Assembly: GCA_023301765.1 (NCBI GenBank)
Contig: JALZUC010000021.1
Location: 62,001-126,000 of the forward strand
Direction: 5' to 3'
DNA: 64,000 bases
Source of the DNA: Akkermansiaceae bacterium
GTDB taxonomy: Bacteria > Verrucomicrobiota > Verrucomicrobiia > Verrucomicrobiales > Akkermansiaceae
The notes below the pieces were generated by a model that saw only the letters and a program-made list of their open reading frames with translations, ran no database searches and was not told where the DNA came from. Positions 1 through 64,000 of this stretch are shown here, piece after piece. The position numbers were made by a program, and so were the translations under genes. Numbering within the stretch: the first letter of the stretch is position 1; the number at the start of each line of letters is the position of its first letter.

Positions 1-1301
1 TCTACGGCCCTGCCCACATTGGTAACTTCCGCACCTTCGTGATGCACGATGTCTTTCGCCGTGTGTTAGAGGCTGGTAATATGCCCACTCTCCATGTGAG
101 AAACATTACCGACGTCGATGATAAAACCATCCGTGATTCACAAACTGCGGGGAAAACACTCCTCGAGTTCACAACTGGCTGGACAGAGAAATTTCATAAC
201 GACTGCTTAGCCCTCGGCTGCCTACCACCACACATCGAGCCCAGTGCCATAGAGCACATCCCCCAACAGATCGAAATGATCGAAACACTTGTTGAAAAAG
301 GGCATGCCTACGCATCCGAGGACGGCTCCGTCTACTTCAAGGTATCCTCTTTCCCTGATTACGGTAAACTCTCCCACCTCGACACCCGAGAGCTCGATCT
401 TGGCAAAACTCAGAACCAGCGCGCAGATGCAGATGAATATGAGAAAGACGCCATAGCAGACTTTGTTCTCTGGAAATCCCGTAAAGATACAGATGGGGCA
501 AACTACTGGCCATCTCCATGGGGAGAAGGTCGCCCAGGCTGGCACCTCGAGTGCTCCGCCATGATTAAGGAATACCTCGGTGAGAACTTTGACCTCCACT
601 CCGGCGGAGTAGACCTCGTATTCCCCCATCACGAAAACGAAATTGCTCAGAGCCAGTGCTCCTGCGGAGGAGACTTTGCCGCTCACTGGTTCCACATCAC
701 GCACCTCATGGTAGATGGTGGTAAAATGTCTAAATCCCTCGGTAATCTCTACACCATTGATGACCTAGCGCAAAAAGGCCACACCGCCATGGAAGTACGC
801 TACGTCCTCATCTCAGGACACTACCGCAAGCAGCTAAACTTCACTCTAGACTCGCTACACGCCGCAAAGGAGGCCCTCCAGAAGCTCGCCAAAGGCCGCA
901 CAGCCCTAGTATCCAGCGCAAGCAGTAGCACCCCAGCCCCACTCAATATTGAAAAATCAGCATTCGCAGCTGCATGGGAATCACTCAATACGGACCTAAA
1001 CACGCCCGCAGCACTAGGTCACCTCTTCTCAGGCCTCAAAGCCGCGCAGCAGCTCAGCGGAGATGACGCCGCAGCTCACATAGAAGCATTTGATACCATT
1101 CTCAGCGCCCTTGGCCTCAGCCTCCCTGAAGAAGAAGCTACATCGGAAGCTCCACCAGAAGTGCAAGAACTTGCAGAAAAACGCCTAGCCGCAAAACAAA
1201 ACAAAGATTGGGCTGCCTCTGACCAACTCCGTGATGAAATCTCCGCCCTCGGATGGACCATTAAAGACAGCCCAGACGGCTACGAACTAATACCATCATA
1301 G
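1..1301 (+). CDS. cysS: Cysteinyl-tRNA synthetase (5' truncated by window edge)
   Basis: This class I aminoacyl-tRNA synthetase charges tRNA-Cys with cysteine in the cytoplasm. The reading frame is open from the first complete codon at position 3, so the true start lies left of the window; about 432 residues are visible. The visible N-terminus contains the HIGN form of the class I HIGH motif (positions 15-26). The KMSKSLGN nucleotide-binding loop is encoded near 723-746. Zinc-site residues are recognisable in GWHLEC and in the segment with HSGG and FPHHENE. The C-terminal DALR-like helical region ends with the typical ...[11 protein letters not shown] tail. The gene is followed by a 67-bp gap before a toxin-antitoxin pair. 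The identification is secure; only the first part of the Rossmann fold is missing. Confidence 0.97.
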
Positions 1302-1333
1302 CCCTCCTCCAGCGCAGGGCTCCCCAGCCTAGC

Positions 1334-1360
1334 TTGACAAATCCGATCATGTAATACACT
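1334..1360 (+). promoter_or_regulatory. Possible sigma-70 promoter of the toxin-antitoxin pair
   Basis: A perfect -35 hexamer TTGACA lies at 1334-1339. A TACACT hexamer lies at 1355-1360, with a spacing of only 15 bp. The antitoxin ATG is at 1369, so transcription would begin almost at the start codon and the message may be leaderless. No Shine-Dalgarno motif is visible before that ATG. The -10 match and spacing are imperfect, so this is a weak call. Confidence 0.35.
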
Positions 1361-1368
1361 GTTAAAAA

Positions 1369-1599
1369 ATGATCAAAGCCATCACAAAGATCGGCAACTC
1401 ACGTGGAATCATCCTTGATTCCGCCCTACTTGAGCTAGCCAATCTGAAGGAGGGCGACACAGGCAACATCACCGTGCACAGCAGAGGCACTATTTCCATG
1501 ACTCCAGAAGTCGCCACAGTAGATCCTGCACAAGCTAAACAACTAGCCGCAAATCTCATCGCCAAAAACAATCAACTCTTTGACCGTCTTTCTAAGTAG
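1369..1599 (+). CDS. AbrB/MazE-family antitoxin
   Basis: This is a 76-residue protein of the AbrB/MazE/SpoVT swapped-hairpin type. These are small dimeric DNA-binding proteins that act as antitoxins and repress their own operon. The N-terminal IKAITKIGNSRGIIL resembles the MazE/AbrB signature (a short strand, then GNSRGI and a hydrophobic turn), followed by an acidic ELANLKEGD segment. The C-terminal third is alanine-rich and probably binds the toxin. Its TAG stop is immediately followed, with no gap, by the ATG of the Fic/Doc toxin at 1600. That spacing points to a translationally coupled toxin-antitoxin module. Classical Doc toxins are paired with Phd-fold antitoxins; AbrB-type partners are an alternative pairing. 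Confidence 0.85.
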   Translation: MIKAITKIGNSRGIILDSALLELANLKEGDTGNITVHSRGTISMTPEVATVDPAQAKQLAANLIAKNNQLFDRLSK

Positions 1600-1986
1600 A
1601 TGATCAAACATCTCACACTGGAATCTGTGCTCGCCATTCACGAGGCCTTACTTTCTACCCATGGCGGCATGACGAGATTGAGAGAAGAATCATTATTAGA
1701 AAGTGCCATAGCTGCTCCTCAAGCAACATTTGGAGACGAACCCATCACGCTCGACATCATCGAAATCGCTGCCGCTTATCTTTACTATCCCTGTAAAAAT
1801 CACCCTTTCGCCGATGGTAACAAACGGACAGCTCTCGCATCTTGTCTCGTAATTCTGAGCGAAAACGGACAACTTCCCACTATGGAACTTGATGTCGATG
1901 ACTGGGAAAAACTCGTTCTCGATGTCGCTTCATCATCCATTGATCGCCAGACAACAACCATCCGACTAACAGAACTCCTCACCTAA
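1600..1986 (+). CDS. doc: Fic/Doc-family toxin (death-on-curing type)
   Basis: This 128-residue protein belongs to the short Doc branch of the Fic superfamily. Doc proteins phosphorylate elongation factor Tu, whereas other Fic proteins attach AMP or UMP groups. The catalytic loop reads HPFADGNKR (residues about 67-75), with the invariant histidine, aspartate, glycine-asparagine and arginine in place. The N-terminal LESVLAIHEALLSTHGG is typical of Doc. The lysine in GNKR is the variant associated with Doc kinases. It starts directly after the antitoxin stop and ends 12 bp before hemB. Such a pair on a chromosome usually reflects horizontal acquisition, but base composition here does not differ obviously from the neighbours. 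The active-site residues appear intact. Confidence 0.9.
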   Translation: MIKHLTLESVLAIHEALLSTHGGMTRLREESLLESAIAAPQATFGDEPITLDIIEIAAAYLYYPCKNHPFADGNKRTALASCLVILSENGQLPTMELDVDDWEKLVLDVASSSIDRQTTTIRLTELLT

Positions 1987-1998
1987 CTAACCGTATCG

Positions 1999-2976
1999 AT
2001 GATCCGTCCACGCCGTAACCGTAAATCCCCTGCCATCCGAGCTCTTGTCCGCGAGAATACCCTCTCCGCTGCCGACTTCATCTACCCCCTTTTTGTGCAT
2101 GATAAAAATGAGGATGAAGCTATCGACTCCATGCCTGGCTGCACTCGCTGGTCAATCACAAGTTTAATCACAGAAGCTGGAGAAGCATACGCCCTCGGAG
2201 TAAAAGCCGTAGTTCTTTTCCCCGCCATAGCAGAAAATTTAAAAACACCCTGTGCTGAAGAATGCGCTAACGACATGGGTCTTGTCCCCCGTGCTATCAA
2301 AGCACTCAAAACAGCTCACCCAGAGCTCTGCGTGATCACAGATGTAGCACTAGACCCCTATAATTCAGATGGCCACGATGGTATTGTAAGAAAAAACGGA
2401 GACTCCCTCGAAATCATTAATGATGAGACAGTGGAAACCCTCTGCCAGCAGGCCCTCTGCCACGCGCGTGCAGGCGCTGATATGGTCTCACCTAGCGATA
2501 TGATGGACGGCCGTGTGGAAGCTATCCGAGAAAGCCTTGACCTCGAGGGCTTTGATCAAGTCTCCATCATGGCCTACACCGCTAAATACGCCTCAGCCTT
2601 CTACGGCCCATTCCGTGGTGCACTAGAGTCTGCGCCTAAAGCAGGTGATAAAAAAACCTACCAGATGGACCCCGCAAACTCACGTGAAGCCATTCGTGAG
2701 ACATTGCTAGATGAAGAGGAAGGTGCAGACATCATCATGGTCAAACCCGCCGGCCCCTACCTTGACGTTATTTCTGAGGTAAGACACACCACCACTCTCC
2801 CTGTAGCCGCCTACCAAGTCAGCGGCGAATACCTCATGATCAAATCTGCCTGCAAAGATGGCTGGTTAGATGAAAAAGCTATCGTCCTAGAGTCCCTTAC
2901 AGGCATCAAACGCGCAGGCGCAGGTATTATCCTCACCTACTTCGCTAAGAGCGCAGCAGTCTGGCTAGCAGAGTAA
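1999..2976 (+). CDS. hemB: Delta-aminolevulinic acid dehydratase (porphobilinogen synthase)
   Basis: The enzyme joins two 5-aminolevulinate molecules to make porphobilinogen, the second committed step of tetrapyrrole synthesis, in the cytoplasm. Its 325 residues match the usual length. The Schiff-base lysines are visible as K196 in YTAKYASAFYGPFR and K249 in MVKPAGPYLD. The metal-site segment around residues 115-130 reads DVALDPYNSDGHDG. Alanine 117, aspartate 119 and aspartate 127 replace the three cysteines of zinc-dependent enzymes, so this is the zinc-independent type, probably with an allosteric magnesium. The ATG lies 12 bp after the toxin stop. A second heme gene, hemH, lies about 44 kb away in this window. 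Confidence 0.97.
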   Translation: MIRPRRNRKSPAIRALVRENTLSAADFIYPLFVHDKNEDEAIDSMPGCTRWSITSLITEAGEAYALGVKAVVLFPAIAENLKTPCAEECANDMGLVPRAIKALKTAHPELCVITDVALDPYNSDGHDGIVRKNGDSLEIINDETVETLCQQALCHARAGADMVSPSDMMDGRVEAIRESLDLEGFDQVSIMAYTAKYASAFYGPFRGALESAPKAGDKKTYQMDPANSREAIRETLLDEEEGADIIMVKPAGPYLDVISEVRHTTTLPVAAYQVSGEYLMIKSACKDGWLDEKAIVLESLTGIKRAGAGIILTYFAKSAAVWLAE

Positions 2977-2979
2977 AAA

Positions 2980-3567
2980 CTACTCCTTATCCAGCAGCAT
3001 ATCCTTAGCGTTCCAGAAGTAAAACCACCCAGAAATTCCAGTTAATGCTACAGCTGGCCAGAGTGATATGGGGAATAACCAGCCTTCTCTATCCGTTAGG
3101 GTCTGGAAAAATCTCACTACTAGATTAGTAGACTCAACTGACTCAAAGGTAAGGTATACCAGTGCCGTAATGATGAAAAACAGCTGAAAAGTTGTCTTCC
3201 ACTTCCCAAGTCCGTCTGCGGCGATCACTCTCCCCTTTTCTACTGCAATCTGGCGAATACCAGTCACTAGAAACTCGCGGCAGATAATAAGAGCTGTCAC
3301 CCACACAGGACATAGCCCCTTAGCTGAGAGGTATACAAAGCCAGAACACACTAGAATTTTATCCGCTAGTGGGTCTAACAATTTCCCTAATGAAGTCACA
3401 AGGTTCAGCTTTCGCGCCAAGTAACCATCTAACCAATCTGAAATTGCGCCTAAGACAAAAGCCCCCAGAGCTATCGAGTAGCCAGTAACCCCCTCAGCAG
3501 ATGCTGCCGCACAGAAAACAGCTGTCAGGACGAGACGAAAAAGGGTAATACTATTAGGTAAATTCAT
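2980..3567 (-). CDS. pgsA: CDP-diacylglycerol--glycerol-3-phosphate 3-phosphatidyltransferase
   Basis: This integral membrane enzyme makes phosphatidylglycerol phosphate from CDP-diacylglycerol and glycerol-3-phosphate in the inner membrane. The protein is 195 residues long, normal for PgsA. The CDP-alcohol phosphotransferase motif is complete: DGYLAR, then eight residues, GKLLDPLAD (about residues 46-70), which supplies the metal-binding aspartates. The N-terminus MNLPNSITLFRLVL is characteristic of the family and fixes the start. Several hydrophobic segments follow. It converges on hemB with only 3 bp between the two stops, and is transcribed divergently from gnd. Confidence 0.95.
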   Translation of the reverse strand: MNLPNSITLFRLVLTAVFCAAASAEGVTGYSIALGAFVLGAISDWLDGYLARKLNLVTSLGKLLDPLADKILVCSGFVYLSAKGLCPVWVTALIICREFLVTGIRQIAVEKGRVIAADGLGKWKTTFQLFFIITALVYLTFESVESTNLVVRFFQTLTDREGWLFPISLWPAVALTGISGWFYFWNAKDMLLDKE

Positions 3568-3663
3568 AGAGGCTGCCCCCCCTTTCTAGCGACTAGAACT
3601 TCACTCGCAAGCATTCATAATAACTCAGCGTATTTTTACCCCCCCCAATACATTAAGCAGTCT

Positions 3664-3676
3664 ATTTATGATAAAT
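3664..3676. promoter_or_regulatory. Short perfect inverted repeat in the pgsA-gnd divergent region
   Basis: ATTTAT and ATAAAT flank a single central G, a perfect 6-1-6 inverted repeat about 75 bp before the gnd ATG. It lies between two divergent genes and could be a regulator site. Its AT-rich composition makes a chance match plausible. No further promoter elements are convincing here. Confidence 0.2.
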
Positions 3677-3751
3677 GGGCGGCTCTGACGTAAGTTCCTA
3701 TTGATTGGGAGACTATAACGTGCTAGTTCCCCATGAACTCATTCAAAATCT

Positions 3752-5182
3752 ATGGAAAAATCTGATTTCGGCCTAATCGGCCTCGCTGTCATGGGACAAA
3801 ACCTTGTCCTCAACGTGGAAAGCCGTGGCTTCCAAGTTTCTGTCTATAACCGCACCACATCAACGATGGAGGAATTCATCGCGGAAAACCCTGATAAAAA
3901 GCTCGTAGGCTGCAAGAGCCTAGAGGAATTTGTAGATTCCCTAGCCTCTCCTCGTAAGATTCAGATCATGGTCAAGGCAGGTGGCCCAGTAGACGCGGTT
4001 ATTAAATCTCTCATCCCTCTTCTCGATGAAGGTGATATCATCATCGATGGCGGTAACTCACTCTACACAGACACAGAACGCCGTGATCAATACTGCTCAG
4101 AAGCTGGTATGCGCTTCATCGGTGCTGGTGTATCTGGCGGTGAAGAAGGTGCCCTCAAAGGCCCATCCATCATGCCTGGTGGCCCAGAAAGCACATGGGA
4201 AGTCATGAAGCCTATCTTCGAGAGTATCTCCGCTAAGGTAGACGGTGAGCCCTGCGTAGTCCACATCGGTGAAGGCGGCGCAGGCCACTTCGTAAAGATG
4301 GTGCATAACGGTATCGAATACGGTGACATGCAGCTAATCTGTGAAGCATATAACATCTTTAAAGCCGCCGGCTTCTCTAATGAAGAACTCGCTGACATCT
4401 TTGCCGACTGGAATGCAGGAGACCTAGAGTCCTTCCTCATCGAAATCACCGCAAATATCTTCAAACAAAAAGATCCAGAAACGGGTAAAGACATCGTAGA
4501 CCTCATCGTAGACAAAGCAGGCCAGAAAGGCACCGGCCGCTGGACTGTAATGGGCTCCGTTGAGCAGGCAGTGCCATTCTCCACCATCGCTGGCTCTGTA
4601 GAAGCACGTATCCTCTCCTCCATGCGCGATCAGCGTAAAGTAGCCTCCAGCGTTCTTACAGGCCCTAGCAACTGGGACTTCAATTTGGGGATGAGCAAGG
4701 AAGACCTCGTTAAAAAGGTCCGTAATGCCCTCTACGCATCCAAGATCGTCTCCTACGCACAAGGCCTCGACCTTATTTCCAAAGTAGGTAACGACAAAGG
4801 CTGGAACCTCAACCTCGGAGAAATCGCCAAGATCTGGCGCGGCGGCTGTATCATCCGTGCTCGCTTCCTAAACCGCATCACTGAGGCCTATACGGCAGAC
4901 ACACCTCCTACGAACCTCATGCTTGCTCCATTCTTCACTGACATCCTTAATCAAGGTCAGAGCGACTGGCGTGAAGTAGTAGCCTTAGCAGCTACTAACG
5001 GTATCCCCACACCATCCTTTGGTGGCTCACTCTCTTACTATGATGCCTACCGTGCAGAGCGCCTCCCAGCGAACTTGCTCCAGGCACAGCGTGACTTCTT
5101 TGGGGCTCACACTTACGAGCGTATTGATAAGCCAGCAGGTGAATTCTTCCACACAGAAGACTGGCCTGATCTTATCAGCTAA
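3752..5182 (+). CDS. gnd: 6-phosphogluconate dehydrogenase, decarboxylating
   Basis: The enzyme oxidises and decarboxylates 6-phosphogluconate to ribulose-5-phosphate with NADP, in the oxidative pentose phosphate pathway. It has 476 residues, the usual length. The N-terminal Rossmann motif GLAVMGQNL and the NADP-selecting YNRT segment are present. So are the substrate-binding stretches GVSGGEEGALKGPSIMPGG, with catalytic lysine and asparagine in HFVKMVHNGIEYGDMQ. The C-terminal all-helical domain ends in the family-typical FGAHTYERID. Transcription probably ends at the hairpin at 5210-5240. No zwf or pgl gene is adjacent; pgi lies about 9.4 kb downstream. Confidence 0.98.
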   Translation: MEKSDFGLIGLAVMGQNLVLNVESRGFQVSVYNRTTSTMEEFIAENPDKKLVGCKSLEEFVDSLASPRKIQIMVKAGGPVDAVIKSLIPLLDEGDIIIDGGNSLYTDTERRDQYCSEAGMRFIGAGVSGGEEGALKGPSIMPGGPESTWEVMKPIFESISAKVDGEPCVVHIGEGGAGHFVKMVHNGIEYGDMQLICEAYNIFKAAGFSNEELADIFADWNAGDLESFLIEITANIFKQKDPETGKDIVDLIVDKAGQKGTGRWTVMGSVEQAVPFSTIAGSVEARILSSMRDQRKVASSVLTGPSNWDFNLGMSKEDLVKKVRNALYASKIVSYAQGLDLISKVGNDKGWNLNLGEIAKIWRGGCIIRARFLNRITEAYTADTPPTNLMLAPFFTDILNQGQSDWREVVALAATNGIPTPSFGGSLSYYDAYRAERLPANLLQAQRDFFGAHTYERIDKPAGEFFHTEDWPDLIS

Positions 5183-5209
5183 CTCACTAATTATAATAAC
5201 TTAATACAG

Positions 5210-5240
5210 GGCGAAACAGTTTATCTGTTTCGCCTTTTTT
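5210..5240 (+). terminator. Rho-independent terminator after gnd
   Basis: GGCGAAACAG (5210-5219) pairs perfectly with CTGTTTCGCC (5225-5234) around a 5-nt loop, and a run of six T follows. The hairpin lies 28 bp downstream of the gnd stop and is a textbook intrinsic terminator. Confidence 0.93.
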
Positions 5241-5283
5241 CGGCCCCCATTATGATTATTTTAATTTTATCCAGTTTTTAATT

Positions 5284-5302
5284 GCTATTGAGACCCATTA
5301 TC
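5284..5302 (+). promoter_or_regulatory. Fur-box-like site upstream of siderophore receptor
   Basis: The 19 bases GCTATTGAGACCCATTATC match the classical Fur consensus GATAATGATAATCATTATC at 14 of 19 positions, counted by eye. The site lies 46 bp before the ATG of a siderophore-type TonB receptor, a sensible place for an iron-responsive operator. The Fur consensus of this phylum is not known to me, so the call rests on proximobacterial-type sites and on gene context. Confidence 0.5.
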
Positions 5303-5347
5303 AATAAGAAGCGCGTGCAGTTCATCATTATCGCTGCTTAACTAGTC

Positions 5348-7486
5348 ATGAAACTACCAAGACCAAACAAATTATCCTCTGCTACATCAGCTCTCATGCT
5401 GTCTAGCACCGTTGCTTTTGCGCAAACAGCGCCAGCAGAGGACGACACAGCTACTGGAGCTCTAGATACCAGTGTTATCGTTGGAACAGAGGGCAAAGCC
5501 AATGAAGTCATCGCTTTTAAAACAGGCACACCTCTTAAAGACACTCCACGTAGTGTTTCTATTTTCACAGCTGAGGAAATTAAAGACAGAGGCTTTGAAA
5601 GTATCGCTGACATAGTTGACTACACACCTGGCCTCACCACCTCACAGGGTGAAGGTCACCGTGATTCGGTGGTATTCAGAGGAGTGCGCTCTACGGCAGA
5701 CTTTTTCTTAGATGGTGTGCGTGATGACGTGCAGTACTACCGTGGACTCTACAACTTAGAGCGCGTAGAAGTTCTACGTGGCCCTAGCGCACTTCACTTT
5801 GGCCGTGGCGGCACAGGTGGAGTAATTAACCGCGTGACAAAAAAAGCTGTAGTCGGCGAGAACTTTGGTAACCTAACAACTACTGCAGATACTTTTGATG
5901 CTCACTCCGTAGCATTCGATTACAACCTAACATTGAGTGACAAAGCAGCATTAAGGCTGAATACAAACTTCGAAGCTCTTAATAACCATCGTGATTTCTT
6001 TGATGGCGAACGTTTTGGATTTAATCCTACGTTCACCTACGAAATTGATACAGATACTAAATTTACCCTCTCATACGAATACGCTGATCATGAGCGATTT
6101 GTCGATCGAGGTATCCCAGGTGAAGCATCATCCATCCCAGGAGTGCGAGGCCCACAAAGATCTGTTTCCACTACCACATTCGGCGACTCTAGCCTTAATA
6201 CGACTGAGCTAGAAGCACACATCTTCCGCGCTAGACTCGAGCACTCATTTAACGATAACTGGAAAGGTAGTGTTACTGGATCATTTGGAAAGTATAACAA
6301 ACTCTACAGTAACTACTTCGCCTCAGATTTCAGAAATCAAGGTGGAGTAGATCAAGTGGAGCTAGACGGATATGTAGACACCACAGACCGTGAGAGATTC
6401 ACTCTTAGTGGTGACCTTATCGGTGAGTTTAATACTGGTAAAGTAGCTCATAAGTTACTGCTTGGTGCTGAGTATATTCGCACATCATCTGATCAAAACC
6501 GTTTCAATAATGTCTTTGCTAGTAATAGTGACGATCAACAGTTTTTTGACATTGCTAACTTCGGAGGCCTACGCAATGGAGTAGTATTTGGTGCAGATGG
6601 ATCAGTCCTAGATACTGGTACATTCAGCGATCTTAACGATGCTACTGACGTCACCATTGATGCGTATTCATTCTACCTTCAGGACGAAATCGCCATCACA
6701 AGTAAGTTCGATCTCATCTTAGGTGCTCGCTTTGATAGCTTTGATATCGAAGTAGACAACAACGTCTCAGGCACAAGACTATCGCGCACAGATGATGAAG
6801 TCTCCCCTCGTGTAGGTATCGTCTATAAGCCATTAGAAGAAGTATCCCTCTACGCTACTTACAGTGAGTCTTTCCTACCTCGTAGTGGTGACCAATTCAC
6901 TGATATCGATGGTGGTGATGACGCACTTGACCCAAATACGTTCTCAAACCTCGAGTTTGGTGTGAAATGGGACATTACAGATAGTTTATACCTCACTGCC
7001 GCAGCTTTCAGAATCGATCAAAGATCACCTCAAGCATCGAGCACTAACCCTGGGTCTCTGACCGTCGTAGAATCTGAGACAGACGGTTTTGAATTCCAAC
7101 TACAAGGCTATATCACAGATAAATGGCATATCTCTGCTGGCTATACATATCTTGATGGAGATCAAGCCAATGGTAACCGTCTCAGAGAACTACCACGCCA
7201 CTCAGCCTCTATTTGGAATAGATACCAAGCTACTAATAAACTTAACCTCGGCCTAGGTATAGTCTTCCAAGACGAAAGCTTCGCAGACCTTGGAAACACC
7301 GTTGTCCTCCCTGATTTTGTTCGGGTAGACGCAGCTGCCTCCTACGATGTTTCAGACAGCTTGAGATTACAGCTCAATATCGAAAACTTATTCGATATCA
7401 ACTACTTCCCAAATTCACACACAGCTAATAACATCACTGTAGGTAAGCCCATCAGCGCTAGCCTCTCTATTAGTAAATCATTCTAA
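5348..7486 (+). CDS. TonB-dependent siderophore-type outer-membrane receptor
   Basis: This 712-residue protein is an outer-membrane active-transport receptor that probably imports a ferric siderophore using energy from TonB-ExbB-ExbD. Residues 1-25 form a signal peptide ending in VAFAQ. The plug domain follows: a TonB-box-like stretch around DTSVIVGTEG, then TPLKDTPRSVSIFTAEEI, PGLTTSQGEG, VVFRGV, FFLDGVRDD and LERVEVLRGPSALHFGRGG. These are hallmarks of the siderophore-receptor subfamily. A 22-strand barrel follows and ends in the usual C-terminal phenylalanine. The gene stands alone, downstream of the gnd terminator, with a Fur-like site in front. The specific ligand cannot be read from the sequence. 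Confidence 0.93.
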   Translation: MKLPRPNKLSSATSALMLSSTVAFAQTAPAEDDTATGALDTSVIVGTEGKANEVIAFKTGTPLKDTPRSVSIFTAEEIKDRGFESIADIVDYTPGLTTSQGEGHRDSVVFRGVRSTADFFLDGVRDDVQYYRGLYNLERVEVLRGPSALHFGRGGTGGVINRVTKKAVVGENFGNLTTTADTFDAHSVAFDYNLTLSDKAALRLNTNFEALNNHRDFFDGERFGFNPTFTYEIDTDTKFTLSYEYADHERFVDRGIPGEASSIPGVRGPQRSVSTTTFGDSSLNTTELEAHIFRARLEHSFNDNWKGSVTGSFGKYNKLYSNYFASDFRNQGGVDQVELDGYVDTTDRERFTLSGDLIGEFNTGKVAHKLLLGAEYIRTSSDQNRFNNVFASNSDDQQFFDIANFGGLRNGVVFGADGSVLDTGTFSDLNDATDVTIDAYSFYLQDEIAITSKFDLILGARFDSFDIEVDNNVSGTRLSRTDDEVSPRVGIVYKPLEEVSLYATYSESFLPRSGDQFTDIDGGDDALDPNTFSNLEFGVKWDITDSLYLTAAAFRIDQRSPQASSTNPGSLTVVESETDGFEFQLQGYITDKWHISAGYTYLDGDQANGNRLRELPRHSASIWNRYQATNKLNLGLGIVFQDESFADLGNTVVLPDFVRVDAAASYDVSDSLRLQLNIENLFDINYFPNSHTANNITVGKPISASLSISKSF

Positions 7487-7552
7487 TCACTTCATACATC
7501 ATAATCAGCAGCCCTAGGCTGCACAAAACAAACCCCAACGTCCGATCACAAG

Positions 7553-7589
7553 TAACCCCTTCGGAGAACGAACTTCGCCGAAGGGGTTA
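7553..7589. terminator. Inverted repeat between convergent genes, possible bidirectional terminator
   Basis: TAACCCCTTCGG (7553-7564) pairs perfectly with CCGAAGGGGTTA (7578-7589), with a 13-nt loop. A second repeat, TTAATGGT/ACCATTAA, overlaps its right edge at 7587-7609. The site sits between the ends of the TonB receptor and the oppositely oriented PIN-domain gene, where a terminator is expected. There is no clean T-run after the stem, so termination is inferred from position and stem strength. It also marks the left boundary of the AT-rich PIN gene. Confidence 0.45.
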
Positions 7590-7615
7590 ATGGTTAAAAT
7601 TACCATTAAATTAAC

Positions 7616-8839
7616 CTACTTTGTAGCGTCTGATGTTGACTGCTCTCTAAATATATCATTTTCGAACGGTTTATACTGAAGCCCTACATCTTGCTTAACT
7701 CTAAAAGCCTTCATCTTACTTGTTGCTCCTTCTGGATAGTCATCAAAAAATTCAATTACACCTTTTCTCTCTAGCTCTTCAATAACCTGATAAGATGTTT
7801 GGTAATCATAGTCACCATTACCTAAGTAATTTTGAACAAATGAGTGTAGCCACAAAACCTTTCCGTTTCTAGTAGCCCAATTCTCGCTACCTTTAATACG
7901 ATCAATCATTTCTTCTTCTGTAATCTTTCTAAATCCTTCAAACCTGGAGGGGTATTCAGTATGAATAGCACTACGATCCTCTGCTCTTATAGATTCAATC
8001 TCAGCTAAGACCTCATCACTGATTGTTTCATTTCGAGATTTGGCAGCGCGTTCAAGAAAGGAATCTACACTGTAGACCCAAAAATCCTCATTAGATTTCT
8101 GAATAAACTCCTCACGAAGTTCGGGTCTTGGCCCAATTGTTCTACCAGCTTCTTTTTGCCACCAGTCCTCTTTATTATCATCAGTTATAAAGATTAGTGA
8201 TTTTCTATTTTTTTTAGCATACTCAATTAATTCAAACCAAACTATGAGATCACCAAATTTTCTAGAAGAATCATGATCAGAATCTTTACTAGAATCTTTA
8301 TAACCTGGCGGAGTTTTATTCTCATAGCGTTGTTCACCATCTTTACAAATTTCAGCAATACGTTCATCTCCGAGGCTTTCACAAGTTTTACCTTCAAAAA
8401 GGTTCTCAATAAAAGCCAACCTTTTATCATCTACTAATCTATCTAATAATTCCTTATGCTCTTTATCGAGTTGCTCTTGAATAGAGTCGATGTGCTTATT
8501 GAGATCAGGTAATGATTCTTCAGAAATATACGGGTGTCGTTTTTTGTCAGACAAGCGATCAAGAATACTTTTTAAATCTTTTGAAGCAATTGTATATTCT
8601 TTTGCTTGAGATGAGGTGACCCCTAATCGGTTAGCTAAAAACTCTTTAGCAGCTTGATTAGTTATAAAAATTCTATCTGAAATCGTCGTTAACGCTTTTT
8701 CCAATTGTTCACGTGTATCCTGAGAATATCTATACAGGTTTAGAACAACATTAGCGTCTATGGAAAAAACAGCATTCTCCCATAAGTTTGATAAATCATC
8801 GTCTGTTGGTCTAAAGTGTGCTGCAAATATGTTTTTCAT
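7616..8839 (-). CDS. PIN-like domain protein (PIN_8/DUF4935 type), putative nuclease
   Basis: From the ATG at 8839 the protein has 407 residues. The N-terminal half resembles the PIN_8 (DUF4935) family of metal-dependent RNases. It shows FSIDANVVLNLYRYS with the first catalytic aspartate (about residue 28), a conserved glutamate in QAAKEFLANR, FGDLIVWFELIEYA, and LIFITDDNKEDWW with the late acidic residues. The middle (about 85-170) is charged and probably helical or coiled-coil. The C-terminal 100 residues may form a winged-helix-like domain. An upstream in-frame start at 8950 exists but would overlap the preceding gene. The DNA is visibly more AT-rich than both neighbours, which suggests transfer. 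Proteins of this type occur near defence genes, but no such partner is seen here, so a role in phage defence is only a guess. Confidence 0.75.
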   Translation of the reverse strand: MKNIFAAHFRPTDDDLSNLWENAVFSIDANVVLNLYRYSQDTREQLEKALTTISDRIFITNQAAKEFLANRLGVTSSQAKEYTIASKDLKSILDRLSDKKRHPYISEESLPDLNKHIDSIQEQLDKEHKELLDRLVDDKRLAFIENLFEGKTCESLGDERIAEICKDGEQRYENKTPPGYKDSSKDSDHDSSRKFGDLIVWFELIEYAKKNRKSLIFITDDNKEDWWQKEAGRTIGPRPELREEFIQKSNEDFWVYSVDSFLERAAKSRNETISDEVLAEIESIRAEDRSAIHTEYPSRFEGFRKITEEEMIDRIKGSENWATRNGKVLWLHSFVQNYLGNGDYDYQTSYQVIEELERKGVIEFFDDYPEGATSKMKAFRVKQDVGLQYKPFENDIFREQSTSDATK

Positions 8840-8909
8840 GTTATTTAAAAAGGTGACTATGTGTTCTACATAGTTGGGGTTTTTTATGAATAGATTACTA
8901 GAAAAACGG

Positions 8910-10007
8910 TTAATCGTTAATCGCATCAATAAACTTACGAAGTCTACCAAAGTTACGGCGGCGGTGACGGAACACCAGCCTCGGTAGATCTGCTAAGCGA
9001 GGCTCGTTTGCCTCCTCTGGCAGTGGATCACACTGCTCAAACTCACCGCTTTTAATAATATCTCCAAACTCCTCAGAGAGAGACTTCATCTTTTCATCAC
9101 TAAGCTTCTTTTTAAGCCTGATGACAAGACGATCTCCACAATAACGGTATGAGTGGAAGGTTGAGTAGAATTTCACTATCTCTGCTACAGCCTCATCTAC
9201 ATCGTCAGTAACCATGTAGAGATGGAAGTCATCATCAGAGATGAGCTTTAGTCTACTGAGATGCTCTACAATAAACTGCTGCCAGAATTTCCAATACTTT
9301 CCACCTTTGGCATCTATCAGCACTAGCGGGTAGATCGCCGCCTTACCTGTCTGAATGAGTGTTAGAGTTTCAAAAATCTCATCCATCGTGCCAAAGCCAC
9401 CTGGGAAAGCTGCCACAGCATCTGATTCCTTCACAAAGGAAAGTTTACGCGTAAAGAAGTAGTCGAAATCAATCAACTTCTCATCACCATTAATAAATGC
9501 GTTAGCTGAAGCTTCAAAAGGTAAGCTAATATCTAGGCCAAAGCTATGCTCACGGCCTGCGCCTTCATTACCGGCAGCCATGATACCTGGGCCTGCGCCT
9601 GTGATCGTCATAAAGCCAGCTTCACGCATTTTATCAGAGAACTCCACCGCAGCTTTATACTCAGGCTCTTCTGGATCTGTGCGGGCAGAGCCAAATACAC
9701 CCACCTTCTGCTGATGACGGTAAGGGTAGAATACCTCATTTGCTATGCGCATCTCCTTGAGCGAGCGATTCATGAGCTTGTAGTCCCCCTCAGTCACGGA
9801 ACCACGTGAGGTACGCACCGCGGTGATCATCATCTCAGCTAACATACAGTCTTGCTCGCCAGAAATCTCTGCTGCGAGCTTCATGATTTTATCATCAAGA
9901 GCCTTTTCGCCTGTAGAGCCTACAAAGGCACATGACTGGGAGTGAATCATTCCCCCTGTAAAATCTCTATCTTGCGGAATCTCTTTGTGTGGGTCTTTGG
10001 AACTCAT
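8910..10007 (-). CDS. LOG-family (lysine decarboxylase-like) nucleotide-binding protein
   Basis: This 365-residue protein belongs to the LOG/TIGR00730-related Rossmann-like family. Many members are nucleoside 5'-monophosphate phosphoribohydrolases, known in plants as cytokinin-activating enzymes. The sequence shows GVFGSART (103-110), TGAGPGIMAAGNEGA (136-150) and the signature FPGGFGTMDE (201-210), with the catalytic arginine and glutamate regions present. It is longer than the typical 180-220-residue LOG, with an N-terminal extension of about 95 residues and a C-terminal basic tail (HRRRNFGR). It is followed by the PIN-like gene on the same strand. The substrate is not deducible. Confidence 0.85.
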   Translation of the reverse strand: MSSKDPHKEIPQDRDFTGGMIHSQSCAFVGSTGEKALDDKIMKLAAEISGEQDCMLAEMMITAVRTSRGSVTEGDYKLMNRSLKEMRIANEVFYPYRHQQKVGVFGSARTDPEEPEYKAAVEFSDKMREAGFMTITGAGPGIMAAGNEGAGREHSFGLDISLPFEASANAFINGDEKLIDFDYFFTRKLSFVKESDAVAAFPGGFGTMDEIFETLTLIQTGKAAIYPLVLIDAKGGKYWKFWQQFIVEHLSRLKLISDDDFHLYMVTDDVDEAVAEIVKFYSTFHSYRYCGDRLVIRLKKKLSDEKMKSLSEEFGDIIKSGEFEQCDPLPEEANEPRLADLPRLVFRHRRRNFGRLRKFIDAIND

Positions 10008-10141
10008 AAATTAATTAATAGTTATAAAAATACGCTGTAGTTGAAATAATACACTACACATATATGAGGACTATGGCGCTGCAAATATTCAGTTTTTTTA
10101 GATCGCGCCTCTAACGGTTAGCGCTCTATCCACGCGTTTCT

Positions 10142-11197
10142 CTACGCGCTGATTTCTTGACTAATACTTTGCAGCTTCTGCAGGCGCTCATAGGCCTGAC
10201 CAGAATCGATCAGTTTGGTAGCCATAGTTACCCCCTGCCCGAGAGTCTCTGCTAGACCAGCACAGGCAAGCCCCGCTCCGGCATTAAGTAGCACCATCTC
10301 ACGTTTAGCCCCAGTCTCACGACCACTCAGAATATCCGTAAGGATACCTGCATTAACTACGGCGTCACCACCCTGAAGATCCTCTACAGCACATGGTGTA
10401 AAGCCAAAGTCCTCCGGCCTCACCTCTTCATTAACCAGGGCTTGTTGCCTACCTGATTTACAAATACGTGTCACACCTAGTAAACTTACCTCATCCACAG
10501 GGCGACCATCAGCAGTGGAGCCATTTACAACCCACGCGCGGTTACGATCAAGACGTTGTAGTATATCAGCGTAGGCTGAGTTTAGACCTGGATCACAGAC
10601 ACCCACTAGCTGACACTCAGGTCGTGCAGGATTTAAGAGCGGCCCTATGAGGTTAAAAATAGTCCTCACCCCCTCTTTAGCTAAAGCAGCACGCACAGGG
10701 GCGATCACTTTAAATGCTGGATGGTAGAGCTGCGCAAAAAGAAAACCAACGCCTGCATGCTCTAGACATTTACGAAAGTCCTCTGGTGAATGCGTAATAT
10801 TGATCCCCAGAGCTTCTAACACATCTGCACCGCCACTCTTAGAAGTGATACCACGGTTACCATGCTTCACCACTACAGCACCACCAGCCGCTATGACAAA
10901 CATGCTGGTAGTAGAGACATTAAATAGATCTAGCTTGTCCCCACCAGTGCCGCAAACATCAATGGTAGGCCCCTTAAGGTCCATTTTAGAAATACCGGGG
11001 TCTACGGCACGCTCCAGAAAAGCCTCTACAAAAAGTGCAATCTCAGCGGGAGTCTCTCCCTTCTTAGTCAGAGCCTTTAGGAAGCAGATCTTCTTCTTAT
11101 CACACACCTCAGTGCTAAGCAGCATCTCAGCTGCCACATCTATCTCGCGAGGCTTTAGCTCCTCAGCGTTTTCTACCTGTTGGATCAGTGCGTCCAT
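10142..11197 (-). CDS. trpD: Anthranilate phosphoribosyltransferase
   Basis: TrpD transfers the phosphoribosyl group of PRPP to anthranilate in tryptophan biosynthesis. Motifs are clear: CGTGGDKLDLFNVST for PRPP binding, KHGNRGITSKSGGADVLEALG for anthranilate and PRPP, and a late DEVSLLG. I place the start at the ATG at 11197, giving 351 residues. This matches the family N-terminus (MDALIQQVENAEELKPREI) and lies 8 bp after the stop of the preceding gene. In-frame ATGs at 11245 and 11281 would add 16 or 28 residues and overlap the acyltransferase gene. No other trp gene is adjacent, so the pathway is dispersed. Part of an apparent recQ-acyltransferase-trpD transcription unit. Confidence 0.95.
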   Translation of the reverse strand: MDALIQQVENAEELKPREIDVAAEMLLSTEVCDKKKICFLKALTKKGETPAEIALFVEAFLERAVDPGISKMDLKGPTIDVCGTGGDKLDLFNVSTTSMFVIAAGGAVVVKHGNRGITSKSGGADVLEALGINITHSPEDFRKCLEHAGVGFLFAQLYHPAFKVIAPVRAALAKEGVRTIFNLIGPLLNPARPECQLVGVCDPGLNSAYADILQRLDRNRAWVVNGSTADGRPVDEVSLLGVTRICKSGRQQALVNEEVRPEDFGFTPCAVEDLQGGDAVVNAGILTDILSGRETGAKREMVLLNAGAGLACAGLAETLGQGVTMATKLIDSGQAYERLQKLQSISQEISA

Positions 11198-11204
11198 ATC
11201 GGAG

Positions 11205-12332
11205 TCAATGTATGAGGTTCCGAAAATATTGGCGAGTTTTTTCATCAACCCAACGCAGAATGATCGCCCATATAATGACAATACCTAGAAAAATCAAACA
11301 GCTCCATATCGATGTCCACCAGTGAGGATCAGCCTCAGCCCTCTCGATCATTGGCCTCCGTAAGTAGCCATTACAAAGAAATAGATATAGTGATAGATTT
11401 CCCAGAAACATACCTACCACGACCACCTTCTTATAACGACTCATGGCAGAGCACACTAATCTCATCGCCGGCAGCAGAAACAATATCAGCAGACCACCAG
11501 ATATTAGCCACAGCGTGTAATAAAAATTCCCAAGCGTAAATAACAAGACCGCACCCAACAGAACTACCCACGGTATCTCCACCTTACCCCGACGGGCAAA
11601 CCACACACCCAGCAAACAAACATCTAAGTGACCAATAATCGTATGGTTAATATTTACATCCGCCCAGCTATCTAACACTGGCCCTAGAAAAAACTCAGCC
11701 AGTAAAGCCAGAGCAGCTAACAGGTAGAGCAGTCTCTCACCATAGGTATTTATCAGTTTGAAAATTAACGGCACAAGGAGGTAAAACTGCACAATCACTC
11801 CAATAAACCACCACGGGCCGATAGGGTGATACACATTATCAGGAGAAAAATTCGAGACCCCAGTAATCTGCCCCAGAAGATTCAGCCCCTGAGTCTGGAA
11901 AACAAACCCAAAACCTAGCCGAAAACCTTCATAGACCAGGTAGCCTATAGCAGCGATAAACACCGCTGGATAAAGCGCCGCCCAGCGCCGCTTCAGAAAA
12001 CCCCACCAGCTAGGGATACTATCACCATATTTCCTAGTAATTCCATAGCCACTTAAAAAAAAGAATACCTGCACACCATAGTGACCTAAGTAAGAAGCGC
12101 ATAGCCTAACAAAATCCTGCGGAGTGTTCCACAGTCCATTAATAAATTCATGCACACGCACTATGCGGAATGTAAACTCGTTCTCCCCCGGCGTATCAGA
12201 TACCCAGTGTAAATAGTTATGCAGAATAATCATAAGAATCGCCAATGCACGCAGCAACAGGCTCTCATCTCTGCCGATCTCTCGCCAGCTATATGCGCGC
12301 AGCCTCATACCATCAGCTGCTTCTAATCTCAT
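11205..12332 (-). CDS. Membrane acyltransferase, acyltransferase-3 family
   Basis: This polytopic inner-membrane protein of about 375 residues resembles the acyltransferase-3 (OafA/NodX-like) family, which O-acylates sugars, lipids or envelope polymers. The N-terminal segment LLLRALAILMIILHNYLHW carries the conserved histidine. It is followed by GVQVFFFLSGYGITRKYG and FLKRRWAALYPAVF, both typical. About ten hydrophobic segments are visible. The start at 12332 overlaps the end of recQ by 20 bp; an ATG at 12308 with a weak GATGG motif in front would avoid overlap and cost eight residues. The substrate is unknown. Confidence 0.85.
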   Translation of the reverse strand: MRLEAADGMRLRAYSWREIGRDESLLLRALAILMIILHNYLHWVSDTPGENEFTFRIVRVHEFINGLWNTPQDFVRLCASYLGHYGVQVFFFLSGYGITRKYGDSIPSWWGFLKRRWAALYPAVFIAAIGYLVYEGFRLGFGFVFQTQGLNLLGQITGVSNFSPDNVYHPIGPWWFIGVIVQFYLLVPLIFKLINTYGERLLYLLAALALLAEFFLGPVLDSWADVNINHTIIGHLDVCLLGVWFARRGKVEIPWVVLLGAVLLFTLGNFYYTLWLISGGLLILFLLPAMRLVCSAMSRYKKVVVVGMFLGNLSLYLFLCNGYLRRPMIERAEADPHWWTSIWSCLIFLGIVIIWAIILRWVDEKTRQYFRNLIH

Positions 12333-14415
12333 CGATAAACAGTTGTAGATACTTCTCCGCCTTTACCTCCCCCACTCCCTTGATACGCATACCTGCCTGC
12401 ATGCTATCAGGTCTGAGCCTTGTAAAATATTCCAGAGTTTTATTAGGGAAAATCTGATAGGCTGGCACGCCAGCAGACTGAGCTAGTCTCTGGCGAAGCT
12501 CCTTGAGCCGATCATACAGCTGGCCATCAAAGCCATACTCTTCGATCACCATATCTGAGTCCTTTACAGGGCTGACACTCTGCACCACTGGCCATACTAG
12601 CCGACAGCTGGATTTCCCTAACATCACCTTCTCACCCCTCGGCGTTAGAGTAAGCAGAGGGAATTCTCCTCGCTGAGTAAATACAAGCCCAGCATCATGC
12701 ATGGAGCGGAAAAGTTCATTAAGATAAGCTGTGCCGCATGACTTCAGCATACCATAGGTACTCAGAGAGTCTAGACGCACTCGCTTAATCTCCTGAGACT
12801 TACTACCCATGAGCATCTGCACGATGCGTCCACGGCCAAAGGCTCCCTCCCACTGCGCGCCACGCTTACGGCTCATCCGCGCCACACCACTTAGGGCCTT
12901 TCTTACGATCATTAGCTCATCATCACTAGAGGGCTCTCGAGCATCTCCACCAAAAGAGTTAATACACACATCACAGGTACCGCATGTCTCTGCATCTTCT
13001 TCTCCAAAGTATTCAAGGATAGCTTGCTGCCTGCACTCTCTCCCGTAGCAGAGATTTACCATCGCATCTAGCTTCACACGGTCACGACTTTCCTTTTCCT
13101 CCAGTGTCTGTTGATCGATCTGGAGCTGATTAGTCAGAGTTCCAGGTTTGAGTATACGTGTGCCCTTAGTTCTCTTGCCTGCTATATCAAATCTTTCCAG
13201 ATATCCACTCTTAACCAATACGCCCAAAGCACTCCCCACAGCCATACCGTTTTTAACATCGGCCCCCTGTTTAATATCATCAATAGTCTGCTGAATCTCA
13301 AAGTTCGTATCCGCCTCGTTATTTAAAAACTGATAGACATCACAGATGGTCTTATAACTAGGGTTTGCTCCTTCGATAAAAAACTCCTGCGTCCTAGTAT
13401 CTGCGTAATTAAACAGTAGCTCACAGTAGGCAGCCTCACCATCACGGCCAGCTCGCCCAGCCTCCTGATAGTATGCCTCAATGCTACCAGGGATCTCATA
13501 GTGCAGCACGAAACGGACATCTGAGCGATCAATGCCCATACCAAAGGCATTAGTCGCCACCGCTACATCCACCTCCTTACTGATAAATTTATTCTGCGTC
13601 CGCTCACGCTCATCCGGACTCATACCTCCGTGGTAGGCTATACTTTTGACCCCCCAGCTATGTAGCAGCTCCCCCACCTCATCCACTCGCTTACGAGTGG
13701 AGCAATAGACAATCCCCGTTTTCCACTTTTGCACCACCTCCTTAAGGCGCGTGTGTTTCACCTTATGCTTATCCACCTCATTAATCACCAGTGAGAGGTT
13801 TGGCCGGCTGAATCCACTAATGGTTTCAAAGGGCTCGCGCAGCCCCAGCACACTTAAAATATCTTTTCTAACAACAGCCGTAGCCGTAGCAGTTAAGGCC
13901 ACCGCCTGCGGCTTACCGAGCTTCTCAAGCGCCTGTCCTAAGCGCATATACTCTGGCCTGAAGTCATGTCCCCATTGACTTAAACAGTGTGCTTCATCCA
14001 CGGCGAAAAGGGATATCTTCACCTCCTTTAACGCCACCATAAAAGATTCAGATCTAAATCGCTCCGGTGCTACATAAACGAGTTTATACTCACCATTCTT
14101 CATCGCCGCGATACGTTTCCACTGCTCGTTTTGATCAAGTGTAGAGTTAATCATCGTAGCTGAGATCCCCTTCCCCTGCAGGGCATCTACCTGGTCTTTC
14201 ATCAGCGCAATGAGGGGGGAAATCACCAAGGTCACACCATCCAGACACATTGCCGGCAGCTGATAACAGAGAGACTTACCACCACCTGTAGGCATCACCA
14301 CCAGGCCATCTTGCCCAGAGAGAATCTGCTCCACCACTTCTTCCTGAGCATCCAAAAACCCGTCAAAACCAAAATATTTTTTCAGCGCTGGTAACGGTTC
14401 ACTCAGTAAAGCCAT
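12313..14415 (-). CDS. recQ: ATP-dependent DNA helicase RecQ
   Basis: RecQ is a 3'-5' DNA helicase acting in recombination and replication-fork repair. The 700-residue protein has the full architecture. There is the RecQ motif 0 FGFDGFLDAQEEVV, Walker A MPTGGGKSLCYQ (about residues 41-52), the DEAH box within DEAHCLSQWGHDFRPEY, and helicase C motifs ending in QEAGRAGRDG. The zinc-binding cysteines appear in CYGRECRQQ...CGTCDVC (about 454-490). A winged-helix domain and a C-terminal HRDC domain (about 635-700) follow. The length is slightly above E. coli RecQ. It appears to head a minus-strand unit with the acyltransferase and trpD. Confidence 0.97.
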   Translation of the reverse strand: MALLSEPLPALKKYFGFDGFLDAQEEVVEQILSGQDGLVVMPTGGGKSLCYQLPAMCLDGVTLVISPLIALMKDQVDALQGKGISATMINSTLDQNEQWKRIAAMKNGEYKLVYVAPERFRSESFMVALKEVKISLFAVDEAHCLSQWGHDFRPEYMRLGQALEKLGKPQAVALTATATAVVRKDILSVLGLREPFETISGFSRPNLSLVINEVDKHKVKHTRLKEVVQKWKTGIVYCSTRKRVDEVGELLHSWGVKSIAYHGGMSPDERERTQNKFISKEVDVAVATNAFGMGIDRSDVRFVLHYEIPGSIEAYYQEAGRAGRDGEAAYCELLFNYADTRTQEFFIEGANPSYKTICDVYQFLNNEADTNFEIQQTIDDIKQGADVKNGMAVGSALGVLVKSGYLERFDIAGKRTKGTRILKPGTLTNQLQIDQQTLEEKESRDRVKLDAMVNLCYGRECRQQAILEYFGEEDAETCGTCDVCINSFGGDAREPSSDDELMIVRKALSGVARMSRKRGAQWEGAFGRGRIVQMLMGSKSQEIKRVRLDSLSTYGMLKSCGTAYLNELFRSMHDAGLVFTQRGEFPLLTLTPRGEKVMLGKSSCRLVWPVVQSVSPVKDSDMVIEEYGFDGQLYDRLKELRQRLAQSAGVPAYQIFPNKTLEYFTRLRPDSMQAGMRIKGVGEVKAEKYLQLFIDEIRSS

Positions 14416-14629
14416 GTAAAAAAGAAAACAAAATCACTCTGAAAATACAATACCGCATTCCTATAACACCTGTGAAACAACGTGTTTATTAATAAAAACT
14501 TAGTTCTTCATAAACATATATTCATCATGACTAACTGTAACTAACTTACAGTAAACATTTAAAATAAAAACAACCAATCTTAAAAACTAATCACTTGATA
14601 AGGACGCTATCTGCTACGATCATCAGATT

Positions 14630-16207
14630 ATGCCCACATCATCAACTTGGCAAAACTATCAAGATTCATTAACTCGCTATACAGAGCTCGGATTTTCCAT
14701 CGACACCTCCCGCATGGATATCCCCGCGAAGTACGCTGATAAGTTGAAGACCGAAATCAATCGTGCCTTCACTGGTATCAAGAAAATCGAAGCTGGTGAG
14801 ATCATGAATCCAGACGAAGGACGTATGGTAGGTCACTACTGGCTCAGAAATCCAGAACTCGCACCTGACGAAACTCTAAAAAAACAAATCACTGAGCCTC
14901 TAGCCAACCTCAAGGGCTTTGCAAAAAAAATTCACCGCGGTGAAATCACTAATGCTAAAGGTGGACGTTTTGAGAACCTCCTAATCATAGGTATCGGCGG
15001 CTCAGCGCTTGGCCCACAATTTATCTATGAGGCACTTGGCGCTGAAAGCCCACTACGAACCTTCTTTTTTGATAATACAGACCCTGCAGGTATAGACAAC
15101 ACACTCACTGACATCATCACCAACACCCACGGTGGCCTCAGTAAGACACTCGCCCTCGTAGTCTCTAAGTCAGGCGGCACCCCTGAAACTCGTAACGGAA
15201 TGCTAGAGGCTCAAGCAGCCTTTGAAGCCACAGGCCTAGACTTCGGTGATAATGCCGTAGCCGTCACTGGTGAAGGCTCTAAGCTCTATAACTACGCTAA
15301 GGAACATAAGTTTTTAGAAATCTTCCCGATGGAAGACTGGGTTGGTGGCCGCACCTCCGTTATGTCCACCGTAGGCTTAGTCCCAGCCGCTCTTCAAGGC
15401 GTAGATATAGACGCCCTTCTAGAAGGAGCAAAAGTAATGGACGAACACACTCGTGTAGACACCGTCACCAATAATGCCGCCATGCAGCTTGCCCTCGCTT
15501 GGCACCATGCAGGTAATGGCAAGGGAGAGAAAGACATGGTGGTCCTCCCCTATAAAGACTCACTAGTTCTCTTTTCTAAATACCTCCAACAACTTGTCAT
15601 GGAGTCACTTGGTAAGGAAAAAGATCTTAATGGTAAGACCGTACACCAAGGCTTAGCCGTCTACGGTAATAAAGGATCTACTGATCAGCACGCCTACGTG
15701 CAGCAGCTCCGCGATGGGGTGCCTAATTTCTTTGCCACCTTCATCGAAGTCCGTAAAGGGCGTAATGGAGATAGCGTGGAAGTAGAGGCAAATACTAACT
15801 CAGGAGATTACCTCCAAGGCTTCCTCCGTGGCACCCGCACAGCGCTCTATGGGAATGGTCGTAAGTCCATCACCCTATCCATTGAAGAAGTTACCCCTCA
15901 CAGCATCGGTATGCTCATCGCCCTCTTTGAGCGTGCAGTTTCCCTCTATGCATTATTAGTTAATGTAAACGCCTACCACCAGCCCGGTGTGGAAGCAGGA
16001 AAAGCTGCCGCAGGGATCTTCCTAGAACTTCTTCAGAAGGTAAAAGGAGCTCTTGGTTCAGACTCTAAAACAGCGGAACAAATCGCGACTAGCATTGATG
16101 CAGATACAGAAGACGTTTACCACTGCCTAACTCACCTCGCAAGTAATGGTGTAGCAACGAGCACTCATGGAGCTACTCCAGCAGACGATAGCTTCGCGCA
16201 GGTATAA
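14630..16207 (+). CDS. pgi: Glucose-6-phosphate isomerase
   Basis: Pgi interconverts glucose-6-phosphate and fructose-6-phosphate in glycolysis and gluconeogenesis. The 525-residue protein contains two SIS folds. Recognisable segments are IGIGGSALGPQ and VVSKSGGTPETRN in the first, then VGGRTSVMSTVG, LVMESLGKE with the catalytic glutamate, and NAYHQPGVEAGK with the catalytic histidine and lysine. The start is an ATG after about 210 bp of AT-rich non-coding DNA. The gene is monocistronic, with a strong terminator right after it. Confidence 0.97.
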   Translation: MPTSSTWQNYQDSLTRYTELGFSIDTSRMDIPAKYADKLKTEINRAFTGIKKIEAGEIMNPDEGRMVGHYWLRNPELAPDETLKKQITEPLANLKGFAKKIHRGEITNAKGGRFENLLIIGIGGSALGPQFIYEALGAESPLRTFFFDNTDPAGIDNTLTDIITNTHGGLSKTLALVVSKSGGTPETRNGMLEAQAAFEATGLDFGDNAVAVTGEGSKLYNYAKEHKFLEIFPMEDWVGGRTSVMSTVGLVPAALQGVDIDALLEGAKVMDEHTRVDTVTNNAAMQLALAWHHAGNGKGEKDMVVLPYKDSLVLFSKYLQQLVMESLGKEKDLNGKTVHQGLAVYGNKGSTDQHAYVQQLRDGVPNFFATFIEVRKGRNGDSVEVEANTNSGDYLQGFLRGTRTALYGNGRKSITLSIEEVTPHSIGMLIALFERAVSLYALLVNVNAYHQPGVEAGKAAAGIFLELLQKVKGALGSDSKTAEQIATSIDADTEDVYHCLTHLASNGVATSTHGATPADDSFAQV

Positions 16208-16231
16208 CGCTCAGAGCTTACCCCTTATAGT

Positions 16232-16265
16232 AAAAGTGGCACCAGTTTTCTGGTGCCACTTTTTT
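16232..16265. terminator. Bidirectional intrinsic terminator after pgi
   Basis: AAAAGTGGCACCAG (16232-16245) pairs perfectly with CTGGTGCCACTTTT (16250-16263) around a TTTT loop, and more T follows. Because the stem starts with an A-run and ends in a T-run, it can terminate both pgi from the left and the opposing PepSY operon from the right. Confidence 0.93.
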
Positions 16266-16289
16266 GTTATAAACTACTTACCCTCTATG

Positions 16290-17672
16290 CTACTTTTTTC
16301 TCAGTAGCCATACCCCCAGTAATGAAACAGTAAGAATCAGCACTATCGCTGCCAACAAGACATAATCTCTTAGCTCTTTTCCTAGCGGGTCAATAAAGTG
16401 GAACTTATGTAAATTTACAAAGCTCAGAGCCTCGATTAAGCTAGGGGTGCTCGTACGCATACTCATGTGCCCGTCACGGGTATCAACGGTATATTGCCAA
16501 TACTCCTGACCTTTATACTTCACCCTCCACACAGGAAGCCTTCTGAAAATAAAACCATAATCAGGACGGAAAGAATCTATTTTTGCCACTCCTGTAATCA
16601 GGTCTTCACTGTATCCGGAGAATTCTGTAGCTAGCTCCCTAGCATAGATCTCTTCACCATTTTCCAGTAAACTTAAATCATCTACTTTTACATACAGAGT
16701 CCCTGCCCCACGGCCAGCCAGCCCTACACGGAAGTAGGGAGACTCGCCAATAACAGCTAGTGAGATTTCTTTGACCGGCATATTCACCTGCTTAGATAGC
16801 TCACCCAGAGTCACCGTGAGCTTATCCACTTTCACATAGTTTTTACTCACCCACTGCTCAGCGTCATGGTTATTAAATTTCACCACAACGTGGAAAAACC
16901 CACTAAGAGAGAACATGAAGAAAAAGAGCACAGTAAAGCCACCAGTCCAGCGGTGCATGCTACGGCCCTTTGTCATTTTACGTTTCCCCCGCATAGTCAA
17001 CAGGCTCACTAGTCCTGTCAGGGCGAGTAGAAATGCACCAAAACTCATGATACTAACTACGCTAATACGCAGCAGACTCCCACGCTCTCCTAGAAAGCTC
17101 CAGGTATGAAGCCATTGAAATAATCTAGACCCCACTCTTCGGAACCCATCATCGTACGCAGCTAATTTCCCATTTCTTAGATCTACTACAGCCTGCACCC
17201 CATCCGCCCGATCCAGCTCCACTCGGTAGACTGGTAAAAAACGATTAATGTAACTGTAACTCCCACCAAACTCTTCAATCTTTTCCACCTTCACGAGATC
17301 AGCCCCCTGATCATCAAGAAAGCTTCTGGCCAGTTGTTCAGCATATACATCTTCAGCACCTGCTATCTCTGCACCAGACCGGACGTTACGGAAATGATAC
17401 TTCTGATCCGGAGTAATCGCTAAAAGAACTACATCCCCATTGATTTCCACCAATTTAATCATCTGCACCTCATCGATACCGGCACAAATATCCGCCACAG
17501 TCATTGCCCCTTGAGGGATGGCTATCGGCTTAGGAATGATAAATTTTTTAGCAATCTCCGGCTTAAACCAGTTCGACATCATTGGATGTAATAAACCTGA
17601 TAATGCCCACAGAATGAGAGGCGCCGCAATAACGCAGGCGAGCCTTCGGTGCCACTTATAGAAACGTTTCAT
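16290..17672 (-). CDS. PepSY-associated transmembrane protein
   Basis: This 460-residue inner-membrane protein resembles the PepSY_TM (iron-uptake/flavoprotein-like) family found beside TonB receptors. A first membrane helix occupies about residues 11-33, after FYKWHRRLACV. A pair of helices lies near 203-265, with conserved tryptophan and histidines (RSMHRWTGG, SGFFHVV), and the last helix is at about 435-455. The two periplasmic stretches between helices look like PepSY-type repeats. Some relatives act as reductases for siderophore-bound iron. It lies 18 bp downstream of a TonB receptor, so a joint role in metal import is likely. The function is inferred from context. Confidence 0.8.
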   Translation of the reverse strand: MKRFYKWHRRLACVIAAPLILWALSGLLHPMMSNWFKPEIAKKFIIPKPIAIPQGAMTVADICAGIDEVQMIKLVEINGDVVLLAITPDQKYHFRNVRSGAEIAGAEDVYAEQLARSFLDDQGADLVKVEKIEEFGGSYSYINRFLPVYRVELDRADGVQAVVDLRNGKLAAYDDGFRRVGSRLFQWLHTWSFLGERGSLLRISVVSIMSFGAFLLALTGLVSLLTMRGKRKMTKGRSMHRWTGGFTVLFFFMFSLSGFFHVVVKFNNHDAEQWVSKNYVKVDKLTVTLGELSKQVNMPVKEISLAVIGESPYFRVGLAGRGAGTLYVKVDDLSLLENGEEIYARELATEFSGYSEDLITGVAKIDSFRPDYGFIFRRLPVWRVKYKGQEYWQYTVDTRDGHMSMRTSTPSLIEALSFVNLHKFHFIDPLGKELRDYVLLAAIVLILTVSLLGVWLLRKK

Positions 17673-17690
17673 GATTTTAAAATAAAGGGG

Positions 17691-19757
17691 TTACCAAGTA
17701 TACTTCACACCCAAGAACGCTGTGCGCCCATCACCCGGGCTAATGAAACGAGTAGGAGCAAAGTTACTCACGGCAGGGTTTGAGGTCACAGTAGAGACAT
17801 ACTCACGGTCTAGCAAATTCTTCACCCCAGCATACAGAGTTACGTTATGCTTAAATTTCCACTCTACATCCCAATCTAACACGGCAAAGCCTCCAGCCTC
17901 TAGCGTATTCTCATTATCCGCATAGACACCTTCAGGCTGCCAATCAATCGTCACCCCTGTACTCCATTTATCTGTGCTAATCTCAAATCGCGCATTAATA
18001 ACATGCTCTGAAACCACAGGCACTCTATTTTCATCAAACACACCACCATCAAAGGTGAAGTCGTTATACTGATAGCTTAGTGAAAACTGATATTTAAATT
18101 CACCATTCCAGCCAAAGGCTTCATTAAGATCTGCGGCCAAAGCCGCTTCTACACCCTCGTAGGTGGTATCTTCATTACTAAGATCATTCACATTAGGAAC
18201 TAGCTCTAATGAGACAAACTCATTCCGCACATCAGAACGGTAAAGAGCCAGCTCAGATGTTAGCCATGAGTTCTTATATCTAAAACCTACCTCGTAAGTT
18301 ACCGCCTCTTGAGGGTCCAGAGGGTCATTAGAACTTGAACCTCCAGCTTCCGCCTCAGAGAATGGTGCCGCCTCAAAGCTGCGTGAGACATTAGCAAACA
18401 GCTGAGATTCATCATTAATATCATACCTATAGCCCACTTTACCGATAAATCCTTCATAGGTTCTATCAAAGCCGGTATCGTTAGTCTGATTAGCAGATCT
18501 GATTTTCCTGTCACGTGAACTCCAGACGTAACCTACCCCTGCTACAAAATGATGTTTATCATTCCACACAGTTTCATTTTCAAAGTATGCCTTCCAGTTA
18601 ACCGATGTATTAATAAACTCGATATCAGCAAAAGGATTTCCAAAAGGCCCAAATGTAGTCGTAAACCCACCCTCCTCACTACGACCATAGTTAGCCGATA
18701 AGTTCGAGGAAATACGATTCTCCACACCTAAGAACGTGTAATTATGATGACCTGATAGCCCGGCTTGAACGGTATCCGTATCCAAGTCTACTTGACGATT
18801 GAATCCGGGGCTGAGAACAGGGATATGATCAAAATCAAGATACTGATAGTTGGTATAGAAGTTCCACTCACCATTCTGTGTTTTCCAGTTAGTAACCTGA
18901 CCAATTTGAAAAGTAGCTAAATCACGGAAAATAACAGGATCACTGGTACTTAGAAAGTGCTGAGCATCATCACGGAACTCAGTTCTGGAAAGCTCACTAG
19001 GTAGTAGCGCATTTGATTCACTATGGGTGAAATTAAAGCGTGTGGTCGCTAGATCACTCCATTCATACCCCACACTAAAGTTAACATGCTGGCTATCCCA
19101 GTCCTGATGATCTCTAAAGCCACCGGACTCAGTATAGCTATAGCCAAAGAAATAATCCCACGGCCCTACCTTCTCTCCATACTGAAAATGAGCTCGGTAA
19201 GTATCATAAGAACCTACCTCAGCGATAACTTCTCCACCCGGATGAGTCTGGCCATTTTTCTGATAAATTTGAATCGCACCACCTAGCTGAGTAGCTCCAT
19301 GCACAAGTCCATTTCCACCACGGAAGACTTCAATGTGAGAAATATTAAAAGGGTCAATAGCGCGTGTATAAAACGATCCGTCCGCATCATTCAGCGGAGC
19401 GCCGTCTAGAAAAATACTCAGCCCCCGTGATCCACGGCGACGCTGGATACCCGAGCCCCTGACTGAGAGACGAGTATCATTACCTGTCCCAGCCGAACGC
19501 GCAAATACTCCCGGATCTCCCTGAAAAATGTCTTCAGGTTTTACGATAGAGCCTCTCCAGCTCTCAGTATCAATCACGCTACTACCTCCTGTGAGTTCAG
19601 AGACACGTTTCTTAGATAGTTCTAGATTAGAAATACCATCTCCATAACCTCCTTGGATAACAGTCTCATCCAGCTTCTCCACCTGATCGTTCTGCGCGTA
19701 TATAGGTGCCGACAAACTAACAGCCGCTACGATATGTAGCTTAAAATATTTTTTCAT
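17691..19757 (-). CDS. TonB-dependent outer-membrane receptor (FecA/CirA-like)
   Basis: This 688-residue receptor has a signal peptide ending near IYAQ, and a TonB-box-like segment LDETVIQGGYG. The plug domain shows PEDIFQGDPGVFARS, LSVRGSGIQRRRGSRGLSIFLDG and ISHIEVFRGGNGLVHGATQLGG. A barrel with many aromatic belts follows and ends in KYTW. The RGSGIQRR segment and overall pattern are closer to citrate- or metal-receptor-like proteins than to the receptor at 5348-7486. It sits in the middle of a three-gene operon with an upstream small CPLC protein and a downstream PepSY protein. The ligand is probably a metal chelate, not identifiable from sequence. Confidence 0.92.
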   Translation of the reverse strand: MKKYFKLHIVAAVSLSAPIYAQNDQVEKLDETVIQGGYGDGISNLELSKKRVSELTGGSSVIDTESWRGSIVKPEDIFQGDPGVFARSAGTGNDTRLSVRGSGIQRRRGSRGLSIFLDGAPLNDADGSFYTRAIDPFNISHIEVFRGGNGLVHGATQLGGAIQIYQKNGQTHPGGEVIAEVGSYDTYRAHFQYGEKVGPWDYFFGYSYTESGGFRDHQDWDSQHVNFSVGYEWSDLATTRFNFTHSESNALLPSELSRTEFRDDAQHFLSTSDPVIFRDLATFQIGQVTNWKTQNGEWNFYTNYQYLDFDHIPVLSPGFNRQVDLDTDTVQAGLSGHHNYTFLGVENRISSNLSANYGRSEEGGFTTTFGPFGNPFADIEFINTSVNWKAYFENETVWNDKHHFVAGVGYVWSSRDRKIRSANQTNDTGFDRTYEGFIGKVGYRYDINDESQLFANVSRSFEAAPFSEAEAGGSSSNDPLDPQEAVTYEVGFRYKNSWLTSELALYRSDVRNEFVSLELVPNVNDLSNEDTTYEGVEAALAADLNEAFGWNGEFKYQFSLSYQYNDFTFDGGVFDENRVPVVSEHVINARFEISTDKWSTGVTIDWQPEGVYADNENTLEAGGFAVLDWDVEWKFKHNVTLYAGVKNLLDREYVSTVTSNPAVSNFAPTRFISPGDGRTAFLGVKYTW

Positions 19758-19789
19758 TAATAGATTAAATTTAAATTTACAACGAGTAA

Positions 19790-19803
19790 TTGATTATAAT
19801 CAA
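19790..19803. promoter_or_regulatory. Perfect 14-bp palindrome upstream of TonB receptor, candidate operator
   Basis: TTGATTATAATCAA is a perfect palindrome 33 bp upstream of the start of the receptor transcribed to the left. TGAT...ATCA half-sites resemble those bound by Fur-family repressors, and the location fits an operator. It could also arise by chance in AT-rich DNA. Confidence 0.35.
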
Positions 19804-19974
19804 CCACTCAAAAAAAACGCAATAGACCCTGAAGTCTATAAGCTATGGAAAGTAAACAGCCCCTCTTACGAAATAGAATCAGGGGCCAGCTTTTCCTTAA
19901 GCCGCCAAATAACACCTCAAATCAAAGCGACACTCAGCTACACATGCTGAGCGTGAGGTATATCTTGCGCACAC

Positions 19975-20412
19975 CTACACGCTCTGTGGCGGTGGTGTTA
20001 CTACATCTATAATGAGCCACGATGACCATCGTTTGGAATATTCAAACCAACCACGGTCACACTCAGAAGTTTTTACATCAGGCACTAAAGCCCCTACAAA
20101 TACAAAGCCGTCACTTAGCTTCTTAGGCGAAGACTTCAGAGGACTGGGTTCATTATTTTTCGAGTTATTAGGCATCACCTGTTCACTCTGCCGGAGTATA
20201 TCCGCAGCCTGACACAAGGGGCATGGTTTCTCCCCATCAAAGGTATTACTTAATGCCTGCTCCACTGAAGCTTGCTGCTCCAGCTCCCCGGTAAACATAG
20301 TGATCCAAGCAATCCCTTGAAGCAACGTGCTACCACCACCGTAAGAAACAAGAATAGCCACTAACAATATGGCACGAAGCATATTGCTGAGTATTTTCTT
20401 TAAGTAACCCAT
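19975..20412 (-). CDS. Small membrane-anchored protein with CPLC motif (DUF2946-like context)
   Basis: From the ATG at 20412 the protein has 145 residues; an in-frame start at 20439 adds nine. Residues about 8-30 form one hydrophobic helix or uncleaved signal. A motif GEKPCPLCQAAD follows near residue 60, and the C-terminal part is proline- and serine-rich. Small proteins with a CPLC motif near TonB receptors are often annotated as DUF2946-like. The two cysteines could bind a metal or be redox-active. It is the first gene of a minus-strand set with the TonB receptor and PepSY protein, separated from the receptor by about 217 bp that contain a palindrome. No function is established. Confidence 0.65.
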   Translation of the reverse strand: MGYLKKILSNMLRAILLVAILVSYGGGSTLLQGIAWITMFTGELEQQASVEQALSNTFDGEKPCPLCQAADILRQSEQVMPNNSKNNEPSPLKSSPKKLSDGFVFVGALVPDVKTSECDRGWFEYSKRWSSWLIIDVVTPPPQSV

Positions 20413-20468
20413 GAGATTAAATCCTAGTGTCCGGCACAAATAGCTAGGCTACCTAGCACAGATCTGCG

Positions 20469-20487
20469 GATAATCTTAATACTCACA
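20469..20487 (-). promoter_or_regulatory. Weak Fur-like match upstream of the CPLC gene
   Basis: Read on the minus strand, the bases ending in ATTATC match the Fur consensus at about 11 of 19 positions. They overlap a TTGACT that could serve as a -35 element. The position, about 60 bp before the operon's first gene, fits a metal-responsive promoter, but the match is marginal. Confidence 0.2.
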
Positions 20488-20511
20488 TAAGTCAATCCCA
20501 TCTGATTCATC

Positions 20512-21102
20512 CTATTTCAATATCGCCTGAAGTTCCCACGTTTTTTTATCCTTCGGCACACTTGGCCCATTATAGCCCAGTAAACGGAAATTTGAATAAT
20601 TAAGCTTCCGCTTACCCAGCTCAGTAAGCAGTGCGTTTTTTGCCTTTTCTACGGCCTTCTTATTATTCGCCCCCTGCCATGTATAGCTTAGTGCCTTTGC
20701 TTGTGGTATATCCACCACATTGATTTTAGCCCCATCTGCTCCTACCGCCCCTACGTCTTGACCTTGGTAGAGAAAGCCCATGGAGTTCATAGTAAGAGCT
20801 TTACCTTCCTCATCTTTCATCCCCATCTCCACCGGTGCTGTCATAGGTATGTCATTATCCTTAATGTGCCGAAAGAGCCGCCAGAAGGCAAAATTTGACC
20901 CTCTAGCTTTTGTTACGGCCATGCGGTAAACAGGGTATTTTTTCTCAGTTACTTTATTATAAGGTCCTGGCTCTGGCCATCCCTTCGGTAATGGTGCTTC
21001 ATTCATATACGCTGGAGTTACTTCAGCTTTTTCTTGAGCGTAGCTAAGCTGGTTTAATAGTAAAAGAGCTAGCACAGTCATTGTGGCAGTGAAGAAATTC
21101 AT
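20512..21102 (-). CDS. SOUL-family heme-binding protein, secreted
   Basis: This protein of 196 residues (start at 21102; ATGs at 21111 and 21135 are alternatives) belongs to the SOUL/HBP heme-binding family. A signal peptide MNFFTATMTVLALLLLNQLSYAQ precedes the domain. Family features are YPVYRMAV, SNFAFWRLFRHIKDNDIPMTAPVEM (the strongest signature, about residues 68-92 of the mature region) and the late FRLLGYNGPSVPKDKKTWELQ. Such proteins bind heme or other tetrapyrroles. Its place next to a metal-receptor operon is suggestive, but a 70-bp gap with promoter-like sequence separates them. Confidence 0.85.
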   Translation of the reverse strand: MNFFTATMTVLALLLLNQLSYAQEKAEVTPAYMNEAPLPKGWPEPGPYNKVTEKKYPVYRMAVTKARGSNFAFWRLFRHIKDNDIPMTAPVEMGMKDEEGKALTMNSMGFLYQGQDVGAVGADGAKINVVDIPQAKALSYTWQGANNKKAVEKAKNALLTELGKRKLNYSNFRLLGYNGPSVPKDKKTWELQAILK

Positions 21103-21195
21103 ATCTGCCATCAAGCCACTATACGAGAAAAACACAAGTAAGATTCACTCGTAACTGAAGGTAAACATAATCGCTAAATTCACTAACACACCACT

Positions 21196-22212
21196 CTACC
21201 GGAGGCCAGCTATCACCGCCTGCACAGTTTGTTCACTGTAGCTATTAAGCTTCCAGTGTGTGGGACACCAGCCTTTAAGAAAACGATGAAAGTCTGTCCA
21301 CGCAAGGGTATAGAGCTCTCGCCACTCTGTTATAACCTTGGAGGGATTAACTGAGCTATTTTGTAACTCCAGTGACTTTGCTAGAAAATTAAAATAACTA
21401 TCCAGTAGTTCTCCCTCGTGGGCTGCAATCGTGACCTCATCCAGACAACTGCCTAAAAAGTAGGCCACATCTTTCATTCCGCAGCCCCCACCCACATATT
21501 GGAAATCCACGGCCGCTACCTGATCTCCATTCTCAGAGAAACAAAAGTTAGCAAGCTTAGCATCTCCATGGACGAGTGTCTGGTAATAAGCACTACTCAA
21601 TGCTGCATCTATCAATGGAGCTTTAGCTTTAAGCTCTGCGTCATCTAGCGCAGCAAGTTCATCTGGCCGTGTATTGAGGTGCCAATAAGTTCCTGTTTCC
21701 CATAGCCCCATGGCTGGTTTAACATTTTCGGACCTAGCATTCCCCTGTAAAAATGTAGCATGAAACTTTGCCAGCCACTCTAGACAAAGATCAACTTGAT
21801 CTTTAGTAGCCGAGTTTAGCCTGAGCGGGTAGCCGTGTGCATCTAGATCTTCTAGTAAAAGCAGTATTTGTGACCCCTCCTGCAGTGTAGCTAATAACTG
21901 TGGCGTGCGGCTATGTTGACACTTAGAATTATAGCGCTGATACCACTGTAACTCTACTCGATAGGAGTGAACTTTACGCTGATGAGAAATATCTGTATTC
22001 CAGCCACGAGGGTGATGAACAGCATCTGGAAGGTCAATAAATTTGGCAACAGCTGTCTTATGGCTACCCCCTTTAAGGCGTAGACGAAGCACTTGACCGT
22101 AGCCACTCCATAACTCCTGGATCACCTCCTCCACCTCAAAGCTACTAGCAGATGTAGCTTCTAAAATAAAGTTTGAGAATGGAGCGCTTGTAATAATGGC
22201 AATAGATTCCAA
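21196..22212 (-). CDS. Aminoglycoside/ecdysteroid-kinase-like phosphotransferase
   Basis: The 338-residue protein has a kinase-like fold of the APH/EcKinase (CHK kinase-like, DUF1679-related) group, which phosphorylates small molecules. It shows the Brenner-type catalytic loop [13 protein letters not shown] and the metal-binding [18 protein letters not shown]. The hinge segment [17 protein letters not shown] is typical, and the N-lobe has [18 protein letters not shown] with the ATP-binding lysine. The adjacent genes give no hint about substrate. It is downstream of the acidic DUF4375-like gene with 51 bp between them. Confidence 0.85.
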
Positions 22213-22265
22213 CAGTGAACACTTAAGGCGAACTGCTCGAGAGTCTCAGCGTCACCACGCACCCC

Positions 22266-22664
22266 CTACTCCATTTCGTCTTCCATAAACTCAAGCACTA
22301 GATCGACAAGTTCGTCCAACCCTGTTACCAACTCTTCTTCAATGGTGGATAGGTATTCTGTCTCACTTTCTGTATAGTCGTTTCTATCTTCATTACGGCT
22401 ACCACACCACCTACTCGCGTTCATTGGGTCCACTAAGGAAGTGGCACCTATAAGCTCAAAGGAGTTAATGATACGCTGCTGGTCTATACCGCTTTGCCAA
22501 AATTCATGTAGGCAGTCTTCACTTTGTAAAATAGGAACTGTTTCATAGATGTCCATGACAGCTCGTTCTTCACGGCTGAATTTACGTTCTGCAGCATCGC
22601 TTTCGAGTTGATCGATAAGCACTTCAATTTCATCTGGCCATTCAATGGTGTCCTGAGAGAGCAT
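22266..22664 (-). CDS. Acidic DUF4375/DMP19-like hypothetical protein
   Basis: From the ATG at 22664 the protein has 132 residues and is strongly acidic, ending in LVDLVLEFMEDEME. The central part (REERAVMDIYETVPIL ... LHEFWQSGIDQQRIINSFELIGA) resembles DUF4375, the domain of the DNA-mimic protein DMP19. This is a visual judgement. A TTG at 22703 would extend it by 13 residues. An ATG with an AGGA ribosome-binding motif exists at 22726 in another frame; joining it would need a frameshift near 22690-22705, so the 5' end may be damaged or misread. A DNA-mimic or immunity role is possible but unproven. Confidence 0.55.
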   Translation of the reverse strand: MLSQDTIEWPDEIEVLIDQLESDAAERKFSREERAVMDIYETVPILQSEDCLHEFWQSGIDQQRIINSFELIGATSLVDPMNASRWCGSRNEDRNDYTESETEYLSTIEEELVTGLDELVDLVLEFMEDEME

Positions 22665-22726
22665 AGGGCTGAGGGAATAAAATACGAACGAGCCACTTGC
22701 CAAGCGAAACTTTCAACGAGACTCAT

Positions 22727-23042
22727 TTTTTTTTCCTAAATGAGCAAAAAAGAACACATTTATAGGGTATTTATGCCCATGAGCTTTTAAAACGGGAAAT
22801 ATCAATGGGGATTAAATACTTCCATAGTTCTATGGAGCTAGTTCCCCCCCCTAATATACAGATTGTATTTTGGGGCGTATTTGAAAAACACGACCTATAA
22901 ACAAAAAATAAAATAACTCAGATAAAGCGCTAAATGAATTCCCCCGCAATTTCATTAATACACAAAAAATCTCAAAACCAAACATCACTATCAAAGAGTA
23001 TGTCGGTTCACTTGGAATAGAGCACTTACCCTTGGGAGCTAT
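22727..23042. other. Intergenic region with one copy of a repeated element
   Basis: These 316 bp separate divergent genes. They are AT-rich and contain a run of seven C near 22844-22850 and the 72-bp repeat listed separately at 22860-22931. A GGGAG motif at 23034-23038 precedes the M32 carboxypeptidase ATG. I see no tRNA or coding frame. Confidence 0.6.
22860..22931. repeat. Dispersed intergenic repeat, copy 1
   Basis: This 72-bp stretch is similar to 54958-55027. Both begin with AGATTGT. After the same 19-bp offset both carry the identical 16-mer ATTTGAAAAACACGAC, and both end in GATAA(A/G)G(C/T)GCT 40-42 bp further on. The bases between are diverged. The conserved spacing suggests a shared origin or constrained function. 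Confidence 0.6.
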
Positions 23043-24599
23043 ATGCAGATGAATCGATTGTGGGGTATTTTTTTCATGGCCTATGACGCCATCAATGCTA
23101 GCTATTTCTACATGTCATCAGATACACCTTGCTACGATTCTCTCTGTCATAAAAACCGTGAAATCTCCCTTATAAGTAAGACTGCCGGTATCTTAAGCTG
23201 GGATCAGGAAACTTATATGCCTAAAGGAGGTATTTCTTATCGGGCTAAGCAGCTATCATGGCTGTCTGGAAAGGTTCATGAACTTAGAACTTCTGACAGC
23301 TTCCGCAAGGCACTTGAGGGGGCAGAGGAGGAATCTGGTAATAGTATTTATACCGCTAACTTACGCGAGCTCCGACATCAATATAATCGTGCCACTAAGT
23401 TACCTCAATGCCTGGTGGAAAAAAACTCTGAAGCCACCTCACTAGGTAAGGCTGCATGGTCAGAGGCTAGGGAGAAATCTGACTTCTCCATCTTTGCACC
23501 ACATCTTACAGAATTACTCGCCATAGCACGTGAAAAGGCAGAACTCTGGGGGTATGATGATGAACCTTATGACGCACTGCTAGCAGACTATGAGCGTGGA
23601 GCTAAAACCTCAGAGGTGGTCTCTATATTTGACGAGGTCAGTGATGAGTTAGCCACCACAGCTCAAGCAGCCTGTGAAAAGTCTCTATCTACCCCTGCTG
23701 ATCTACTCCAGGGTCATTATCCTATTTCTGATCAACAGATTCTAAATCGCGAAATTGTCGAGGAGATGGGCTTTAGCTTCGACTACGGTAGAATAGATAC
23801 TACGGCGCACCCATTCTGCACAACTTTAGGGCCTAAAGATATACGCCTAACAACACGCTATCTCGAAGATAACTTTACCTCATCCCTCTTTGGTATCCTC
23901 CATGAGGCTGGCCATGGTCTCTATGAGCAGGGTCTACCTGCAGATCAGAACGGTTTACCGGTAGGGAATGCAGTATCCCTGGGGATTCACGAGTCTCAAT
24001 CACGCCTCTGGGAGAATCACGTAGGCCGCTCCCGGGCATTCTGGGAGAAGTGGCTGCCTCGTGCTCAGGAGATTTTCCCTCATCTAAATAAACTTAATCT
24101 AGATACTTTTCTTAGCGCCATTAACCGGGCGGAAAAATCCTATATCAGAGTGGAGTCAGACGAGGCCACTTATGATCTACATATTCTGCTACGCTTCGGA
24201 CTAGAGCGTGAAATGCTTAATGGTAAGATCCAAGTGAAGGATGTGCCCGCAGCATGGAATGAACGTTTTGAGCATCTCATGGGGATGACACCACCAGATG
24301 ATGCACACGGCTGCCTGCAAGATATTCACTGGTCCATGGGGGGGCTAGGATACTTCTCAACTTATACTCTAGGGAACTTTAATGCTGCCCAGCTCTACCA
24401 ACACACCCAGAAGGATGCAGAAATCGCGGCTGCCTGCGCCAAGGCTCAATATACACCGCTCCTAGAATGGCTGCAGAAAAACATCCATGCTAAGGGCAGC
24501 AGCCTCCTACCTCAAGACCTCATGAGGGCGGCTACAGGGGAGGCTACCAATGCACGTCACCACCTAGAGCACCTAAAGAGACGCTTTCTGGAAGCTTAG
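23043..24599 (+). CDS. M32 family metallocarboxypeptidase
   Basis: The protein is a cytoplasmic thermostable-carboxypeptidase-1 (Taq) type M32 enzyme, which removes C-terminal residues from peptides. The zinc motif HEAGH is encoded in GILHEAGHGLYEQGLP. Other family marks are LSWDQETYMPKGG near the N-terminus, ESQSRLWENHVGRS, and a late VPAAWNERFEHLMGMTPPDDAHGCLQDIHWS split over the C-terminal domain. A GGGAG motif four bases before the ATG at 23043 supports that start, giving 518 residues. The usual family N-terminus would correspond to the ATG at 23112. It is flanked by a divergent gene and a convergent ilvE. Confidence 0.95.
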   Translation: MQMNRLWGIFFMAYDAINASYFYMSSDTPCYDSLCHKNREISLISKTAGILSWDQETYMPKGGISYRAKQLSWLSGKVHELRTSDSFRKALEGAEEESGNSIYTANLRELRHQYNRATKLPQCLVEKNSEATSLGKAAWSEAREKSDFSIFAPHLTELLAIAREKAELWGYDDEPYDALLADYERGAKTSEVVSIFDEVSDELATTAQAACEKSLSTPADLLQGHYPISDQQILNREIVEEMGFSFDYGRIDTTAHPFCTTLGPKDIRLTTRYLEDNFTSSLFGILHEAGHGLYEQGLPADQNGLPVGNAVSLGIHESQSRLWENHVGRSRAFWEKWLPRAQEIFPHLNKLNLDTFLSAINRAEKSYIRVESDEATYDLHILLRFGLEREMLNGKIQVKDVPAAWNERFEHLMGMTPPDDAHGCLQDIHWSMGGLGYFSTYTLGNFNAAQLYQHTQKDAEIAAACAKAQYTPLLEWLQKNIHAKGSSLLPQDLMRAATGEATNARHHLEHLKRRFLEA

Positions 24600-24620
24600 A
24601 GCAGGCTGACTTGACCGGAA

Positions 24621-25502
24621 CTAACCGATTTCTACTCCAGTGCTGGCCGCGTCTTCGCGGAAGGCTAGGAGTAGCTCTTTGAAGATTTCTCCAGGAGTGC
24701 CCTCACCTATGCTTCGGTCATCTACTTTGACTACAGGGATCACCTCAGCAGCTGTTCCTGTGAGGAAGCATTCGTCAGCGGTGTAGACATCATAGCGTGT
24801 AATGGTGTCTTCAATGATCTCTATGTCATTAGCCTCACAAAGGTCAAAGATCACAGCTCGGGTGATTCCGTCTAGTGCGCCATCAGAAATCTTTGGTGTA
24901 ATGATCACGCCATTCTTAACAATAAAGATAGTGTCACCAGTGCACTCAGCCACAGTTCCTGCATCATTGAGCATCAGCCCTTCCATCACTCCAGCCTTGA
25001 GGCACTCTACCTTAGCCATGATGTTATTTAGATAGTTCAGAGACTTTACCTGAGGGCTCAGTGTCGCATGGCTGGGGCGGCGAGTAGCGCAAGTAATCAA
25101 CTCTAAACCCTTTTCATAATATTCCTCTGGGTATAGCTGAATAGAGGCCGCTATACAGAACATGGAAGGCTTAGGACAGAGGTAGGGATTTAAACCCAAA
25201 CCACCACTTCCGCGTGTGACTACAAGTCTAACATATCCATCAGTAAGCCCATTAGCACGAATGGTGTCACAGACAATATCGCAGACCTCACTCTCGGTCC
25301 ATGACATGTTCAGTAAGATAGCCTTAGCTGAGAGAAAGAGACGCTCAATATGCTCTTCAAGTCTAAAAACACGACCATTGTAAAAACGAATACCTTCAAA
25401 GATACCGTCACCATAGAGTAGTCCATGATCAAAAACGGAAATTTTTGCTTCTGATTGGTCAACGATATTGCCATCGAGCCAGATTTTTTGTGCGTCACTC
25501 AT
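24621..25502 (-). CDS. ilvE: Branched-chain amino acid aminotransferase
   Basis: This fold-type IV PLP enzyme transfers amino groups between glutamate and branched-chain 2-oxo acids. The 293-residue length is normal. [22 protein letters not shown] and [13 protein letters not shown] mark the N-terminal domain. The PLP lysine is K153 in [22 protein letters not shown] and the late [12 protein letters not shown] are typical. D-amino acid aminotransferase and aminodeoxychorismate lyase share the fold; the conserved [17 protein letters not shown] segment and length favour a branched-chain enzyme. No other ilv or leu genes are adjacent. Confidence 0.92.
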
Positions 25503-25579
25503 GATATTTTAGTAGATTCGGAATACATATTTGTGCAGGAGAAGTTAGTCATGTTTTTGGGATTTTGCATATGCCTTTT

Positions 25580-26269
25580 TCAGGCAATGACACCATCTTT
25601 AACAATCAACTTCCTATCACCGTGGACGGCAAGACCCTCATCGTGGGTGACTACTACGAGGGTCACATTATCTTCTACAGTGAGATTAATTAGCATCTCC
25701 ATCACTTGTGAGCCATTACGGGAGTCTAAATTACCTGTTGGCTCATCGGCAAAAATAATTTGTGGTGAGTTTACCAGTGCACGTGCAATAGCCACACGCT
25801 GCTGTTCTCCCCCACTCAGCTCAGCGGGCAGGTGATCCATACGCTGGTCCAGCCCCACACGAGCAAGAGACTCCCTCGCACGTTCGGTAAGATCTTTCCC
25901 TCCGATCATCGCCGGCACCATTACATTCTCTAGTGCTGTTAGCTCAGGCATCAGGTAGTAGTTCTGAAATATATATGACATCTTCTTATTGCGGATGGCT
26001 GCTTGCTCACGGCGTGATTGAGCGTAAAGATCTACACCCTCCACATAGATGCTACCCTTTTCAGGTTTCTCTAGTCCTGCCAAAATATACATTAACGTGG
26101 TTTTCCCTGCACCACTGGGCCCACAGAGAAAGATTTTCTCCCCTCGGTGAATCTCTAGATTAATACCGTGCAAGACTTCTACGCGTTTTTTTCCCACGGA
26201 ATATCCACGGTGAAGGTTCTCCGCTCTGATCCATGCATTATCACTTGCCGTGCTGCTCATACTCCACAT
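25580..26269 (-). CDS. ABC transporter ATP-binding protein (LolD/MacB type)
   Basis: The 229-residue ATPase has Walker [11 protein letters not shown]-loop [17 protein letters not shown], signature [15 protein letters not shown], Walker B IIFADEP and the H-loop histidine in VVVTHD. The pattern of motifs and the GNLDSRNG segment place it in the LolD/MacB/FtsE branch, which serves lipoprotein release or efflux. No permease gene lies beside it: ilvE follows on the same strand and manA diverges from it. The partner must be encoded elsewhere. An alternative ATG at 26260 would remove three residues. Confidence 0.92.
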
Positions 26270-26349
26270 TTAATCGATTGCTTCGCGGAAGCGAATTTTT
26301 TTCTGAAGAAATCATGGAATTTTTCCTCTCCCTTGCACAAGATCCTTCC

Positions 26350-27288
26350 ATGCAGCCTATCACATTTACCCCCCTATACATGGATCGCGTCTGGGGAGGT
26401 CGCGAACTGGAGAGGAAATACTCCCGCTCCCTACCATCTGCTGATACCCCCTATGGTGAATCTTGGGAAATGGTAGATCGGCCAGATGAGCAATCCGTAG
26501 TAACTCAGGGCTGCTATCAAGGACTTACTCTCGGCGAACTTTGGCGAGATAAACGTGCAGAGCTCTTTGGCCCAGGCTTCGATGCCGAGAGCAGCTTCCC
26601 TCTATTAATTAAAATTCTTGATGCCCGTGATGACCTCTCCATTCAGGTGCACCCGCCCGCAGCAATAGCCCCCGAGCTAGGTGGCGAGCCTAAGACTGAG
26701 ATGTGGTACATCGCAGATGCCGAGCCAGATGCTAAGCTATACGCCGGCATGAAAACAGGCACAACGAAGCAGGATTTCCATACAGCTATCGAAGACGGCA
26801 CGGTAGATCAAGTGGTCCACTCAATCTCACCTAAAGCTGGTGAGTCTATTTTTATCCCCTCTGGAAGATTACACGCTATAGGAGCCGGTCTCCTGATTTA
26901 TGAAATCCAGCAGAACTCAGACACTACCTACAGGGTGTTTGACTGGAACCGTATGGGACTAGATGGAAACCCTCGTGAGCTGCACGTAGCAGAGTCTATG
27001 CGCTGTATCGACTTCTCTTATACCGAGCCCACTATGGATACCCCACAGGGTAATACTCTAGCAAGCTGCCCCTATTTCCATGTAGATAAACTACAGCTCT
27101 CTGAAAATTCCAAGGTGCAGAACCCCGACCCTGAGAGATTTTCCATAGTCACGGTGGTAAAGGGCTCACTAGAATCATCTGATGGTGGGCAATACGGTGC
27201 TGGAGACTCACTACTTCTCCCCCGCGCAGCTGACCCACTAATCGCTAAAAACGATGCTACTATCCTTCAGACCACTATTCCTCGCTAG
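26350..27288 (+). CDS. manA: Mannose-6-phosphate isomerase (type I, short form)
   Basis: This cupin-fold zinc enzyme converts mannose-6-phosphate to fructose-6-phosphate for mannose use or nucleotide-sugar synthesis. With the start at 26350 it has 312 residues, the length of the Bacillus-type short ManA. Its N-terminus ITFTPLYMDRVWGGREL is diagnostic. Zinc ligands appear in IQVHPP and EPKTEMWY, with the later histidine in IPSGRLHAIGAG. Upstream in-frame starts at 26233 and 26314 would run into the divergent ABC gene. Its 3' end overlaps the next gene by 35 bp. Confidence 0.95.
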   Translation: MQPITFTPLYMDRVWGGRELERKYSRSLPSADTPYGESWEMVDRPDEQSVVTQGCYQGLTLGELWRDKRAELFGPGFDAESSFPLLIKILDARDDLSIQVHPPAAIAPELGGEPKTEMWYIADAEPDAKLYAGMKTGTTKQDFHTAIEDGTVDQVVHSISPKAGESIFIPSGRLHAIGAGLLIYEIQQNSDTTYRVFDWNRMGLDGNPRELHVAESMRCIDFSYTEPTMDTPQGNTLASCPYFHVDKLQLSENSKVQNPDPERFSIVTVVKGSLESSDGGQYGAGDSLLLPRAADPLIAKNDATILQTTIPR

Positions 27289-28303
27289 TAGAGTTAGATT
27301 ACTAGTCTACCTCCTTACAAGCCTTGGTCTGGCCCTTCAGCCTGAAATTAGCCGTGCAGAAGATGTTGGCAACTGGCCAACATCTTGGAAGCCTTCCGCT
27401 CAGGCCAAAATCATCGTCGCTCAAAAAGGTAACGGAAATAAACCCTACACCTACCACACTCAAAACTACGAGCTACACTCACTGACTGCGCTGAATACAC
27501 AGCAATTACAGGCCTTCGCTAATATTACCGAGTCCATTCCTCATGTATTAAAACGCTTACCCATGCCCTTATTAGGTATGCCAGAGGGGCGCCGTGCTAA
27601 GGTGCTCATCTATCCAGATGAAGATAGCTTTATCGCAGCTGGTGGAGTTCCCGGTGCTGCTGGGTATTATAACGGTAGGATGAAAGCTATTCTTCTCCGC
27701 GCAGACAGCTTCCTCACTCCAGCCTCTGGTCGGGGGAGTAGACTCCCACCTAAGGCTGACTACTCACTATTAGTTCATGAATTTACCCACCTCTGCATGC
27801 ACAATATTTTGGGCTACCTACCACCATGGTTTAGTGAGGGCACAGCAGAGTATATCACCGCAGCACACCAGAGTAAGGGCGTCTATCAATTCTCAAACCC
27901 AAGCAGCTCTATTCGAAAGCGCATTCGCAAGGCGCTCCCTAATGATAAGGATGAAATCATTCTGCCCAGCATCAGCGAAACTATGGCTCTAAGCCATAAG
28001 CAATGGGGTGAACGTATCAAAAAAGGTCAACCAAACGATCTCTACCGTAGCTATGCTACCTCCCTACTCATTGTCCACACCCTCTTTCATGGAGGAGAAA
28101 AGCGGCGTGAAGCCACCCGCACATTTCTGAAAACACAGCAACAACGGCCGCATCGTATGGATCAAGAGACGCGTATACTCTACCCACGCTGGGATGAAGC
28201 TCAAGCTATACTTATCTCCCCAGAAGAACGCAAAAAACTCCAACAGCGTATCATCGATTACTGGCGACCTCGTGGCTTACGTCTAAAATTCAACTTTGAG
28301 TGA
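27254..28303 (+). CDS. Secreted HExxH metallopeptidase-like protein (DUF1570-like)
   Basis: This 349-residue protein has an N-terminal hydrophobic signal (about 12-35) and a zinc-peptidase-like core of the MA clan. The core shows LLVHEFTHLCMH (HExxH) followed, 17 residues later, by PWFSEGTAEYI, whose glutamate would be the third ligand. This arrangement matches DUF1570-type proteins common in Planctomycetes and Verrucomicrobia. A gluzincin-like core is also present in the gene at 37984-39195. The start overlaps manA by 35 bp; no later ATG gives a signal peptide. The substrate is unknown. The C-terminal part after residue 270 is basic. Confidence 0.8.
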   Translation: MLLSFRPLFLASRVRLLVYLLTSLGLALQPEISRAEDVGNWPTSWKPSAQAKIIVAQKGNGNKPYTYHTQNYELHSLTALNTQQLQAFANITESIPHVLKRLPMPLLGMPEGRRAKVLIYPDEDSFIAAGGVPGAAGYYNGRMKAILLRADSFLTPASGRGSRLPPKADYSLLVHEFTHLCMHNILGYLPPWFSEGTAEYITAAHQSKGVYQFSNPSSSIRKRIRKALPNDKDEIILPSISETMALSHKQWGERIKKGQPNDLYRSYATSLLIVHTLFHGGEKRREATRTFLKTQQQRPHRMDQETRILYPRWDEAQAILISPEERKKLQQRIIDYWRPRGLRLKFNFE

Positions 28304-28379
28304 CAGCCCAGCGGCTTACACCAGGAACCCAGTAGTAACTTGGGCCTAGCCTGCGGTCTTATTTTGATAACTCTACTAA

Positions 28380-28916
28380 CTATCGTTTGGCCGGAAGCAA
28401 ACTACCATTACCAGCCTCTGCATCAGGTAAATTACTCGGTATAGACGTAGAGAGACCTCGCGGCCGAGCACTATCTACACGGAGAGGGCGGAAGTCCGAG
28501 CTATGAGAATCAACACGGAATGTTAATTCATCCATATCACGATTTGTCTCTGAGAGCTGCTTACGTAAGTGTTTCTGCTCCGCACGCATGGCCGCTAGCA
28601 TCTTTGTCTGCTCTGCAAGAAGTTTTAAAAGAGCATCTTCACGAGGGGTTTGTGCCGCACCTATAGCTGCTGGATGAGTGGGAGGAGTTTCTTTTTTCTT
28701 AATAACCGGCACTTGTGGTGTAGGAATAGCTTTAATGCTGTCTTTGTGCGTGGATTGATTATGCGCAGCAGTCTCCGTAGCATTCATCACACTGGAAGAA
28801 GTCACTGCTCCATTGCGAACCATTTCCTGCACCTTAAGATAGTGCATGCCTGCAATACCGGTGATGATACTCAGCATAACAGTAGCTAAAAGAGGTATGG
28901 CGATATTATTTTTCAT
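28380..28916 (-). CDS. Membrane-anchored coiled-coil protein, last gene of pseudopilin operon
   Basis: I do not recognise this 178-residue protein. From the ATG at 28916 it has one N-terminal membrane helix (about 5-23), then a serine/threonine- and proline-rich linker. A predicted coiled coil (KLLAEQTKMLAAMRAEQKHL and onwards, about 95-135) follows, and the basic C-terminal tail ends in LLPAKR. The topology suggests a periplasmic coiled coil held by the inner membrane, as in secretion-system or pilus assembly adaptors. It starts 4 bp after the stop of the preceding operon gene. An upstream in-frame ATG at 28985 would overlap that gene. Confidence 0.7.
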   Translation of the reverse strand: MKNNIAIPLLATVMLSIITGIAGMHYLKVQEMVRNGAVTSSSVMNATETAAHNQSTHKDSIKAIPTPQVPVIKKKETPPTHPAAIGAAQTPREDALLKLLAEQTKMLAAMRAEQKHLRKQLSETNRDMDELTFRVDSHSSDFRPLRVDSARPRGLSTSIPSNLPDAEAGNGSLLPAKR

Positions 28917-28920
28917 GGTC

Positions 28921-29547
28921 TTATCTCGGTAGGGATGAAAGTAGCTGCTGCAAACGCTGGATAACTTCAGCTGCCTGCTTCTCATGATTCTCTATCTCAG
29001 CAGTAGAGTTTTGCAACATAACACCCAGCGTTACGTTTTTAGAGAATTTTAAATAGTCTTTATAGCCTGGCTCAGCAATCTTAATCACATTCTTACCATC
29101 TTCAATGGGAACTAACACGTAAGGAGTAATCGATAAATCCGCGATGTAGCCGCTATCTAGCTTTACCTGTTTACGGAACGGCTCAGAGTCCGATGGTCCA
29201 GGGACAAACCTCCACCCTGCAGGAGGCACAGATATTGGCTTCGCTGGCCATGGTGAGTCTATTTTCACTTTTCCTTTACCGGTGACACCACCTGACTCTC
29301 CCACTGTTTTTTCAATTTGAATTTGAATACCCTCGTTTTCTTTTTTGTCGCCACCTTTATCTGAAGGCTTAGCGGGGGCTTTATCTTCAGCAGCTTGGTC
29401 TTGTTTAGACCATTCATCGATCACCGTAGCCGGGGGTAACTCTAGCAAAGACGCATGTTCTAAACCTGAAGGCTCAGGATCAGTGAGTGTCTGCGCCTGA
29501 GCTGTTACTACAGCTAGTGATAATAAAATATAAACTCTAAATCTCAT
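28921..29547 (-). CDS. Secreted protein of pseudopilin operon, function unknown
   Basis: From the ATG at 29547 the protein has 208 residues with a signal peptide MRFRVYILLSLAVVTAQAQ. A charged, low-complexity linker rich in D, K and E (about 45-80) separates it from a folded C-terminal part. That part contains PPAGWRFVPGPSD and a predicted beta-rich stretch. The last 35 residues look helical. The PAG-W-R-F phrase resembles LPAGYRYIGKY in the second gene of this operon (30362-30871), which may mean that the two share a small domain. The gap to the upstream gene is 22 bp. No known family is recognised. Confidence 0.7.
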   Translation of the reverse strand: MRFRVYILLSLAVVTAQAQTLTDPEPSGLEHASLLELPPATVIDEWSKQDQAAEDKAPAKPSDKGGDKKENEGIQIQIEKTVGESGGVTGKGKVKIDSPWPAKPISVPPAGWRFVPGPSDSEPFRKQVKLDSGYIADLSITPYVLVPIEDGKNVIKIAEPGYKDYLKFSKNVTLGVMLQNSTAEIENHEKQAAEVIQRLQQLLSSLPR

Positions 29548-29569
29548 GGTGTTAAACTGATATGAGGGA

Positions 29570-30355
29570 TTACTCAGCAGCGGGTTTCCCATCATCTACT
29601 TTAATTAATGAGGAACCATCCGGGAGGTCTCTTGGTTGATTTCCGTGACCTTGATTATAGGGTAAAGATGGACTGTCTGCTCTTAACACAGTAGCTGGTG
29701 CCGTGCGCCCTAATAAAAGATTCCAGTCATTTAATACCCCCTTACCTTGCTGTCTGAGGTTATTAAGATCACGCTCATAAATCATTAATCGTGATAAAAT
29801 ATTACGGGCTTCAGCTATATCCTCTTTCGTCCAGCGCATCGTACGGGTCTCATAACGCACTGGAACATCAAGAATGATTTTTTGTTCACCATTCTCAGTC
29901 ATCGCACGGAGAATATGCTGTACTTTGAGATTGGTATTCTCCCAGCGCACTCCTGGCTTTACTCCAGCAGGTAGTTTTCCTGACTTGGCTGACGCCGCTG
30001 TGCGATTCCCTGATGGTGTCTCACCAGGCAACGCATCTTCTGATGGGACAAGATCAGATTCAACTGAGGCCTCTTTACCCAGCTTCACACCAGTAACTTC
30101 AGTTACGTCTTTTTCCACAGTTAGAAGTGAGGCGGCTGGCTGCTGTGGAGGAGTAGATACGATCACAGGCTTAGTGATATACATCCAACAAAGTGCTCCT
30201 GATAAACATACAATAGCACCAAGAAGCAAAGGATAAGCCTTACTCATGGGAGTATTAGCAGCAGGATTTGACAATGGCTGATTGAGAGGGGCGTGTTCTA
30301 CGTTTTGCGCAGAACTAACTGGCTCCGTAGGAATTGGCTCAAGGGGAGATTTCAT
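29570..30355 (-). CDS. Single-pass membrane protein of pseudopilin operon
   Basis: This 261-residue protein has a proline-rich cytoplasmic N-terminus of about 38 residues, one membrane helix (about 39-60, KAYPLLLGAIVCLSGALCW) and a periplasmic remainder. The periplasmic part holds a linker, a central globular segment with GVRWENTNLKVQHILRAM (about 140-170) and a helical region with MIYERDLNNLRQQGKG. Bitopic proteins with this topology act as inner-membrane scaffolds in pilus and type II secretion machines, for example PilN/PilO or GspM/GspC. No sequence motif proves that here. It lies 6 bp after the preceding gene. Confidence 0.7.
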   Translation of the reverse strand: MKSPLEPIPTEPVSSAQNVEHAPLNQPLSNPAANTPMSKAYPLLLGAIVCLSGALCWMYITKPVIVSTPPQQPAASLLTVEKDVTEVTGVKLGKEASVESDLVPSEDALPGETPSGNRTAASAKSGKLPAGVKPGVRWENTNLKVQHILRAMTENGEQKIILDVPVRYETRTMRWTKEDIAEARNILSRLMIYERDLNNLRQQGKGVLNDWNLLLGRTAPATVLRADSPSLPYNQGHGNQPRDLPDGSSLIKVDDGKPAAE

Positions 30356-30361
30356 GATGAT

Positions 30362-30871
30362 TTATTGATCAACAGTTTCCGGTTTATGATCTGCCCCTAA
30401 GCTCACGGCACGGGTAATAATAACTCGGTGAGATCTAGGAGGAGTCTTAACCATCGTAAGGCTATTACGGGTAACACTTATTTGGCGGAGCATTTGCGCC
30501 TTTGTGCTGTATGCCTGCACTCCTGCAATAAGTTCTATCCCTCTATCAGAATTTGCCACTCCCACTCCATCCGAGCGGTAGATTTGGTATGCCGTATAAT
30601 TATCCTCACCAGCTGTCTTGCAGTAGACACGCACCTCTATCCCGTCACTGAAAACTCTATAAATTAAGGGTGATATTATCACCGCCTGGGAAGCTCCATT
30701 TTCAACACGCACTTTCGACTTTAGCTGATATTTACCTATATAACGATACCCGGCCGGCAGATTTCCAGGCTGATCTTGCGCATTAGCTGGGCACATCATT
30801 ACCCCTTGCACGCAAAGCATACAAATTACCAATAAGACTCTGGAGTTTATCTTTTTAAGATAGTTTTTCAT
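30362..30871 (-). CDS. Secreted protein of pseudopilin operon, function unknown
   Basis: With the ATG at 30871 the protein has 169 residues. It has a signal peptide (about 1-32) ending in CPANAQ and a mature part beginning with LPAGYRYIGKYQLKSKVRV. The rest looks beta-rich with several tyrosines and ends in a charged tail. It starts 11 bp after the stop of the pseudopilin gene; an upstream in-frame start at 30901 would overlap that gene. I cannot assign a family. It is probably periplasmic or exported with the pseudopilin. Confidence 0.7.
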   Translation of the reverse strand: MKNYLKKINSRVLLVICMLCVQGVMMCPANAQDQPGNLPAGYRYIGKYQLKSKVRVENGASQAVIISPLIYRVFSDGIEVRVYCKTAGEDNYTAYQIYRSDGVGVANSDRGIELIAGVQAYSTKAQMLRQISVTRNSLTMVKTPPRSHRVIITRAVSLGADHKPETVDQ

Positions 30872-30882
30872 ATTGCTGCAAT

Positions 30883-31305
30883 CTAGCCGCCTAAATCCCA
30901 TACCCCATCAGTAGCAGAACCAGAGGGGTCATATACAGCGCCAGCGCCATTACCAATAACAGGAGGAGATACATTGATTTGAATATTGTAATCAACACCG
31001 TCTAAGCCTCTTACTGTTGGTAAAGCTACGCTATCATCAGATAAATAAGGAATTATTTTAGCTGGTGTCAGGCTCGATACAGCCTCCACAGGATGCTCAC
31101 TAAGATATGTGCGTTGAGCATTGTAGACCATTCTTAATTTTTGAGTAGCCTCAGAACTTAATTGCCAATCACGATATCCAGAAACTCCATACACAGAAAC
31201 TCCTATGAGGGTGATAAGAACAACTATCACAACCGTAATTTCAATCAGCGTCATGCCACGCTTGAGTGACTTACACTCACTGTTAATTAATCTAAATATT
31301 GTCAT
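30883..31305 (-). CDS. Orphan type IV/type II pseudopilin
   Basis: This 140-residue protein starts the five-gene operon. A short basic leader ends in SLKRG and is followed by MTLIEITVVIVVLITLIG, a class III prepilin signal with glycine at -1 (G17) and glutamate at +5 (E22). Methionine replaces the usual phenylalanine at +1. A hydrophobic helix of about 20 residues leads into a small globular head with a glycine-rich C-terminus. A prepilin peptidase elsewhere in the genome would be needed to process it. No pilus ATPase, platform protein or secretin lies within this window. An upstream in-frame ATG at 31329 is an alternative start. Confidence 0.85.
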   Translation of the reverse strand: MTIFRLINSECKSLKRGMTLIEITVVIVVLITLIGVSVYGVSGYRDWQLSSEATQKLRMVYNAQRTYLSEHPVEAVSSLTPAKIIPYLSDDSVALPTVRGLDGVDYNIQINVSPPVIGNGAGAVYDPSGSATDGVWDLGG

Positions 31306-31563
31306 TCTACGCAAATGATAGCATATCATAGAGTATTGAAAATAAAAAAAGATAGCTATAATGAAGGACTTTCGCCTCCGAAACTAGGATCAAATATAGC
31401 CCTCCTTGCATTCAGTTGATCAAGTAATATGTTTTATAATTAACAAAACATTCCATTAACAGCCCCTCACGCCTCGGGCTCCTGATCAGACATACTCAAA
31501 TATATGACGATAGGTAGAACTTCGCCCTTGCAAGAAGATGGTTCCATCCTATATCCAGCTGAT

Positions 31564-32067
31564 ATGTCAAAGATCTTACCGCCCAAGCCTCGCGGCTTGA
31601 CTCAGAAAACACAGATCACGGTAATTGCCTCACAATACAATGCCGAATTTACAGATGCCCTATTAGAAAATGCAAAGGGCGAGCTGGCAGAACTCATTCC
31701 TAATGGCCACTTCGAATTTATTCGTGTTCCAGGTGCATTTGAGATTCCTGCGACAGTGGCTGCAGTAATTAAAAAGCAAAAACCAGAGTGTATAATCTGT
31801 CTAGGGCTCATCATTCGAGGCCAGACTGCTCATGGTGACATGATCGCAGAAAGTGTTACCAATGCACTGCAGAACATCTCTGTGACTCATGCCCTGCCGA
31901 TAGTTCATGAGGTATTACTGGTAAACGATGAAAAACAAGCTTATGCACGCTGTATCGGCAACAAGTTGAATCGTGGTCGTGAAGCTGCCCGTGCAACGGC
32001 AGCTATCATTGACACCTTTACCCAAATCAAACGCAACACCGCACGCTCTTTCCCAAGTAATGTATAA
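31564..32067 (+). CDS. ribH: 6,7-dimethyl-8-ribityllumazine synthase
   Basis: RibH condenses 5-amino-6-ribitylaminouracil with 3,4-dihydroxybutanone 4-phosphate in the penultimate step of riboflavin synthesis and forms icosahedral or pentameric assemblies. The start at 31564 gives 167 residues. Family signatures are ITVIASQYNAEFTDALL, VPGAFEIPATVAAV, CLGLIIRGQTAHGDMIAESV and a C-terminal NRGREAARATAAII. An upstream in-frame ATG at 31504 would add 20 residues that fit no family member. Its stop overlaps the nusB start by 8 bp, so the two are translationally coupled. No FMN riboswitch is evident upstream. Confidence 0.95.
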   Translation: MSKILPPKPRGLTQKTQITVIASQYNAEFTDALLENAKGELAELIPNGHFEFIRVPGAFEIPATVAAVIKKQKPECIICLGLIIRGQTAHGDMIAESVTNALQNISVTHALPIVHEVLLVNDEKQAYARCIGNKLNRGREAARATAAIIDTFTQIKRNTARSFPSNV

Positions 32068-32920
32068 ACGGAGACAAATCCGCGAGGCTGCTATCCAGTT
32101 CCTCTATTTCGCAGACCTAGAAGAAGGTCCTGATGCTAATGACATTCAGCAGGCATTCTGGGAAATTGTGCAGGAAAACAGCCTACGCAAACTAACTAAC
32201 GCTAGAGTCAAAGCCGTGCTCCACATCGCCCAAGGGCGACAAAGCCGCATGGCAAAACTGGCTCTACGTAGCCCACTAATCCAGGCCGAACTAAAGGTCA
32301 TTGACGGTGCAGCCAACGTCCTGGCTGCATTTAAAAAGATCAACAAACTAGAGGGCGAACTGAGCTCAAAGTTAGACCTACTTAAAACTGTCAGCCGGTC
32401 AAAATCAGATGATAAAACTATAGGTTCTCACCTAGATGATGTCTACACCTCTAGTCAGGTAATGGTAGCTGCACGCCGAGAATGGCAATATGCGCTCGAT
32501 GACGCCCCATTTTTAAAAAATAAACTAGAGACACTCACAGCGAATATCCTGCAACTTGGGCATGTTTCAGAGAGATTAGATGCCATGAACTCCACAGAAG
32601 GTCTCCCTGAACTCAAGCACCTCAATTCAACTCAAGAGGACATTTTGGCCTTCCGCAATGAGACTACAAAATTAATCCAAGCAGTGCTGACTAATAAGCA
32701 GACCATCGATGCTAGACTCCTAGATATCGTGGAAAACTACGCCCCTGAGCGTGTAGCGCCCGTGGACCGTGCTATTCTTCAAGTCGGCACACATGAAATT
32801 CTTAACTGCCCAGATATACCTCGGGCTGTCAGCATCAACGAAGCCATAGAAATAGCCAAAAAATTTGGCGATACTGACTCCCCTCGCTTTATTAATGGCG
32901 TGCTAGATGCTCTTAAATAG
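32060..32920 (+). CDS. nusB: Transcription antitermination factor NusB with large central insertion
   Basis: NusB with NusE (S10) binds boxA RNA to support rRNA antitermination. The protein has 286 residues against about 130-160 normally. The N-terminal helix RRQIREAAIQFLYFADL (residues 4-20) and the C-terminal half match NusB: VDRAILQVGTHEIL, INEAIEIAKKFG, then FINGVLDALK. Between residues about 45 and 189 lies an extra, mostly helical block unrelated to standard NusB. The ribH-nusB order is common in bacteria, and the ATG at 32060 overlaps the ribH stop. The insertion could be lineage-specific. Confidence 0.92.
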   Translation: MYKRRQIREAAIQFLYFADLEEGPDANDIQQAFWEIVQENSLRKLTNARVKAVLHIAQGRQSRMAKLALRSPLIQAELKVIDGAANVLAAFKKINKLEGELSSKLDLLKTVSRSKSDDKTIGSHLDDVYTSSQVMVAARREWQYALDDAPFLKNKLETLTANILQLGHVSERLDAMNSTEGLPELKHLNSTQEDILAFRNETTKLIQAVLTNKQTIDARLLDIVENYAPERVAPVDRAILQVGTHEILNCPDIPRAVSINEAIEIAKKFGDTDSPRFINGVLDALK

Positions 32921-32993
32921 TAGTCATCTAGGAATGATGGCTTGCAGGCATCTAGCTAAAATGATTTTATCTGCTCTGAGTAATTAACCTACC

Positions 32994-35135
32994 ATGGGCA
33001 TTAAAAGACAGATCCTAGGCAAAGAAAATATACCCAGTGACGGGGTTCTGGTCATTCCCGGCCGGCTGGATTTCTCTGAAATGCTTCACCTTGAAAAAGC
33101 TTTTGCAGGGCGAAACATCACCTGGCTTTGTGAGGAAAACGTTACCCTAAATGACACTGTAAAAAAATTCCTTGAGCGAAGTAATGTCACCGCCGTTAGC
33201 TTCTCTGTTGATGATACAGCGCCTATAGAAATAGGGAAAAAGCTTACCGGAAAGTTAGCTCACGGCGGACTGCTAGTTTTTATCTGCGGCTGTGTCTGCT
33301 CCACCCGAGGCGATAACTGCCATATCCCAGCAGATAACCTCAAGCAACTCTGTGCACTCGGCCTCCCCATTCTCCCCATCTCTGTAACTCATCCCAAAGA
33401 TATATCTTCTGCATCCGAAAACATCTCCAATCTACCTGATACGGTATTTTCAATTGCTCCACTCATTCTGGCCAAAGATGCATCAGTAGCTGCATGGAGG
33501 CAGGCACTACTGCTCGCTGAGGAATTCGCCTTTTCTCAACGGAGTTTTTTAAATGGTTCATTACCCATCACCCTCCTAACAGGGCTTAAAAAGTATGGCA
33601 GCTCCACCAAACTCTATGATGGGACAGATGACTCCGAACTTGGCTTTGATAAAATCCTCGCCACAGCAATCACATTTGCCGAAGAGCTAAAACGAGAAAC
33701 AAAGAAAAAACGTGTAGGCATCATACTCCCTCCCGGTAAAGGCGGGATGATAGCAAACCTCGCCGTTCTATTTGCGGGGAAAGTCCCTGTAAACATTAAC
33801 TTTACCGCCAGTCATGACTCCATAGGCTCGGCTATCAAGCAAGCTAATCTAGATAAATTTATTACAGCAACCCCTTTTTTACTGAAGGTTCCATCATACC
33901 CATGGCCACCTAAAAAAGATCTCATCTTCATTGAGCGCAGGCTACCCAAATTAAAGAAAAAAATCATTCGTTGGCTTATTCTTACAAAAACACTACCTGT
34001 CTACGCCATTACGAAAATGCTTGGACTGGACAACTCCTCGGGGGATGATGAAGCGGTTCTTTTATTTACCTCTGGTTCATCTGGAGAACCTAAGGGCGTC
34101 CCTCTTTCCCACAAGAATGTGCTCGCTAATGTCTGCCAGTTTGGCAGCCGTATAAACCTAGATCATCATGACAAGGTTCTGGGATGCTTACCGCTCTTTC
34201 ACTCCTTTGGTAGCACAGTTACTCTCTGGTATCCATGTATAGAAGGTATCAATCTAGTTACCTATCCAAGCCCGTTAGAAAGCAAACGCCTAGCTGAGCT
34301 TGTGGAAATGCACCAAGTCAACATGCTACTTGCTACACCCACATTCCTCCGTGGATACATGCGCAGGGTAAAACCAGAGCAGCTAAGATCTCTCAACTAT
34401 GTCGTCACCGGTGCTGAAAAGCTACCACTCTCACTGGCCAAATCTTTTGAAGAAAAGTTTAACATCCGCCCGATGGAGGGCTACGGCCTAACAGAAACAT
34501 CCCCAGCCACTAACTTAAACCTTTCCACACCAGTTCCAGATGGAAGGAAGCCAGTAATCGGAGCGAACCGCTCTGGCTCCGTGGGGAAGTTCCTGCCAGG
34601 CATGGCAGTTAAAATTACTAATCCAGCAACTGGTGCTCCTTCACCTATAAATGTTCAAGGAACTATCTGGCTACGAGGTGCCAATATCTTTACCGGCTAT
34701 CTTAACAATAAGCAAAAAACGGACGAAGTCATTAAAGACGGCTGGTTTAACACCGGTGATATCGGCAGAATAGATGATGATGGCTTCCTCTATATTGAGG
34801 GGCGCCTATCACGTTTTTCAAAGATCGCAGGGGAGATGGTTCCTCATGAAGCTGTAGAAGCTGCAGTCACCAAAGCCTTAGATCTGGACGCTGAAACTGA
34901 GCGTAAAATAGCCGTGGTAGGAATCCCTGATAAACAAAAAGGAGAAGCCATAGCACTACTCACTACTATCTGTGGGGAGGCCCTCGAACAAGAGTGCATC
35001 GATCTCCGATACAAGCTCATGGACAAAGGGCTACCCAGCCTGTGGTGCCCTAAGCGATTTATCCCCGTAGATACCATCCCCATTCTCGCCTCCGGCAAGC
35101 TAGACATAAAAGCCTGCCAGCAACTTGCAGAATAA
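32994..35135 (+). CDS. Aas-like AMP-binding acyl-CoA/ACP synthetase with degenerate acyltransferase domain
   Basis: The 713-residue protein resembles Aas, a fusion of a lysophospholipid acyltransferase and an acyl-ACP synthetase. The C-terminal part (about 340-713) is a full adenylating domain, with the P-loop-like LLFTSGSSGEPKGVPLSHKN, YGLTETSP and the WFNTGDIG motif. The N-terminal 200 residues look like a shortened acyltransferase domain. The catalytic HxxxxD is replaced by RLDFSE (in VIPGRLDFSEM), so that half is probably inactive. The protein could activate fatty acids without acylating lysolipids. No lipid gene is beside it; the following gene is an L,D-transpeptidase. Confidence 0.8.
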   Translation: MGIKRQILGKENIPSDGVLVIPGRLDFSEMLHLEKAFAGRNITWLCEENVTLNDTVKKFLERSNVTAVSFSVDDTAPIEIGKKLTGKLAHGGLLVFICGCVCSTRGDNCHIPADNLKQLCALGLPILPISVTHPKDISSASENISNLPDTVFSIAPLILAKDASVAAWRQALLLAEEFAFSQRSFLNGSLPITLLTGLKKYGSSTKLYDGTDDSELGFDKILATAITFAEELKRETKKKRVGIILPPGKGGMIANLAVLFAGKVPVNINFTASHDSIGSAIKQANLDKFITATPFLLKVPSYPWPPKKDLIFIERRLPKLKKKIIRWLILTKTLPVYAITKMLGLDNSSGDDEAVLLFTSGSSGEPKGVPLSHKNVLANVCQFGSRINLDHHDKVLGCLPLFHSFGSTVTLWYPCIEGINLVTYPSPLESKRLAELVEMHQVNMLLATPTFLRGYMRRVKPEQLRSLNYVVTGAEKLPLSLAKSFEEKFNIRPMEGYGLTETSPATNLNLSTPVPDGRKPVIGANRSGSVGKFLPGMAVKITNPATGAPSPINVQGTIWLRGANIFTGYLNNKQKTDEVIKDGWFNTGDIGRIDDDGFLYIEGRLSRFSKIAGEMVPHEAVEAAVTKALDLDAETERKIAVVGIPDKQKGEAIALLTTICGEALEQECIDLRYKLMDKGLPSLWCPKRFIPVDTIPILASGKLDIKACQQLAE

Positions 35136-35183
35136 AACCACCTATCCAAACTGATCTACCTGTCTAATAGACCTTTTGTTACT

Positions 35184-35909
35184 ATGAAGTCTCTACTGAT
35201 TCTGTTCATCACAGCCATTACCCTACCCGCTCAGGTTCCGCAAAGTAGCACACAAGCTATTGTAGGTGTTACTAGTGGTTGGAACTCCTCTTATGTAACA
35301 CTCCACCTCTACGAGAAAAAGGGCCCGACATGGCAGCTAGTAGGCACTCCATGGAAAGGCAGACTTGGAAAAAACGGGCTCGCATGGGGGCGCGGCCTTC
35401 ACCCACAGATATCATCCAGCACAGTCAAAAAGGAAGGTGATAAACGCGCGCCAGCAGGCATTTTCAAAATAGGTAATGCTTATGGCTACGCCCCTCAGAT
35501 TCAAAAAAACACTCACCTCTCATACCACCAAATCACAGCAAAAGACCTCTGGGTAGAGGACACCAAGTCACCGTACTACAATAAACATCTCCTCCTACCT
35601 CATACCCCAAAGACAACTTGGGAAAAACAAGCACAAATGAGACAGGGTGACTACGCCCACGCGCTGAAACTCTACATCGCACACAATGACGCCATCATGG
35701 GGGGCAAGCCTATCCCCGGACTAGGTTCTGCTATCTTCTTTCACATCTGGCGCAACGGTGGGAGCAAATCCACTGCGGGCTGTACCACCATGGAAAAAGA
35801 AAAACTCAGCCACATGATCTCCCTCATTGACCCTAAAAAGCAGCCTGTCTACATCCTCTTACCACAGAGTGAATATGTTAGACTTCGCAGTAACTGGCAG
35901 CTACCCTAA
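35184..35909 (+). CDS. Secreted L,D-transpeptidase (YkuD-type)
   Basis: The 241-residue protein has a short signal (MKSLLILFITAITLPAQ) and a YkuD-type catalytic region. The catalytic motif is HIWRNGGSKSTAGC (H187 to C200), which provides the histidine, the glycine-serine pair and the nucleophilic cysteine. Such enzymes cross-link peptidoglycan or attach proteins to it in the periplasm; some relatives are carboxypeptidases or amidase-like. The protein lacks an LysM or other binding domain. Its end overlaps, on another frame, the upstream extension of the next gene, but the chosen start of that gene lies 20 bp later. Confidence 0.88.
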   Translation: MKSLLILFITAITLPAQVPQSSTQAIVGVTSGWNSSYVTLHLYEKKGPTWQLVGTPWKGRLGKNGLAWGRGLHPQISSSTVKKEGDKRAPAGIFKIGNAYGYAPQIQKNTHLSYHQITAKDLWVEDTKSPYYNKHLLLPHTPKTTWEKQAQMRQGDYAHALKLYIAHNDAIMGGKPIPGLGSAIFFHIWRNGGSKSTAGCTTMEKEKLSHMISLIDPKKQPVYILLPQSEYVRLRSNWQLP

Positions 35910-35928
35910 GCTACCCACACATAGAACT

Positions 35929-36861
35929 ATGCTTTCCTTCTCAACTTGCTGGAACAATGCCCGTCACCCCGAGGGGGAGGACATCATCGATGAAATACTC
36001 AAACTAGGCTTTGATAACATTGAGCTCAGCCACGGTATGACTATCAGTAAATTACCTGGTATTCAAAAGGCATATCGCGCAGGTAAATTCAGCTGTTCAG
36101 GAGTTCATAACTACTTTCCATCTCCAGTGGAAGTAATGATTGATGCGCCAGATGCCTATGAATTCAGCTCTCACCGGCCATATGATCGGCAGCGCGCTAT
36201 GGACATGACGCTTAAAACACTAGAACTAGCAGCAGAGTTTAAGGCTAAATACGTTGTGATGCACATGGGCTCTGTGCCCATGCCCTCTAAGAAATGGACC
36301 AAACGCATCACCACTATGGTAAAGCAGGGCCAGCAGCTATCACCAGAGTTTACCAAGGCCAAACTTGATTTTGTAAAAAAGCGCGAAAAAATAGCACCTC
36401 TCTACTATCAAAGAGCCATAGAGGCACTAGAACAGCTATCAGAAAAAGCAGCTGAGCTTAAAATCCCGCTCGCTATCGAGTCTCGCAGCCGCTTTGAAGA
36501 TGTCCCCAGTGAAAGGGAAATGGTGACACTTCAAGAACACTTTAAAGACAACCCGTGGATAGGCTATTGGCATGACTTTGGCCACGTTCAGCTAAAACAC
36601 AATCTGGGACTCTTAAACCATGATCAATGGTTAGCCAAAATGGCACCTTATATAATAGGCTGCCACGTCCATGACGTACAATGGCCAGCACGAGACCACC
36701 GTGTACCACTCACCGGCGAGCTAGACTTCAAAAAGCTCCTCCGCCATATTGACCCCAAAAAACCTTTTGTCTGGGAGCTATCCCCAACGCGTAAAACCCA
36801 ACAAATCAAAGAGGCCCTGACAGTCTGGAAGGCTACATTCCCTGAAACTTTAGAAAGTTAG
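35929..36861 (+). CDS. Sugar phosphate isomerase/epimerase-like TIM-barrel protein
   Basis: With the ATG at 35929 the protein has 310 residues and an AP-endonuclease-2/xylose-isomerase-like TIM barrel. It begins with SFSTCWNNARH, then has DEILKLGFDNIELSHG, YVVMHMGSVPMPSK, LAIESRSR, IGYWHDFGHVQ and VHDVQWPARDH, where the acidic and histidine residues would bind a divalent metal. Upstream in-frame starts at 35827 and 35878 lie within the preceding gene and are unlikely. The substrate cannot be named. It shares a 3' boundary (TAG/ATG spaced by 2 bp) with the HupE-like gene, so the two may be one operon. Confidence 0.82.
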   Translation: MLSFSTCWNNARHPEGEDIIDEILKLGFDNIELSHGMTISKLPGIQKAYRAGKFSCSGVHNYFPSPVEVMIDAPDAYEFSSHRPYDRQRAMDMTLKTLELAAEFKAKYVVMHMGSVPMPSKKWTKRITTMVKQGQQLSPEFTKAKLDFVKKREKIAPLYYQRAIEALEQLSEKAAELKIPLAIESRSRFEDVPSEREMVTLQEHFKDNPWIGYWHDFGHVQLKHNLGLLNHDQWLAKMAPYIIGCHVHDVQWPARDHRVPLTGELDFKKLLRHIDPKKPFVWELSPTRKTQQIKEALTVWKATFPETLES

Positions 36862-36863
36862 TG

Positions 36864-37991
36864 ATGACGAGAATCATACTCAGCATTACACTAATCAGTA
36901 TAATAGCTACAAGCTCTGTTAAAAGTCACGTAGTTGAGCAGCTATTTCTCTCCTTAGAAAAAGCCGATAGCACACTCGAACTTGATGTCACTTTTGACGC
37001 TGCCTACGCCCTTCCGGAGCTGCGTAATGACCCTAACTCTACACAACCAAAACGAGCATGGCTACTGAGCCGCAGTAAACTACAGCATGAAAACCTACGA
37101 CAAGGTGCAGAACGCTACATACGAGAGTCTATTCAATTTAACTTCGAGGGTAGTAATATCCCCTATCAAGTCAGCTTCCCTGACTACCTCACCACTCCAC
37201 CAAGCTTCCCCTCCTTACTCAATGAGGGTGCATACTTTACAATGCGTATTACTGGTGAATTACCTGAGGATATACCCGGTGAAATAACCGCCACTATCCT
37301 CGCCGGAGACAGACCCGATTTCATCATTGCAGTGCGGCAAGCTGATAGGACAAACCACATAGTCCTTGAGCCAGAAACCTCGGCCACACTTTACTCCATA
37401 AGTTTATCAGGTGAAGTTAAAACCTCAGAACCATCTCTGGTAAATATATTTTGGCTAGGCTTTAGACACGTGATTCCTGACGGATTAGATCACGTTCTCT
37501 TCATCCTCGGCCTCTTTTTAATGGTCAGAAAATGGCAATCAATCATAAGCCAATCACTGGTCTTCACCCTAGCTCACAGCATCAGCTTAGGCCTAGCGGT
37601 ATCTGGACTGATAAACATTCAGCAATGGTCCGGCTCATGGCTTATAGAGCCCCTCATCGCTCTGAGCCTTACTGCAATTGCAGTGGAAAACATCCTACTT
37701 AAAAATACTGGGAAAAGACGTATGATTACCGTGTTTATTTTTGGTATTATTCACGGCCTCGGCTTTGCTGGTAGCCTTAGCTCAGTCCTTCACAAGGATA
37801 CAAACTGGGTTATCACTCTAGCCACAGCAAATATAGGTGTGGAAGTAGCGCAGCTTGCGCTACTCACTTTAGCCTGGGGCCTAACTCTCAAATGGTGGGA
37901 AACTAAAATCTATACATATTTCCGTATCCTAGCATCTATCCTCATTGCTGCCACCGGCCTTTGGTGGACTATTAATCGACTTTTTACTTAA
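36864..37991 (+). CDS. HupE/UreJ-like membrane protein with N-terminal periplasmic domain
   Basis: This 375-residue protein has a signal-like N-terminus, a periplasmic beta-rich domain of about 180 residues and a C-terminal membrane domain of the HupE/UreJ_2 type. The membrane part has conserved histidines: GFRHVIPDGLDHVLFILG, LAHSISLGLAV and GIIHGLGFAG. These are suited to transporting a metal such as nickel or copper. About six helices are visible. The ATG at 36864 was chosen over a GTG at 36861 that overlaps the preceding stop. It converges with the next gene, overlapping by 8 bp. No hydrogenase or urease genes are in the window. Confidence 0.85.
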   Translation: MTRIILSITLISIIATSSVKSHVVEQLFLSLEKADSTLELDVTFDAAYALPELRNDPNSTQPKRAWLLSRSKLQHENLRQGAERYIRESIQFNFEGSNIPYQVSFPDYLTTPPSFPSLLNEGAYFTMRITGELPEDIPGEITATILAGDRPDFIIAVRQADRTNHIVLEPETSATLYSISLSGEVKTSEPSLVNIFWLGFRHVIPDGLDHVLFILGLFLMVRKWQSIISQSLVFTLAHSISLGLAVSGLINIQQWSGSWLIEPLIALSLTAIAVENILLKNTGKRRMITVFIFGIIHGLGFAGSLSSVLHKDTNWVITLATANIGVEVAQLALLTLAWGLTLKWWETKIYTYFRILASILIAATGLWWTINRLFT

Positions 37992-39195
37992 AGCTGATTT
38001 TCACCCCTCTTGATCGCCAAGCTTTAGAGATATCAGACTCCATCTCATCCCATGACCGACCATTTAACAGTAAGTTTAAAGCCTCCTCACCACTCTGCCC
38101 ACTTTTTAAGGCTTTTAAGAACGCGTTAATGTTAGATCTGTCATCCTCCATGTGGAAAAAGTAATTAGTGATCAGCAGACCGAGTCCATAATTAAAGTTC
38201 GCGTTAGAAGTAAACTGCGAATACGGCTGCAGCATATAGCCCTTGAGGTCAGGAGCTTGGATATCCTCTCCCAGCGCGCGTCCACCAAGGCCTTTTTTAC
38301 CAAACCCAGTGGCATAATCCTTGATAGCAGATAAGTTAGATCGCACCATATACTTACCTGAGCGGTATGGAGTCACTGCCACGTACTCTGCCAGCCCCTC
38401 AGAGAACCACCCTCTGGCCCCTGGTTTGTAGTATTCACCATCCGTAAGCTGGTGAGCCAGCTCATGAGGCAGTACCTTATTCTGCCCCTTGTAATCATAC
38501 ATATAACTACTACCCACTTTTTTAAGCCCCAGGCTTACAAGCGGTACCATGACTATATCCCCACCTTTTCTACCAGACATAAATACACCTGCAGATGATG
38601 GAGGCCCACCGTTTTTTATATAATCCTCTTTATGTTCAAAAAGTAAAATTCGGTTCCTAAACTCAGCTCCAGGCACATGCGCCTTCATTGTGGCAATAGG
38701 AAGAAGTCTGCAGTATTCACGTGTTGCCTCAAAAAGCACTGCAAACTTTTTCACCACATTTTTAGAGAGCCCCACATCACAAATAAATTCATAATTGGGA
38801 CTGTGGTATATAAATTTCCCTTCGTTTTCGCCCTGTTCCACAATTTCAATCTCAATACCAAGGTCGCTATTAATCAGTTTTGGCCAGTCTGCATCAAAGT
38901 TCATCTCAGCCTCAGCCTTAGCCTTACCAGAGGCACTACCCTCCTTAATATTACCGCTTGATTTTTTATTTGTTTTCCATTCTTCAATATACTCTTGATC
39001 CCCAACTGAGAGCGTAGCCATAGCTATTTCATATGACTTACCTGTCTTATCTAACTTTAGGGTTACCCTGTCACCGCTAGAGGACATCACCTCAGCCTCT
39101 ATTTTCCGCCCTTTTACATCTTCAAATGTGCGGGCTGATAATAAAGTAGTGGTCAGAAATAAATAGAAAAAAGAGCGGTATAAAGACAGTTTCAT
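37984..39195 (-). CDS. Secreted SHD1-domain HExxH metallopeptidase-like protein
   Basis: The 403-residue protein has a signal peptide (about 1-22, ...TTLLSARTF). An SHD1 (SLA1 homology domain 1)-like segment follows, with FEDVKGRKIEAEVMSSSGD and VTLKLDKTGK, typical of secreted Planctomycete and Verrucomicrobia proteins. The catalytic core contains VLPHELAHQLTDGE (HExxH) and GWFSEGLAEYV with the third zinc ligand. It is related in layout to the gene at 27254-28303, which lacks SHD1. The two suggest a small lineage-specific family of secreted peptidases. It faces the HupE-like gene with an 8-bp tail-to-tail overlap. Confidence 0.82.
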   Translation of the reverse strand: MKLSLYRSFFYLFLTTTLLSARTFEDVKGRKIEAEVMSSSGDRVTLKLDKTGKSYEIAMATLSVGDQEYIEEWKTNKKSSGNIKEGSASGKAKAEAEMNFDADWPKLINSDLGIEIEIVEQGENEGKFIYHSPNYEFICDVGLSKNVVKKFAVLFEATREYCRLLPIATMKAHVPGAEFRNRILLFEHKEDYIKNGGPPSSAGVFMSGRKGGDIVMVPLVSLGLKKVGSSYMYDYKGQNKVLPHELAHQLTDGEYYKPGARGWFSEGLAEYVAVTPYRSGKYMVRSNLSAIKDYATGFGKKGLGGRALGEDIQAPDLKGYMLQPYSQFTSNANFNYGLGLLITNYFFHMEDDRSNINAFLKALKSGQSGEEALNLLLNGRSWDEMESDISKAWRSRGVKISFK

Positions 39196-39668
39196 AATAT
39201 TTTGCTAAGTTTCATTAGACTATGCCTCTATGATTTATATAAAACAACTCTAAACCTCATTCTAACAAACCTAGGGCTCTAGACTTCATGCAGTAGGATC
39301 ATCATAAGCAAACTCTCTTACCTCAAATAGAATTAACCCCTGAGGCGGCTTTCTGGCTTTATGCCGATTCAGAACTCCGGAGGCTGCATTAGCAGGCTTT
39401 GGCATAGAGCATGGCAACCGAGTTCCAGACCTAAGACGAATTAAGCTCTAACTCAAATATGGAAATTGCGGACTATACACCTCGTTTCCTAAAAATAATT
39501 TAACAATTATCAAATTAAAAAACCACTGATTGAGAGATAAAAAATGAAACACTAAACATCTTTCAAAGTCTGTTTTTTTCATCAAAAAATCATCAAAAGG
39601 TCATCATATCTTCATAATAGCATGCCACATTGAGATCCTTCTCCCCTCTGCGGGTTAGACGCCATCTC
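39196..39668. other. Non-coding region of about 470 bp
   Basis: No protein-coding frame of convincing length is present. The stretch 39340-39450 is richer in G and C than its surroundings and can fold (CTGC/GCAG near 39384-39395 and ATGCC/GGCAT at 39361-39405), so a small RNA is conceivable. The rest is AT-rich and holds the divergent promoters for the peptidase gene and the membrane-protein pair. No tRNA features such as a GTTCGA loop were found. Confidence 0.4.
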
Positions 39669-40367
39669 ATGACCTCTTATTTCCTAACAACTAGTCTCCG
39701 CCTCTGCCGTGGTGATCGCTCACTGTTACAAGCGTGGCTTGAGCAACAGCTCCTGAGTTCTCTAACATTTTGTATTCCTATTACCCTTATCGGTTGCGGC
39801 ATATATGGTTTTACTATGGGGCTATGGCAGGGGCTGGAAATGGCAAGTTATGTAGGCCTTAAACTCCCTCTGGTAATCTTCGCCACCCTATTAATCAACG
39901 GCATGATCAACGGCATGCTGGCTGCGGTATTGGGTAGTGGCATTAGTTTCCGCCAGAGTGTGCAGTTTCTCCTCGCCGGCTTTTCACTCATGGCGATAAT
40001 CCTACTTTCACTCAGCCCGATCACCTTTATAATGGCTCTTCATGCACCTATGCCTGATGAGCCAGGGGCGCTGCAGTGGCATAGTTTAACGCTGCTGACA
40101 CACACTTTTATAATAGCCTACGCAGGTATTACATCTCACCGTTCTTTACTCCAACATGTGCGGGAGTTTGCCACTACTACAGGGCATGGCACACGAACGT
40201 TTTTAGCATGGCTCTTAGGAAATCTTTTTGTAGGAGCCCAGGTCTCTTGGATTATGCGACCATTTTTTGGTTCGCCAGGTTTAGAGGTTCAGTTCCTCCG
40301 AAATAACCCACTACAAGGGGACTTCTATCAAGCCGTCTGGAAAGCTCTCCAAAACATTTTATTCTAA
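39669..40367 (+). CDS. Polytopic membrane protein, first of a tandem related pair
   Basis: From the ATG at 39669 the protein has 232 residues and about five membrane helices, with no family I recognise. It begins MTSYFLTTSLRLCRGDR and has a glycine-rich pair of helices, then a conserved-looking end ...FLAWLLGNLFVGAQVSWIMRPFFG. The same layout (N-terminal charged part, GxxxxG helices, then W....QM....RPxxG) recurs in the next gene. Both probably derive from one duplication, despite low identity. A TTG at 39630 is an alternative start. Thirteen bases separate the two genes. Confidence 0.7.
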   Translation: MTSYFLTTSLRLCRGDRSLLQAWLEQQLLSSLTFCIPITLIGCGIYGFTMGLWQGLEMASYVGLKLPLVIFATLLINGMINGMLAAVLGSGISFRQSVQFLLAGFSLMAIILLSLSPITFIMALHAPMPDEPGALQWHSLTLLTHTFIIAYAGITSHRSLLQHVREFATTTGHGTRTFLAWLLGNLFVGAQVSWIMRPFFGSPGLEVQFLRNNPLQGDFYQAVWKALQNILF

Positions 40368-40380
40368 CAATACTAAAATA

Positions 40381-41220
40381 ATGAACGATACACCACTAGC
40401 AGAAACACCCAAACAAAACACCTCACCACCGCCATACAAAAGCCCCCTTTACAAGGACCCAGACTACTTACCCATTGAGGAAGCCGGTTTTTCACAAATA
40501 CTGAATCATCTACTAAAAAAACCACTTAGTGTAATTTACGAGATCAATCATGGCGAACGTAATCCTCTCTTAGCACTGCTGGCTATAACTTTAGTCTGCC
40601 TGAGTATCTTTGGCTTTGTATTAGGCATGTTTAGCGCTGGGGCTCAGCTCTGGGCGGCTCCCGCAAAGGTTGTGGGAGGGGTTCTCTTTAGCGGAGTTAT
40701 ATGTCTACCAAGCTTGTATATCTTTGGGGCATTAGGGGGCATGCAGGCTAAGATCCAGCAGATCATCGGCCTGATGCTTACATTTCTCTCTATTACAGCC
40801 TTACTCTTAGTAGGCTTTGCGCCAATTCTGTGGCTATTTTCTACATCAAGTAACTCCCTGGTATTCTTTGGGTTCCTCAGTATAGGCATATGGCTCATTT
40901 GCCTGATCTTTGGGCTTAGAGTCATCACCCGTGCCAGTAAAAGTATGGGCAGAGCTAAAGGCGGCCACCTCCATCTCTGGGCAATAATCTACATGTTAGT
41001 CACCGTCCAAATGACTACCACACTACGCCCTATTATTGGAGAATATGATCAGTTCATCAATCTTACTGAAAAGAAATTCTTTCTTGTCCACTGGGGTGAA
41101 ACACTTACCGGTAAAAACACCTCTGACCCACCAGTTAAAAAAAGTGATACACAAAAAAAGCCCCACAGCCATAGTGGCCAAAGCTCAGATGACGATACTA
41201 ACCCTTATCTTGATGAGTAA
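40381..41220 (+). CDS. Polytopic membrane protein, second of a tandem related pair
   Basis: This 279-residue protein has an N-terminal soluble segment of about 60 residues (Pro-rich, then AGFSQILNHLLKKPLSVIYEI), five or so membrane helices and a hydrophilic, histidine- and aspartate-rich tail. The helical part parallels the preceding gene: LLALLAITLVCLSIFGFVLG, LPSLYIFGALGG and YMLVTVQMTTTLRPIIG. It begins 13 bp after the first gene and so is co-transcribed. No function is assigned. The pair might form a heteromeric membrane complex. Confidence 0.72.
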   Translation: MNDTPLAETPKQNTSPPPYKSPLYKDPDYLPIEEAGFSQILNHLLKKPLSVIYEINHGERNPLLALLAITLVCLSIFGFVLGMFSAGAQLWAAPAKVVGGVLFSGVICLPSLYIFGALGGMQAKIQQIIGLMLTFLSITALLLVGFAPILWLFSTSSNSLVFFGFLSIGIWLICLIFGLRVITRASKSMGRAKGGHLHLWAIIYMLVTVQMTTTLRPIIGEYDQFINLTEKKFFLVHWGETLTGKNTSDPPVKKSDTQKKPHSHSGQSSDDDTNPYLDE

Positions 41221-41227
41221 CGTATTA

Positions 41228-42013
41228 CTAATCATTTAAAAAGCCTGTGAGTGGGCTAGTGGCCGATGCATGATCTACTACATCTGGTAAGCCCATCTCA
41301 TAAGCAGCTCGGCCGGACTCAACACCTAACTTAAACGCCTCGCCCATACGAACAGGGTCAGAGGCAATAGCCATAGCTGTATTTACCAGCACCGCATCAG
41401 CTCCTAACTCCATAGCCTCGGCAGCATGACTGGGAGCTCCAAGACCAGCGTCCACTACCACCGGCACGATAGCTTGATCCACAATGATACGAATTTGGTC
41501 ACGGGTAACCACCCCTTTATTAGACCCGATAGGTGCCCCCAGAGGCATGACTGCTGCAGTTCCCACTTCTTGTAAACGCTTAGCCAGCACTGGATCTGCA
41601 TTTATATATGGCAGGACAGTAAAGCCTTCTTTCACAAGAATCTCTGCTGCTTTGAGAGTTTCGATAGGGTCTGGTAATAGGTAAGTAGGGTCTGGGTGAA
41701 TCTCCAGCTTTACCCACTTAGGAAGCCCCGCAGTGACAGCTAATCTCGCTAGCCGCACCGCCTCATCCGCATCCATTGCTCCACTGGTATTTGGTAGCAA
41801 TAAATATTTCTCAGAGTCGATAAACTTAAGAATATCTGCCTGAGGGTCATTGCTCCCAGTCAGATCCGCCCGCCTTAACGCCACAGTTACTATCTCTGTT
41901 CCTGATGATGCCAAGGTCTGGGCCATAAGTTCGCCAGAGGCGAATTTCCCCGTACCTGCCATTAGTCTGGAGGAAAATTTACGATCAGCGATCTTTAGCG
42001 ATTGGTTCTTCAT
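41228..42013 (-). CDS. thiG: Thiazole synthase
   Basis: ThiG makes the thiazole phosphate moiety of thiamine from 1-deoxyxylulose 5-phosphate, a glycine- or tyrosine-derived imine and sulfur from ThiS thiocarboxylate. The 261-residue protein begins [19 protein letters not shown]. It contains the catalytic lysine in [18 protein letters not shown] and the phosphate-binding GAPIGSNKG and [21 protein letters not shown] split over two loops. No thiS, thiF, thiH or thiO genes lie next to it. I saw no TPP riboswitch in the 400 bp upstream. It converges on the membrane pair with 7 bp between them. Confidence 0.96.
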
Positions 42014-42413
42014 CTGGCTTTAGATTAGCGTGCTACTCCAGTCATGCAAGTGCAAGGAATGAACAAATTACGGCTTCATTGACCGATCTGAAGATCGCGC
42101 GCGCGCTGAATCTATGAACCTCGATCACACTTTATTTTAGCGCCAGCTGATAAATACCCATGGGTTTCCACTTCAGAGTGCTTACGCAAGCGTCTCTCTC
42201 ATGATAGCTTTAGTCACAATTATCAGTTCTATTATGTTCAGACATAGTGAAGCCTAACAAATTAGCCAACAGCTATTTGAACGATTCAAGGAGCATTCCC
42301 GTATAATTTCAGCCTCATCGAAATATCTTAAATTCCACTCTAAAAAAAACCAAGACGTCTCAACTTTTTCAGTTCACAAAGTTCTTTGAGCATAAAGAGA
42401 GTCAGCAGCTTAA
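42014..42413. other. Non-coding region of 400 bp
   Basis: The region holds the thiG promoter side. Its notable features are an inverted repeat CGATCTGAAGATCG (42084-42097) directly joined to an alternating CG tract (42096-42106), unusual in this AT-rich sequence. No coding frame, tRNA or TPP-riboswitch core was identified. Confidence 0.45.
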
Positions 42414-43469
42414 TTAATCTTCCGGTGCCTGCTCGCGTTGATTACTCGGTGAGCCATCTTTATTATGAAAGGCGACAACTGCACCTATACCAGCTGCATG
42501 ATCAGCTCCCAGCCGCCTCGGCATCTCTAGCACAGGCAAATAATACCTCTGCTTTTTTTTCCAAAACATAATAACACACACCATCCCAGCTATAGTAAAA
42601 AAAAGTCCTACTACGCCTACCGTTATATATTGAAAATAAGGTTTGAAGCCAGCCTTACCCTTCTCCACGGGCTTCTCTTTAGGGTCTTGAGCTGCACTTC
42701 TTTCACCTTGATCATTAGTCGCTTTATTTTGGATAGGCTCCTCGGAAGCGGCTGCTATCATATCCTGCTCCATCCAGTAGAGGTTAATGGAGAGCTGTAG
42801 TGCATATGCTGCCACCTGATCCGCACGCTCAGATTTTTCCATCGCTTTCAACATGGCGCTTTCATTAGCACGGCTTTTCCCAAAAGTTTTCAGCCCTATG
42901 AGCCCCTGACCACCAAAAGCAAGCAGGCTACGGCTGGGGTCCCCCATAAAATAAAAAACTACGGCTGTAAGCTTAGACTCAGCATAAAACTCCCGGGCAA
43001 ATCTAGCCACGCTATATCTATATGGTATATCTTGTTCAGTATCAAAAATGTATAGCCGTATATCTATATCTGATTCACCAGCATAATAGTTAAGAAACTG
43101 CTCGCTCGCCTGCGCCTCCTTACGCGTCAAAAGCTGTTGAGGGTCTACTAAATAGCCACTTGGAAACTGCTTAAAATATTGATCAAGAAACTCCTCAGGA
43201 ATAAACTCAGGCGTGAAAAATGGTGCATATTTTTTATTACCTAATGATAGCGACTTTAAGTCTATCAGTGGATAAAGGTTTGTATCACCCGGAAATGATC
43301 CTCTGAGTAATATGGATCCGGCCTTGATTTCTCCATTTTTCAAACGTGTTCTATCTGAGTCTGACCACTCAGGGAGATTCTCAGCATAGACATACTGATA
43401 GCTAGTCAAACAGATAAGGGCTAACCATACTGCTGAAACACTGGGTGCTATGGACAATGTCTTTTTCAT
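42414..43469 (-). CDS. Membrane-anchored TPM-domain-like protein
   Basis: The 351-residue protein has a signal peptide (about 1-29, ...YQYVYAE), an extracytoplasmic domain and one membrane helix near 275-298, then a basic cytoplasmic tail. Within the outer domain, GYLVDPQQLLTRKEAQASEQFL and DIDIRLYIFDTEQDI recall the start of TPM (TPM_phosphatase) domains. The following YRYSVARFAREFYAES and FYFMGDPSRSLLAFG complete the pattern. Family members include modulators and a plant phosphatase, but bacterial roles are mostly unknown. Its ATG overlaps the stop of the upstream TPM gene in an ATGA, so the pair is translationally coupled. Confidence 0.65.
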   Translation of the reverse strand: MKKTLSIAPSVSAVWLALICLTSYQYVYAENLPEWSDSDRTRLKNGEIKAGSILLRGSFPGDTNLYPLIDLKSLSLGNKKYAPFFTPEFIPEEFLDQYFKQFPSGYLVDPQQLLTRKEAQASEQFLNYYAGESDIDIRLYIFDTEQDIPYRYSVARFAREFYAESKLTAVVFYFMGDPSRSLLAFGGQGLIGLKTFGKSRANESAMLKAMEKSERADQVAAYALQLSINLYWMEQDMIAAASEEPIQNKATNDQGERSAAQDPKEKPVEKGKAGFKPYFQYITVGVVGLFFTIAGMVCVIMFWKKKQRYYLPVLEMPRRLGADHAAGIGAVVAFHNKDGSPSNQREQAPED

Positions 43470-44098
43470 TCTACCTGGCTGTGAGGTTGCTCCATCGTCT
43501 GCGGTGAAGTTAAATCTCCCTGCTCGTCCTTCCCTGCTCGTCCATGATATTTCTTTGGATTTCGTTTTACTTGTTTTGAGCTCTTTACCAGCGCTGCGGA
43601 AACCTTAGTGATAACTATCTTTAAAGCTTTGTAATAATTCCCCTGTAATAGATGAGGGTGCGCTTTTGATAGAGCATTAAAGGTATCTTCCTCTTTAAGG
43701 TAAATATCAAGTAGGTAACCATTAGCAATAAATGCGGATTTCCCGTTTACATCCACGACTAGAAGAATGCCTCCATCATTGGACCTTGTCAGATCTACAT
43801 CCTTAAAGTTACTCCGGTTAAGTAACCACATACCATACTGGCGAATATGAGAACAATCATCAAGAGACCCGAAGTAGACACTAAAAAATAGCTGCGGGAA
43901 ATTATCCTCAAAATTATGCAGCCACCTCTCCACATTTCTACGCTCCTTCATACGTAGCACCCCGGCCACATCACTTAATTTAAGCATGCTCACTGCATCT
44001 GCGCCATACAGGTCGTCCAGATCAGATGTCGCAAAGCCACAGTGAGGGCACTGCGGCGCACTGCGATGAATACGCTGGACGCATCTTGGACACTTCAT
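43466..44098 (-). CDS. Zinc-ribbon plus TPM-domain protein
   Basis: The 210-residue protein starts with a zinc ribbon, MKCPRCVQRIHRSAPQCPHCGF (CxxC...CxxC, residues 3-20). It is followed by a TPM-like domain with NVERWLHNFEDNFPQLFFSVYFG and SNDGGILLVVDVNGKSAFIANGYLLDIYL. It has no signal peptide and is probably cytoplasmic or membrane-associated through its neighbour. The last 40 residues are charged and disordered. It overlaps the next gene by 4 bp. Confidence 0.75.
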   Translation of the reverse strand: MKCPRCVQRIHRSAPQCPHCGFATSDLDDLYGADAVSMLKLSDVAGVLRMKERRNVERWLHNFEDNFPQLFFSVYFGSLDDCSHIRQYGMWLLNRSNFKDVDLTRSNDGGILLVVDVNGKSAFIANGYLLDIYLKEEDTFNALSKAHPHLLQGNYYKALKIVITKVSAALVKSSKQVKRNPKKYHGRAGKDEQGDLTSPQTMEQPHSQVE

Positions 44099-44202
44099 CT
44101 CGTAACTAAAATACTGTATCCACCATATTTTCCAAGTCCTGTTATCAATGGATTGTAAAAAATAAAAAACTTAATGCTCATTAACCTAGACTCTTTAATC
44201 TC

Positions 44203-44862
44203 CTAGTTTCTCCCCAATAGTGCTAACATGCGCCCCGTACTGCCTTTTTGCTGCCTATAACTATAGTAGCAGCTCAAGTCAGAAGTCGTACATATGCCTG
44301 AATCTGTATACTGATTCTCTGGAACTCCGGCCTCGATTACCTGCTCACGTATTTGACCCGCAAAGTCCACCTCATACGCTGGTGGGCGAATACATGGTGC
44401 TAGCACCACTCGCAGGTCACTGGGCTGGCTACCATATTCCTCCTGCATCATTGCTACTGCTTTTCCAGTAATATTACCATCAGTGCCTTTTTTCCCAGAA
44501 TGTAGCAGCGCCAGCGCATTCTGCACAGGGTCTAGGATGTAGACGGCACCGCAGTCAGCGACATACATACCTAATAAAATCCCCTTATCTCTGGTAATCA
44601 ACCCATCTACCTCTGGCCACGTCTGTGCTGATTCACCTTTTTCTATAAAGGTAATATCCGTTCCGTGGGTTTGCTCAGCACGGTGCAGCTGCCCCCATGA
44701 AAAACCCAGCTTGGTAACTGCATTTTCATGTGCCGGCTGAAGTCTATTTACCGTAGCTACCCTATCCGTATCTACGGAAACCCCATCTATCTTGCCCACG
44801 AAGTCCGCACACACACCAGGTAACTGGTTCATTTTTTCTAAATAAAAAGGCGTTTGCGTCAT
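44203..44862 (-). CDS. pgeF: Multicopper-polyphenol-oxidase-like purine nucleoside phosphorylase (YfiH/PgeF family)
   Basis: The 219-residue protein is of the YfiH/PgeF family, which includes purine nucleoside phosphorylases and a peptidoglycan-editing factor. The expected zinc and active-site segments are present as QTHGTDI, MYVADCGAVYI and VVLAPCIRPPAYEV. The segment normally reading HAGWRG here reads HSGKKG, which may be a lineage variant. The protein is slightly shorter than usual. It lies about 100 bp downstream of a MarR-type regulator on the same strand, with no other partner. Confidence 0.82.
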   Translation of the reverse strand: MTQTPFYLEKMNQLPGVCADFVGKIDGVSVDTDRVATVNRLQPAHENAVTKLGFSWGQLHRAEQTHGTDITFIEKGESAQTWPEVDGLITRDKGILLGMYVADCGAVYILDPVQNALALLHSGKKGTDGNITGKAVAMMQEEYGSQPSDLRVVLAPCIRPPAYEVDFAGQIREQVIEAGVPENQYTDSGICTTSDLSCYYSYRQQKGSTGRMLALLGRN

Positions 44863-44963
44863 AGAGCTAAGTCATCAACGGAAGTACACTTCATTTCCAA
44901 ACCTCTGCTGAGGCCTTAAAAAATCTTTATTATCTGCGAGCCTCCTTAGAGTCACGATCTATA

Positions 44964-45407
44964 CTAACCCCGCCCCTGAAGAGCGCGGTTTGCGTGATCC
45001 ACAGTATCAGCTTCTTCTTCATCCATTTCAGACATAACGTCTGATAAATTTGATGCAATTTCGCTACGCATACGTGCTACTAGCTCAGTTCCCTTTTGAG
45101 TGATACGAACCATGATCTTACGGCGATCTTCCGCAGCGTGTACACGTTCAACATAGCTCAGCTTTTCAAGACGGTCCACAAGACCTGTTGCTGCAGCAGT
45201 AGAATGCCCCATCTTCTTAGCGATGTCTGACATAGTCAGATACTCTTCACTAGAAAGGTAAGCTAGTAGGAAGAACTGAGGAAATGAGATGTTACCACGG
45301 TTCAGTTCGCTAGATAGATTTAGAATGCAAGAGCGTTGAGTGAACAACACAAAATCTGCGAGGCGGTCGGTATCGACTTGGCTAGAAATGGTAGGGCTAG
45401 TTTTCAT
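44964..45407 (-). CDS. MarR-family transcriptional regulator
   Basis: The 147-residue protein has the MarR winged-helix fold. Helices run to SFPQFFLLAYLSSEEYLTMSDIAKKMG, with the recognition helix in HSTAAATGLVDRLEKLSYVER and the wing AEDRRKIMVRIT. These dimers usually respond to small ligands and repress nearby genes and themselves. A perfect inverted repeat, ACATTAG/CTAATGT, sits 13-40 bp upstream of its ATG and is the likely operator. What it controls is not clear from the neighbours, pgeF and a lipoprotein gene. Confidence 0.93.
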   Translation of the reverse strand: MKTSPTISSQVDTDRLADFVLFTQRSCILNLSSELNRGNISFPQFFLLAYLSSEEYLTMSDIAKKMGHSTAAATGLVDRLEKLSYVERVHAAEDRRKIMVRITQKGTELVARMRSEIASNLSDVMSEMDEEEADTVDHANRALQGRG

Positions 45408-45419
45408 TTTAGTTAATGC

Positions 45420-45447
45420 ACATTAGCTGTTTAATTGCAACTAATGT
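45420..45447. promoter_or_regulatory. Candidate MarR operator (inverted repeat)
   Basis: ACATTAG (45420-45426) and CTAATGT (45441-45447) form a perfect 7-bp inverted repeat. Their centres are 21 bp apart, two helical turns, as suits a dimeric winged-helix regulator. The outer flanks continue the symmetry with one mismatch. It lies just upstream of the MarR gene start and so would give autorepression. Confidence 0.5.
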
Positions 45448-45578
45448 TCACGTAGTGAGAAATTTAAAATACATAAAACAAAACGCGCCCGCAAGAGTTA
45501 TTTTTAAATAAACACCGGGAAACGGCATGAAATATTGTATATTTTTTATATAAATCATAGCTACCCTACTAGCTATTA

Positions 45579-46088
45579 CTATAGCTCGCTTGCCCTTACT
45601 TTGGGGGGAGCTATTAGTGTAGTAGGGCTAGTCACAGGGAACACTGGTGCTGGTAGGGACTCTTCTACTACTGGCTCAGGCACAGTAGCTTGAGGCGCTT
45701 TAAGTGCAGCATTGATCTCTTCATCCACAAAAGGAGTCTTAGACGCCTCCTTAATAATCGTGCGGATATATACACCATCCCCCACCTCTACACTGCCTTC
45801 ACGGATATCTGCTGCCACGTGCTCCCCTAGTTTTTCACCTGTTGGCATGAGGCTAGCCGAACGCCCGTCACCACGGCTTTCCACTATCTGCCCCTCCGCC
45901 ACTCTCCAGGGACCATATCGGCGAATGAGTACAAACCGAGCGCTTTCATTCACAGACTGCACCCTTCCAGAAAGTCTTATATTAGAATTATTACCAAGAG
46001 CTATTGGCTTTTTTTTAAAAAAACTACATGCCGGTAACAGAAGAATCACTAGAAAAATCGGGCAAACGAGGCGAGGCATCTTACTCAT
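45579..46088 (-). CDS. Putative lipoprotein of unknown function
   Basis: The 169-residue protein has a lipoprotein signal with lipobox LLPAC and cysteine at residue 21. The mature part begins with SFFKKKPIALG and a segment GRVQSVNESARFVLIRRYG, which looks like a small beta-barrel fold. It ends in a proline-rich tail. The family is not recognised. It is transcribed from the strand opposite to hemH, 60 bp downstream of queD. Confidence 0.75.
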   Translation of the reverse strand: MSKMPRLVCPIFLVILLLPACSFFKKKPIALGNNSNIRLSGRVQSVNESARFVLIRRYGPWRVAEGQIVESRGDGRSASLMPTGEKLGEHVAADIREGSVEVGDGVYIRTIIKEASKTPFVDEEINAALKAPQATVPEPVVEESLPAPVFPVTSPTTLIAPPKVRASEL

Positions 46089-46148
46089 ATCTCTCTAATT
46101 CAGCCACAAGATCGTAAACAGTAAAACTAGAAACTACTCAGGTTTACT

Positions 46149-46514
46149 CTAAAACTCTCCTCGAAAAGAACAACGTGCGGTGGGAGTCTCATAGATTGTG
46201 ACTTCAGCAAGGCCTGGCAGATCACCTTCCAACTTCCGCCAGAACCAAGCACACATCACCTCAATTGTAGGGCTCTCTAGCCCAGCAATATCATTGAGCA
46301 CACTGTGGTCCATTTCCCCCAGCAGAGGTTTCATAGCGTCCGAGATACGTTTATGATCATAGATCCAGCCAATCTTCGGATCTACTTCACCCTCAATACT
46401 GATCTCAACTTTAAAGCTGTGCCCATGCATCTGAATACACTTATGCCCCTCAGGTAGGCTCGGCAGATGATGTGCTGCCTCGAAGCAAAAGTCCTTGGTT
46501 AATCTAGCGCGCAT
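46149..46514 (-). CDS. queD: 6-carboxy-5,6,7,8-tetrahydropterin synthase (QueD/PTPS family)
   Basis: This 121-residue protein makes 6-carboxytetrahydropterin for queuosine synthesis; some relatives act in tetrahydrobiopterin pathways. The zinc histidines and catalytic cysteine are visible in FEAAHHLP and CIQMHGHSF (C26, H30, H32), which is the CxxxHGH form found in QueD. The late EVTIYETPTARC carries the conserved glutamate. No queC, queE or queF is adjacent, and I saw no preQ1 riboswitch upstream. It is divergent from hemH. Confidence 0.93.
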   Translation of the reverse strand: MRARLTKDFCFEAAHHLPSLPEGHKCIQMHGHSFKVEISIEGEVDPKIGWIYDHKRISDAMKPLLGEMDHSVLNDIAGLESPTIEVMCAWFWRKLEGDLPGLAEVTIYETPTARCSFRGEF

Positions 46515-46640
46515 ACCTGCGGAATCGCTTAATGCTCTACATTTGTCAATTTCTTATCAAAGTCAGACATGCAGTGGACAAAATGTAAAGCATCGCTATC
46601 ATCCATCCAGACACACTACTAGACCTAACATTTACCAACC

Positions 46641-47666
46641 ATGTCCAAAGCAGCAGCCCTACTTCTTAATCTCGGATCTCCTGATAGCACTTCTATTCCT
46701 GACGTCCGCCGCTACCTAGACGAGTTCCTCTCCGATGAGCGCGTTCTAGACATCCCCGCCTGGAAACGAGCACTCATCCTCAAGCTTTTCATCCTCCCCA
46801 CACGCCCCAAAGAATCTGCTGAAGCATACTCAGAGGTCTGGACTGAAGAGGGCTCCCCGCTTATCGTAACCAGTAAGGAACAGCACAAACTTGTCTCTGA
46901 TCAGGTGGAAATACCCGTCTACCTCGGTATGCGCTACGGTAACCCTAGCACGCCAGAGATAATCAAAGAAATCGTGGCGAGTGGTGTTACCGACCTCTTT
47001 ATCATGCCGCTCTACCCACATTACGCAATGTCTAGCTATGAGACCGCCGTAGTCTGCGCCATGGATGAAGTTCGTAAACAAGCACCTAATATGCGGACAA
47101 ATCTTCTTCAGCCGTTTTACCAAGATGAAGACTACATTCAGGCACTAGCAGATAGCGCTAAGCCTCATCTGGAGGACGATGATGACCTACTACTCTTCAG
47201 CTATCACGGTATACCTGAGCGTCATGTGCAGAAAACAGACCCCTCACACGCGCACTGCCTCGTCCGTGACGACTGCTGTGTAAATCCTCACCCATGCCAT
47301 GCTACCTGCTATAAGCATCAGTGCCTAGCTACCACTAAAGCCGTTATTGAAAAAATGGGGGTTGATAAAAAGAAAACAGCTATTTCCTTCCAGTCCCGCC
47401 TACTACGTGATCCATGGCTGGGGCCATACACTGACTATGAGCTAGCGCGCTTTGGTAAAGAAGGTATCAAAAAAATCAAAGTTATGTGCCCTGCCTTTGT
47501 CTCTGATTGCTTAGAGACCATAGAAGAGATTGGCATGACAGGTGTAGAGCAGTTTAAAGATGCTGGTGGTGAGTCCCTCACCCTTATACCCTGCATGAAC
47601 GCCCACCCCACATGGATCCAATTCCTTTCTAACAGAATCACTGAGTGGCAAAAAACACTGAAATAG
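46641..47666 (+). CDS. hemH: Ferrochelatase with six-cysteine segment
   Basis: Ferrochelatase inserts ferrous iron into protoporphyrin IX at the membrane face, the last step of protoheme synthesis by the classical route. The 341-residue protein has LLLNLGSPDS, the active histidine in SYHGIPERH (H189) and the glutamate in CPAFVSDCLETIEEI (E292). Residues 206-228 contain six cysteines (C206, C212, C213, C219, C223, C228). A similar internal cysteine segment ligates a [2Fe-2S] cluster in some bacterial ferrochelatases. It is followed, 33 bp later, by acpH. hemB at 1999-2976 is the other heme gene here. Confidence 0.96.
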   Translation: MSKAAALLLNLGSPDSTSIPDVRRYLDEFLSDERVLDIPAWKRALILKLFILPTRPKESAEAYSEVWTEEGSPLIVTSKEQHKLVSDQVEIPVYLGMRYGNPSTPEIIKEIVASGVTDLFIMPLYPHYAMSSYETAVVCAMDEVRKQAPNMRTNLLQPFYQDEDYIQALADSAKPHLEDDDDLLLFSYHGIPERHVQKTDPSHAHCLVRDDCCVNPHPCHATCYKHQCLATTKAVIEKMGVDKKKTAISFQSRLLRDPWLGPYTDYELARFGKEGIKKIKVMCPAFVSDCLETIEEIGMTGVEQFKDAGGESLTLIPCMNAHPTWIQFLSNRITEWQKTLK

Positions 47667-47699
47667 CCCTCCTTTACTACGGTCACTTCATTTACCCTC

Positions 47700-48293
47700 G
47701 TGAACTACCTCGCCCACTTACTACTTGCCGATGATACAGACGCCTCGCGAGTCGGTAATTTATTAGGTGATTTTACGCGAGGAAGTCTGGAGGACTTAGC
47801 AAAGATATACCCTGAGGAACTAGTCCGCGGTATTAAGATGCACCGTGCAGTGGATAGCTACACGGACTCCCACGCTGTTTTCAAGGAATGTAAGCTACTG
47901 CTAGCACCTGAGCGCAGGCGTTTTGCTGGAGTCATCGTAGATATATTTTTTGATCACTATCTGTGTCAACAATGGGGTGATTACTGTAGTGTCACCTTAG
48001 ACGATTTCTGTGCACAAGTTTACAGCGATTTTGAAACCCATCCGGAGTGGCTAGCCGGCCGTCTAAAGGACGCATTTCCACTCATGAGAAAGCAGAACTG
48101 GCTCATGGCCTACGCCAGTGTAGAAGGGATAGAACTCACCCTACAGCGCGTAGCACAGCGGTCGCCACGCGTGGTAGGCATCGCTGATGGCATTCAGGAT
48201 TTCAAAGAAAACTACAGTGAATTTGAACTGAAGTTTAATAGCTTCATGCCGGATCTCGTAGAATTTGTCAGGAAATGGAAAGAGTCTAACTAG
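47700..48293 (+). CDS. acpH: ACP phosphodiesterase family protein
   Basis: The 197-residue protein matches AcpH, which removes the 4'-phosphopantetheine group from acyl carrier protein. The N-terminus NYLAHLLLAD is diagnostic and begins at a GTG codon at 47700. Other family marks are GNLLGDFTRGS, GIKMHRAVDSYTDSH and VDIFFDHYL, which carry the metal-binding aspartates and histidines of an HD-like fold. It follows hemH closely and may be co-transcribed with it. Confidence 0.92.
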   Translation: MNYLAHLLLADDTDASRVGNLLGDFTRGSLEDLAKIYPEELVRGIKMHRAVDSYTDSHAVFKECKLLLAPERRRFAGVIVDIFFDHYLCQQWGDYCSVTLDDFCAQVYSDFETHPEWLAGRLKDAFPLMRKQNWLMAYASVEGIELTLQRVAQRSPRVVGIADGIQDFKENYSEFELKFNSFMPDLVEFVRKWKESN

Positions 48294-48304
48294 ACGCTAG
48301 GGCG

Positions 48305-49762
48305 CTACCTAAAGAGCCCCCGCAGGAGGTCACCTGCCTTTTGCTTCAGCGCATCTTCACCTGATTTTTTAGCTTCATCCAGAAGATCTGGGACACCCTC
48401 CACCACACGGACCTTAGGGTCCGAGAGGTCTTCACTCGACCTTACTTTGATAAAAAGCCTGTTATTCTTATAAATTTTCCCTTTTACATCGTTTATTAGC
48501 TTATCTGCCATCTTTGAGGGTAATAGACCTACCACTGCACTCATAGCTTTTAGAAAGCGCTCACTGGATTTCACCGACGCTAACATCTCTGCATTAATTT
48601 CATGCTGGTCTGTCTCTGTCTGTAGCCATGACCCATCTAGAGCCGCTATTTCCCAATCACCCAGCCAGATGGATAGTGGCTCATGCACAGTGATCTTTCC
48701 CAAATGGTAATGCACAGCAACAGCCTGACTACGGCCGAATGTAGCACGCTCTGGAAGCCGCGTAATACTTACCCCCACTTTCTCAAGGATCTCGAGAGAC
48801 TCCCATGCATCACTAATAACTGGCACCTTAGTATTTAGCCAAGATGCATCACCAAGATCAATGCGCCCCCTCACCTCCGGCTCCATATTCCCTGTCTCAG
48901 GATTAAAGATCATAGCACTAGCATCGCCAGTTAAGTTAAGATCGCCATAGTGCCAGCCCTCAGTTGAATGAATTTCTATCTTACTCGCCATCGTCAGCTT
49001 GGCCGTATTTGTAGCTTTCAGATTTTTAGTATCCACACTGATCGAACTAAGCACTAGCTGCACATCACTACAGCGAATTCTCAAACCGGTTTTCTCTAAG
49101 GTTATATCGACATGAGAGTCTTCAATCACCAGCCCTCCCAGGGACGCTATAAAATCCTCCTGATCAAAGGCGTTAAAACCACCTTCATTACTACCACCTT
49201 CATTACTACCACCTTCATTACTACCACCTTCATTACTTTCTAAGCTTACATAGTTATCACGCTTAGGTCCTGATATTGATTCACTAGTATTATCTTCCTC
49301 CTCAGGAGATCTGAGCATTTTTTCCAATGATGTACTACCGTCTTCAAAAGAGATCATCGAAATCTCGGCTCCTTTAATAGTAATTTTAGAAACATCTATG
49401 TGTTTATTAAAAAGTTTCCAGAAATTCACATTAAGATCCAACTGCTCTACTTTAATCCCTGCGGATGAGGGATCTATATCCCTTGGTGAAAGCGTCACGT
49501 CAGACAAAGTAAAGCGCGTAGGCACACTAAAAAGTGCTAGTTCTACAGCACCAATTTCTACATGGCTATTAATCGACCCCTCTAACTTATCAGCTAAGTA
49601 ATCTTCACTCACCAGGCTTTTAATAATGATCACCGCAGTAATCAGTAAAATAACAATAGTCGCAAAAAACACACATCCTAGCTTAAACCAAATGCTTTTT
49701 CTTTTCGCTACCTGCCCTGAAGACTTTGTTTTTATAGATGATCGGTCTGACATGAAATCCAT
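48305..49762 (-). CDS. AsmA-like membrane protein with in-frame minisatellite
   Basis: With the ATG at 49762 (a GAGGT motif precedes it) the protein has about 485 residues. A cytoplasmic N-terminus of about 25 residues leads to one membrane helix (WFKLGCVFFATIVILLITAV), then a long periplasmic part. The first periplasmic section (LEGSINSHVEIGAVELALFS ... LSDVTLSPRD) resembles the AsmA/DUF748 group of envelope lipid-transport or assembly proteins. Near the middle lies a pentapeptide repeat SNEGG present four times, encoded by a 15-bp tandem repeat at 49178-49237. Several downstream in-frame ATGs are also possible starts. It converges on acpH. Confidence 0.7.
   Translation of the reverse strand: MDFMSDRSSIKTKSSGQVAKRKSIWFKLGCVFFATIVILLITAVIIIKSLVSEDYLADKLEGSINSHVEIGAVELALFSVPTRFTLSDVTLSPRDIDPSSAGIKVEQLDLNVNFWKLFNKHIDVSKITIKGAEISMISFEDGSTSLEKMLRSPEEEDNTSESISGPKRDNYVSLESNEGGSNEGGSNEGGSNEGGFNAFDQEDFIASLGGLVIEDSHVDITLEKTGLRIRCSDVQLVLSSISVDTKNLKATNTAKLTMASKIEIHSTEGWHYGDLNLTGDASAMIFNPETGNMEPEVRGRIDLGDASWLNTKVPVISDAWESLEILEKVGVSITRLPERATFGRSQAVAVHYHLGKITVHEPLSIWLGDWEIAALDGSWLQTETDQHEINAEMLASVKSSERFLKAMSAVVGLLPSKMADKLINDVKGKIYKNNRLFIKVRSSEDLSDPKVRVVEGVPDLLDEAKKSGEDALKQKAGDLLRGLFR
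49178..49237. repeat. 15-bp tandem repeat, four perfect copies
   Basis: The unit ACCACCTTCATTACT occurs four times without a mismatch at 49178, 49193, 49208 and 49223. On the coding strand it gives SNEGG per copy. Because the unit is a multiple of three, changes in copy number would not break the frame. Confidence 0.97.
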
Positions 49763-50037
49763 GATTACGACCTCACTACCTAATAACAACCTTCTTTCTT
49801 AAATTTCCACTAGGCTGAACATTATTATACCCACTATCTCTGACAGTTACTAAGATTGAATACACTAGCCTCCTACGAATGTAAGCTTGATGAAATATCT
49901 GATAATTGAGAGCACGCTATCTACCCAGACTCCTACGCCCTCAATGCGTGGCCAGCTCAGTATCCTGTACCTAGATACCAGTAAAATTTGGCAAACCAAT
50001 ACATAGGGCAAAGCCACTAAATAAAGCTCATCGAGCT

Positions 50038-51258
50038 CTACCGCACAGGCAGAGTAGGATCTCCTAGCAGATTCAGCTCACAGATACCCTGATGGTATGT
50101 CGCTGACTTTACTGCGTCTGCCGCCTGTTCAGACTTCACATGAGCTAGTGCCATACCCACGTTCTTTTTTTGACCCAGAGTAGCAGCCCAGAAGCCCGCC
50201 ATAACCTCAGTAGTACCATCAAGTTTACCCTCTCTCATCATCAGTGGAAAATCTATTTCTGGGTTATGCAAATGGGGTTTCCCCTCACGCGCTGGAGCTA
50301 TCACCACTACGGCACCACCATCTGGCTGCCTAAGCATCGCCTCCGTGATACATGGATCCTTCTCTGCATCAAACTGCCCAGTAAAACATGATACCGTAGT
50401 AATAACTAACGGTTGGTCTTTATTTTTCAACTCTCTGACCGAATCATAGCTGAATTTTTTTCTATTTTCTAATACCCAGCAATCTATCAAACCATGTCCA
50501 TGGATATGCCATTTATTCATCCCCTTAACAGCAAACTGCTCGGATAAATTAGCAGGGCTCAGCTCGTATGATCCAGGTGCCCCGTCACCATCCCATGAGG
50601 TTTTATCACTAAATAAAAAATATACTGACCCTGTAGGCCACACCTCTGGGATGATATTTAGCCCAGCATTTAACACCTTGGGGTAAGCCCCACGCACCTC
50701 ACAGGTAAATACCAGCTCAGTCGATGGCTTCTGAGCTATATGTGAGACGACCTTATTTCTGTAAGCCGCTATATCCTCAGCCGTACGGACAGGAATACGG
50801 CCGATGGCTACTGAACCATCTGGGTAAGTGATAGCCTCACGGTCTTCTGTAAATTCACCATAAACACCATCATTATCATGATCCCAATTAGTAGGGCTGA
50901 TATAATAAATATCACTAGGAATATCCTGATCATTCCCCCACATATTTTTATGATAAGTATCTCGATCTGGAACTAGCCCCCCTGAACCGGAACTATCTCC
51001 CCCCAAAATAATAGTATGGAAGCTATGTTTATCAATATGCTCACGCGCACAAAGTCTAATTTTTTCCTGAATATCTTTACCCTCATATTTCTCAGAAATC
51101 TCCGTGGTAGTTACCAGTTTCATCATAACCCCCTGCTCAGCACGTAAAGCTACATACTCTGCCCATGCCTCTCTAAGCTCAGGAGGGCTAACCAGAAGAG
51201 CCTTAGGTTCAGTAGCAAATACAGGTAAGCTTAGGATAATAAATATTAAAAATTTCAT
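50038..51258 (-). CDS. Gingipain-like C25 family cysteine peptidase, secreted
   Basis: From the ATG at 51258 the protein has 406 residues and a signal peptide (MKFLIFIILSLPVFATEP). The body resembles the peptidase C25 (gingipain) catalytic domain. It shows ALLVSPPELREAWAEYVALR, HTIILGGDSSG, DIYYISPTNWDHDNDGVYGE, the histidine motif HIHGHG (H253/H255) and TTVSCFTG with the candidate nucleophile C291. The spacing of histidine to cysteine is about 36 residues, near the gingipain value. It is a compact form without the C-terminal adhesin or sorting domain. Its export route and substrate are unknown. Confidence 0.82.
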   Translation of the reverse strand: MKFLIFIILSLPVFATEPKALLVSPPELREAWAEYVALRAEQGVMMKLVTTTEISEKYEGKDIQEKIRLCAREHIDKHSFHTIILGGDSSGSGGLVPDRDTYHKNMWGNDQDIPSDIYYISPTNWDHDNDGVYGEFTEDREAITYPDGSVAIGRIPVRTAEDIAAYRNKVVSHIAQKPSTELVFTCEVRGAYPKVLNAGLNIIPEVWPTGSVYFLFSDKTSWDGDGAPGSYELSPANLSEQFAVKGMNKWHIHGHGLIDCWVLENRKKFSYDSVRELKNKDQPLVITTVSCFTGQFDAEKDPCITEAMLRQPDGGAVVVIAPAREGKPHLHNPEIDFPLMMREGKLDGTTEVMAGFWAATLGQKKNVGMALAHVKSEQAADAVKSATYHQGICELNLLGDPTLPVR

Positions 51259-51652
51259 GAAATAGGGATTTGATGACCTCATACATCTAGATGTGTTTAT
51301 GTAAAATCTTTCGAGCAGACCCTCAATGAGCGCTGATCAGTTTGTTACGGCCAGCCCACAACCGTTTAATTTTCTTAACCAAGATCATATTCATCAGAAA
51401 GCTATACCCCTGCAACTTAACCTACTCACGATGTAATTCAATCACCTTCCACTCCTGTTTGCATAATCAGACCACTTTACAGCAAACAAACGATCACTAA
51501 TATCAAAGCCACGCTAGAGCATCAGCGCACCCTGCATGACCTATAGTATCTTCCCCTCAGTCACTGAGTATTAATTCTATTAAACAAATTACTCTACCGC
51601 TCGAGGGCACCAGGGACTACAGATTCCCGAATAATCACCAAATTCCTTAAAG
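51259..51652. other. Non-coding region of about 390 bp
   Basis: This gap separates the C25 peptidase from the DUF1552 gene on the same strand. It has a small inverted repeat CTCAG/CTGAG at 51556-51568. The rest is AT-rich and lacks a coding frame or tRNA. It may contain the C25 promoter. Confidence 0.4.
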
Positions 51653-52948
51653 CTAGCCAAAGATTTCACTAACCGTATTCTTACTCGATGTAAACTTTGA
51701 CTGATTTTTATCCACTTGGCGTAACATGCTTAACCACAGATTTGAAATTGGAGTAACTCCTGAAGGATTAACAACATTAAGCCCCTGCTTAAGTCCACCG
51801 CCACCGTAACCAGCAAAAATCATTGGCCCGTTAGCACGTGTGTGACGGCTCTTCAGCGCTGATCCATAAGCGATCATACTATGATCAAATAAACTTTGCC
51901 CATCTGACTGCTTCGTCGCTTTTAACTTATCAAAGAAATAAGAAAGTAACTCAGCATTGGTTTCATCCCTAAGGTGGGAAGCCGCAACACTAATATCACC
52001 ACGGTAATGACTCATCCCATGAGGGCTCGTCTTTACTTTAAGGTCCTGTAATATAGTCTCCGTGGGCATCATGTAGCTAGCCACTCGAGTTAAGTCAGCC
52101 TGAAAAGCCAGTGTAATTAGGTCATAAGTAAGCTTCACCTCATCAATACCAGAAATTTTTTCAGTAGGAGGTTCAATATGAGGTAAGTTAGTCTCCCGAG
52201 TAGCCCATTCAAAACTTCGCTGCAGCTGCACTTCAATCTCCCTCAAGCTAGTAGAATATTGATCAAGCACAACTCGGTCACTTACTGAAAGCTTACTATT
52301 TAGTGAATTTAACTCCCTAACGAGACTATCTAAAACACTCTTTTTCTGACGTAATCTTGCCTGTAGAGCCTTCACCCCAGTTTTCTTGTCACCATACATC
52401 TTTTTATAAAGCTCGAATGCCCCAATAGTAGCAGACATATGTCCCCCCTCTCTATTCCAAGATAGTGATCTTAGCCCACCTCCGTGGCCACCAAACCTTC
52501 CAACAATACCTCTCCCAGCTAAAACAAATGATGAAAATCGTGTCTCATCACCAATGATGCCGGCAGCCACTTGATCGACACTCGGTAACGCTGTATTAAT
52601 ACTTACTTTTTGCATCGCTGATGCATCAGACAAAAAATAAAGTGAGCCCGCATGCGCCGCTGTTCTGGGTGCTTCGCCAAGTAGTGATAAATTTTGAATA
52701 AAGGAAAAATCATTTTTATGCCTTGCCAAAGGCTTCAGTAATTTAGGCAAATCATATTCAGCCCCTGCTTGGCGCAGACTAGGATACCACCCCTTTGTAG
52801 ACACACCAAACCCCATACCTAAGAACACCATACGAGTAGGTATTTTCGGAGAACCAGAAGCTGCCTTACACAGACTTTTAAACTGAGGTAATATCAAACC
52901 TCCAGCAAGGCAGGTTTGAATAAAATTTCTACGTGAGAATCTTGACAT
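51653..52948 (-). CDS. DUF1552 domain protein with twin-arginine-like signal
   Basis: The 431-residue protein carries MSRFSRRNFIQTCLAGGLILPQ at its N-terminus. RRNF resembles a twin-arginine export signal. The body matches DUF1552, with MVFLGMGFGVSTKGWYPS, HKNDFSFIQNLS and VASYMMPTETILQDL. These are sulfatase-like proteins found almost only in Planctomycetes and Verrucomicrobia, nearly always next to a DUF1592 cytochrome-like protein. The gene follows that partner with 5 bp between them, so the two form an operon. The role of the pair is not established. Confidence 0.9.
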   Translation of the reverse strand: MSRFSRRNFIQTCLAGGLILPQFKSLCKAASGSPKIPTRMVFLGMGFGVSTKGWYPSLRQAGAEYDLPKLLKPLARHKNDFSFIQNLSLLGEAPRTAAHAGSLYFLSDASAMQKVSINTALPSVDQVAAGIIGDETRFSSFVLAGRGIVGRFGGHGGGLRSLSWNREGGHMSATIGAFELYKKMYGDKKTGVKALQARLRQKKSVLDSLVRELNSLNSKLSVSDRVVLDQYSTSLREIEVQLQRSFEWATRETNLPHIEPPTEKISGIDEVKLTYDLITLAFQADLTRVASYMMPTETILQDLKVKTSPHGMSHYRGDISVAASHLRDETNAELLSYFFDKLKATKQSDGQSLFDHSMIAYGSALKSRHTRANGPMIFAGYGGGGLKQGLNVVNPSGVTPISNLWLSMLRQVDKNQSKFTSSKNTVSEIFG

Positions 52949-52953
52949 TGTAA

Positions 52954-54879
52954 TTAATTTTTAGTTCTAAAATAAGGTGATGCACAAACTCGAAAAGTTA
53001 ATTCAGCCAGCTTAAAACCACGCTCGCGTGACTCCTCAATAATCTGGTCAATTTGCCCCCTATCAGTGAACCCAATGGGACGACCCAGAGCGTAACTCAT
53101 CAGCGCTGATACATAACTTCTCGCAATCTTCTCATCCTCTTGGGCTAAAAGACTAGCAAACTGGCCGTAAGAGTTAAATGACTTACCATTAGGAAGTTGA
53201 CCGCTAGGATTAATCCTCACTCCCCCACTCTTTCCCACCTCATGTTGATTTTCAAATTTTTGTATACGTCCCATTGGGCCAAATAACTCCATACCAAAAC
53301 CCAAGGGGTCAATACGAGCATGACAAGTGGCACACTGAGCAGTAGTAGAATGATGTGATAATAGTTCACGTAGCGCTACATTCTCCCCTTTGTTATCTTC
53401 CACTTCAGGTACGTTGGCAGGCGCTGGAGGCGGTGGGCGATTAAGTAATTTCCTTAAAATGTAGACCCCCCTCTCTACTGGTGAATTTCTAGAGCCCGTT
53501 GAAGTCAGAACCTGCACAGCTCCCTTCCCAAGAAGACCACCCCTAACAAGATTCGCCCCTTCTAGTTTAACCTTTTGAAAACCTCTTTTCTGACGTGGGT
53601 AATTAACCCCATAATACTTAGCTAGTAATGGATCAACTATCGTAAAGTCTGATGATACTAACTTATTCGCGGGCTCGTTATTTTTAATAAGCTCTTTCAA
53701 GAACTCGCGAACCTCCTTTCTCATGCTCACTTTTAGTTTATCGTAGTTTTTAGCCACGTCTGGGAAACGGTCTTTATCCACTACCACTAAGTCAAGACGG
53801 TCTAACTCCAGCCACTGGTCACCAAAAGACTCATAGAATCGCTCAGATTTCTTATCATTGAGCATTCTTAGAATCTGTTCAACGAAGTCTTTCTTAGACA
53901 GTAATTGTTTTCTCTTAGCTAAATCAACAAGCTCTTCATCAGGGCTCGCAGCCCCCCATAATAATAGCGCCATCCGATTAGCGATCTCTACCTGATCCAG
54001 AGCTTGGCGCTTTTCTACTATGTAAATAAAATTGGGCGACGCTAGTGCCACAACTAATGGGTCATAGGTAGCCGACCAAAAATCAAGCCCCCTGCTGCGG
54101 CCCTCCTTAAAAAGTTTCTCCATATCACCCACTAATGAAATCGATGAAGGCTTTCCTTTGTACAAAGTCTCCACGAACCTCTCAAACATTGGTCGAGCCC
54201 ACTGATTCGCACGAGGAGTCGATAACTCAGCTTTCTTTTTATAAAGCAACTCACCAAATATATACTTAATCTCCTTAGGTTTAGATTCCCTAGAAGAAAT
54301 CAAAGCCACTAACCGCTTAGCTAGATCCTCAGCTGAGCTCATATACCCTAACAACTGCGTTGGAGTCACAACCAATTCTTTCCGGAAAGTATCAAACCCA
54401 AAGTCACCTGGATCTACAGGTAATAGATTCTCATTGGGCGTAACACCTAAGCGATCATAAACTGTGTTTACATACTCACGTCGATTCATACGGCGCATCT
54501 TACCATTCCCGCTTTTAACCATAACGTCGCGGGCATTAGATGTCGTTTTATAAAGAGGTTCCAACACCGCCTTAAGCTCCTCACTCGTCGGCTGAGGCTC
54601 TTCAGGAGGCGGCATTTCTCCAGTATTGATTAGGTCTAGCATTTCCTGCCAATGCTCGGCATCAGCTGAGGATTTAATAGTCGAACCCAAGGTATCAATC
54701 CGAAAGTCTGCTTTTTGTTTATCAGGTCCATGACAGCTAATGCAGTGCTTATCTAAAAAAGGCTTGATAACATCATATTGATCCACCTCCAGTGCTACAG
54801 CTAAAGAAACAAACGAAAAAAATGCACCCAGTATAGAGCCGATTAAAACAAAGCTAATCCTTTTTTTATTATGGAGCAT
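52954..54879 (-). CDS. DUF1592/DUF1588 cytochrome-like protein
   Basis: The 641-residue protein has a signal-like N-terminus and a heme c motif CISCH (C46, C49, H50) in DKHCISCHGPD. After it come DUF1587 (MRRMNRREYVNTVYDRLGV), DUF1595-like and DUF1592 regions, and DUF1588 (GGLLGKGAVQVLTSTGSRNSP and RGVYILRKLLNRPPPPAP). A second CATCH motif lies in TAQCATCHARIDPLGF, and a DUF1585 tail ends the protein. Such multidomain periplasmic proteins are hallmarks of Planctomycetes and Verrucomicrobia and are thought to act in redox or polymer degradation. The DUF1552 partner follows. Confidence 0.9.
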   Translation of the reverse strand: MLHNKKRISFVLIGSILGAFFSFVSLAVALEVDQYDVIKPFLDKHCISCHGPDKQKADFRIDTLGSTIKSSADAEHWQEMLDLINTGEMPPPEEPQPTSEELKAVLEPLYKTTSNARDVMVKSGNGKMRRMNRREYVNTVYDRLGVTPNENLLPVDPGDFGFDTFRKELVVTPTQLLGYMSSAEDLAKRLVALISSRESKPKEIKYIFGELLYKKKAELSTPRANQWARPMFERFVETLYKGKPSSISLVGDMEKLFKEGRSRGLDFWSATYDPLVVALASPNFIYIVEKRQALDQVEIANRMALLLWGAASPDEELVDLAKRKQLLSKKDFVEQILRMLNDKKSERFYESFGDQWLELDRLDLVVVDKDRFPDVAKNYDKLKVSMRKEVREFLKELIKNNEPANKLVSSDFTIVDPLLAKYYGVNYPRQKRGFQKVKLEGANLVRGGLLGKGAVQVLTSTGSRNSPVERGVYILRKLLNRPPPPAPANVPEVEDNKGENVALRELLSHHSTTAQCATCHARIDPLGFGMELFGPMGRIQKFENQHEVGKSGGVRINPSGQLPNGKSFNSYGQFASLLAQEDEKIARSYVSALMSYALGRPIGFTDRGQIDQIIEESRERGFKLAELTFRVCASPYFRTKN

Positions 54880-55315
54880 ATTAGTGAATACAATATTGTA
54901 TAACCCTATTTACATAGAATTTACCCTATTTCTTTCACTAGAAGATCCTGACAATAAAGATTGTGTGTTTAGTCGCATTTGAAAAACACGACGCATGAAA
55001 AAAACAGCACAAACTAGATAAGGTGCTGTGCAGTTTTCGGGGTCAGGCCAAGCTTATAAGATCAGGCCACTTTAATCTAAAGGTAAAACCTGTAACCTTT
55101 TTAGAAAGATTATTACCAGATTTTCTAAGTAATAATGATAGTCACAAAACTAGGCAGCAAAATCTTCCTGCTAGTTTTCAGGTTTATTTATACAACAGCT
55201 TCAAAAAAAATGTTAGATTCCATATACCTCGCAGCCTTACCTAAACATATTACCTTTACCCTCATGGAAAAATGGATGATAACTGATACAGGTTATAACT
55301 TTGTTCCCCTCCTGT
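54880..55315. other. Mostly non-coding region with second copy of dispersed repeat
   Basis: These 436 bp hold a copy of the 70-bp element at 54958-55027 and short overlapping open frames on the plus strand (from about 55023 and 55135). I do not think these are genes because they lack family similarity and ribosome-binding sites. The sequence is AT-rich. Confidence 0.45.
54958..55027. repeat. Dispersed intergenic repeat, copy 2
   Basis: This is the second copy of the element at 22860-22931. It shares AGATTGT at its start, the identical 16-mer ATTTGAAAAACACGAC at the same 19-bp offset, and the GATAAGGTGCT end. It lies 79 bp upstream of the minus-strand DUF1592 gene; copy 1 lies upstream of another minus-strand gene. 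Confidence 0.6.
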
Positions 55316-55690
55316 ATGCTAAACTTTAAAAAATCTACACGCCCTATAAATCCTACATGGTTTATAATCATCAATATCTCCATAGCCGTCCTCCTTTTAG
55401 GCGCAGCAGTAATTCTTAAAAAAAGCGCCTCAAAGTACTACTCCGGCGCTAGCATTAACAACACTTTCATTTCTCACACAGAGGCAGAAGAAAACCCTGA
55501 AGCTCTCAGGCATAGTCTAATTTATACGGAAGCCGCTCGCTCTACAGCCTACCGCTCCATTCTTAATATTACTAACAGCGCCTCTATCACATGGATTCTA
55601 GCAGCTTTAACACTATCCATAAACTGCATGTTTATTTTAAGAATGAACCGTAGGCACCAGCTAATAATGAAACAAACAACATCTGCCTAA
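55316..55690 (+). CDS. Small two-helix membrane protein, hypothetical
   Basis: From the ATG at 55316 the protein has 124 residues. One membrane helix near 15-35 (TWFIIINISIAVLLLGAAVI) and another at about 90-110 (SITWILAALTLSINCMFIL) flank an outside loop of about 50 residues with HTEAEENPEALRHSLIYTEAAR. The basic tail is cytoplasmic. No family is recognised. The layout resembles small membrane sensors or chemoreceptor fragments, but there is no supporting partner. A TTG at 55301 is an alternative start. Confidence 0.5.
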   Translation: MLNFKKSTRPINPTWFIIINISIAVLLLGAAVILKKSASKYYSGASINNTFISHTEAEENPEALRHSLIYTEAARSTAYRSILNITNSASITWILAALTLSINCMFILRMNRRHQLIMKQTTSA

Positions 55691-55785
55691 TAACCTGGCA
55701 CAAGGGAAAGCTTGCTAGAGATAACAAACATTCCCCTCCGATTAGTCCCCCGCTAGCGCCCCTAATACTAAGTTTGCCAAATCAT

Positions 55786-57063
55786 TTAGCGCTCTAGTAA
55801 TACCTCATCACCTAAAACAACAAGGTCAATACTACCATCTAATGTTTTATCTAGAAATGGTGTATTCTGACTCTTAGATTGCATAAAATCCTTATTGAAG
55901 GTTGTTTCACCTTCAGGGTCAAAAAGAAGAAAATCGGCCTTCCCCCCCTCGCTGATAGGAACAGCATCGAGCCCCATCATACGGCGCGGCTGGGCTGAAT
56001 ATCGATTAACCACAAGTCCCCAGCCAAATTCTCCCTTTTTTACAAAGTAGTGGTATAGCGAAACCAAAGCAGTCTCTAATCCAGTAATACCATTAGGCGC
56101 AGTAACAAAATCTTGTGATTTTTCAAATGCTCTATGCGGTGCGTGATCTGTAGCTATAATATCAAAGACACCTTCTTTGAGTCCTTCCAGAAGTGCTTTA
56201 TTATCCTCCGCTGTACGCAAAGGTGGGTTCATCTTATAATGGGTATTATAATCGCCGATATCTTCATCGCGAAACAGCAGGTGGTGTGGTGAAACTTCCG
56301 CTGTCACCTTCGCTCCCATCTGTTTCCACCAGCGGATAGTCTCCATACCTATCTTACTCGAAACATGCTGGATATGCAGACGCGCTCCAGTAGCATGAGC
56401 TAGGCGGATATCTCGGTCCATACAGATCTCCTCACTACATGCAGGTGTTCCAGGTATACCTAGCCGGTGACTTACCTCACCTTCATTTAAAGCGCGTGGC
56501 CCTGAAAGCTCTAGCACCTCACAGTGACTGGCAAAAAAACAATCAAACTCAGACGCATACTCCATAGCATGCTTCAGTAATAGTAGGTCAGGTACAGCAT
56601 CACCATCATCAGTGAGCATTTTCACTCCCAGATTTAGCATCCCATCTATCCCAGCAAGCTCCTTACCCTCACGCCCCTTCGTAATACAACCAGATGTATA
56701 AACCGGAATACGTGCATCCCGCTCTGCAATATCATAAATCATACGCACCATAGCAGCTGAATCAATCGCGGGTGCAGTATTAGGCATGAGCACCACACCA
56801 GTAACTCCACCATTGATGGCCGCCTCTGTACCGCTCTTAATAGTTTCTTTTGCTTCCTGCCCAGGCTCACGCATGTGAATGTGGGTATCAAACATCGCCG
56901 GCATTAAAATCTTACCCAATGCATCGATCACCTTTGCACCAGCTGGAGCCTCTACCCCCTGCCCTATCTGGGTAATTGTGCCATTTTCAACCAGCACATC
57001 GGCAGGTGTTAGGTCATCATTATCTTCACTCGCGATACGGGCGTTTTGAATAAGTAAGAGCAT
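55786..57063 (-). CDS. pyrC: Dihydroorotase
   Basis: PyrC closes carbamoyl aspartate to dihydroorotate, the third step of pyrimidine synthesis. The 425-residue protein is of the long class I (amidohydrolase) type, with MFDTHIHMREPGQE (metal-binding HxH), later histidines in HCEVLELSG and LHIQHVSSKIG, and the catalytic aspartate in DIIATDHAPH. It lies 4 bp downstream of pyrB and ends the pyr operon. Together with PyrB it could form a complex, as in some bacteria. Confidence 0.95.
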   Translation of the reverse strand: MLLLIQNARIASEDNDDLTPADVLVENGTITQIGQGVEAPAGAKVIDALGKILMPAMFDTHIHMREPGQEAKETIKSGTEAAINGGVTGVVLMPNTAPAIDSAAMVRMIYDIAERDARIPVYTSGCITKGREGKELAGIDGMLNLGVKMLTDDGDAVPDLLLLKHAMEYASEFDCFFASHCEVLELSGPRALNEGEVSHRLGIPGTPACSEEICMDRDIRLAHATGARLHIQHVSSKIGMETIRWWKQMGAKVTAEVSPHHLLFRDEDIGDYNTHYKMNPPLRTAEDNKALLEGLKEGVFDIIATDHAPHRAFEKSQDFVTAPNGITGLETALVSLYHYFVKKGEFGWGLVVNRYSAQPRRMMGLDAVPISEGGKADFLLFDPEGETTFNKDFMQSKSQNTPFLDKTLDGSIDLVVLGDEVLLER

Positions 57064-57067
57064 AAAT

Positions 57068-57991
57068 TTATTTTTGTTGGTTAGGTTTCAGCCAGTAGAG
57101 AGCAGCCATACGAGTAGCTATACCATTCTCCACCTGCTGATTAATTAGGCATCGGTTATACTCCATAACAGCATCACAGAGCTCTACCCCCCTATTTACC
57201 GGGCCTGGGTGCATAATATAAGTTCCCTGAGCTTCTAACTGCTTAAAGCGCTCATCAGTCACTCCATAAAGTTTAGTGTATTCTCTCAGGCTTGGAAAAT
57301 ACTGGACTGCCTGACGCTCCATCTGCACTCGTAGTAAGTAAACGCAGTCCGGAGCCCAGCGCAGAGCCTCATCGTAGTTCGTAAACCTCTTAATATCCTT
57401 AGGACCATGTTTAGGAACTAATGAGCCAGGGCCCAGCCATGCCACTTCAACCCCCAGCTTTCTCATAAGCGTGGAAGTAGAGCGCGCCACACGGCTGTGT
57501 AAAATATCACCTACGATTAAAATCTTTTTACCCATTAACTCTGGAAAAACCTCACGTAGGGTAAAGCCGTCTAACAAAGCTTGAGTAGGGTGAGCATGCG
57601 CTCCATCACCTGCATTTATCACACAAGCTTTAGTCTCTCTAGCGATCATCTGAGGCAGACCAGGCATCTTATTTCTGACAATAATATAATCCGTACGCAT
57701 AGACTGCAACGTATCGATCGTATCCTTAATAGTTTCACCTTTCACTACAGAAGAATGAGGCACATCAAAGTTTGTAACATCCGCAGAGAGCCTCTTTGCC
57801 GCTACTTCAAAGGATGAAAGAGTACGTGTACTTGGCTCATAGAACAAAGTCAGAACTGACTTCCCCTTTAAAGCCGGCACCTTCTTTACCGAGCGTGTAA
57901 ATAAATCTTTAAACGGCCCAGCCTGATCAAGCAAAAGCTCGATTTCCTCACGGCTGAGGGATTCAATATCTAATAGGTCCTTGCGGGTCAT
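57068..57991 (-). CDS. pyrB: Aspartate carbamoyltransferase catalytic subunit
   Basis: PyrB joins carbamoyl phosphate and aspartate to carbamoyl aspartate. I place the start at the ATG at 57991 (RKDLLDIESLSREEIELLL), giving 307 residues, the usual length; an in-frame ATG at 58063 would add 24 residues that overlap the small membrane gene. The carbamoyl-phosphate loop TLFYEPSTRTLSSFEVAAKRL and the later MHPGPVNRGVEL are diagnostic. No pyrI regulatory gene is seen. It follows the small membrane gene by 7 bp. Confidence 0.97.
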   Translation of the reverse strand: MTRKDLLDIESLSREEIELLLDQAGPFKDLFTRSVKKVPALKGKSVLTLFYEPSTRTLSSFEVAAKRLSADVTNFDVPHSSVVKGETIKDTIDTLQSMRTDYIIVRNKMPGLPQMIARETKACVINAGDGAHAHPTQALLDGFTLREVFPELMGKKILIVGDILHSRVARSTSTLMRKLGVEVAWLGPGSLVPKHGPKDIKRFTNYDEALRWAPDCVYLLRVQMERQAVQYFPSLREYTKLYGVTDERFKQLEAQGTYIMHPGPVNRGVELCDAVMEYNRCLINQQVENGIATRMAALYWLKPNQQK

Positions 57992-57998
57992 TGGCGGG

Positions 57999-58268
57999 CT
58001 ACTCGAACTGAGTGGTGTATACACAGGACCCACCACTAGCACAAGTAATGATATAACGGCCATAGTAGCCGCTTAGTTTCGGGGTCTTGTCTTGTTTCAA
58101 AAAAATAAATACAGCGTACAAGAGAATAATGGCTAAACAGCTAGCTCCAGGCACATTGAAACTGGGGATACACAGCAGCATAACTAACAAACAGAGCAGG
58201 TAAATTGTGCTGGAAAGTAATGACTGGAGATTACTCGGTTCATTTCTATGTTTCGTAATCTGCATCAT
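57999..58268 (-). CDS. Small membrane protein embedded in the pyr operon
   Basis: This 89-residue protein begins with an ATG at 58268 that shares a base with the pyrR stop (TGATG overlap). It has two hydrophobic helices (about 18-40 and 44-60) and ends 7 bp before pyrB. The helices are LLSSTIYLLCLLVMLLC and ASCLAIILLYAVFIFL. Its tight fit between pyrR and pyrB suggests a real gene. No known pyrimidine-operon protein of this kind comes to mind. It might be a small membrane adaptor for a uracil transporter, but that is a guess. Confidence 0.6.
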   Translation of the reverse strand: MMQITKHRNEPSNLQSLLSSTIYLLCLLVMLLCIPSFNVPGASCLAIILLYAVFIFLKQDKTPKLSGYYGRYIITCASGGSCVYTTQFE

Positions 58269-58795
58269 CAAACCTTGTTTTCAATTACCACTACAGAATC
58301 TTCACCATCACTACCTTGAAGTTTTACATCAATGTAATCCATACGCTGAGTTTGTAAATCCACTCCCACATAATCGGGAGCAAAGGGTAACTCACGATGC
58401 CCTCGATCTATCAGCACAGCCAGCTCCACCTTGGTAGGTCTGCCATAATCAGTGAGCGCATCAATAGCCGCCCTCACCGTTCTACCGGTAAATAGCACAT
58501 CATCCACAAGAATGATATGCGCACCATCCACGGTGAAAGAAATATTACTCCCCTGAAGTTTTGGATTATCTTTAAGATGGGCCAAATCATCGCGATAAAG
58601 TGAAATATCTAATACTCCCATAGGAACATTCATCCCTGCTGTTTCCAAGGCAGATCGGATACGCTCAGCTACCTCGTCCCCACGACTTCTGATACCAACC
58701 AACACAAACTCCTTACTAGCGTTCCGCTCAAGAATTTGATTGACCATTTGTGACACCGCCTGGGCTATATCACTCTCTGTTAATCGCTTAGACAT
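58268..58795 (-). CDS. pyrR: Bifunctional PyrR regulator/uracil phosphoribosyltransferase
   Basis: PyrR binds pyr mRNA to control attenuation in response to UMP and has uracil phosphoribosyltransferase activity. The ATG at 58795 gives 175 residues, a typical length. Motifs are FVLVGIRSRGDEVAERI, the PRPP loop ILVDDVLFTGRTVRAA, and GRPTKVELAVLIDRGHRELP. It heads a minus-strand set pyrR - small membrane gene - pyrB - pyrC. I looked for an anti-terminator upstream and did not find a convincing PyrR-binding sequence. An alternative start at 58858 would add 21 residues. Confidence 0.95.
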   Translation of the reverse strand: MSKRLTESDIAQAVSQMVNQILERNASKEFVLVGIRSRGDEVAERIRSALETAGMNVPMGVLDISLYRDDLAHLKDNPKLQGSNISFTVDGAHIILVDDVLFTGRTVRAAIDALTDYGRPTKVELAVLIDRGHRELPFAPDYVGVDLQTQRMDYIDVKLQGSDGEDSVVVIENKV

Positions 58796-59176
58796 TGCTC
58801 GTTTATTATAATCTCGTAAGATATGGCACACCCTAATTTGCCCGTAAATTTTTGTCAATGGCAGGGCTAACTCACTTTACTATAAATAACCTAAGGCCTT
58901 AGAAAAAAATTATATCAAGGTCTACAAAACCGCAATACTTGGCAGAACAACTCCGTAATATCGCTCAGATTAAAATACAGCATGCATATAACATGCGCTT
59001 ACGTATCAGCTCCGTCATCAACACCCTCCTGACCAGTGGCTCTTAAACAAGCTGGCAAAATTCATAATCAATAAAATTACTGTTATGCCCTTTACGCAAC
59101 ACACTTGAAATTCAAGTAATCTCTCCACACTTTTCCATTTGCCACAGCCACCTATAATCGCTATTCCACCACCATC
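58796..59176. other. Non-coding region of 381 bp between divergent genes
   Basis: It contains a perfect 12-bp palindrome CTAAGGCCTTAG (58891-58902) followed by a run of A. It has no loop and so is not a terminator, but could be a protein-binding site for pyr control. No coding frame or RNA gene is evident. A strong promoter was not found by eye. Confidence 0.4.
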
Positions 59177-61375
59177 ATGAGTGCACACCTGCTACCACTC
59201 CATAGCTCTAAACCACAATGGTTTATTATGCCTTTTCTACTCCTATGTATCCTATTCAGCTCGTTAATACCGCAGGCTAATGCACAGCCCGATCCACGCG
59301 CCCTGGATCCAGCTGACGTTTTTTTTCAAGCATGGCTTACCATCCGCGATGCTGAAAAACTGGAACAGGAAAAAAAATACTCAGACGCATGGCGGAAATA
59401 CCGGCAAGCAGCAAATTATTATGACTCTCTCTCCCGCTACCATAAAAACTGGAAACCACACCTAGTTAAAGGACGGATAGAAACCACCAATGCTGCCATC
59501 AAGGCCATTGAGCCAAAAGCAGCCACCGAAATCGCAGGGAAAAAAATCAAAACCGCAGACCTAATAGAAGGCGGCACTGAGCCCGACGCACAAGGCCGAG
59601 GTAGCGGTAATGCCATCATACCTAGAACACCTAGCGCACCTAATTCTGCGGATAAAGACGTGCAGCGTAGACTACAAATTCTTGAAACCGATAATAACCG
59701 TCTCCGCCAAAAACTGAATGAAGAACTTAACAAAGGTGCCGCCAAAGGCGACACAGTAACCCAAAAACGCCTCGCCGAACAAATCTCCAAGAGAACCCGC
59801 GAGATCAACACTCTACGTAACATCCTCGCGCGCGCACCTCTTCAGAAAGACATGGACTCTCTCGAACGCCGGAACCGCACTGTAGCCGCCGAGTTAGACA
59901 TCACTGCACGCGTACTCAAAGAAACTCAGAAAAAGCATCTCCAAGTAATAAAGGAAATGCAAAAGCATAAAGACAATGCTGAGCTTGCTCAAAAACGGGC
60001 TGAGGAAATCCAAGAAGATATGGATGCTCAGAAAAAAATCGATAACGAGGTAGTTACTGAACTACGTAAAGAACTTACCTCAGTTACCAAAATGCTAGAT
60101 AATACACGCCGCGAGCTCGGTGTTGCTAATGCTAATGCAACCAGAATAGAGCGCGCTCTACTGGAAGCTAAAACTACCATAACCGAGTTAACCGAGGAAC
60201 GTAATGACCTTCTCACAGAACGAGATACTCTGCATAGTATTCTGAAACGAGACGGCTCAGCAGGTGTGCAAAAACTCATCGCAGAGAACGTTCGCTTAGG
60301 TAAGGAGCTTAAGGACTCAACAGCCCGCCTTAAATTCCTTAAACTTGATAATGACGCCACCAAGGACGAACTTACAGAGGCCAAGCGAGATCTAGCGGTC
60401 GCCAAGAACCGCATCATGACCTACCAGCAGAATAGCTACAGTAATACTATCCGTATCAAGACACTTGAGCGTCAACTCCGCGATTCCGAAGCAGACCTCC
60501 TTACTGGTAGAGACAATAACGGAAGCAGCCCTGCTGCAAATAGAGTAAAATCAGAGGAAAATGATATACTAAGATCAACAGTAAAACGCCTTATTGCCAC
60601 CCAAGAACGCCAGCGTACAGCCTCCAAAATTCTCTGGGAAACATACACTAAATCTAAAATTAAGATCCCCGGTTTCGAAAACATGATCGATGACATCCGT
60701 AACGCTAAAGTGGAGCTTACGCAGGAAGAAAAAGGGCTGGTAACACAACGCAGGCCAGACAGGGAATTTAGAAGCCCTGACCGTGTATCACTCACCCATG
60801 CACGCACCCACGCAACAGAATTAGAAAAGGAAATCGCCAGGTATGACCCCTCCGTAAAGCGAGCCTTTGAAAAAGGACGCTTTGAAGCTGCTCGCCAGAT
60901 ATTAGAAGACATGGACGAACGCTTCCCAGGCCACTTCCCCACCCTCTGTAATCGTGGCGTAGTAGAACTAAATACAGCTGACTATCAAAAAGCTGCCGAG
61001 TTTTTTAATGAGGCTATCACCATGCGTGAGAACAGCAGTTATGCCCACCACATGTTAGGCTTTACGCGCTATGAGCAGCAGGAGGCAGACGCTGCCAGAA
61101 ACTCATTTCAGCGATCACTTGACCTCAGACCTAATAATGCCCAAGCCCATCTCTACTTAGGAATCCTCGCAGGAAAAGCCGCACGCTCTGAGCAGGCCAC
61201 TCAGCATTTTCTGACCGCGCTGAAACTAGACCCCACTCTCGCCGAAGCATACTTTAATCTCTCCGTAGTCTACCTTCAGGATCAAAACAAAAAAGAAGCC
61301 ACAGCCTACTACACTAAGGCTATAGATAATGGGCTCCCGCCTAATCCACAGCACGAGCTTAGACTTACTAACTAA
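59177..61375 (+). CDS. Secreted coiled-coil and TPR protein
   Basis: The 732-residue protein has a signal peptide ending near QANAQ (residue about 37). A first helical domain has RDAEKLEQEKKYSDAWRKYRQA (about 55-80), which is TPR-like. A long coiled coil rich in E, K and R spans about 160-430. The C-terminal part (about 560-725) holds several TPR units, with FPTLCNRGVVELNTADYQKA, AHHMLGFTRYEQQEADAA, AHLYLGILAGKAARSEQA and AYFNLSVVYLQDQNKKEA. It probably lies in the periplasm as a scaffold. The tricorn-like gene follows in the same direction, about 136 bp later. Confidence 0.85.
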   Translation: MSAHLLPLHSSKPQWFIMPFLLLCILFSSLIPQANAQPDPRALDPADVFFQAWLTIRDAEKLEQEKKYSDAWRKYRQAANYYDSLSRYHKNWKPHLVKGRIETTNAAIKAIEPKAATEIAGKKIKTADLIEGGTEPDAQGRGSGNAIIPRTPSAPNSADKDVQRRLQILETDNNRLRQKLNEELNKGAAKGDTVTQKRLAEQISKRTREINTLRNILARAPLQKDMDSLERRNRTVAAELDITARVLKETQKKHLQVIKEMQKHKDNAELAQKRAEEIQEDMDAQKKIDNEVVTELRKELTSVTKMLDNTRRELGVANANATRIERALLEAKTTITELTEERNDLLTERDTLHSILKRDGSAGVQKLIAENVRLGKELKDSTARLKFLKLDNDATKDELTEAKRDLAVAKNRIMTYQQNSYSNTIRIKTLERQLRDSEADLLTGRDNNGSSPAANRVKSEENDILRSTVKRLIATQERQRTASKILWETYTKSKIKIPGFENMIDDIRNAKVELTQEEKGLVTQRRPDREFRSPDRVSLTHARTHATELEKEIARYDPSVKRAFEKGRFEAARQILEDMDERFPGHFPTLCNRGVVELNTADYQKAAEFFNEAITMRENSSYAHHMLGFTRYEQQEADAARNSFQRSLDLRPNNAQAHLYLGILAGKAARSEQATQHFLTALKLDPTLAEAYFNLSVVYLQDQNKKEATAYYTKAIDNGLPPNPQHELRLTN

Positions 61376-61511
61376 TTCCCACTCAGTTAGCTGAACTTCT
61401 CTTTTTTGAGTGCTCTGTATTATTTATTTACCAGCTATCACACCTAATTTGTATTCACCCACCATGGGAATTCACCAGTATGGTGATCTATGGCTCTTGT
61501 AATTACCCGCC

Positions 61512-64000
61512 ATGAACCTACTTAAACTCACTCTATTTTTTTCTCCTCTTTTTAGCCTGCTCTTCATTACTACCGCTCAATCACGCGAAACTATTCGGAC
61601 CGCCTATCATCCAAGTATTTCACCAGATGGCTCCCAAATTGCTTTTGCATGGCGTGGTGATATCTGGCTCACCTCAGCAGCTGGCGGAGAAGCAGAGAGA
61701 CTCACCTCACACCCAGCTACTGATTTTGCACCTAAGTTTTCACCAGACGGTAAGTCCATTTGCTTTAACAGTAACCGTGAAGGAGCATACCAGGTATATA
61801 TAATGTCCAGTAAAGGAGGTAACTCACGTCAACTTACCTTTCACACATCTGGCTCATTTCTACAGGATATTTCACCCGATGGTAAATCTATTCTTACAGA
61901 GGCTCTACGTGATCACGCAGGCTCCAGGCCTTACCGCCTTCTTGAAGTAAACATAGCCGAAGGCTCACCTGAAAAACTCGCCTTTAATGCCTATGCCAGA
62001 AATGGCCGCTACTCCCCAGATGGCAAATCAATTATTTTCACTCGCGAGAGTGAGCAAAAATACCGCAAAGGATACTACGGCAGTAAGGCAAGCCAAGTCT
62101 GGATCAAAAATAGTAAAACCGGTAAATACACTAATCCCGTCACGAGTAAATACGGCTGCCGTACCCCACTCTATACACCAGATGGCAAAGGCTTCTACTA
62201 CACCGCTGGAAGCAATAATGGATTTCAACTCTGGCACCATAACCTAGAGACCAAAGCTAACCGCCAAATCACGTTTTTTGAAGACGACAGTGTAATGGAT
62301 ATTTCTATTTCATCTGATGGTAGCGCCATCACCTTCAGACACCTCTTTGACCTTTATCTCCTACCTCTTGATAATTCTAAAAAAGCACCAGGAAAACCAA
62401 AAAAACTAGACCTTTGGCACCAAGAAGACCTCAGCTCCAGCCAAAACAATAAACTTACTATCAAGAGCACCAGTGATGCCTCCTTTTCTAAAAGTGGCCT
62501 TGAAATAACCTTTATAGCCGAAGGAGAAATCTGGGCTATGGACACAATACTCCGTAAACCTAACAGGCTAACTAACACCCTAGGGCATGAGAAAGATGTG
62601 TGGTTCTCCCACGATGGTAAATCCATTCTCTACATCTATGATGACGGTTTACAAACAGAGCTACGCAGCCTCACCAAGACTGACTCCAGTAAATACTGGT
62701 GGGAAGCAAAAGAAACACAGCACAAGGTAATTATCAAAGCCAGTGAGCAACCAAGAAGCCTCACCCCCAGCCCACAAGGTAAAAAAATCGCTTACACCAC
62801 CTCTCCAGGGAACCTATGGGTATCTAATATAGATGGCACTGAGCCTATCCGCCTGCTCGAATCATGGGATGCACCCTATGTTAAATGGTCACCTGATGGA
62901 AAATGGCTAGCCTACTCTGTATCCGATGATGATTTTAACTCCGACATCTATATCATCGCCGCTGACGGATCCTCAGCACCAGTAAACATAAGCCGTCACC
63001 CAGATAATGACTTCACTCCAGCATGGTCACCTGACGGTAGACGCCTCGCCTTTATTGGACGTCACCACAAAGAGAGCTATGACCTATTCTACCTTGACCT
63101 CTACCGCTCAGATGACGCCAAAGACAAAGATGGCGAAAAACGAGAGGAAGCCCGTAAAGCGATGAAAAAAGACCCTGCTTATAAAGCATCCACCGAGAAA
63201 GTCGTAAAAAAAGCACTCAAAAGCCTGACTGAAACAGTAAAAACAAAAGACAAAAAAGAAACCTTCCACTTCGAGAACATTGCGCAACGAATAAAGCGCA
63301 TTAAAATCTCAGACGCCACACCTAGTAAAATCCTCTGGGATACGGACTCAAAAAACATCCTCTACCAAACTAAAACGAGTAACAAAACCTACTCAATCGA
63401 AGCCAAACCAGACGCTAAACCCACAGAATTTGCAAGCGCTACAGGTATACCTCTGCGCATGACCTCACGTGGACAGCTCTACTGGTTATCAGATGGGGTC
63501 CCCTCCATGCTATCCAAGAAGAAAAATACCAAATACTCATTTAGTATCCACACCCAGCGGATACCAGAGAACTGGAAACTCATGCTATTCCGTACGGCAT
63601 GGAGCACCATGAGAGACAACTTTTATGACGCTAGCATGAATAACCGTGATTGGGAAAAAGTCCGCGTTAAATACGAAGCCATGGCCAGCGCTGCACCTGA
63701 CTCTAACACCCTCGACCGTATCATTAGCATGATGTTTGGCGAGCTAAACGCCTCTCACACCGGTATCCGCTCCAGCCAATGGCCAACCCCATGGAAACCT
63801 CACAACACCTGGAAAAAGCAAACCGCTCACCTCGGAATATGCTTTGACCCTAACCACCAAGGTAAAGGCTGGCAGGTAGCCACTGTAATCCCGGATAGCC
63901 CAGCATCTCACAAAATTTCAGAAATTAAAGCGGGTGAACTTATCACCAAAGTAGGCGAACAAGAAATCACCTCAGCCACACCTCTAACATCCCTCCTGAA
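61512..64000 (+). CDS. Tricorn-type S41 peptidase (3' truncated by window edge)
   Basis: The open frame runs from the ATG at 61512 to the window end, about 829 residues, without a stop. A signal peptide (about 1-24, ...TTAQS) is followed by beta-propeller repeats with recurring SPDG motifs (FSPDGKS, ISPDGKS, YSPDGKS, WSPDGRR). A helical C1 domain has AWSTMRDNFYDASM and the H of ASHTGI as the expected catalytic histidine. A PDZ-like segment follows (GICFDPNHQGKGWQV ... IKAGELITKVG). The nucleophile serine should lie beyond the right edge. Tricorn-type proteases degrade peptides or misfolded proteins; the signal peptide puts this one in the periplasm. Confidence 0.95.
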   Translation, partial: MNLLKLTLFFSPLFSLLFITTAQSRETIRTAYHPSISPDGSQIAFAWRGDIWLTSAAGGEAERLTSHPATDFAPKFSPDGKSICFNSNREGAYQVYIMSSKGGNSRQLTFHTSGSFLQDISPDGKSILTEALRDHAGSRPYRLLEVNIAEGSPEKLAFNAYARNGRYSPDGKSIIFTRESEQKYRKGYYGSKASQVWIKNSKTGKYTNPVTSKYGCRTPLYTPDGKGFYYTAGSNNGFQLWHHNLETKANRQITFFEDDSVMDISISSDGSAITFRHLFDLYLLPLDNSKKAPGKPKKLDLWHQEDLSSSQNNKLTIKSTSDASFSKSGLEITFIAEGEIWAMDTILRKPNRLTNTLGHEKDVWFSHDGKSILYIYDDGLQTELRSLTKTDSSKYWWEAKETQHKVIIKASEQPRSLTPSPQGKKIAYTTSPGNLWVSNIDGTEPIRLLESWDAPYVKWSPDGKWLAYSVSDDDFNSDIYIIAADGSSAPVNISRHPDNDFTPAWSPDGRRLAFIGRHHKESYDLFYLDLYRSDDAKDKDGEKREEARKAMKKDPAYKASTEKVVKKALKSLTETVKTKDKKETFHFENIAQRIKRIKISDATPSKILWDTDSKNILYQTKTSNKTYSIEAKPDAKPTEFASATGIPLRMTSRGQLYWLSDGVPSMLSKKKNTKYSFSIHTQRIPENWKLMLFRTAWSTMRDNFYDASMNNRDWEKVRVKYEAMASAAPDSNTLDRIISMMFGELNASHTGIRSSQWPTPWKPHNTWKKQTAHLGICFDPNHQGKGWQVATVIPDSPASHKISEIKAGELITKVGEQEITSATPLTSLL

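Follow-up and report, generated by a model that had tools for sequence, protein, structure and literature searches.

A five-gene envelope operon in an Akkermansiaceae genome as the probable relocated module of a distinct Verrucomicrobiales type IV filament machine

Five envelope genes in a compact operon

Five minus-strand open reading frames, all intact, occupy positions 28380-31305 of the window (the whole 64,000-nucleotide stretch of Akkermansiaceae DNA that was analysed), with the same ends as in a sequence-only reading of this DNA. We call them g1 to g5; the gaps between them measure 11, 6, 22 and 4 bp. For each of them, tens of genomes yield orthologues that share conserved motifs, and we therefore regard all five as real genes. 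A promoter scan at the operon returned fewer matches than in shuffled sequence.

The first gene of the module, g1 (30883..31305, minus strand), encodes a class III prepilin or pseudopilin of 140 aa, recognised from its reading frame and its RG↓MTLIE signal. The full motif, K-R-G17↓M18-T-L-I-E22 with glutamate at +5 and a hydrophobic segment behind it, bears out the prepilin assignment made earlier. Its score against TIGR02532 is just above the cut-off (16.9 against 16.3 bits), and weak matches to the N_methyl, PilA and GspG models are confined to the N-terminus. With the GspG model TIGR01710 it scores 20.6 bits for a cut-off of 88.85, the N-terminus alone matching, so that g1 does not qualify as a GspG; with TIGR02596 (Verru_Chthon cassette protein D) it scores 13.5 bits for a cut-off of 70.

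The second and fourth genes encode exported proteins, and their N-termini, read by eye, carry the Sec-type signal sequences proposed for them (...ANA↓Q in g2, ...AQA↓Q in g4). The product of g2 (30362..30871, minus strand; reading frame and AF2 model) has 169 aa and a single all-beta domain at residues 43-157, modelled with a pLDDT of 87. Its structural matches in the PDB are calycin-type or fatty-acid-binding-type barrels at Z of at most 8.8 with many ties, a level that the search tool's own note treats as a common arrangement, and we rejected the resemblance as a sign of homology. No type IV filament component is among the listed g2 matches. The product of g4 (28921..29547, minus strand; reading frame and alignment) has 208 aa; P-GW, EPGY and, at the C-terminus, LLSSLP are its conserved motifs (alignment A7), and it scores 16.5 bits against the PEGA domain, below the cut-off of 20.8. 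The PAG-[YW]-R-[YF] phrase that had been noticed in both g2 and g4 is indeed common to them. The internal duplication suggested from it is unproven, since the g2-versus-g4 profile comparison is ambiguous, giving an E value of 0.0013 with one alignment and 0.12 with another.

A single N-terminal membrane helix, as claimed from the letters, is found in g3 and g5 by hydropathy, and in g3 by AF2 as well. The product of g3 (29570..30355, minus strand; reading frame, alignments and AF2) is a 261-aa inner-membrane-anchored protein, presumably with a cytoplasmic N-terminus, whose helix falls at about residues 40-60 by hydropathy and at 36-60 by AF2. The AF2 model, of low overall confidence, adds a hairpin at 138-169 and a helix at 177-218. 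Structural matching of the g3 fold was set aside, the matches not being meaningful at this model confidence. Neither the g2 model nor the g3 model points to a function. The motifs E-TN-QH...VPV-Y...RW...LRADSPSLP are conserved in g3 (alignments A1, A2, A6). The product of g5 (28380..28916, minus strand; reading frame and hydropathy) has 178 aa, with its membrane helix at residues 5-25, weak coiled-coil-like Pfam matches at residues ~95-140 and a conserved NRD..EL.FRVDTHS.SFRPL motif. The description of g2-g5 as unassigned holds, as none of the four reaches threshold with any Pfam or NCBIfam family. PDB sequence profiles for g2, g3 and g4 likewise gave nothing at threshold.

In the operon flanks examined there is no ATPase, platform protein or secretin, in agreement with the first reading. 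Beyond g1 lies the interval of the cluster's break (31306..31503), which ends at a ribH-like gene on the plus strand, starting at 31504; at this point, upstream of g1, relatives with a joined cluster carry GspE, GspF and a protein of about 140 aa that we call C140. At the other end, an exported 349-aa protein with a HEFTH zinc-protease-like motif and without a Pfam family is encoded convergently with g5 (27254-28303, plus strand). A YkuD-type L,D-transpeptidase-like protein is encoded at 35184-35909 (plus strand), and a relative of it, 52% identical, lies two genes past g5 in one related locus (L049, 10281-11006), possibly by chance. A DUF3108 protein immediately follows g5 in two relatives (L049 9468-10268, L136 13700-14539).

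The operon adjoins a conserved core cluster in relatives

The order g1-g5 recurs in related genomes, which answers the proposed gene-order check. Reading of the DNA around these loci places the five genes directly downstream, on the same strand, of a large conserved cluster. Its order is PilT-like ATPase, second pilin, GspL-like, GspM-like, PilP/GspC-like, secretin, a ~200-aa protein, GspE/PilB, GspF/PilC and C140, followed by g1-g5. The operon is thus the 3′ half of one conserved cluster, and the label of an orphan pseudopilin that had been given to g1 does not stand.

The assembly ATPase (PF00437) and the polytopic platform protein (PF00482) were identified in the orthologues of a joined relative (G012), and the genome of the window has its own copies on another contig, C48. 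The PilT-like protein also belongs to PF00437, has an intact Walker A motif (GPTGSGKS) and a predicted role in retraction, and is present in every core locus where that part was read. For the secretin and for GspE/GspF, pilus and type II secretion system (T2SS) models score about equally. The GspL-like protein has about 590-600 aa and a lone membrane helix at about residue 390, the GspM-like protein has ~180 aa, and the PilP/GspC-like protein is exported and has ~190 aa. Sequence profiles reached no known family for these three, so the labels GspL, GspM and PilP/GspC reflect position and topology only: in Pfam the positional equivalents of GspC, GspL and GspM are without a match, their topology being compatible, and the GspL-like profile matched no PDB sequence. 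Nor did Pfam give a match to PilM, PilN, PilO or PilP among the core proteins.

An ABC-type ATPase, a permease and a ~300-aa protein often precede the PilT-like gene (L074 9746-12242, with equivalents in L076-L081, L120-L123 and L137), a linkage to the core that is stable across the order. In several genomes of the same genus, g5 has, directly beside it or close by, a convergent set: minor pilins together with a 650-680-aa protein whose N-terminus resembles that of a pilin. The window's contig (C21) has a counterpart of this set at 41,132-45,648 (L133 5133-9649), beyond the window and ~45 kb away from the operon. It comprises two prepilin-like proteins and one of 676 aa whose N-terminus is again pilin-like.

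A split cluster in this and other genomes

The genome of the window carries the core on C48 (positions 1-10671), where it begins with a PilT-like gene truncated at the contig start and runs as far as C140. Its GspE and the GspE of the joined relative G012 share 91% identity, and the secretin (PF00263) is on the same contig. The single prepilin peptidase found (PF01478) is on contig C52 and is possibly shared with other systems. The C48 core stops after C140, exactly where g1 would be expected, and the next gene encodes what we take to be a 4-alpha-glucanotransferase-like protein. Because the core ends at this point, we read the five genes of the window as the 3′ part that this cluster lacks.

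The same break is found elsewhere. Among the 62 family genomes with both halves, the halves are linked (same contig, within about 10 kb) in 48 and separated in five (G000, G025, G035, G098, G121), and the remaining nine are undecidable from coordinates owing to fragmentation. G025 has the same junction as the window's genome and keeps all five genes although split. G035 is broken at the same place, between C140 and g1, with a different neighbour. In G098, a single-contig genome, the core and g1-g5 lie ~3 Mb apart, and the break again falls exactly between C140 and g1. The separation in G121 is less certain than in the other four, as it rests on core genes missing beside its module. The junction has been broken in at least three lineages.

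Distribution and build-up of the cluster

Of 145 genomes belonging to the same family (Akkermansiaceae), 61 have relatives of g3 and 66 have g2 orthologues. A scan of named genomes gave 37 loci, all in Verrucomicrobia and, where named further, in Luteolibacter, Haloferula, Rubritalea, Roseibacillus or Akkermansiaceae MAGs. Presence of g2 closely follows that of the GspL-like core protein: across the 145 genomes both occur in 62 and neither in 77, with g2 only in four (G060, G077, G089, G134) and the core only in two (G029, G136) (Fisher p 2e-33, uncorrected for shared ancestry). Across 240 genomes of the order, the core is present in 88 and g2 in 31, all 31 with the core, and in a phylum sample of 387 genomes the core was seen in Verrucomicrobiales only. 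In one Akkermansiaceae genus (labelled g3 in our sample, not the gene g3; genomes of 2.2-3.5 Mb), neither g2 nor the GspL-like protein was found in the genomes listed.

The g1 family closes every core locus read in Verrucomicrobiales, with orthologues after C140 in families f1, f2, f4 and f6. What lies 3′ of the core differs among these loci: g1 alone in f2 and f4, g1 and g2 in f6, and g1-g5 in f1 (Akkermansiaceae), so that g2 occurs in two families and g3-g5 in Akkermansiaceae only. In the Roseibacillus loci g4 was not found. On the simplest reading, g1 is an old pilin partner of the core and g2-g5 are later additions. Across most of the order the core and g1 occur without g2-g5, so these four genes are not essential to the basic machine.

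Identity, proposed mechanism and alternatives

Taken together, g1-g5 are very probably the relocated 3′ module, a pseudopilin and four accessory envelope proteins, of a distinct Verrucomicrobiales type IV filament machine whose core lies on C48. The class III signal, the ATPase and platform, and the secretin and prepilin peptidase place the machine in the type IV filament superfamily. It is a separate system, since the genome also holds a canonical T2SS and two Amuc_1098-type secretins. The T2SS is on the window's contig at ~29.9-38.0 kb (L134 3889-10499 plus L133 1-2004), beyond the window and some 52-60 kb away from the operon, with GspG above cut-off and matches to GspD, GspH, GspI, GspJ and GspK. 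Amuc_1098-family secretins exceed the NF042912 cut-off on C44 and C51, and the C48 secretin scores 45 bits in its best stretch against that cut-off of 750. Elsewhere in the genome, three prepilin-like genes lie side by side on C58 at ~34.6 kb (L003) and may form a Verru_Chthon-type cassette; one more prepilin-like gene is on C4 at ~10 kb (L004).

In the machine as we picture it, the C52 prepilin peptidase would cleave the pilins, g1 included; GspE and GspF would polymerise them into a filament operating through the C48 secretin, and the PilT-like ATPase could withdraw that filament. The five genes stay together when the cluster breaks, which is why we read them as a sub-assembly. The inner-membrane-anchored g3 and g5 and the periplasmic g2 and g4 might surround the filament in the periplasm as a collar or regulator, at the level between platform and secretin; we propose this role only tentatively. 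A bolder version makes g2-g5 a previously undescribed sub-complex in which g2 would be a periplasmic calycin-like ligand-binding barrel that lets the filament load, or sense, a ligand of hydrophobic or glycan type, and relocation at a fixed junction would reflect a regulated, swappable function; this we consider unlikely.

What the filament does can be read in two ways from the gene content. The presence of a PilT-like ATPase, together with a separate T2SS in the genome, leads us to lean slightly towards a retractile pilus. A second protein-secretion system, with a T2SS-like pseudopilus acting as a piston, would keep the module as assigned and is a serious possibility that we think somewhat improbable. 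The fused GspL-like protein, the GspM-like protein, the secretin and the linked minor pilin set with its large 650-680-aa member would all suit secretion. The PilT-like ATPase in the conserved core, wherever that part was read, and the T2SS already present speak against it, and the near-equal scores of the secretin and GspE/GspF with pilus and T2SS models lend it no support.

Other readings would detach the operon from the C48 core. The sequence-only reading was right that the operon is pilin-type machinery working with a core encoded elsewhere in the genome; its further proposal, an autonomous accessory pseudopilus or secreted complex borrowing the core machine of an unrelated system, has become very unlikely now that its own core is seen on C48. 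At least four genomes have the module apart from the core, and it moves as a unit, which would fit borrowing; but as a rule the module directly adjoins one specific core, the two co-occur almost without exception, and g1 belongs to that core locus across the order. Service to the T2SS at C21:29.9-38.0 kb, suggested by the shared contig, the 52-60 kb distance and that cluster's GspD, G, H, I, J and K, is more improbable still: the pseudopilin set of this T2SS is already complete, and the neighbour of the module in relatives is the C48-type core and not the C21 T2SS. Least probable of all is that the window copy is a decaying remnant of rearrangement. It is separated from its core and its promoter match is no better than chance; against decay, none of the five frames is interrupted, the motifs are conserved, the proteins resemble those of joined relatives, the C48 core is intact, and G025 retains all five genes after the same split.

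The assignment of a relocated module to the C48 core ties five otherwise unannotated verrucomicrobial envelope proteins to a specific machine. It also sketches a type IV filament system seen so far, among the samples searched, only in Verrucomicrobiales. The repeated break at one junction, with the five-gene module left intact, is a natural test of machine modularity. If the genus labelled g3 is Akkermansia, as is probable, the failure to detect the machine there would mark a difference between free-living and gut lineages.

Comparison with known systems

The machine shares with T2SS (GspC-M) a secretin, a GspE ATPase, a GspF platform, pseudopilins and the topology of GspL and GspM. It differs in that it has a PilT-like ATPase, that g1 and the second pilin both fail the GspG model, and that the GspL, M and C families are not recognised; to our knowledge, T2SS lack PilT. 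With type IVa pili (PilB/C/Q/T, PilMNOP) it has in common the ATPase, platform, secretin, PilT-like ATPase and pilins. Unlike them, it has no recognisable PilM, N, O or P and a GspL-like membrane protein instead, and it adds C140, the ~200-aa protein and g2-g5.

Among verrucomicrobial systems, the Verru_Chthon cassette (TIGR02596 and related) likewise comprises prepilin-type proteins, whereas g1 is far below its cut-off. The Akkermansia-type pilus with an Amuc_1098-family secretin (PMC4960237) is also verrucomicrobial envelope filament machinery with a secretin, but the secretin here is a different one, of ~600 aa and far below the NF042912 cut-off. No description of the locus was found in the titles and abstracts retrieved on verrucomicrobial GspE/PilT or pseudopilins. 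Denise et al. 2019 (PMC6668835) do not mention Verrucomicrobia in their main text, and we found no description of the g1-g5 accessory module there. The machine resembles the 'generic' type IV filament systems of that study, having an ATPase, a platform, a pilin and a secretin that fit no one type clearly.
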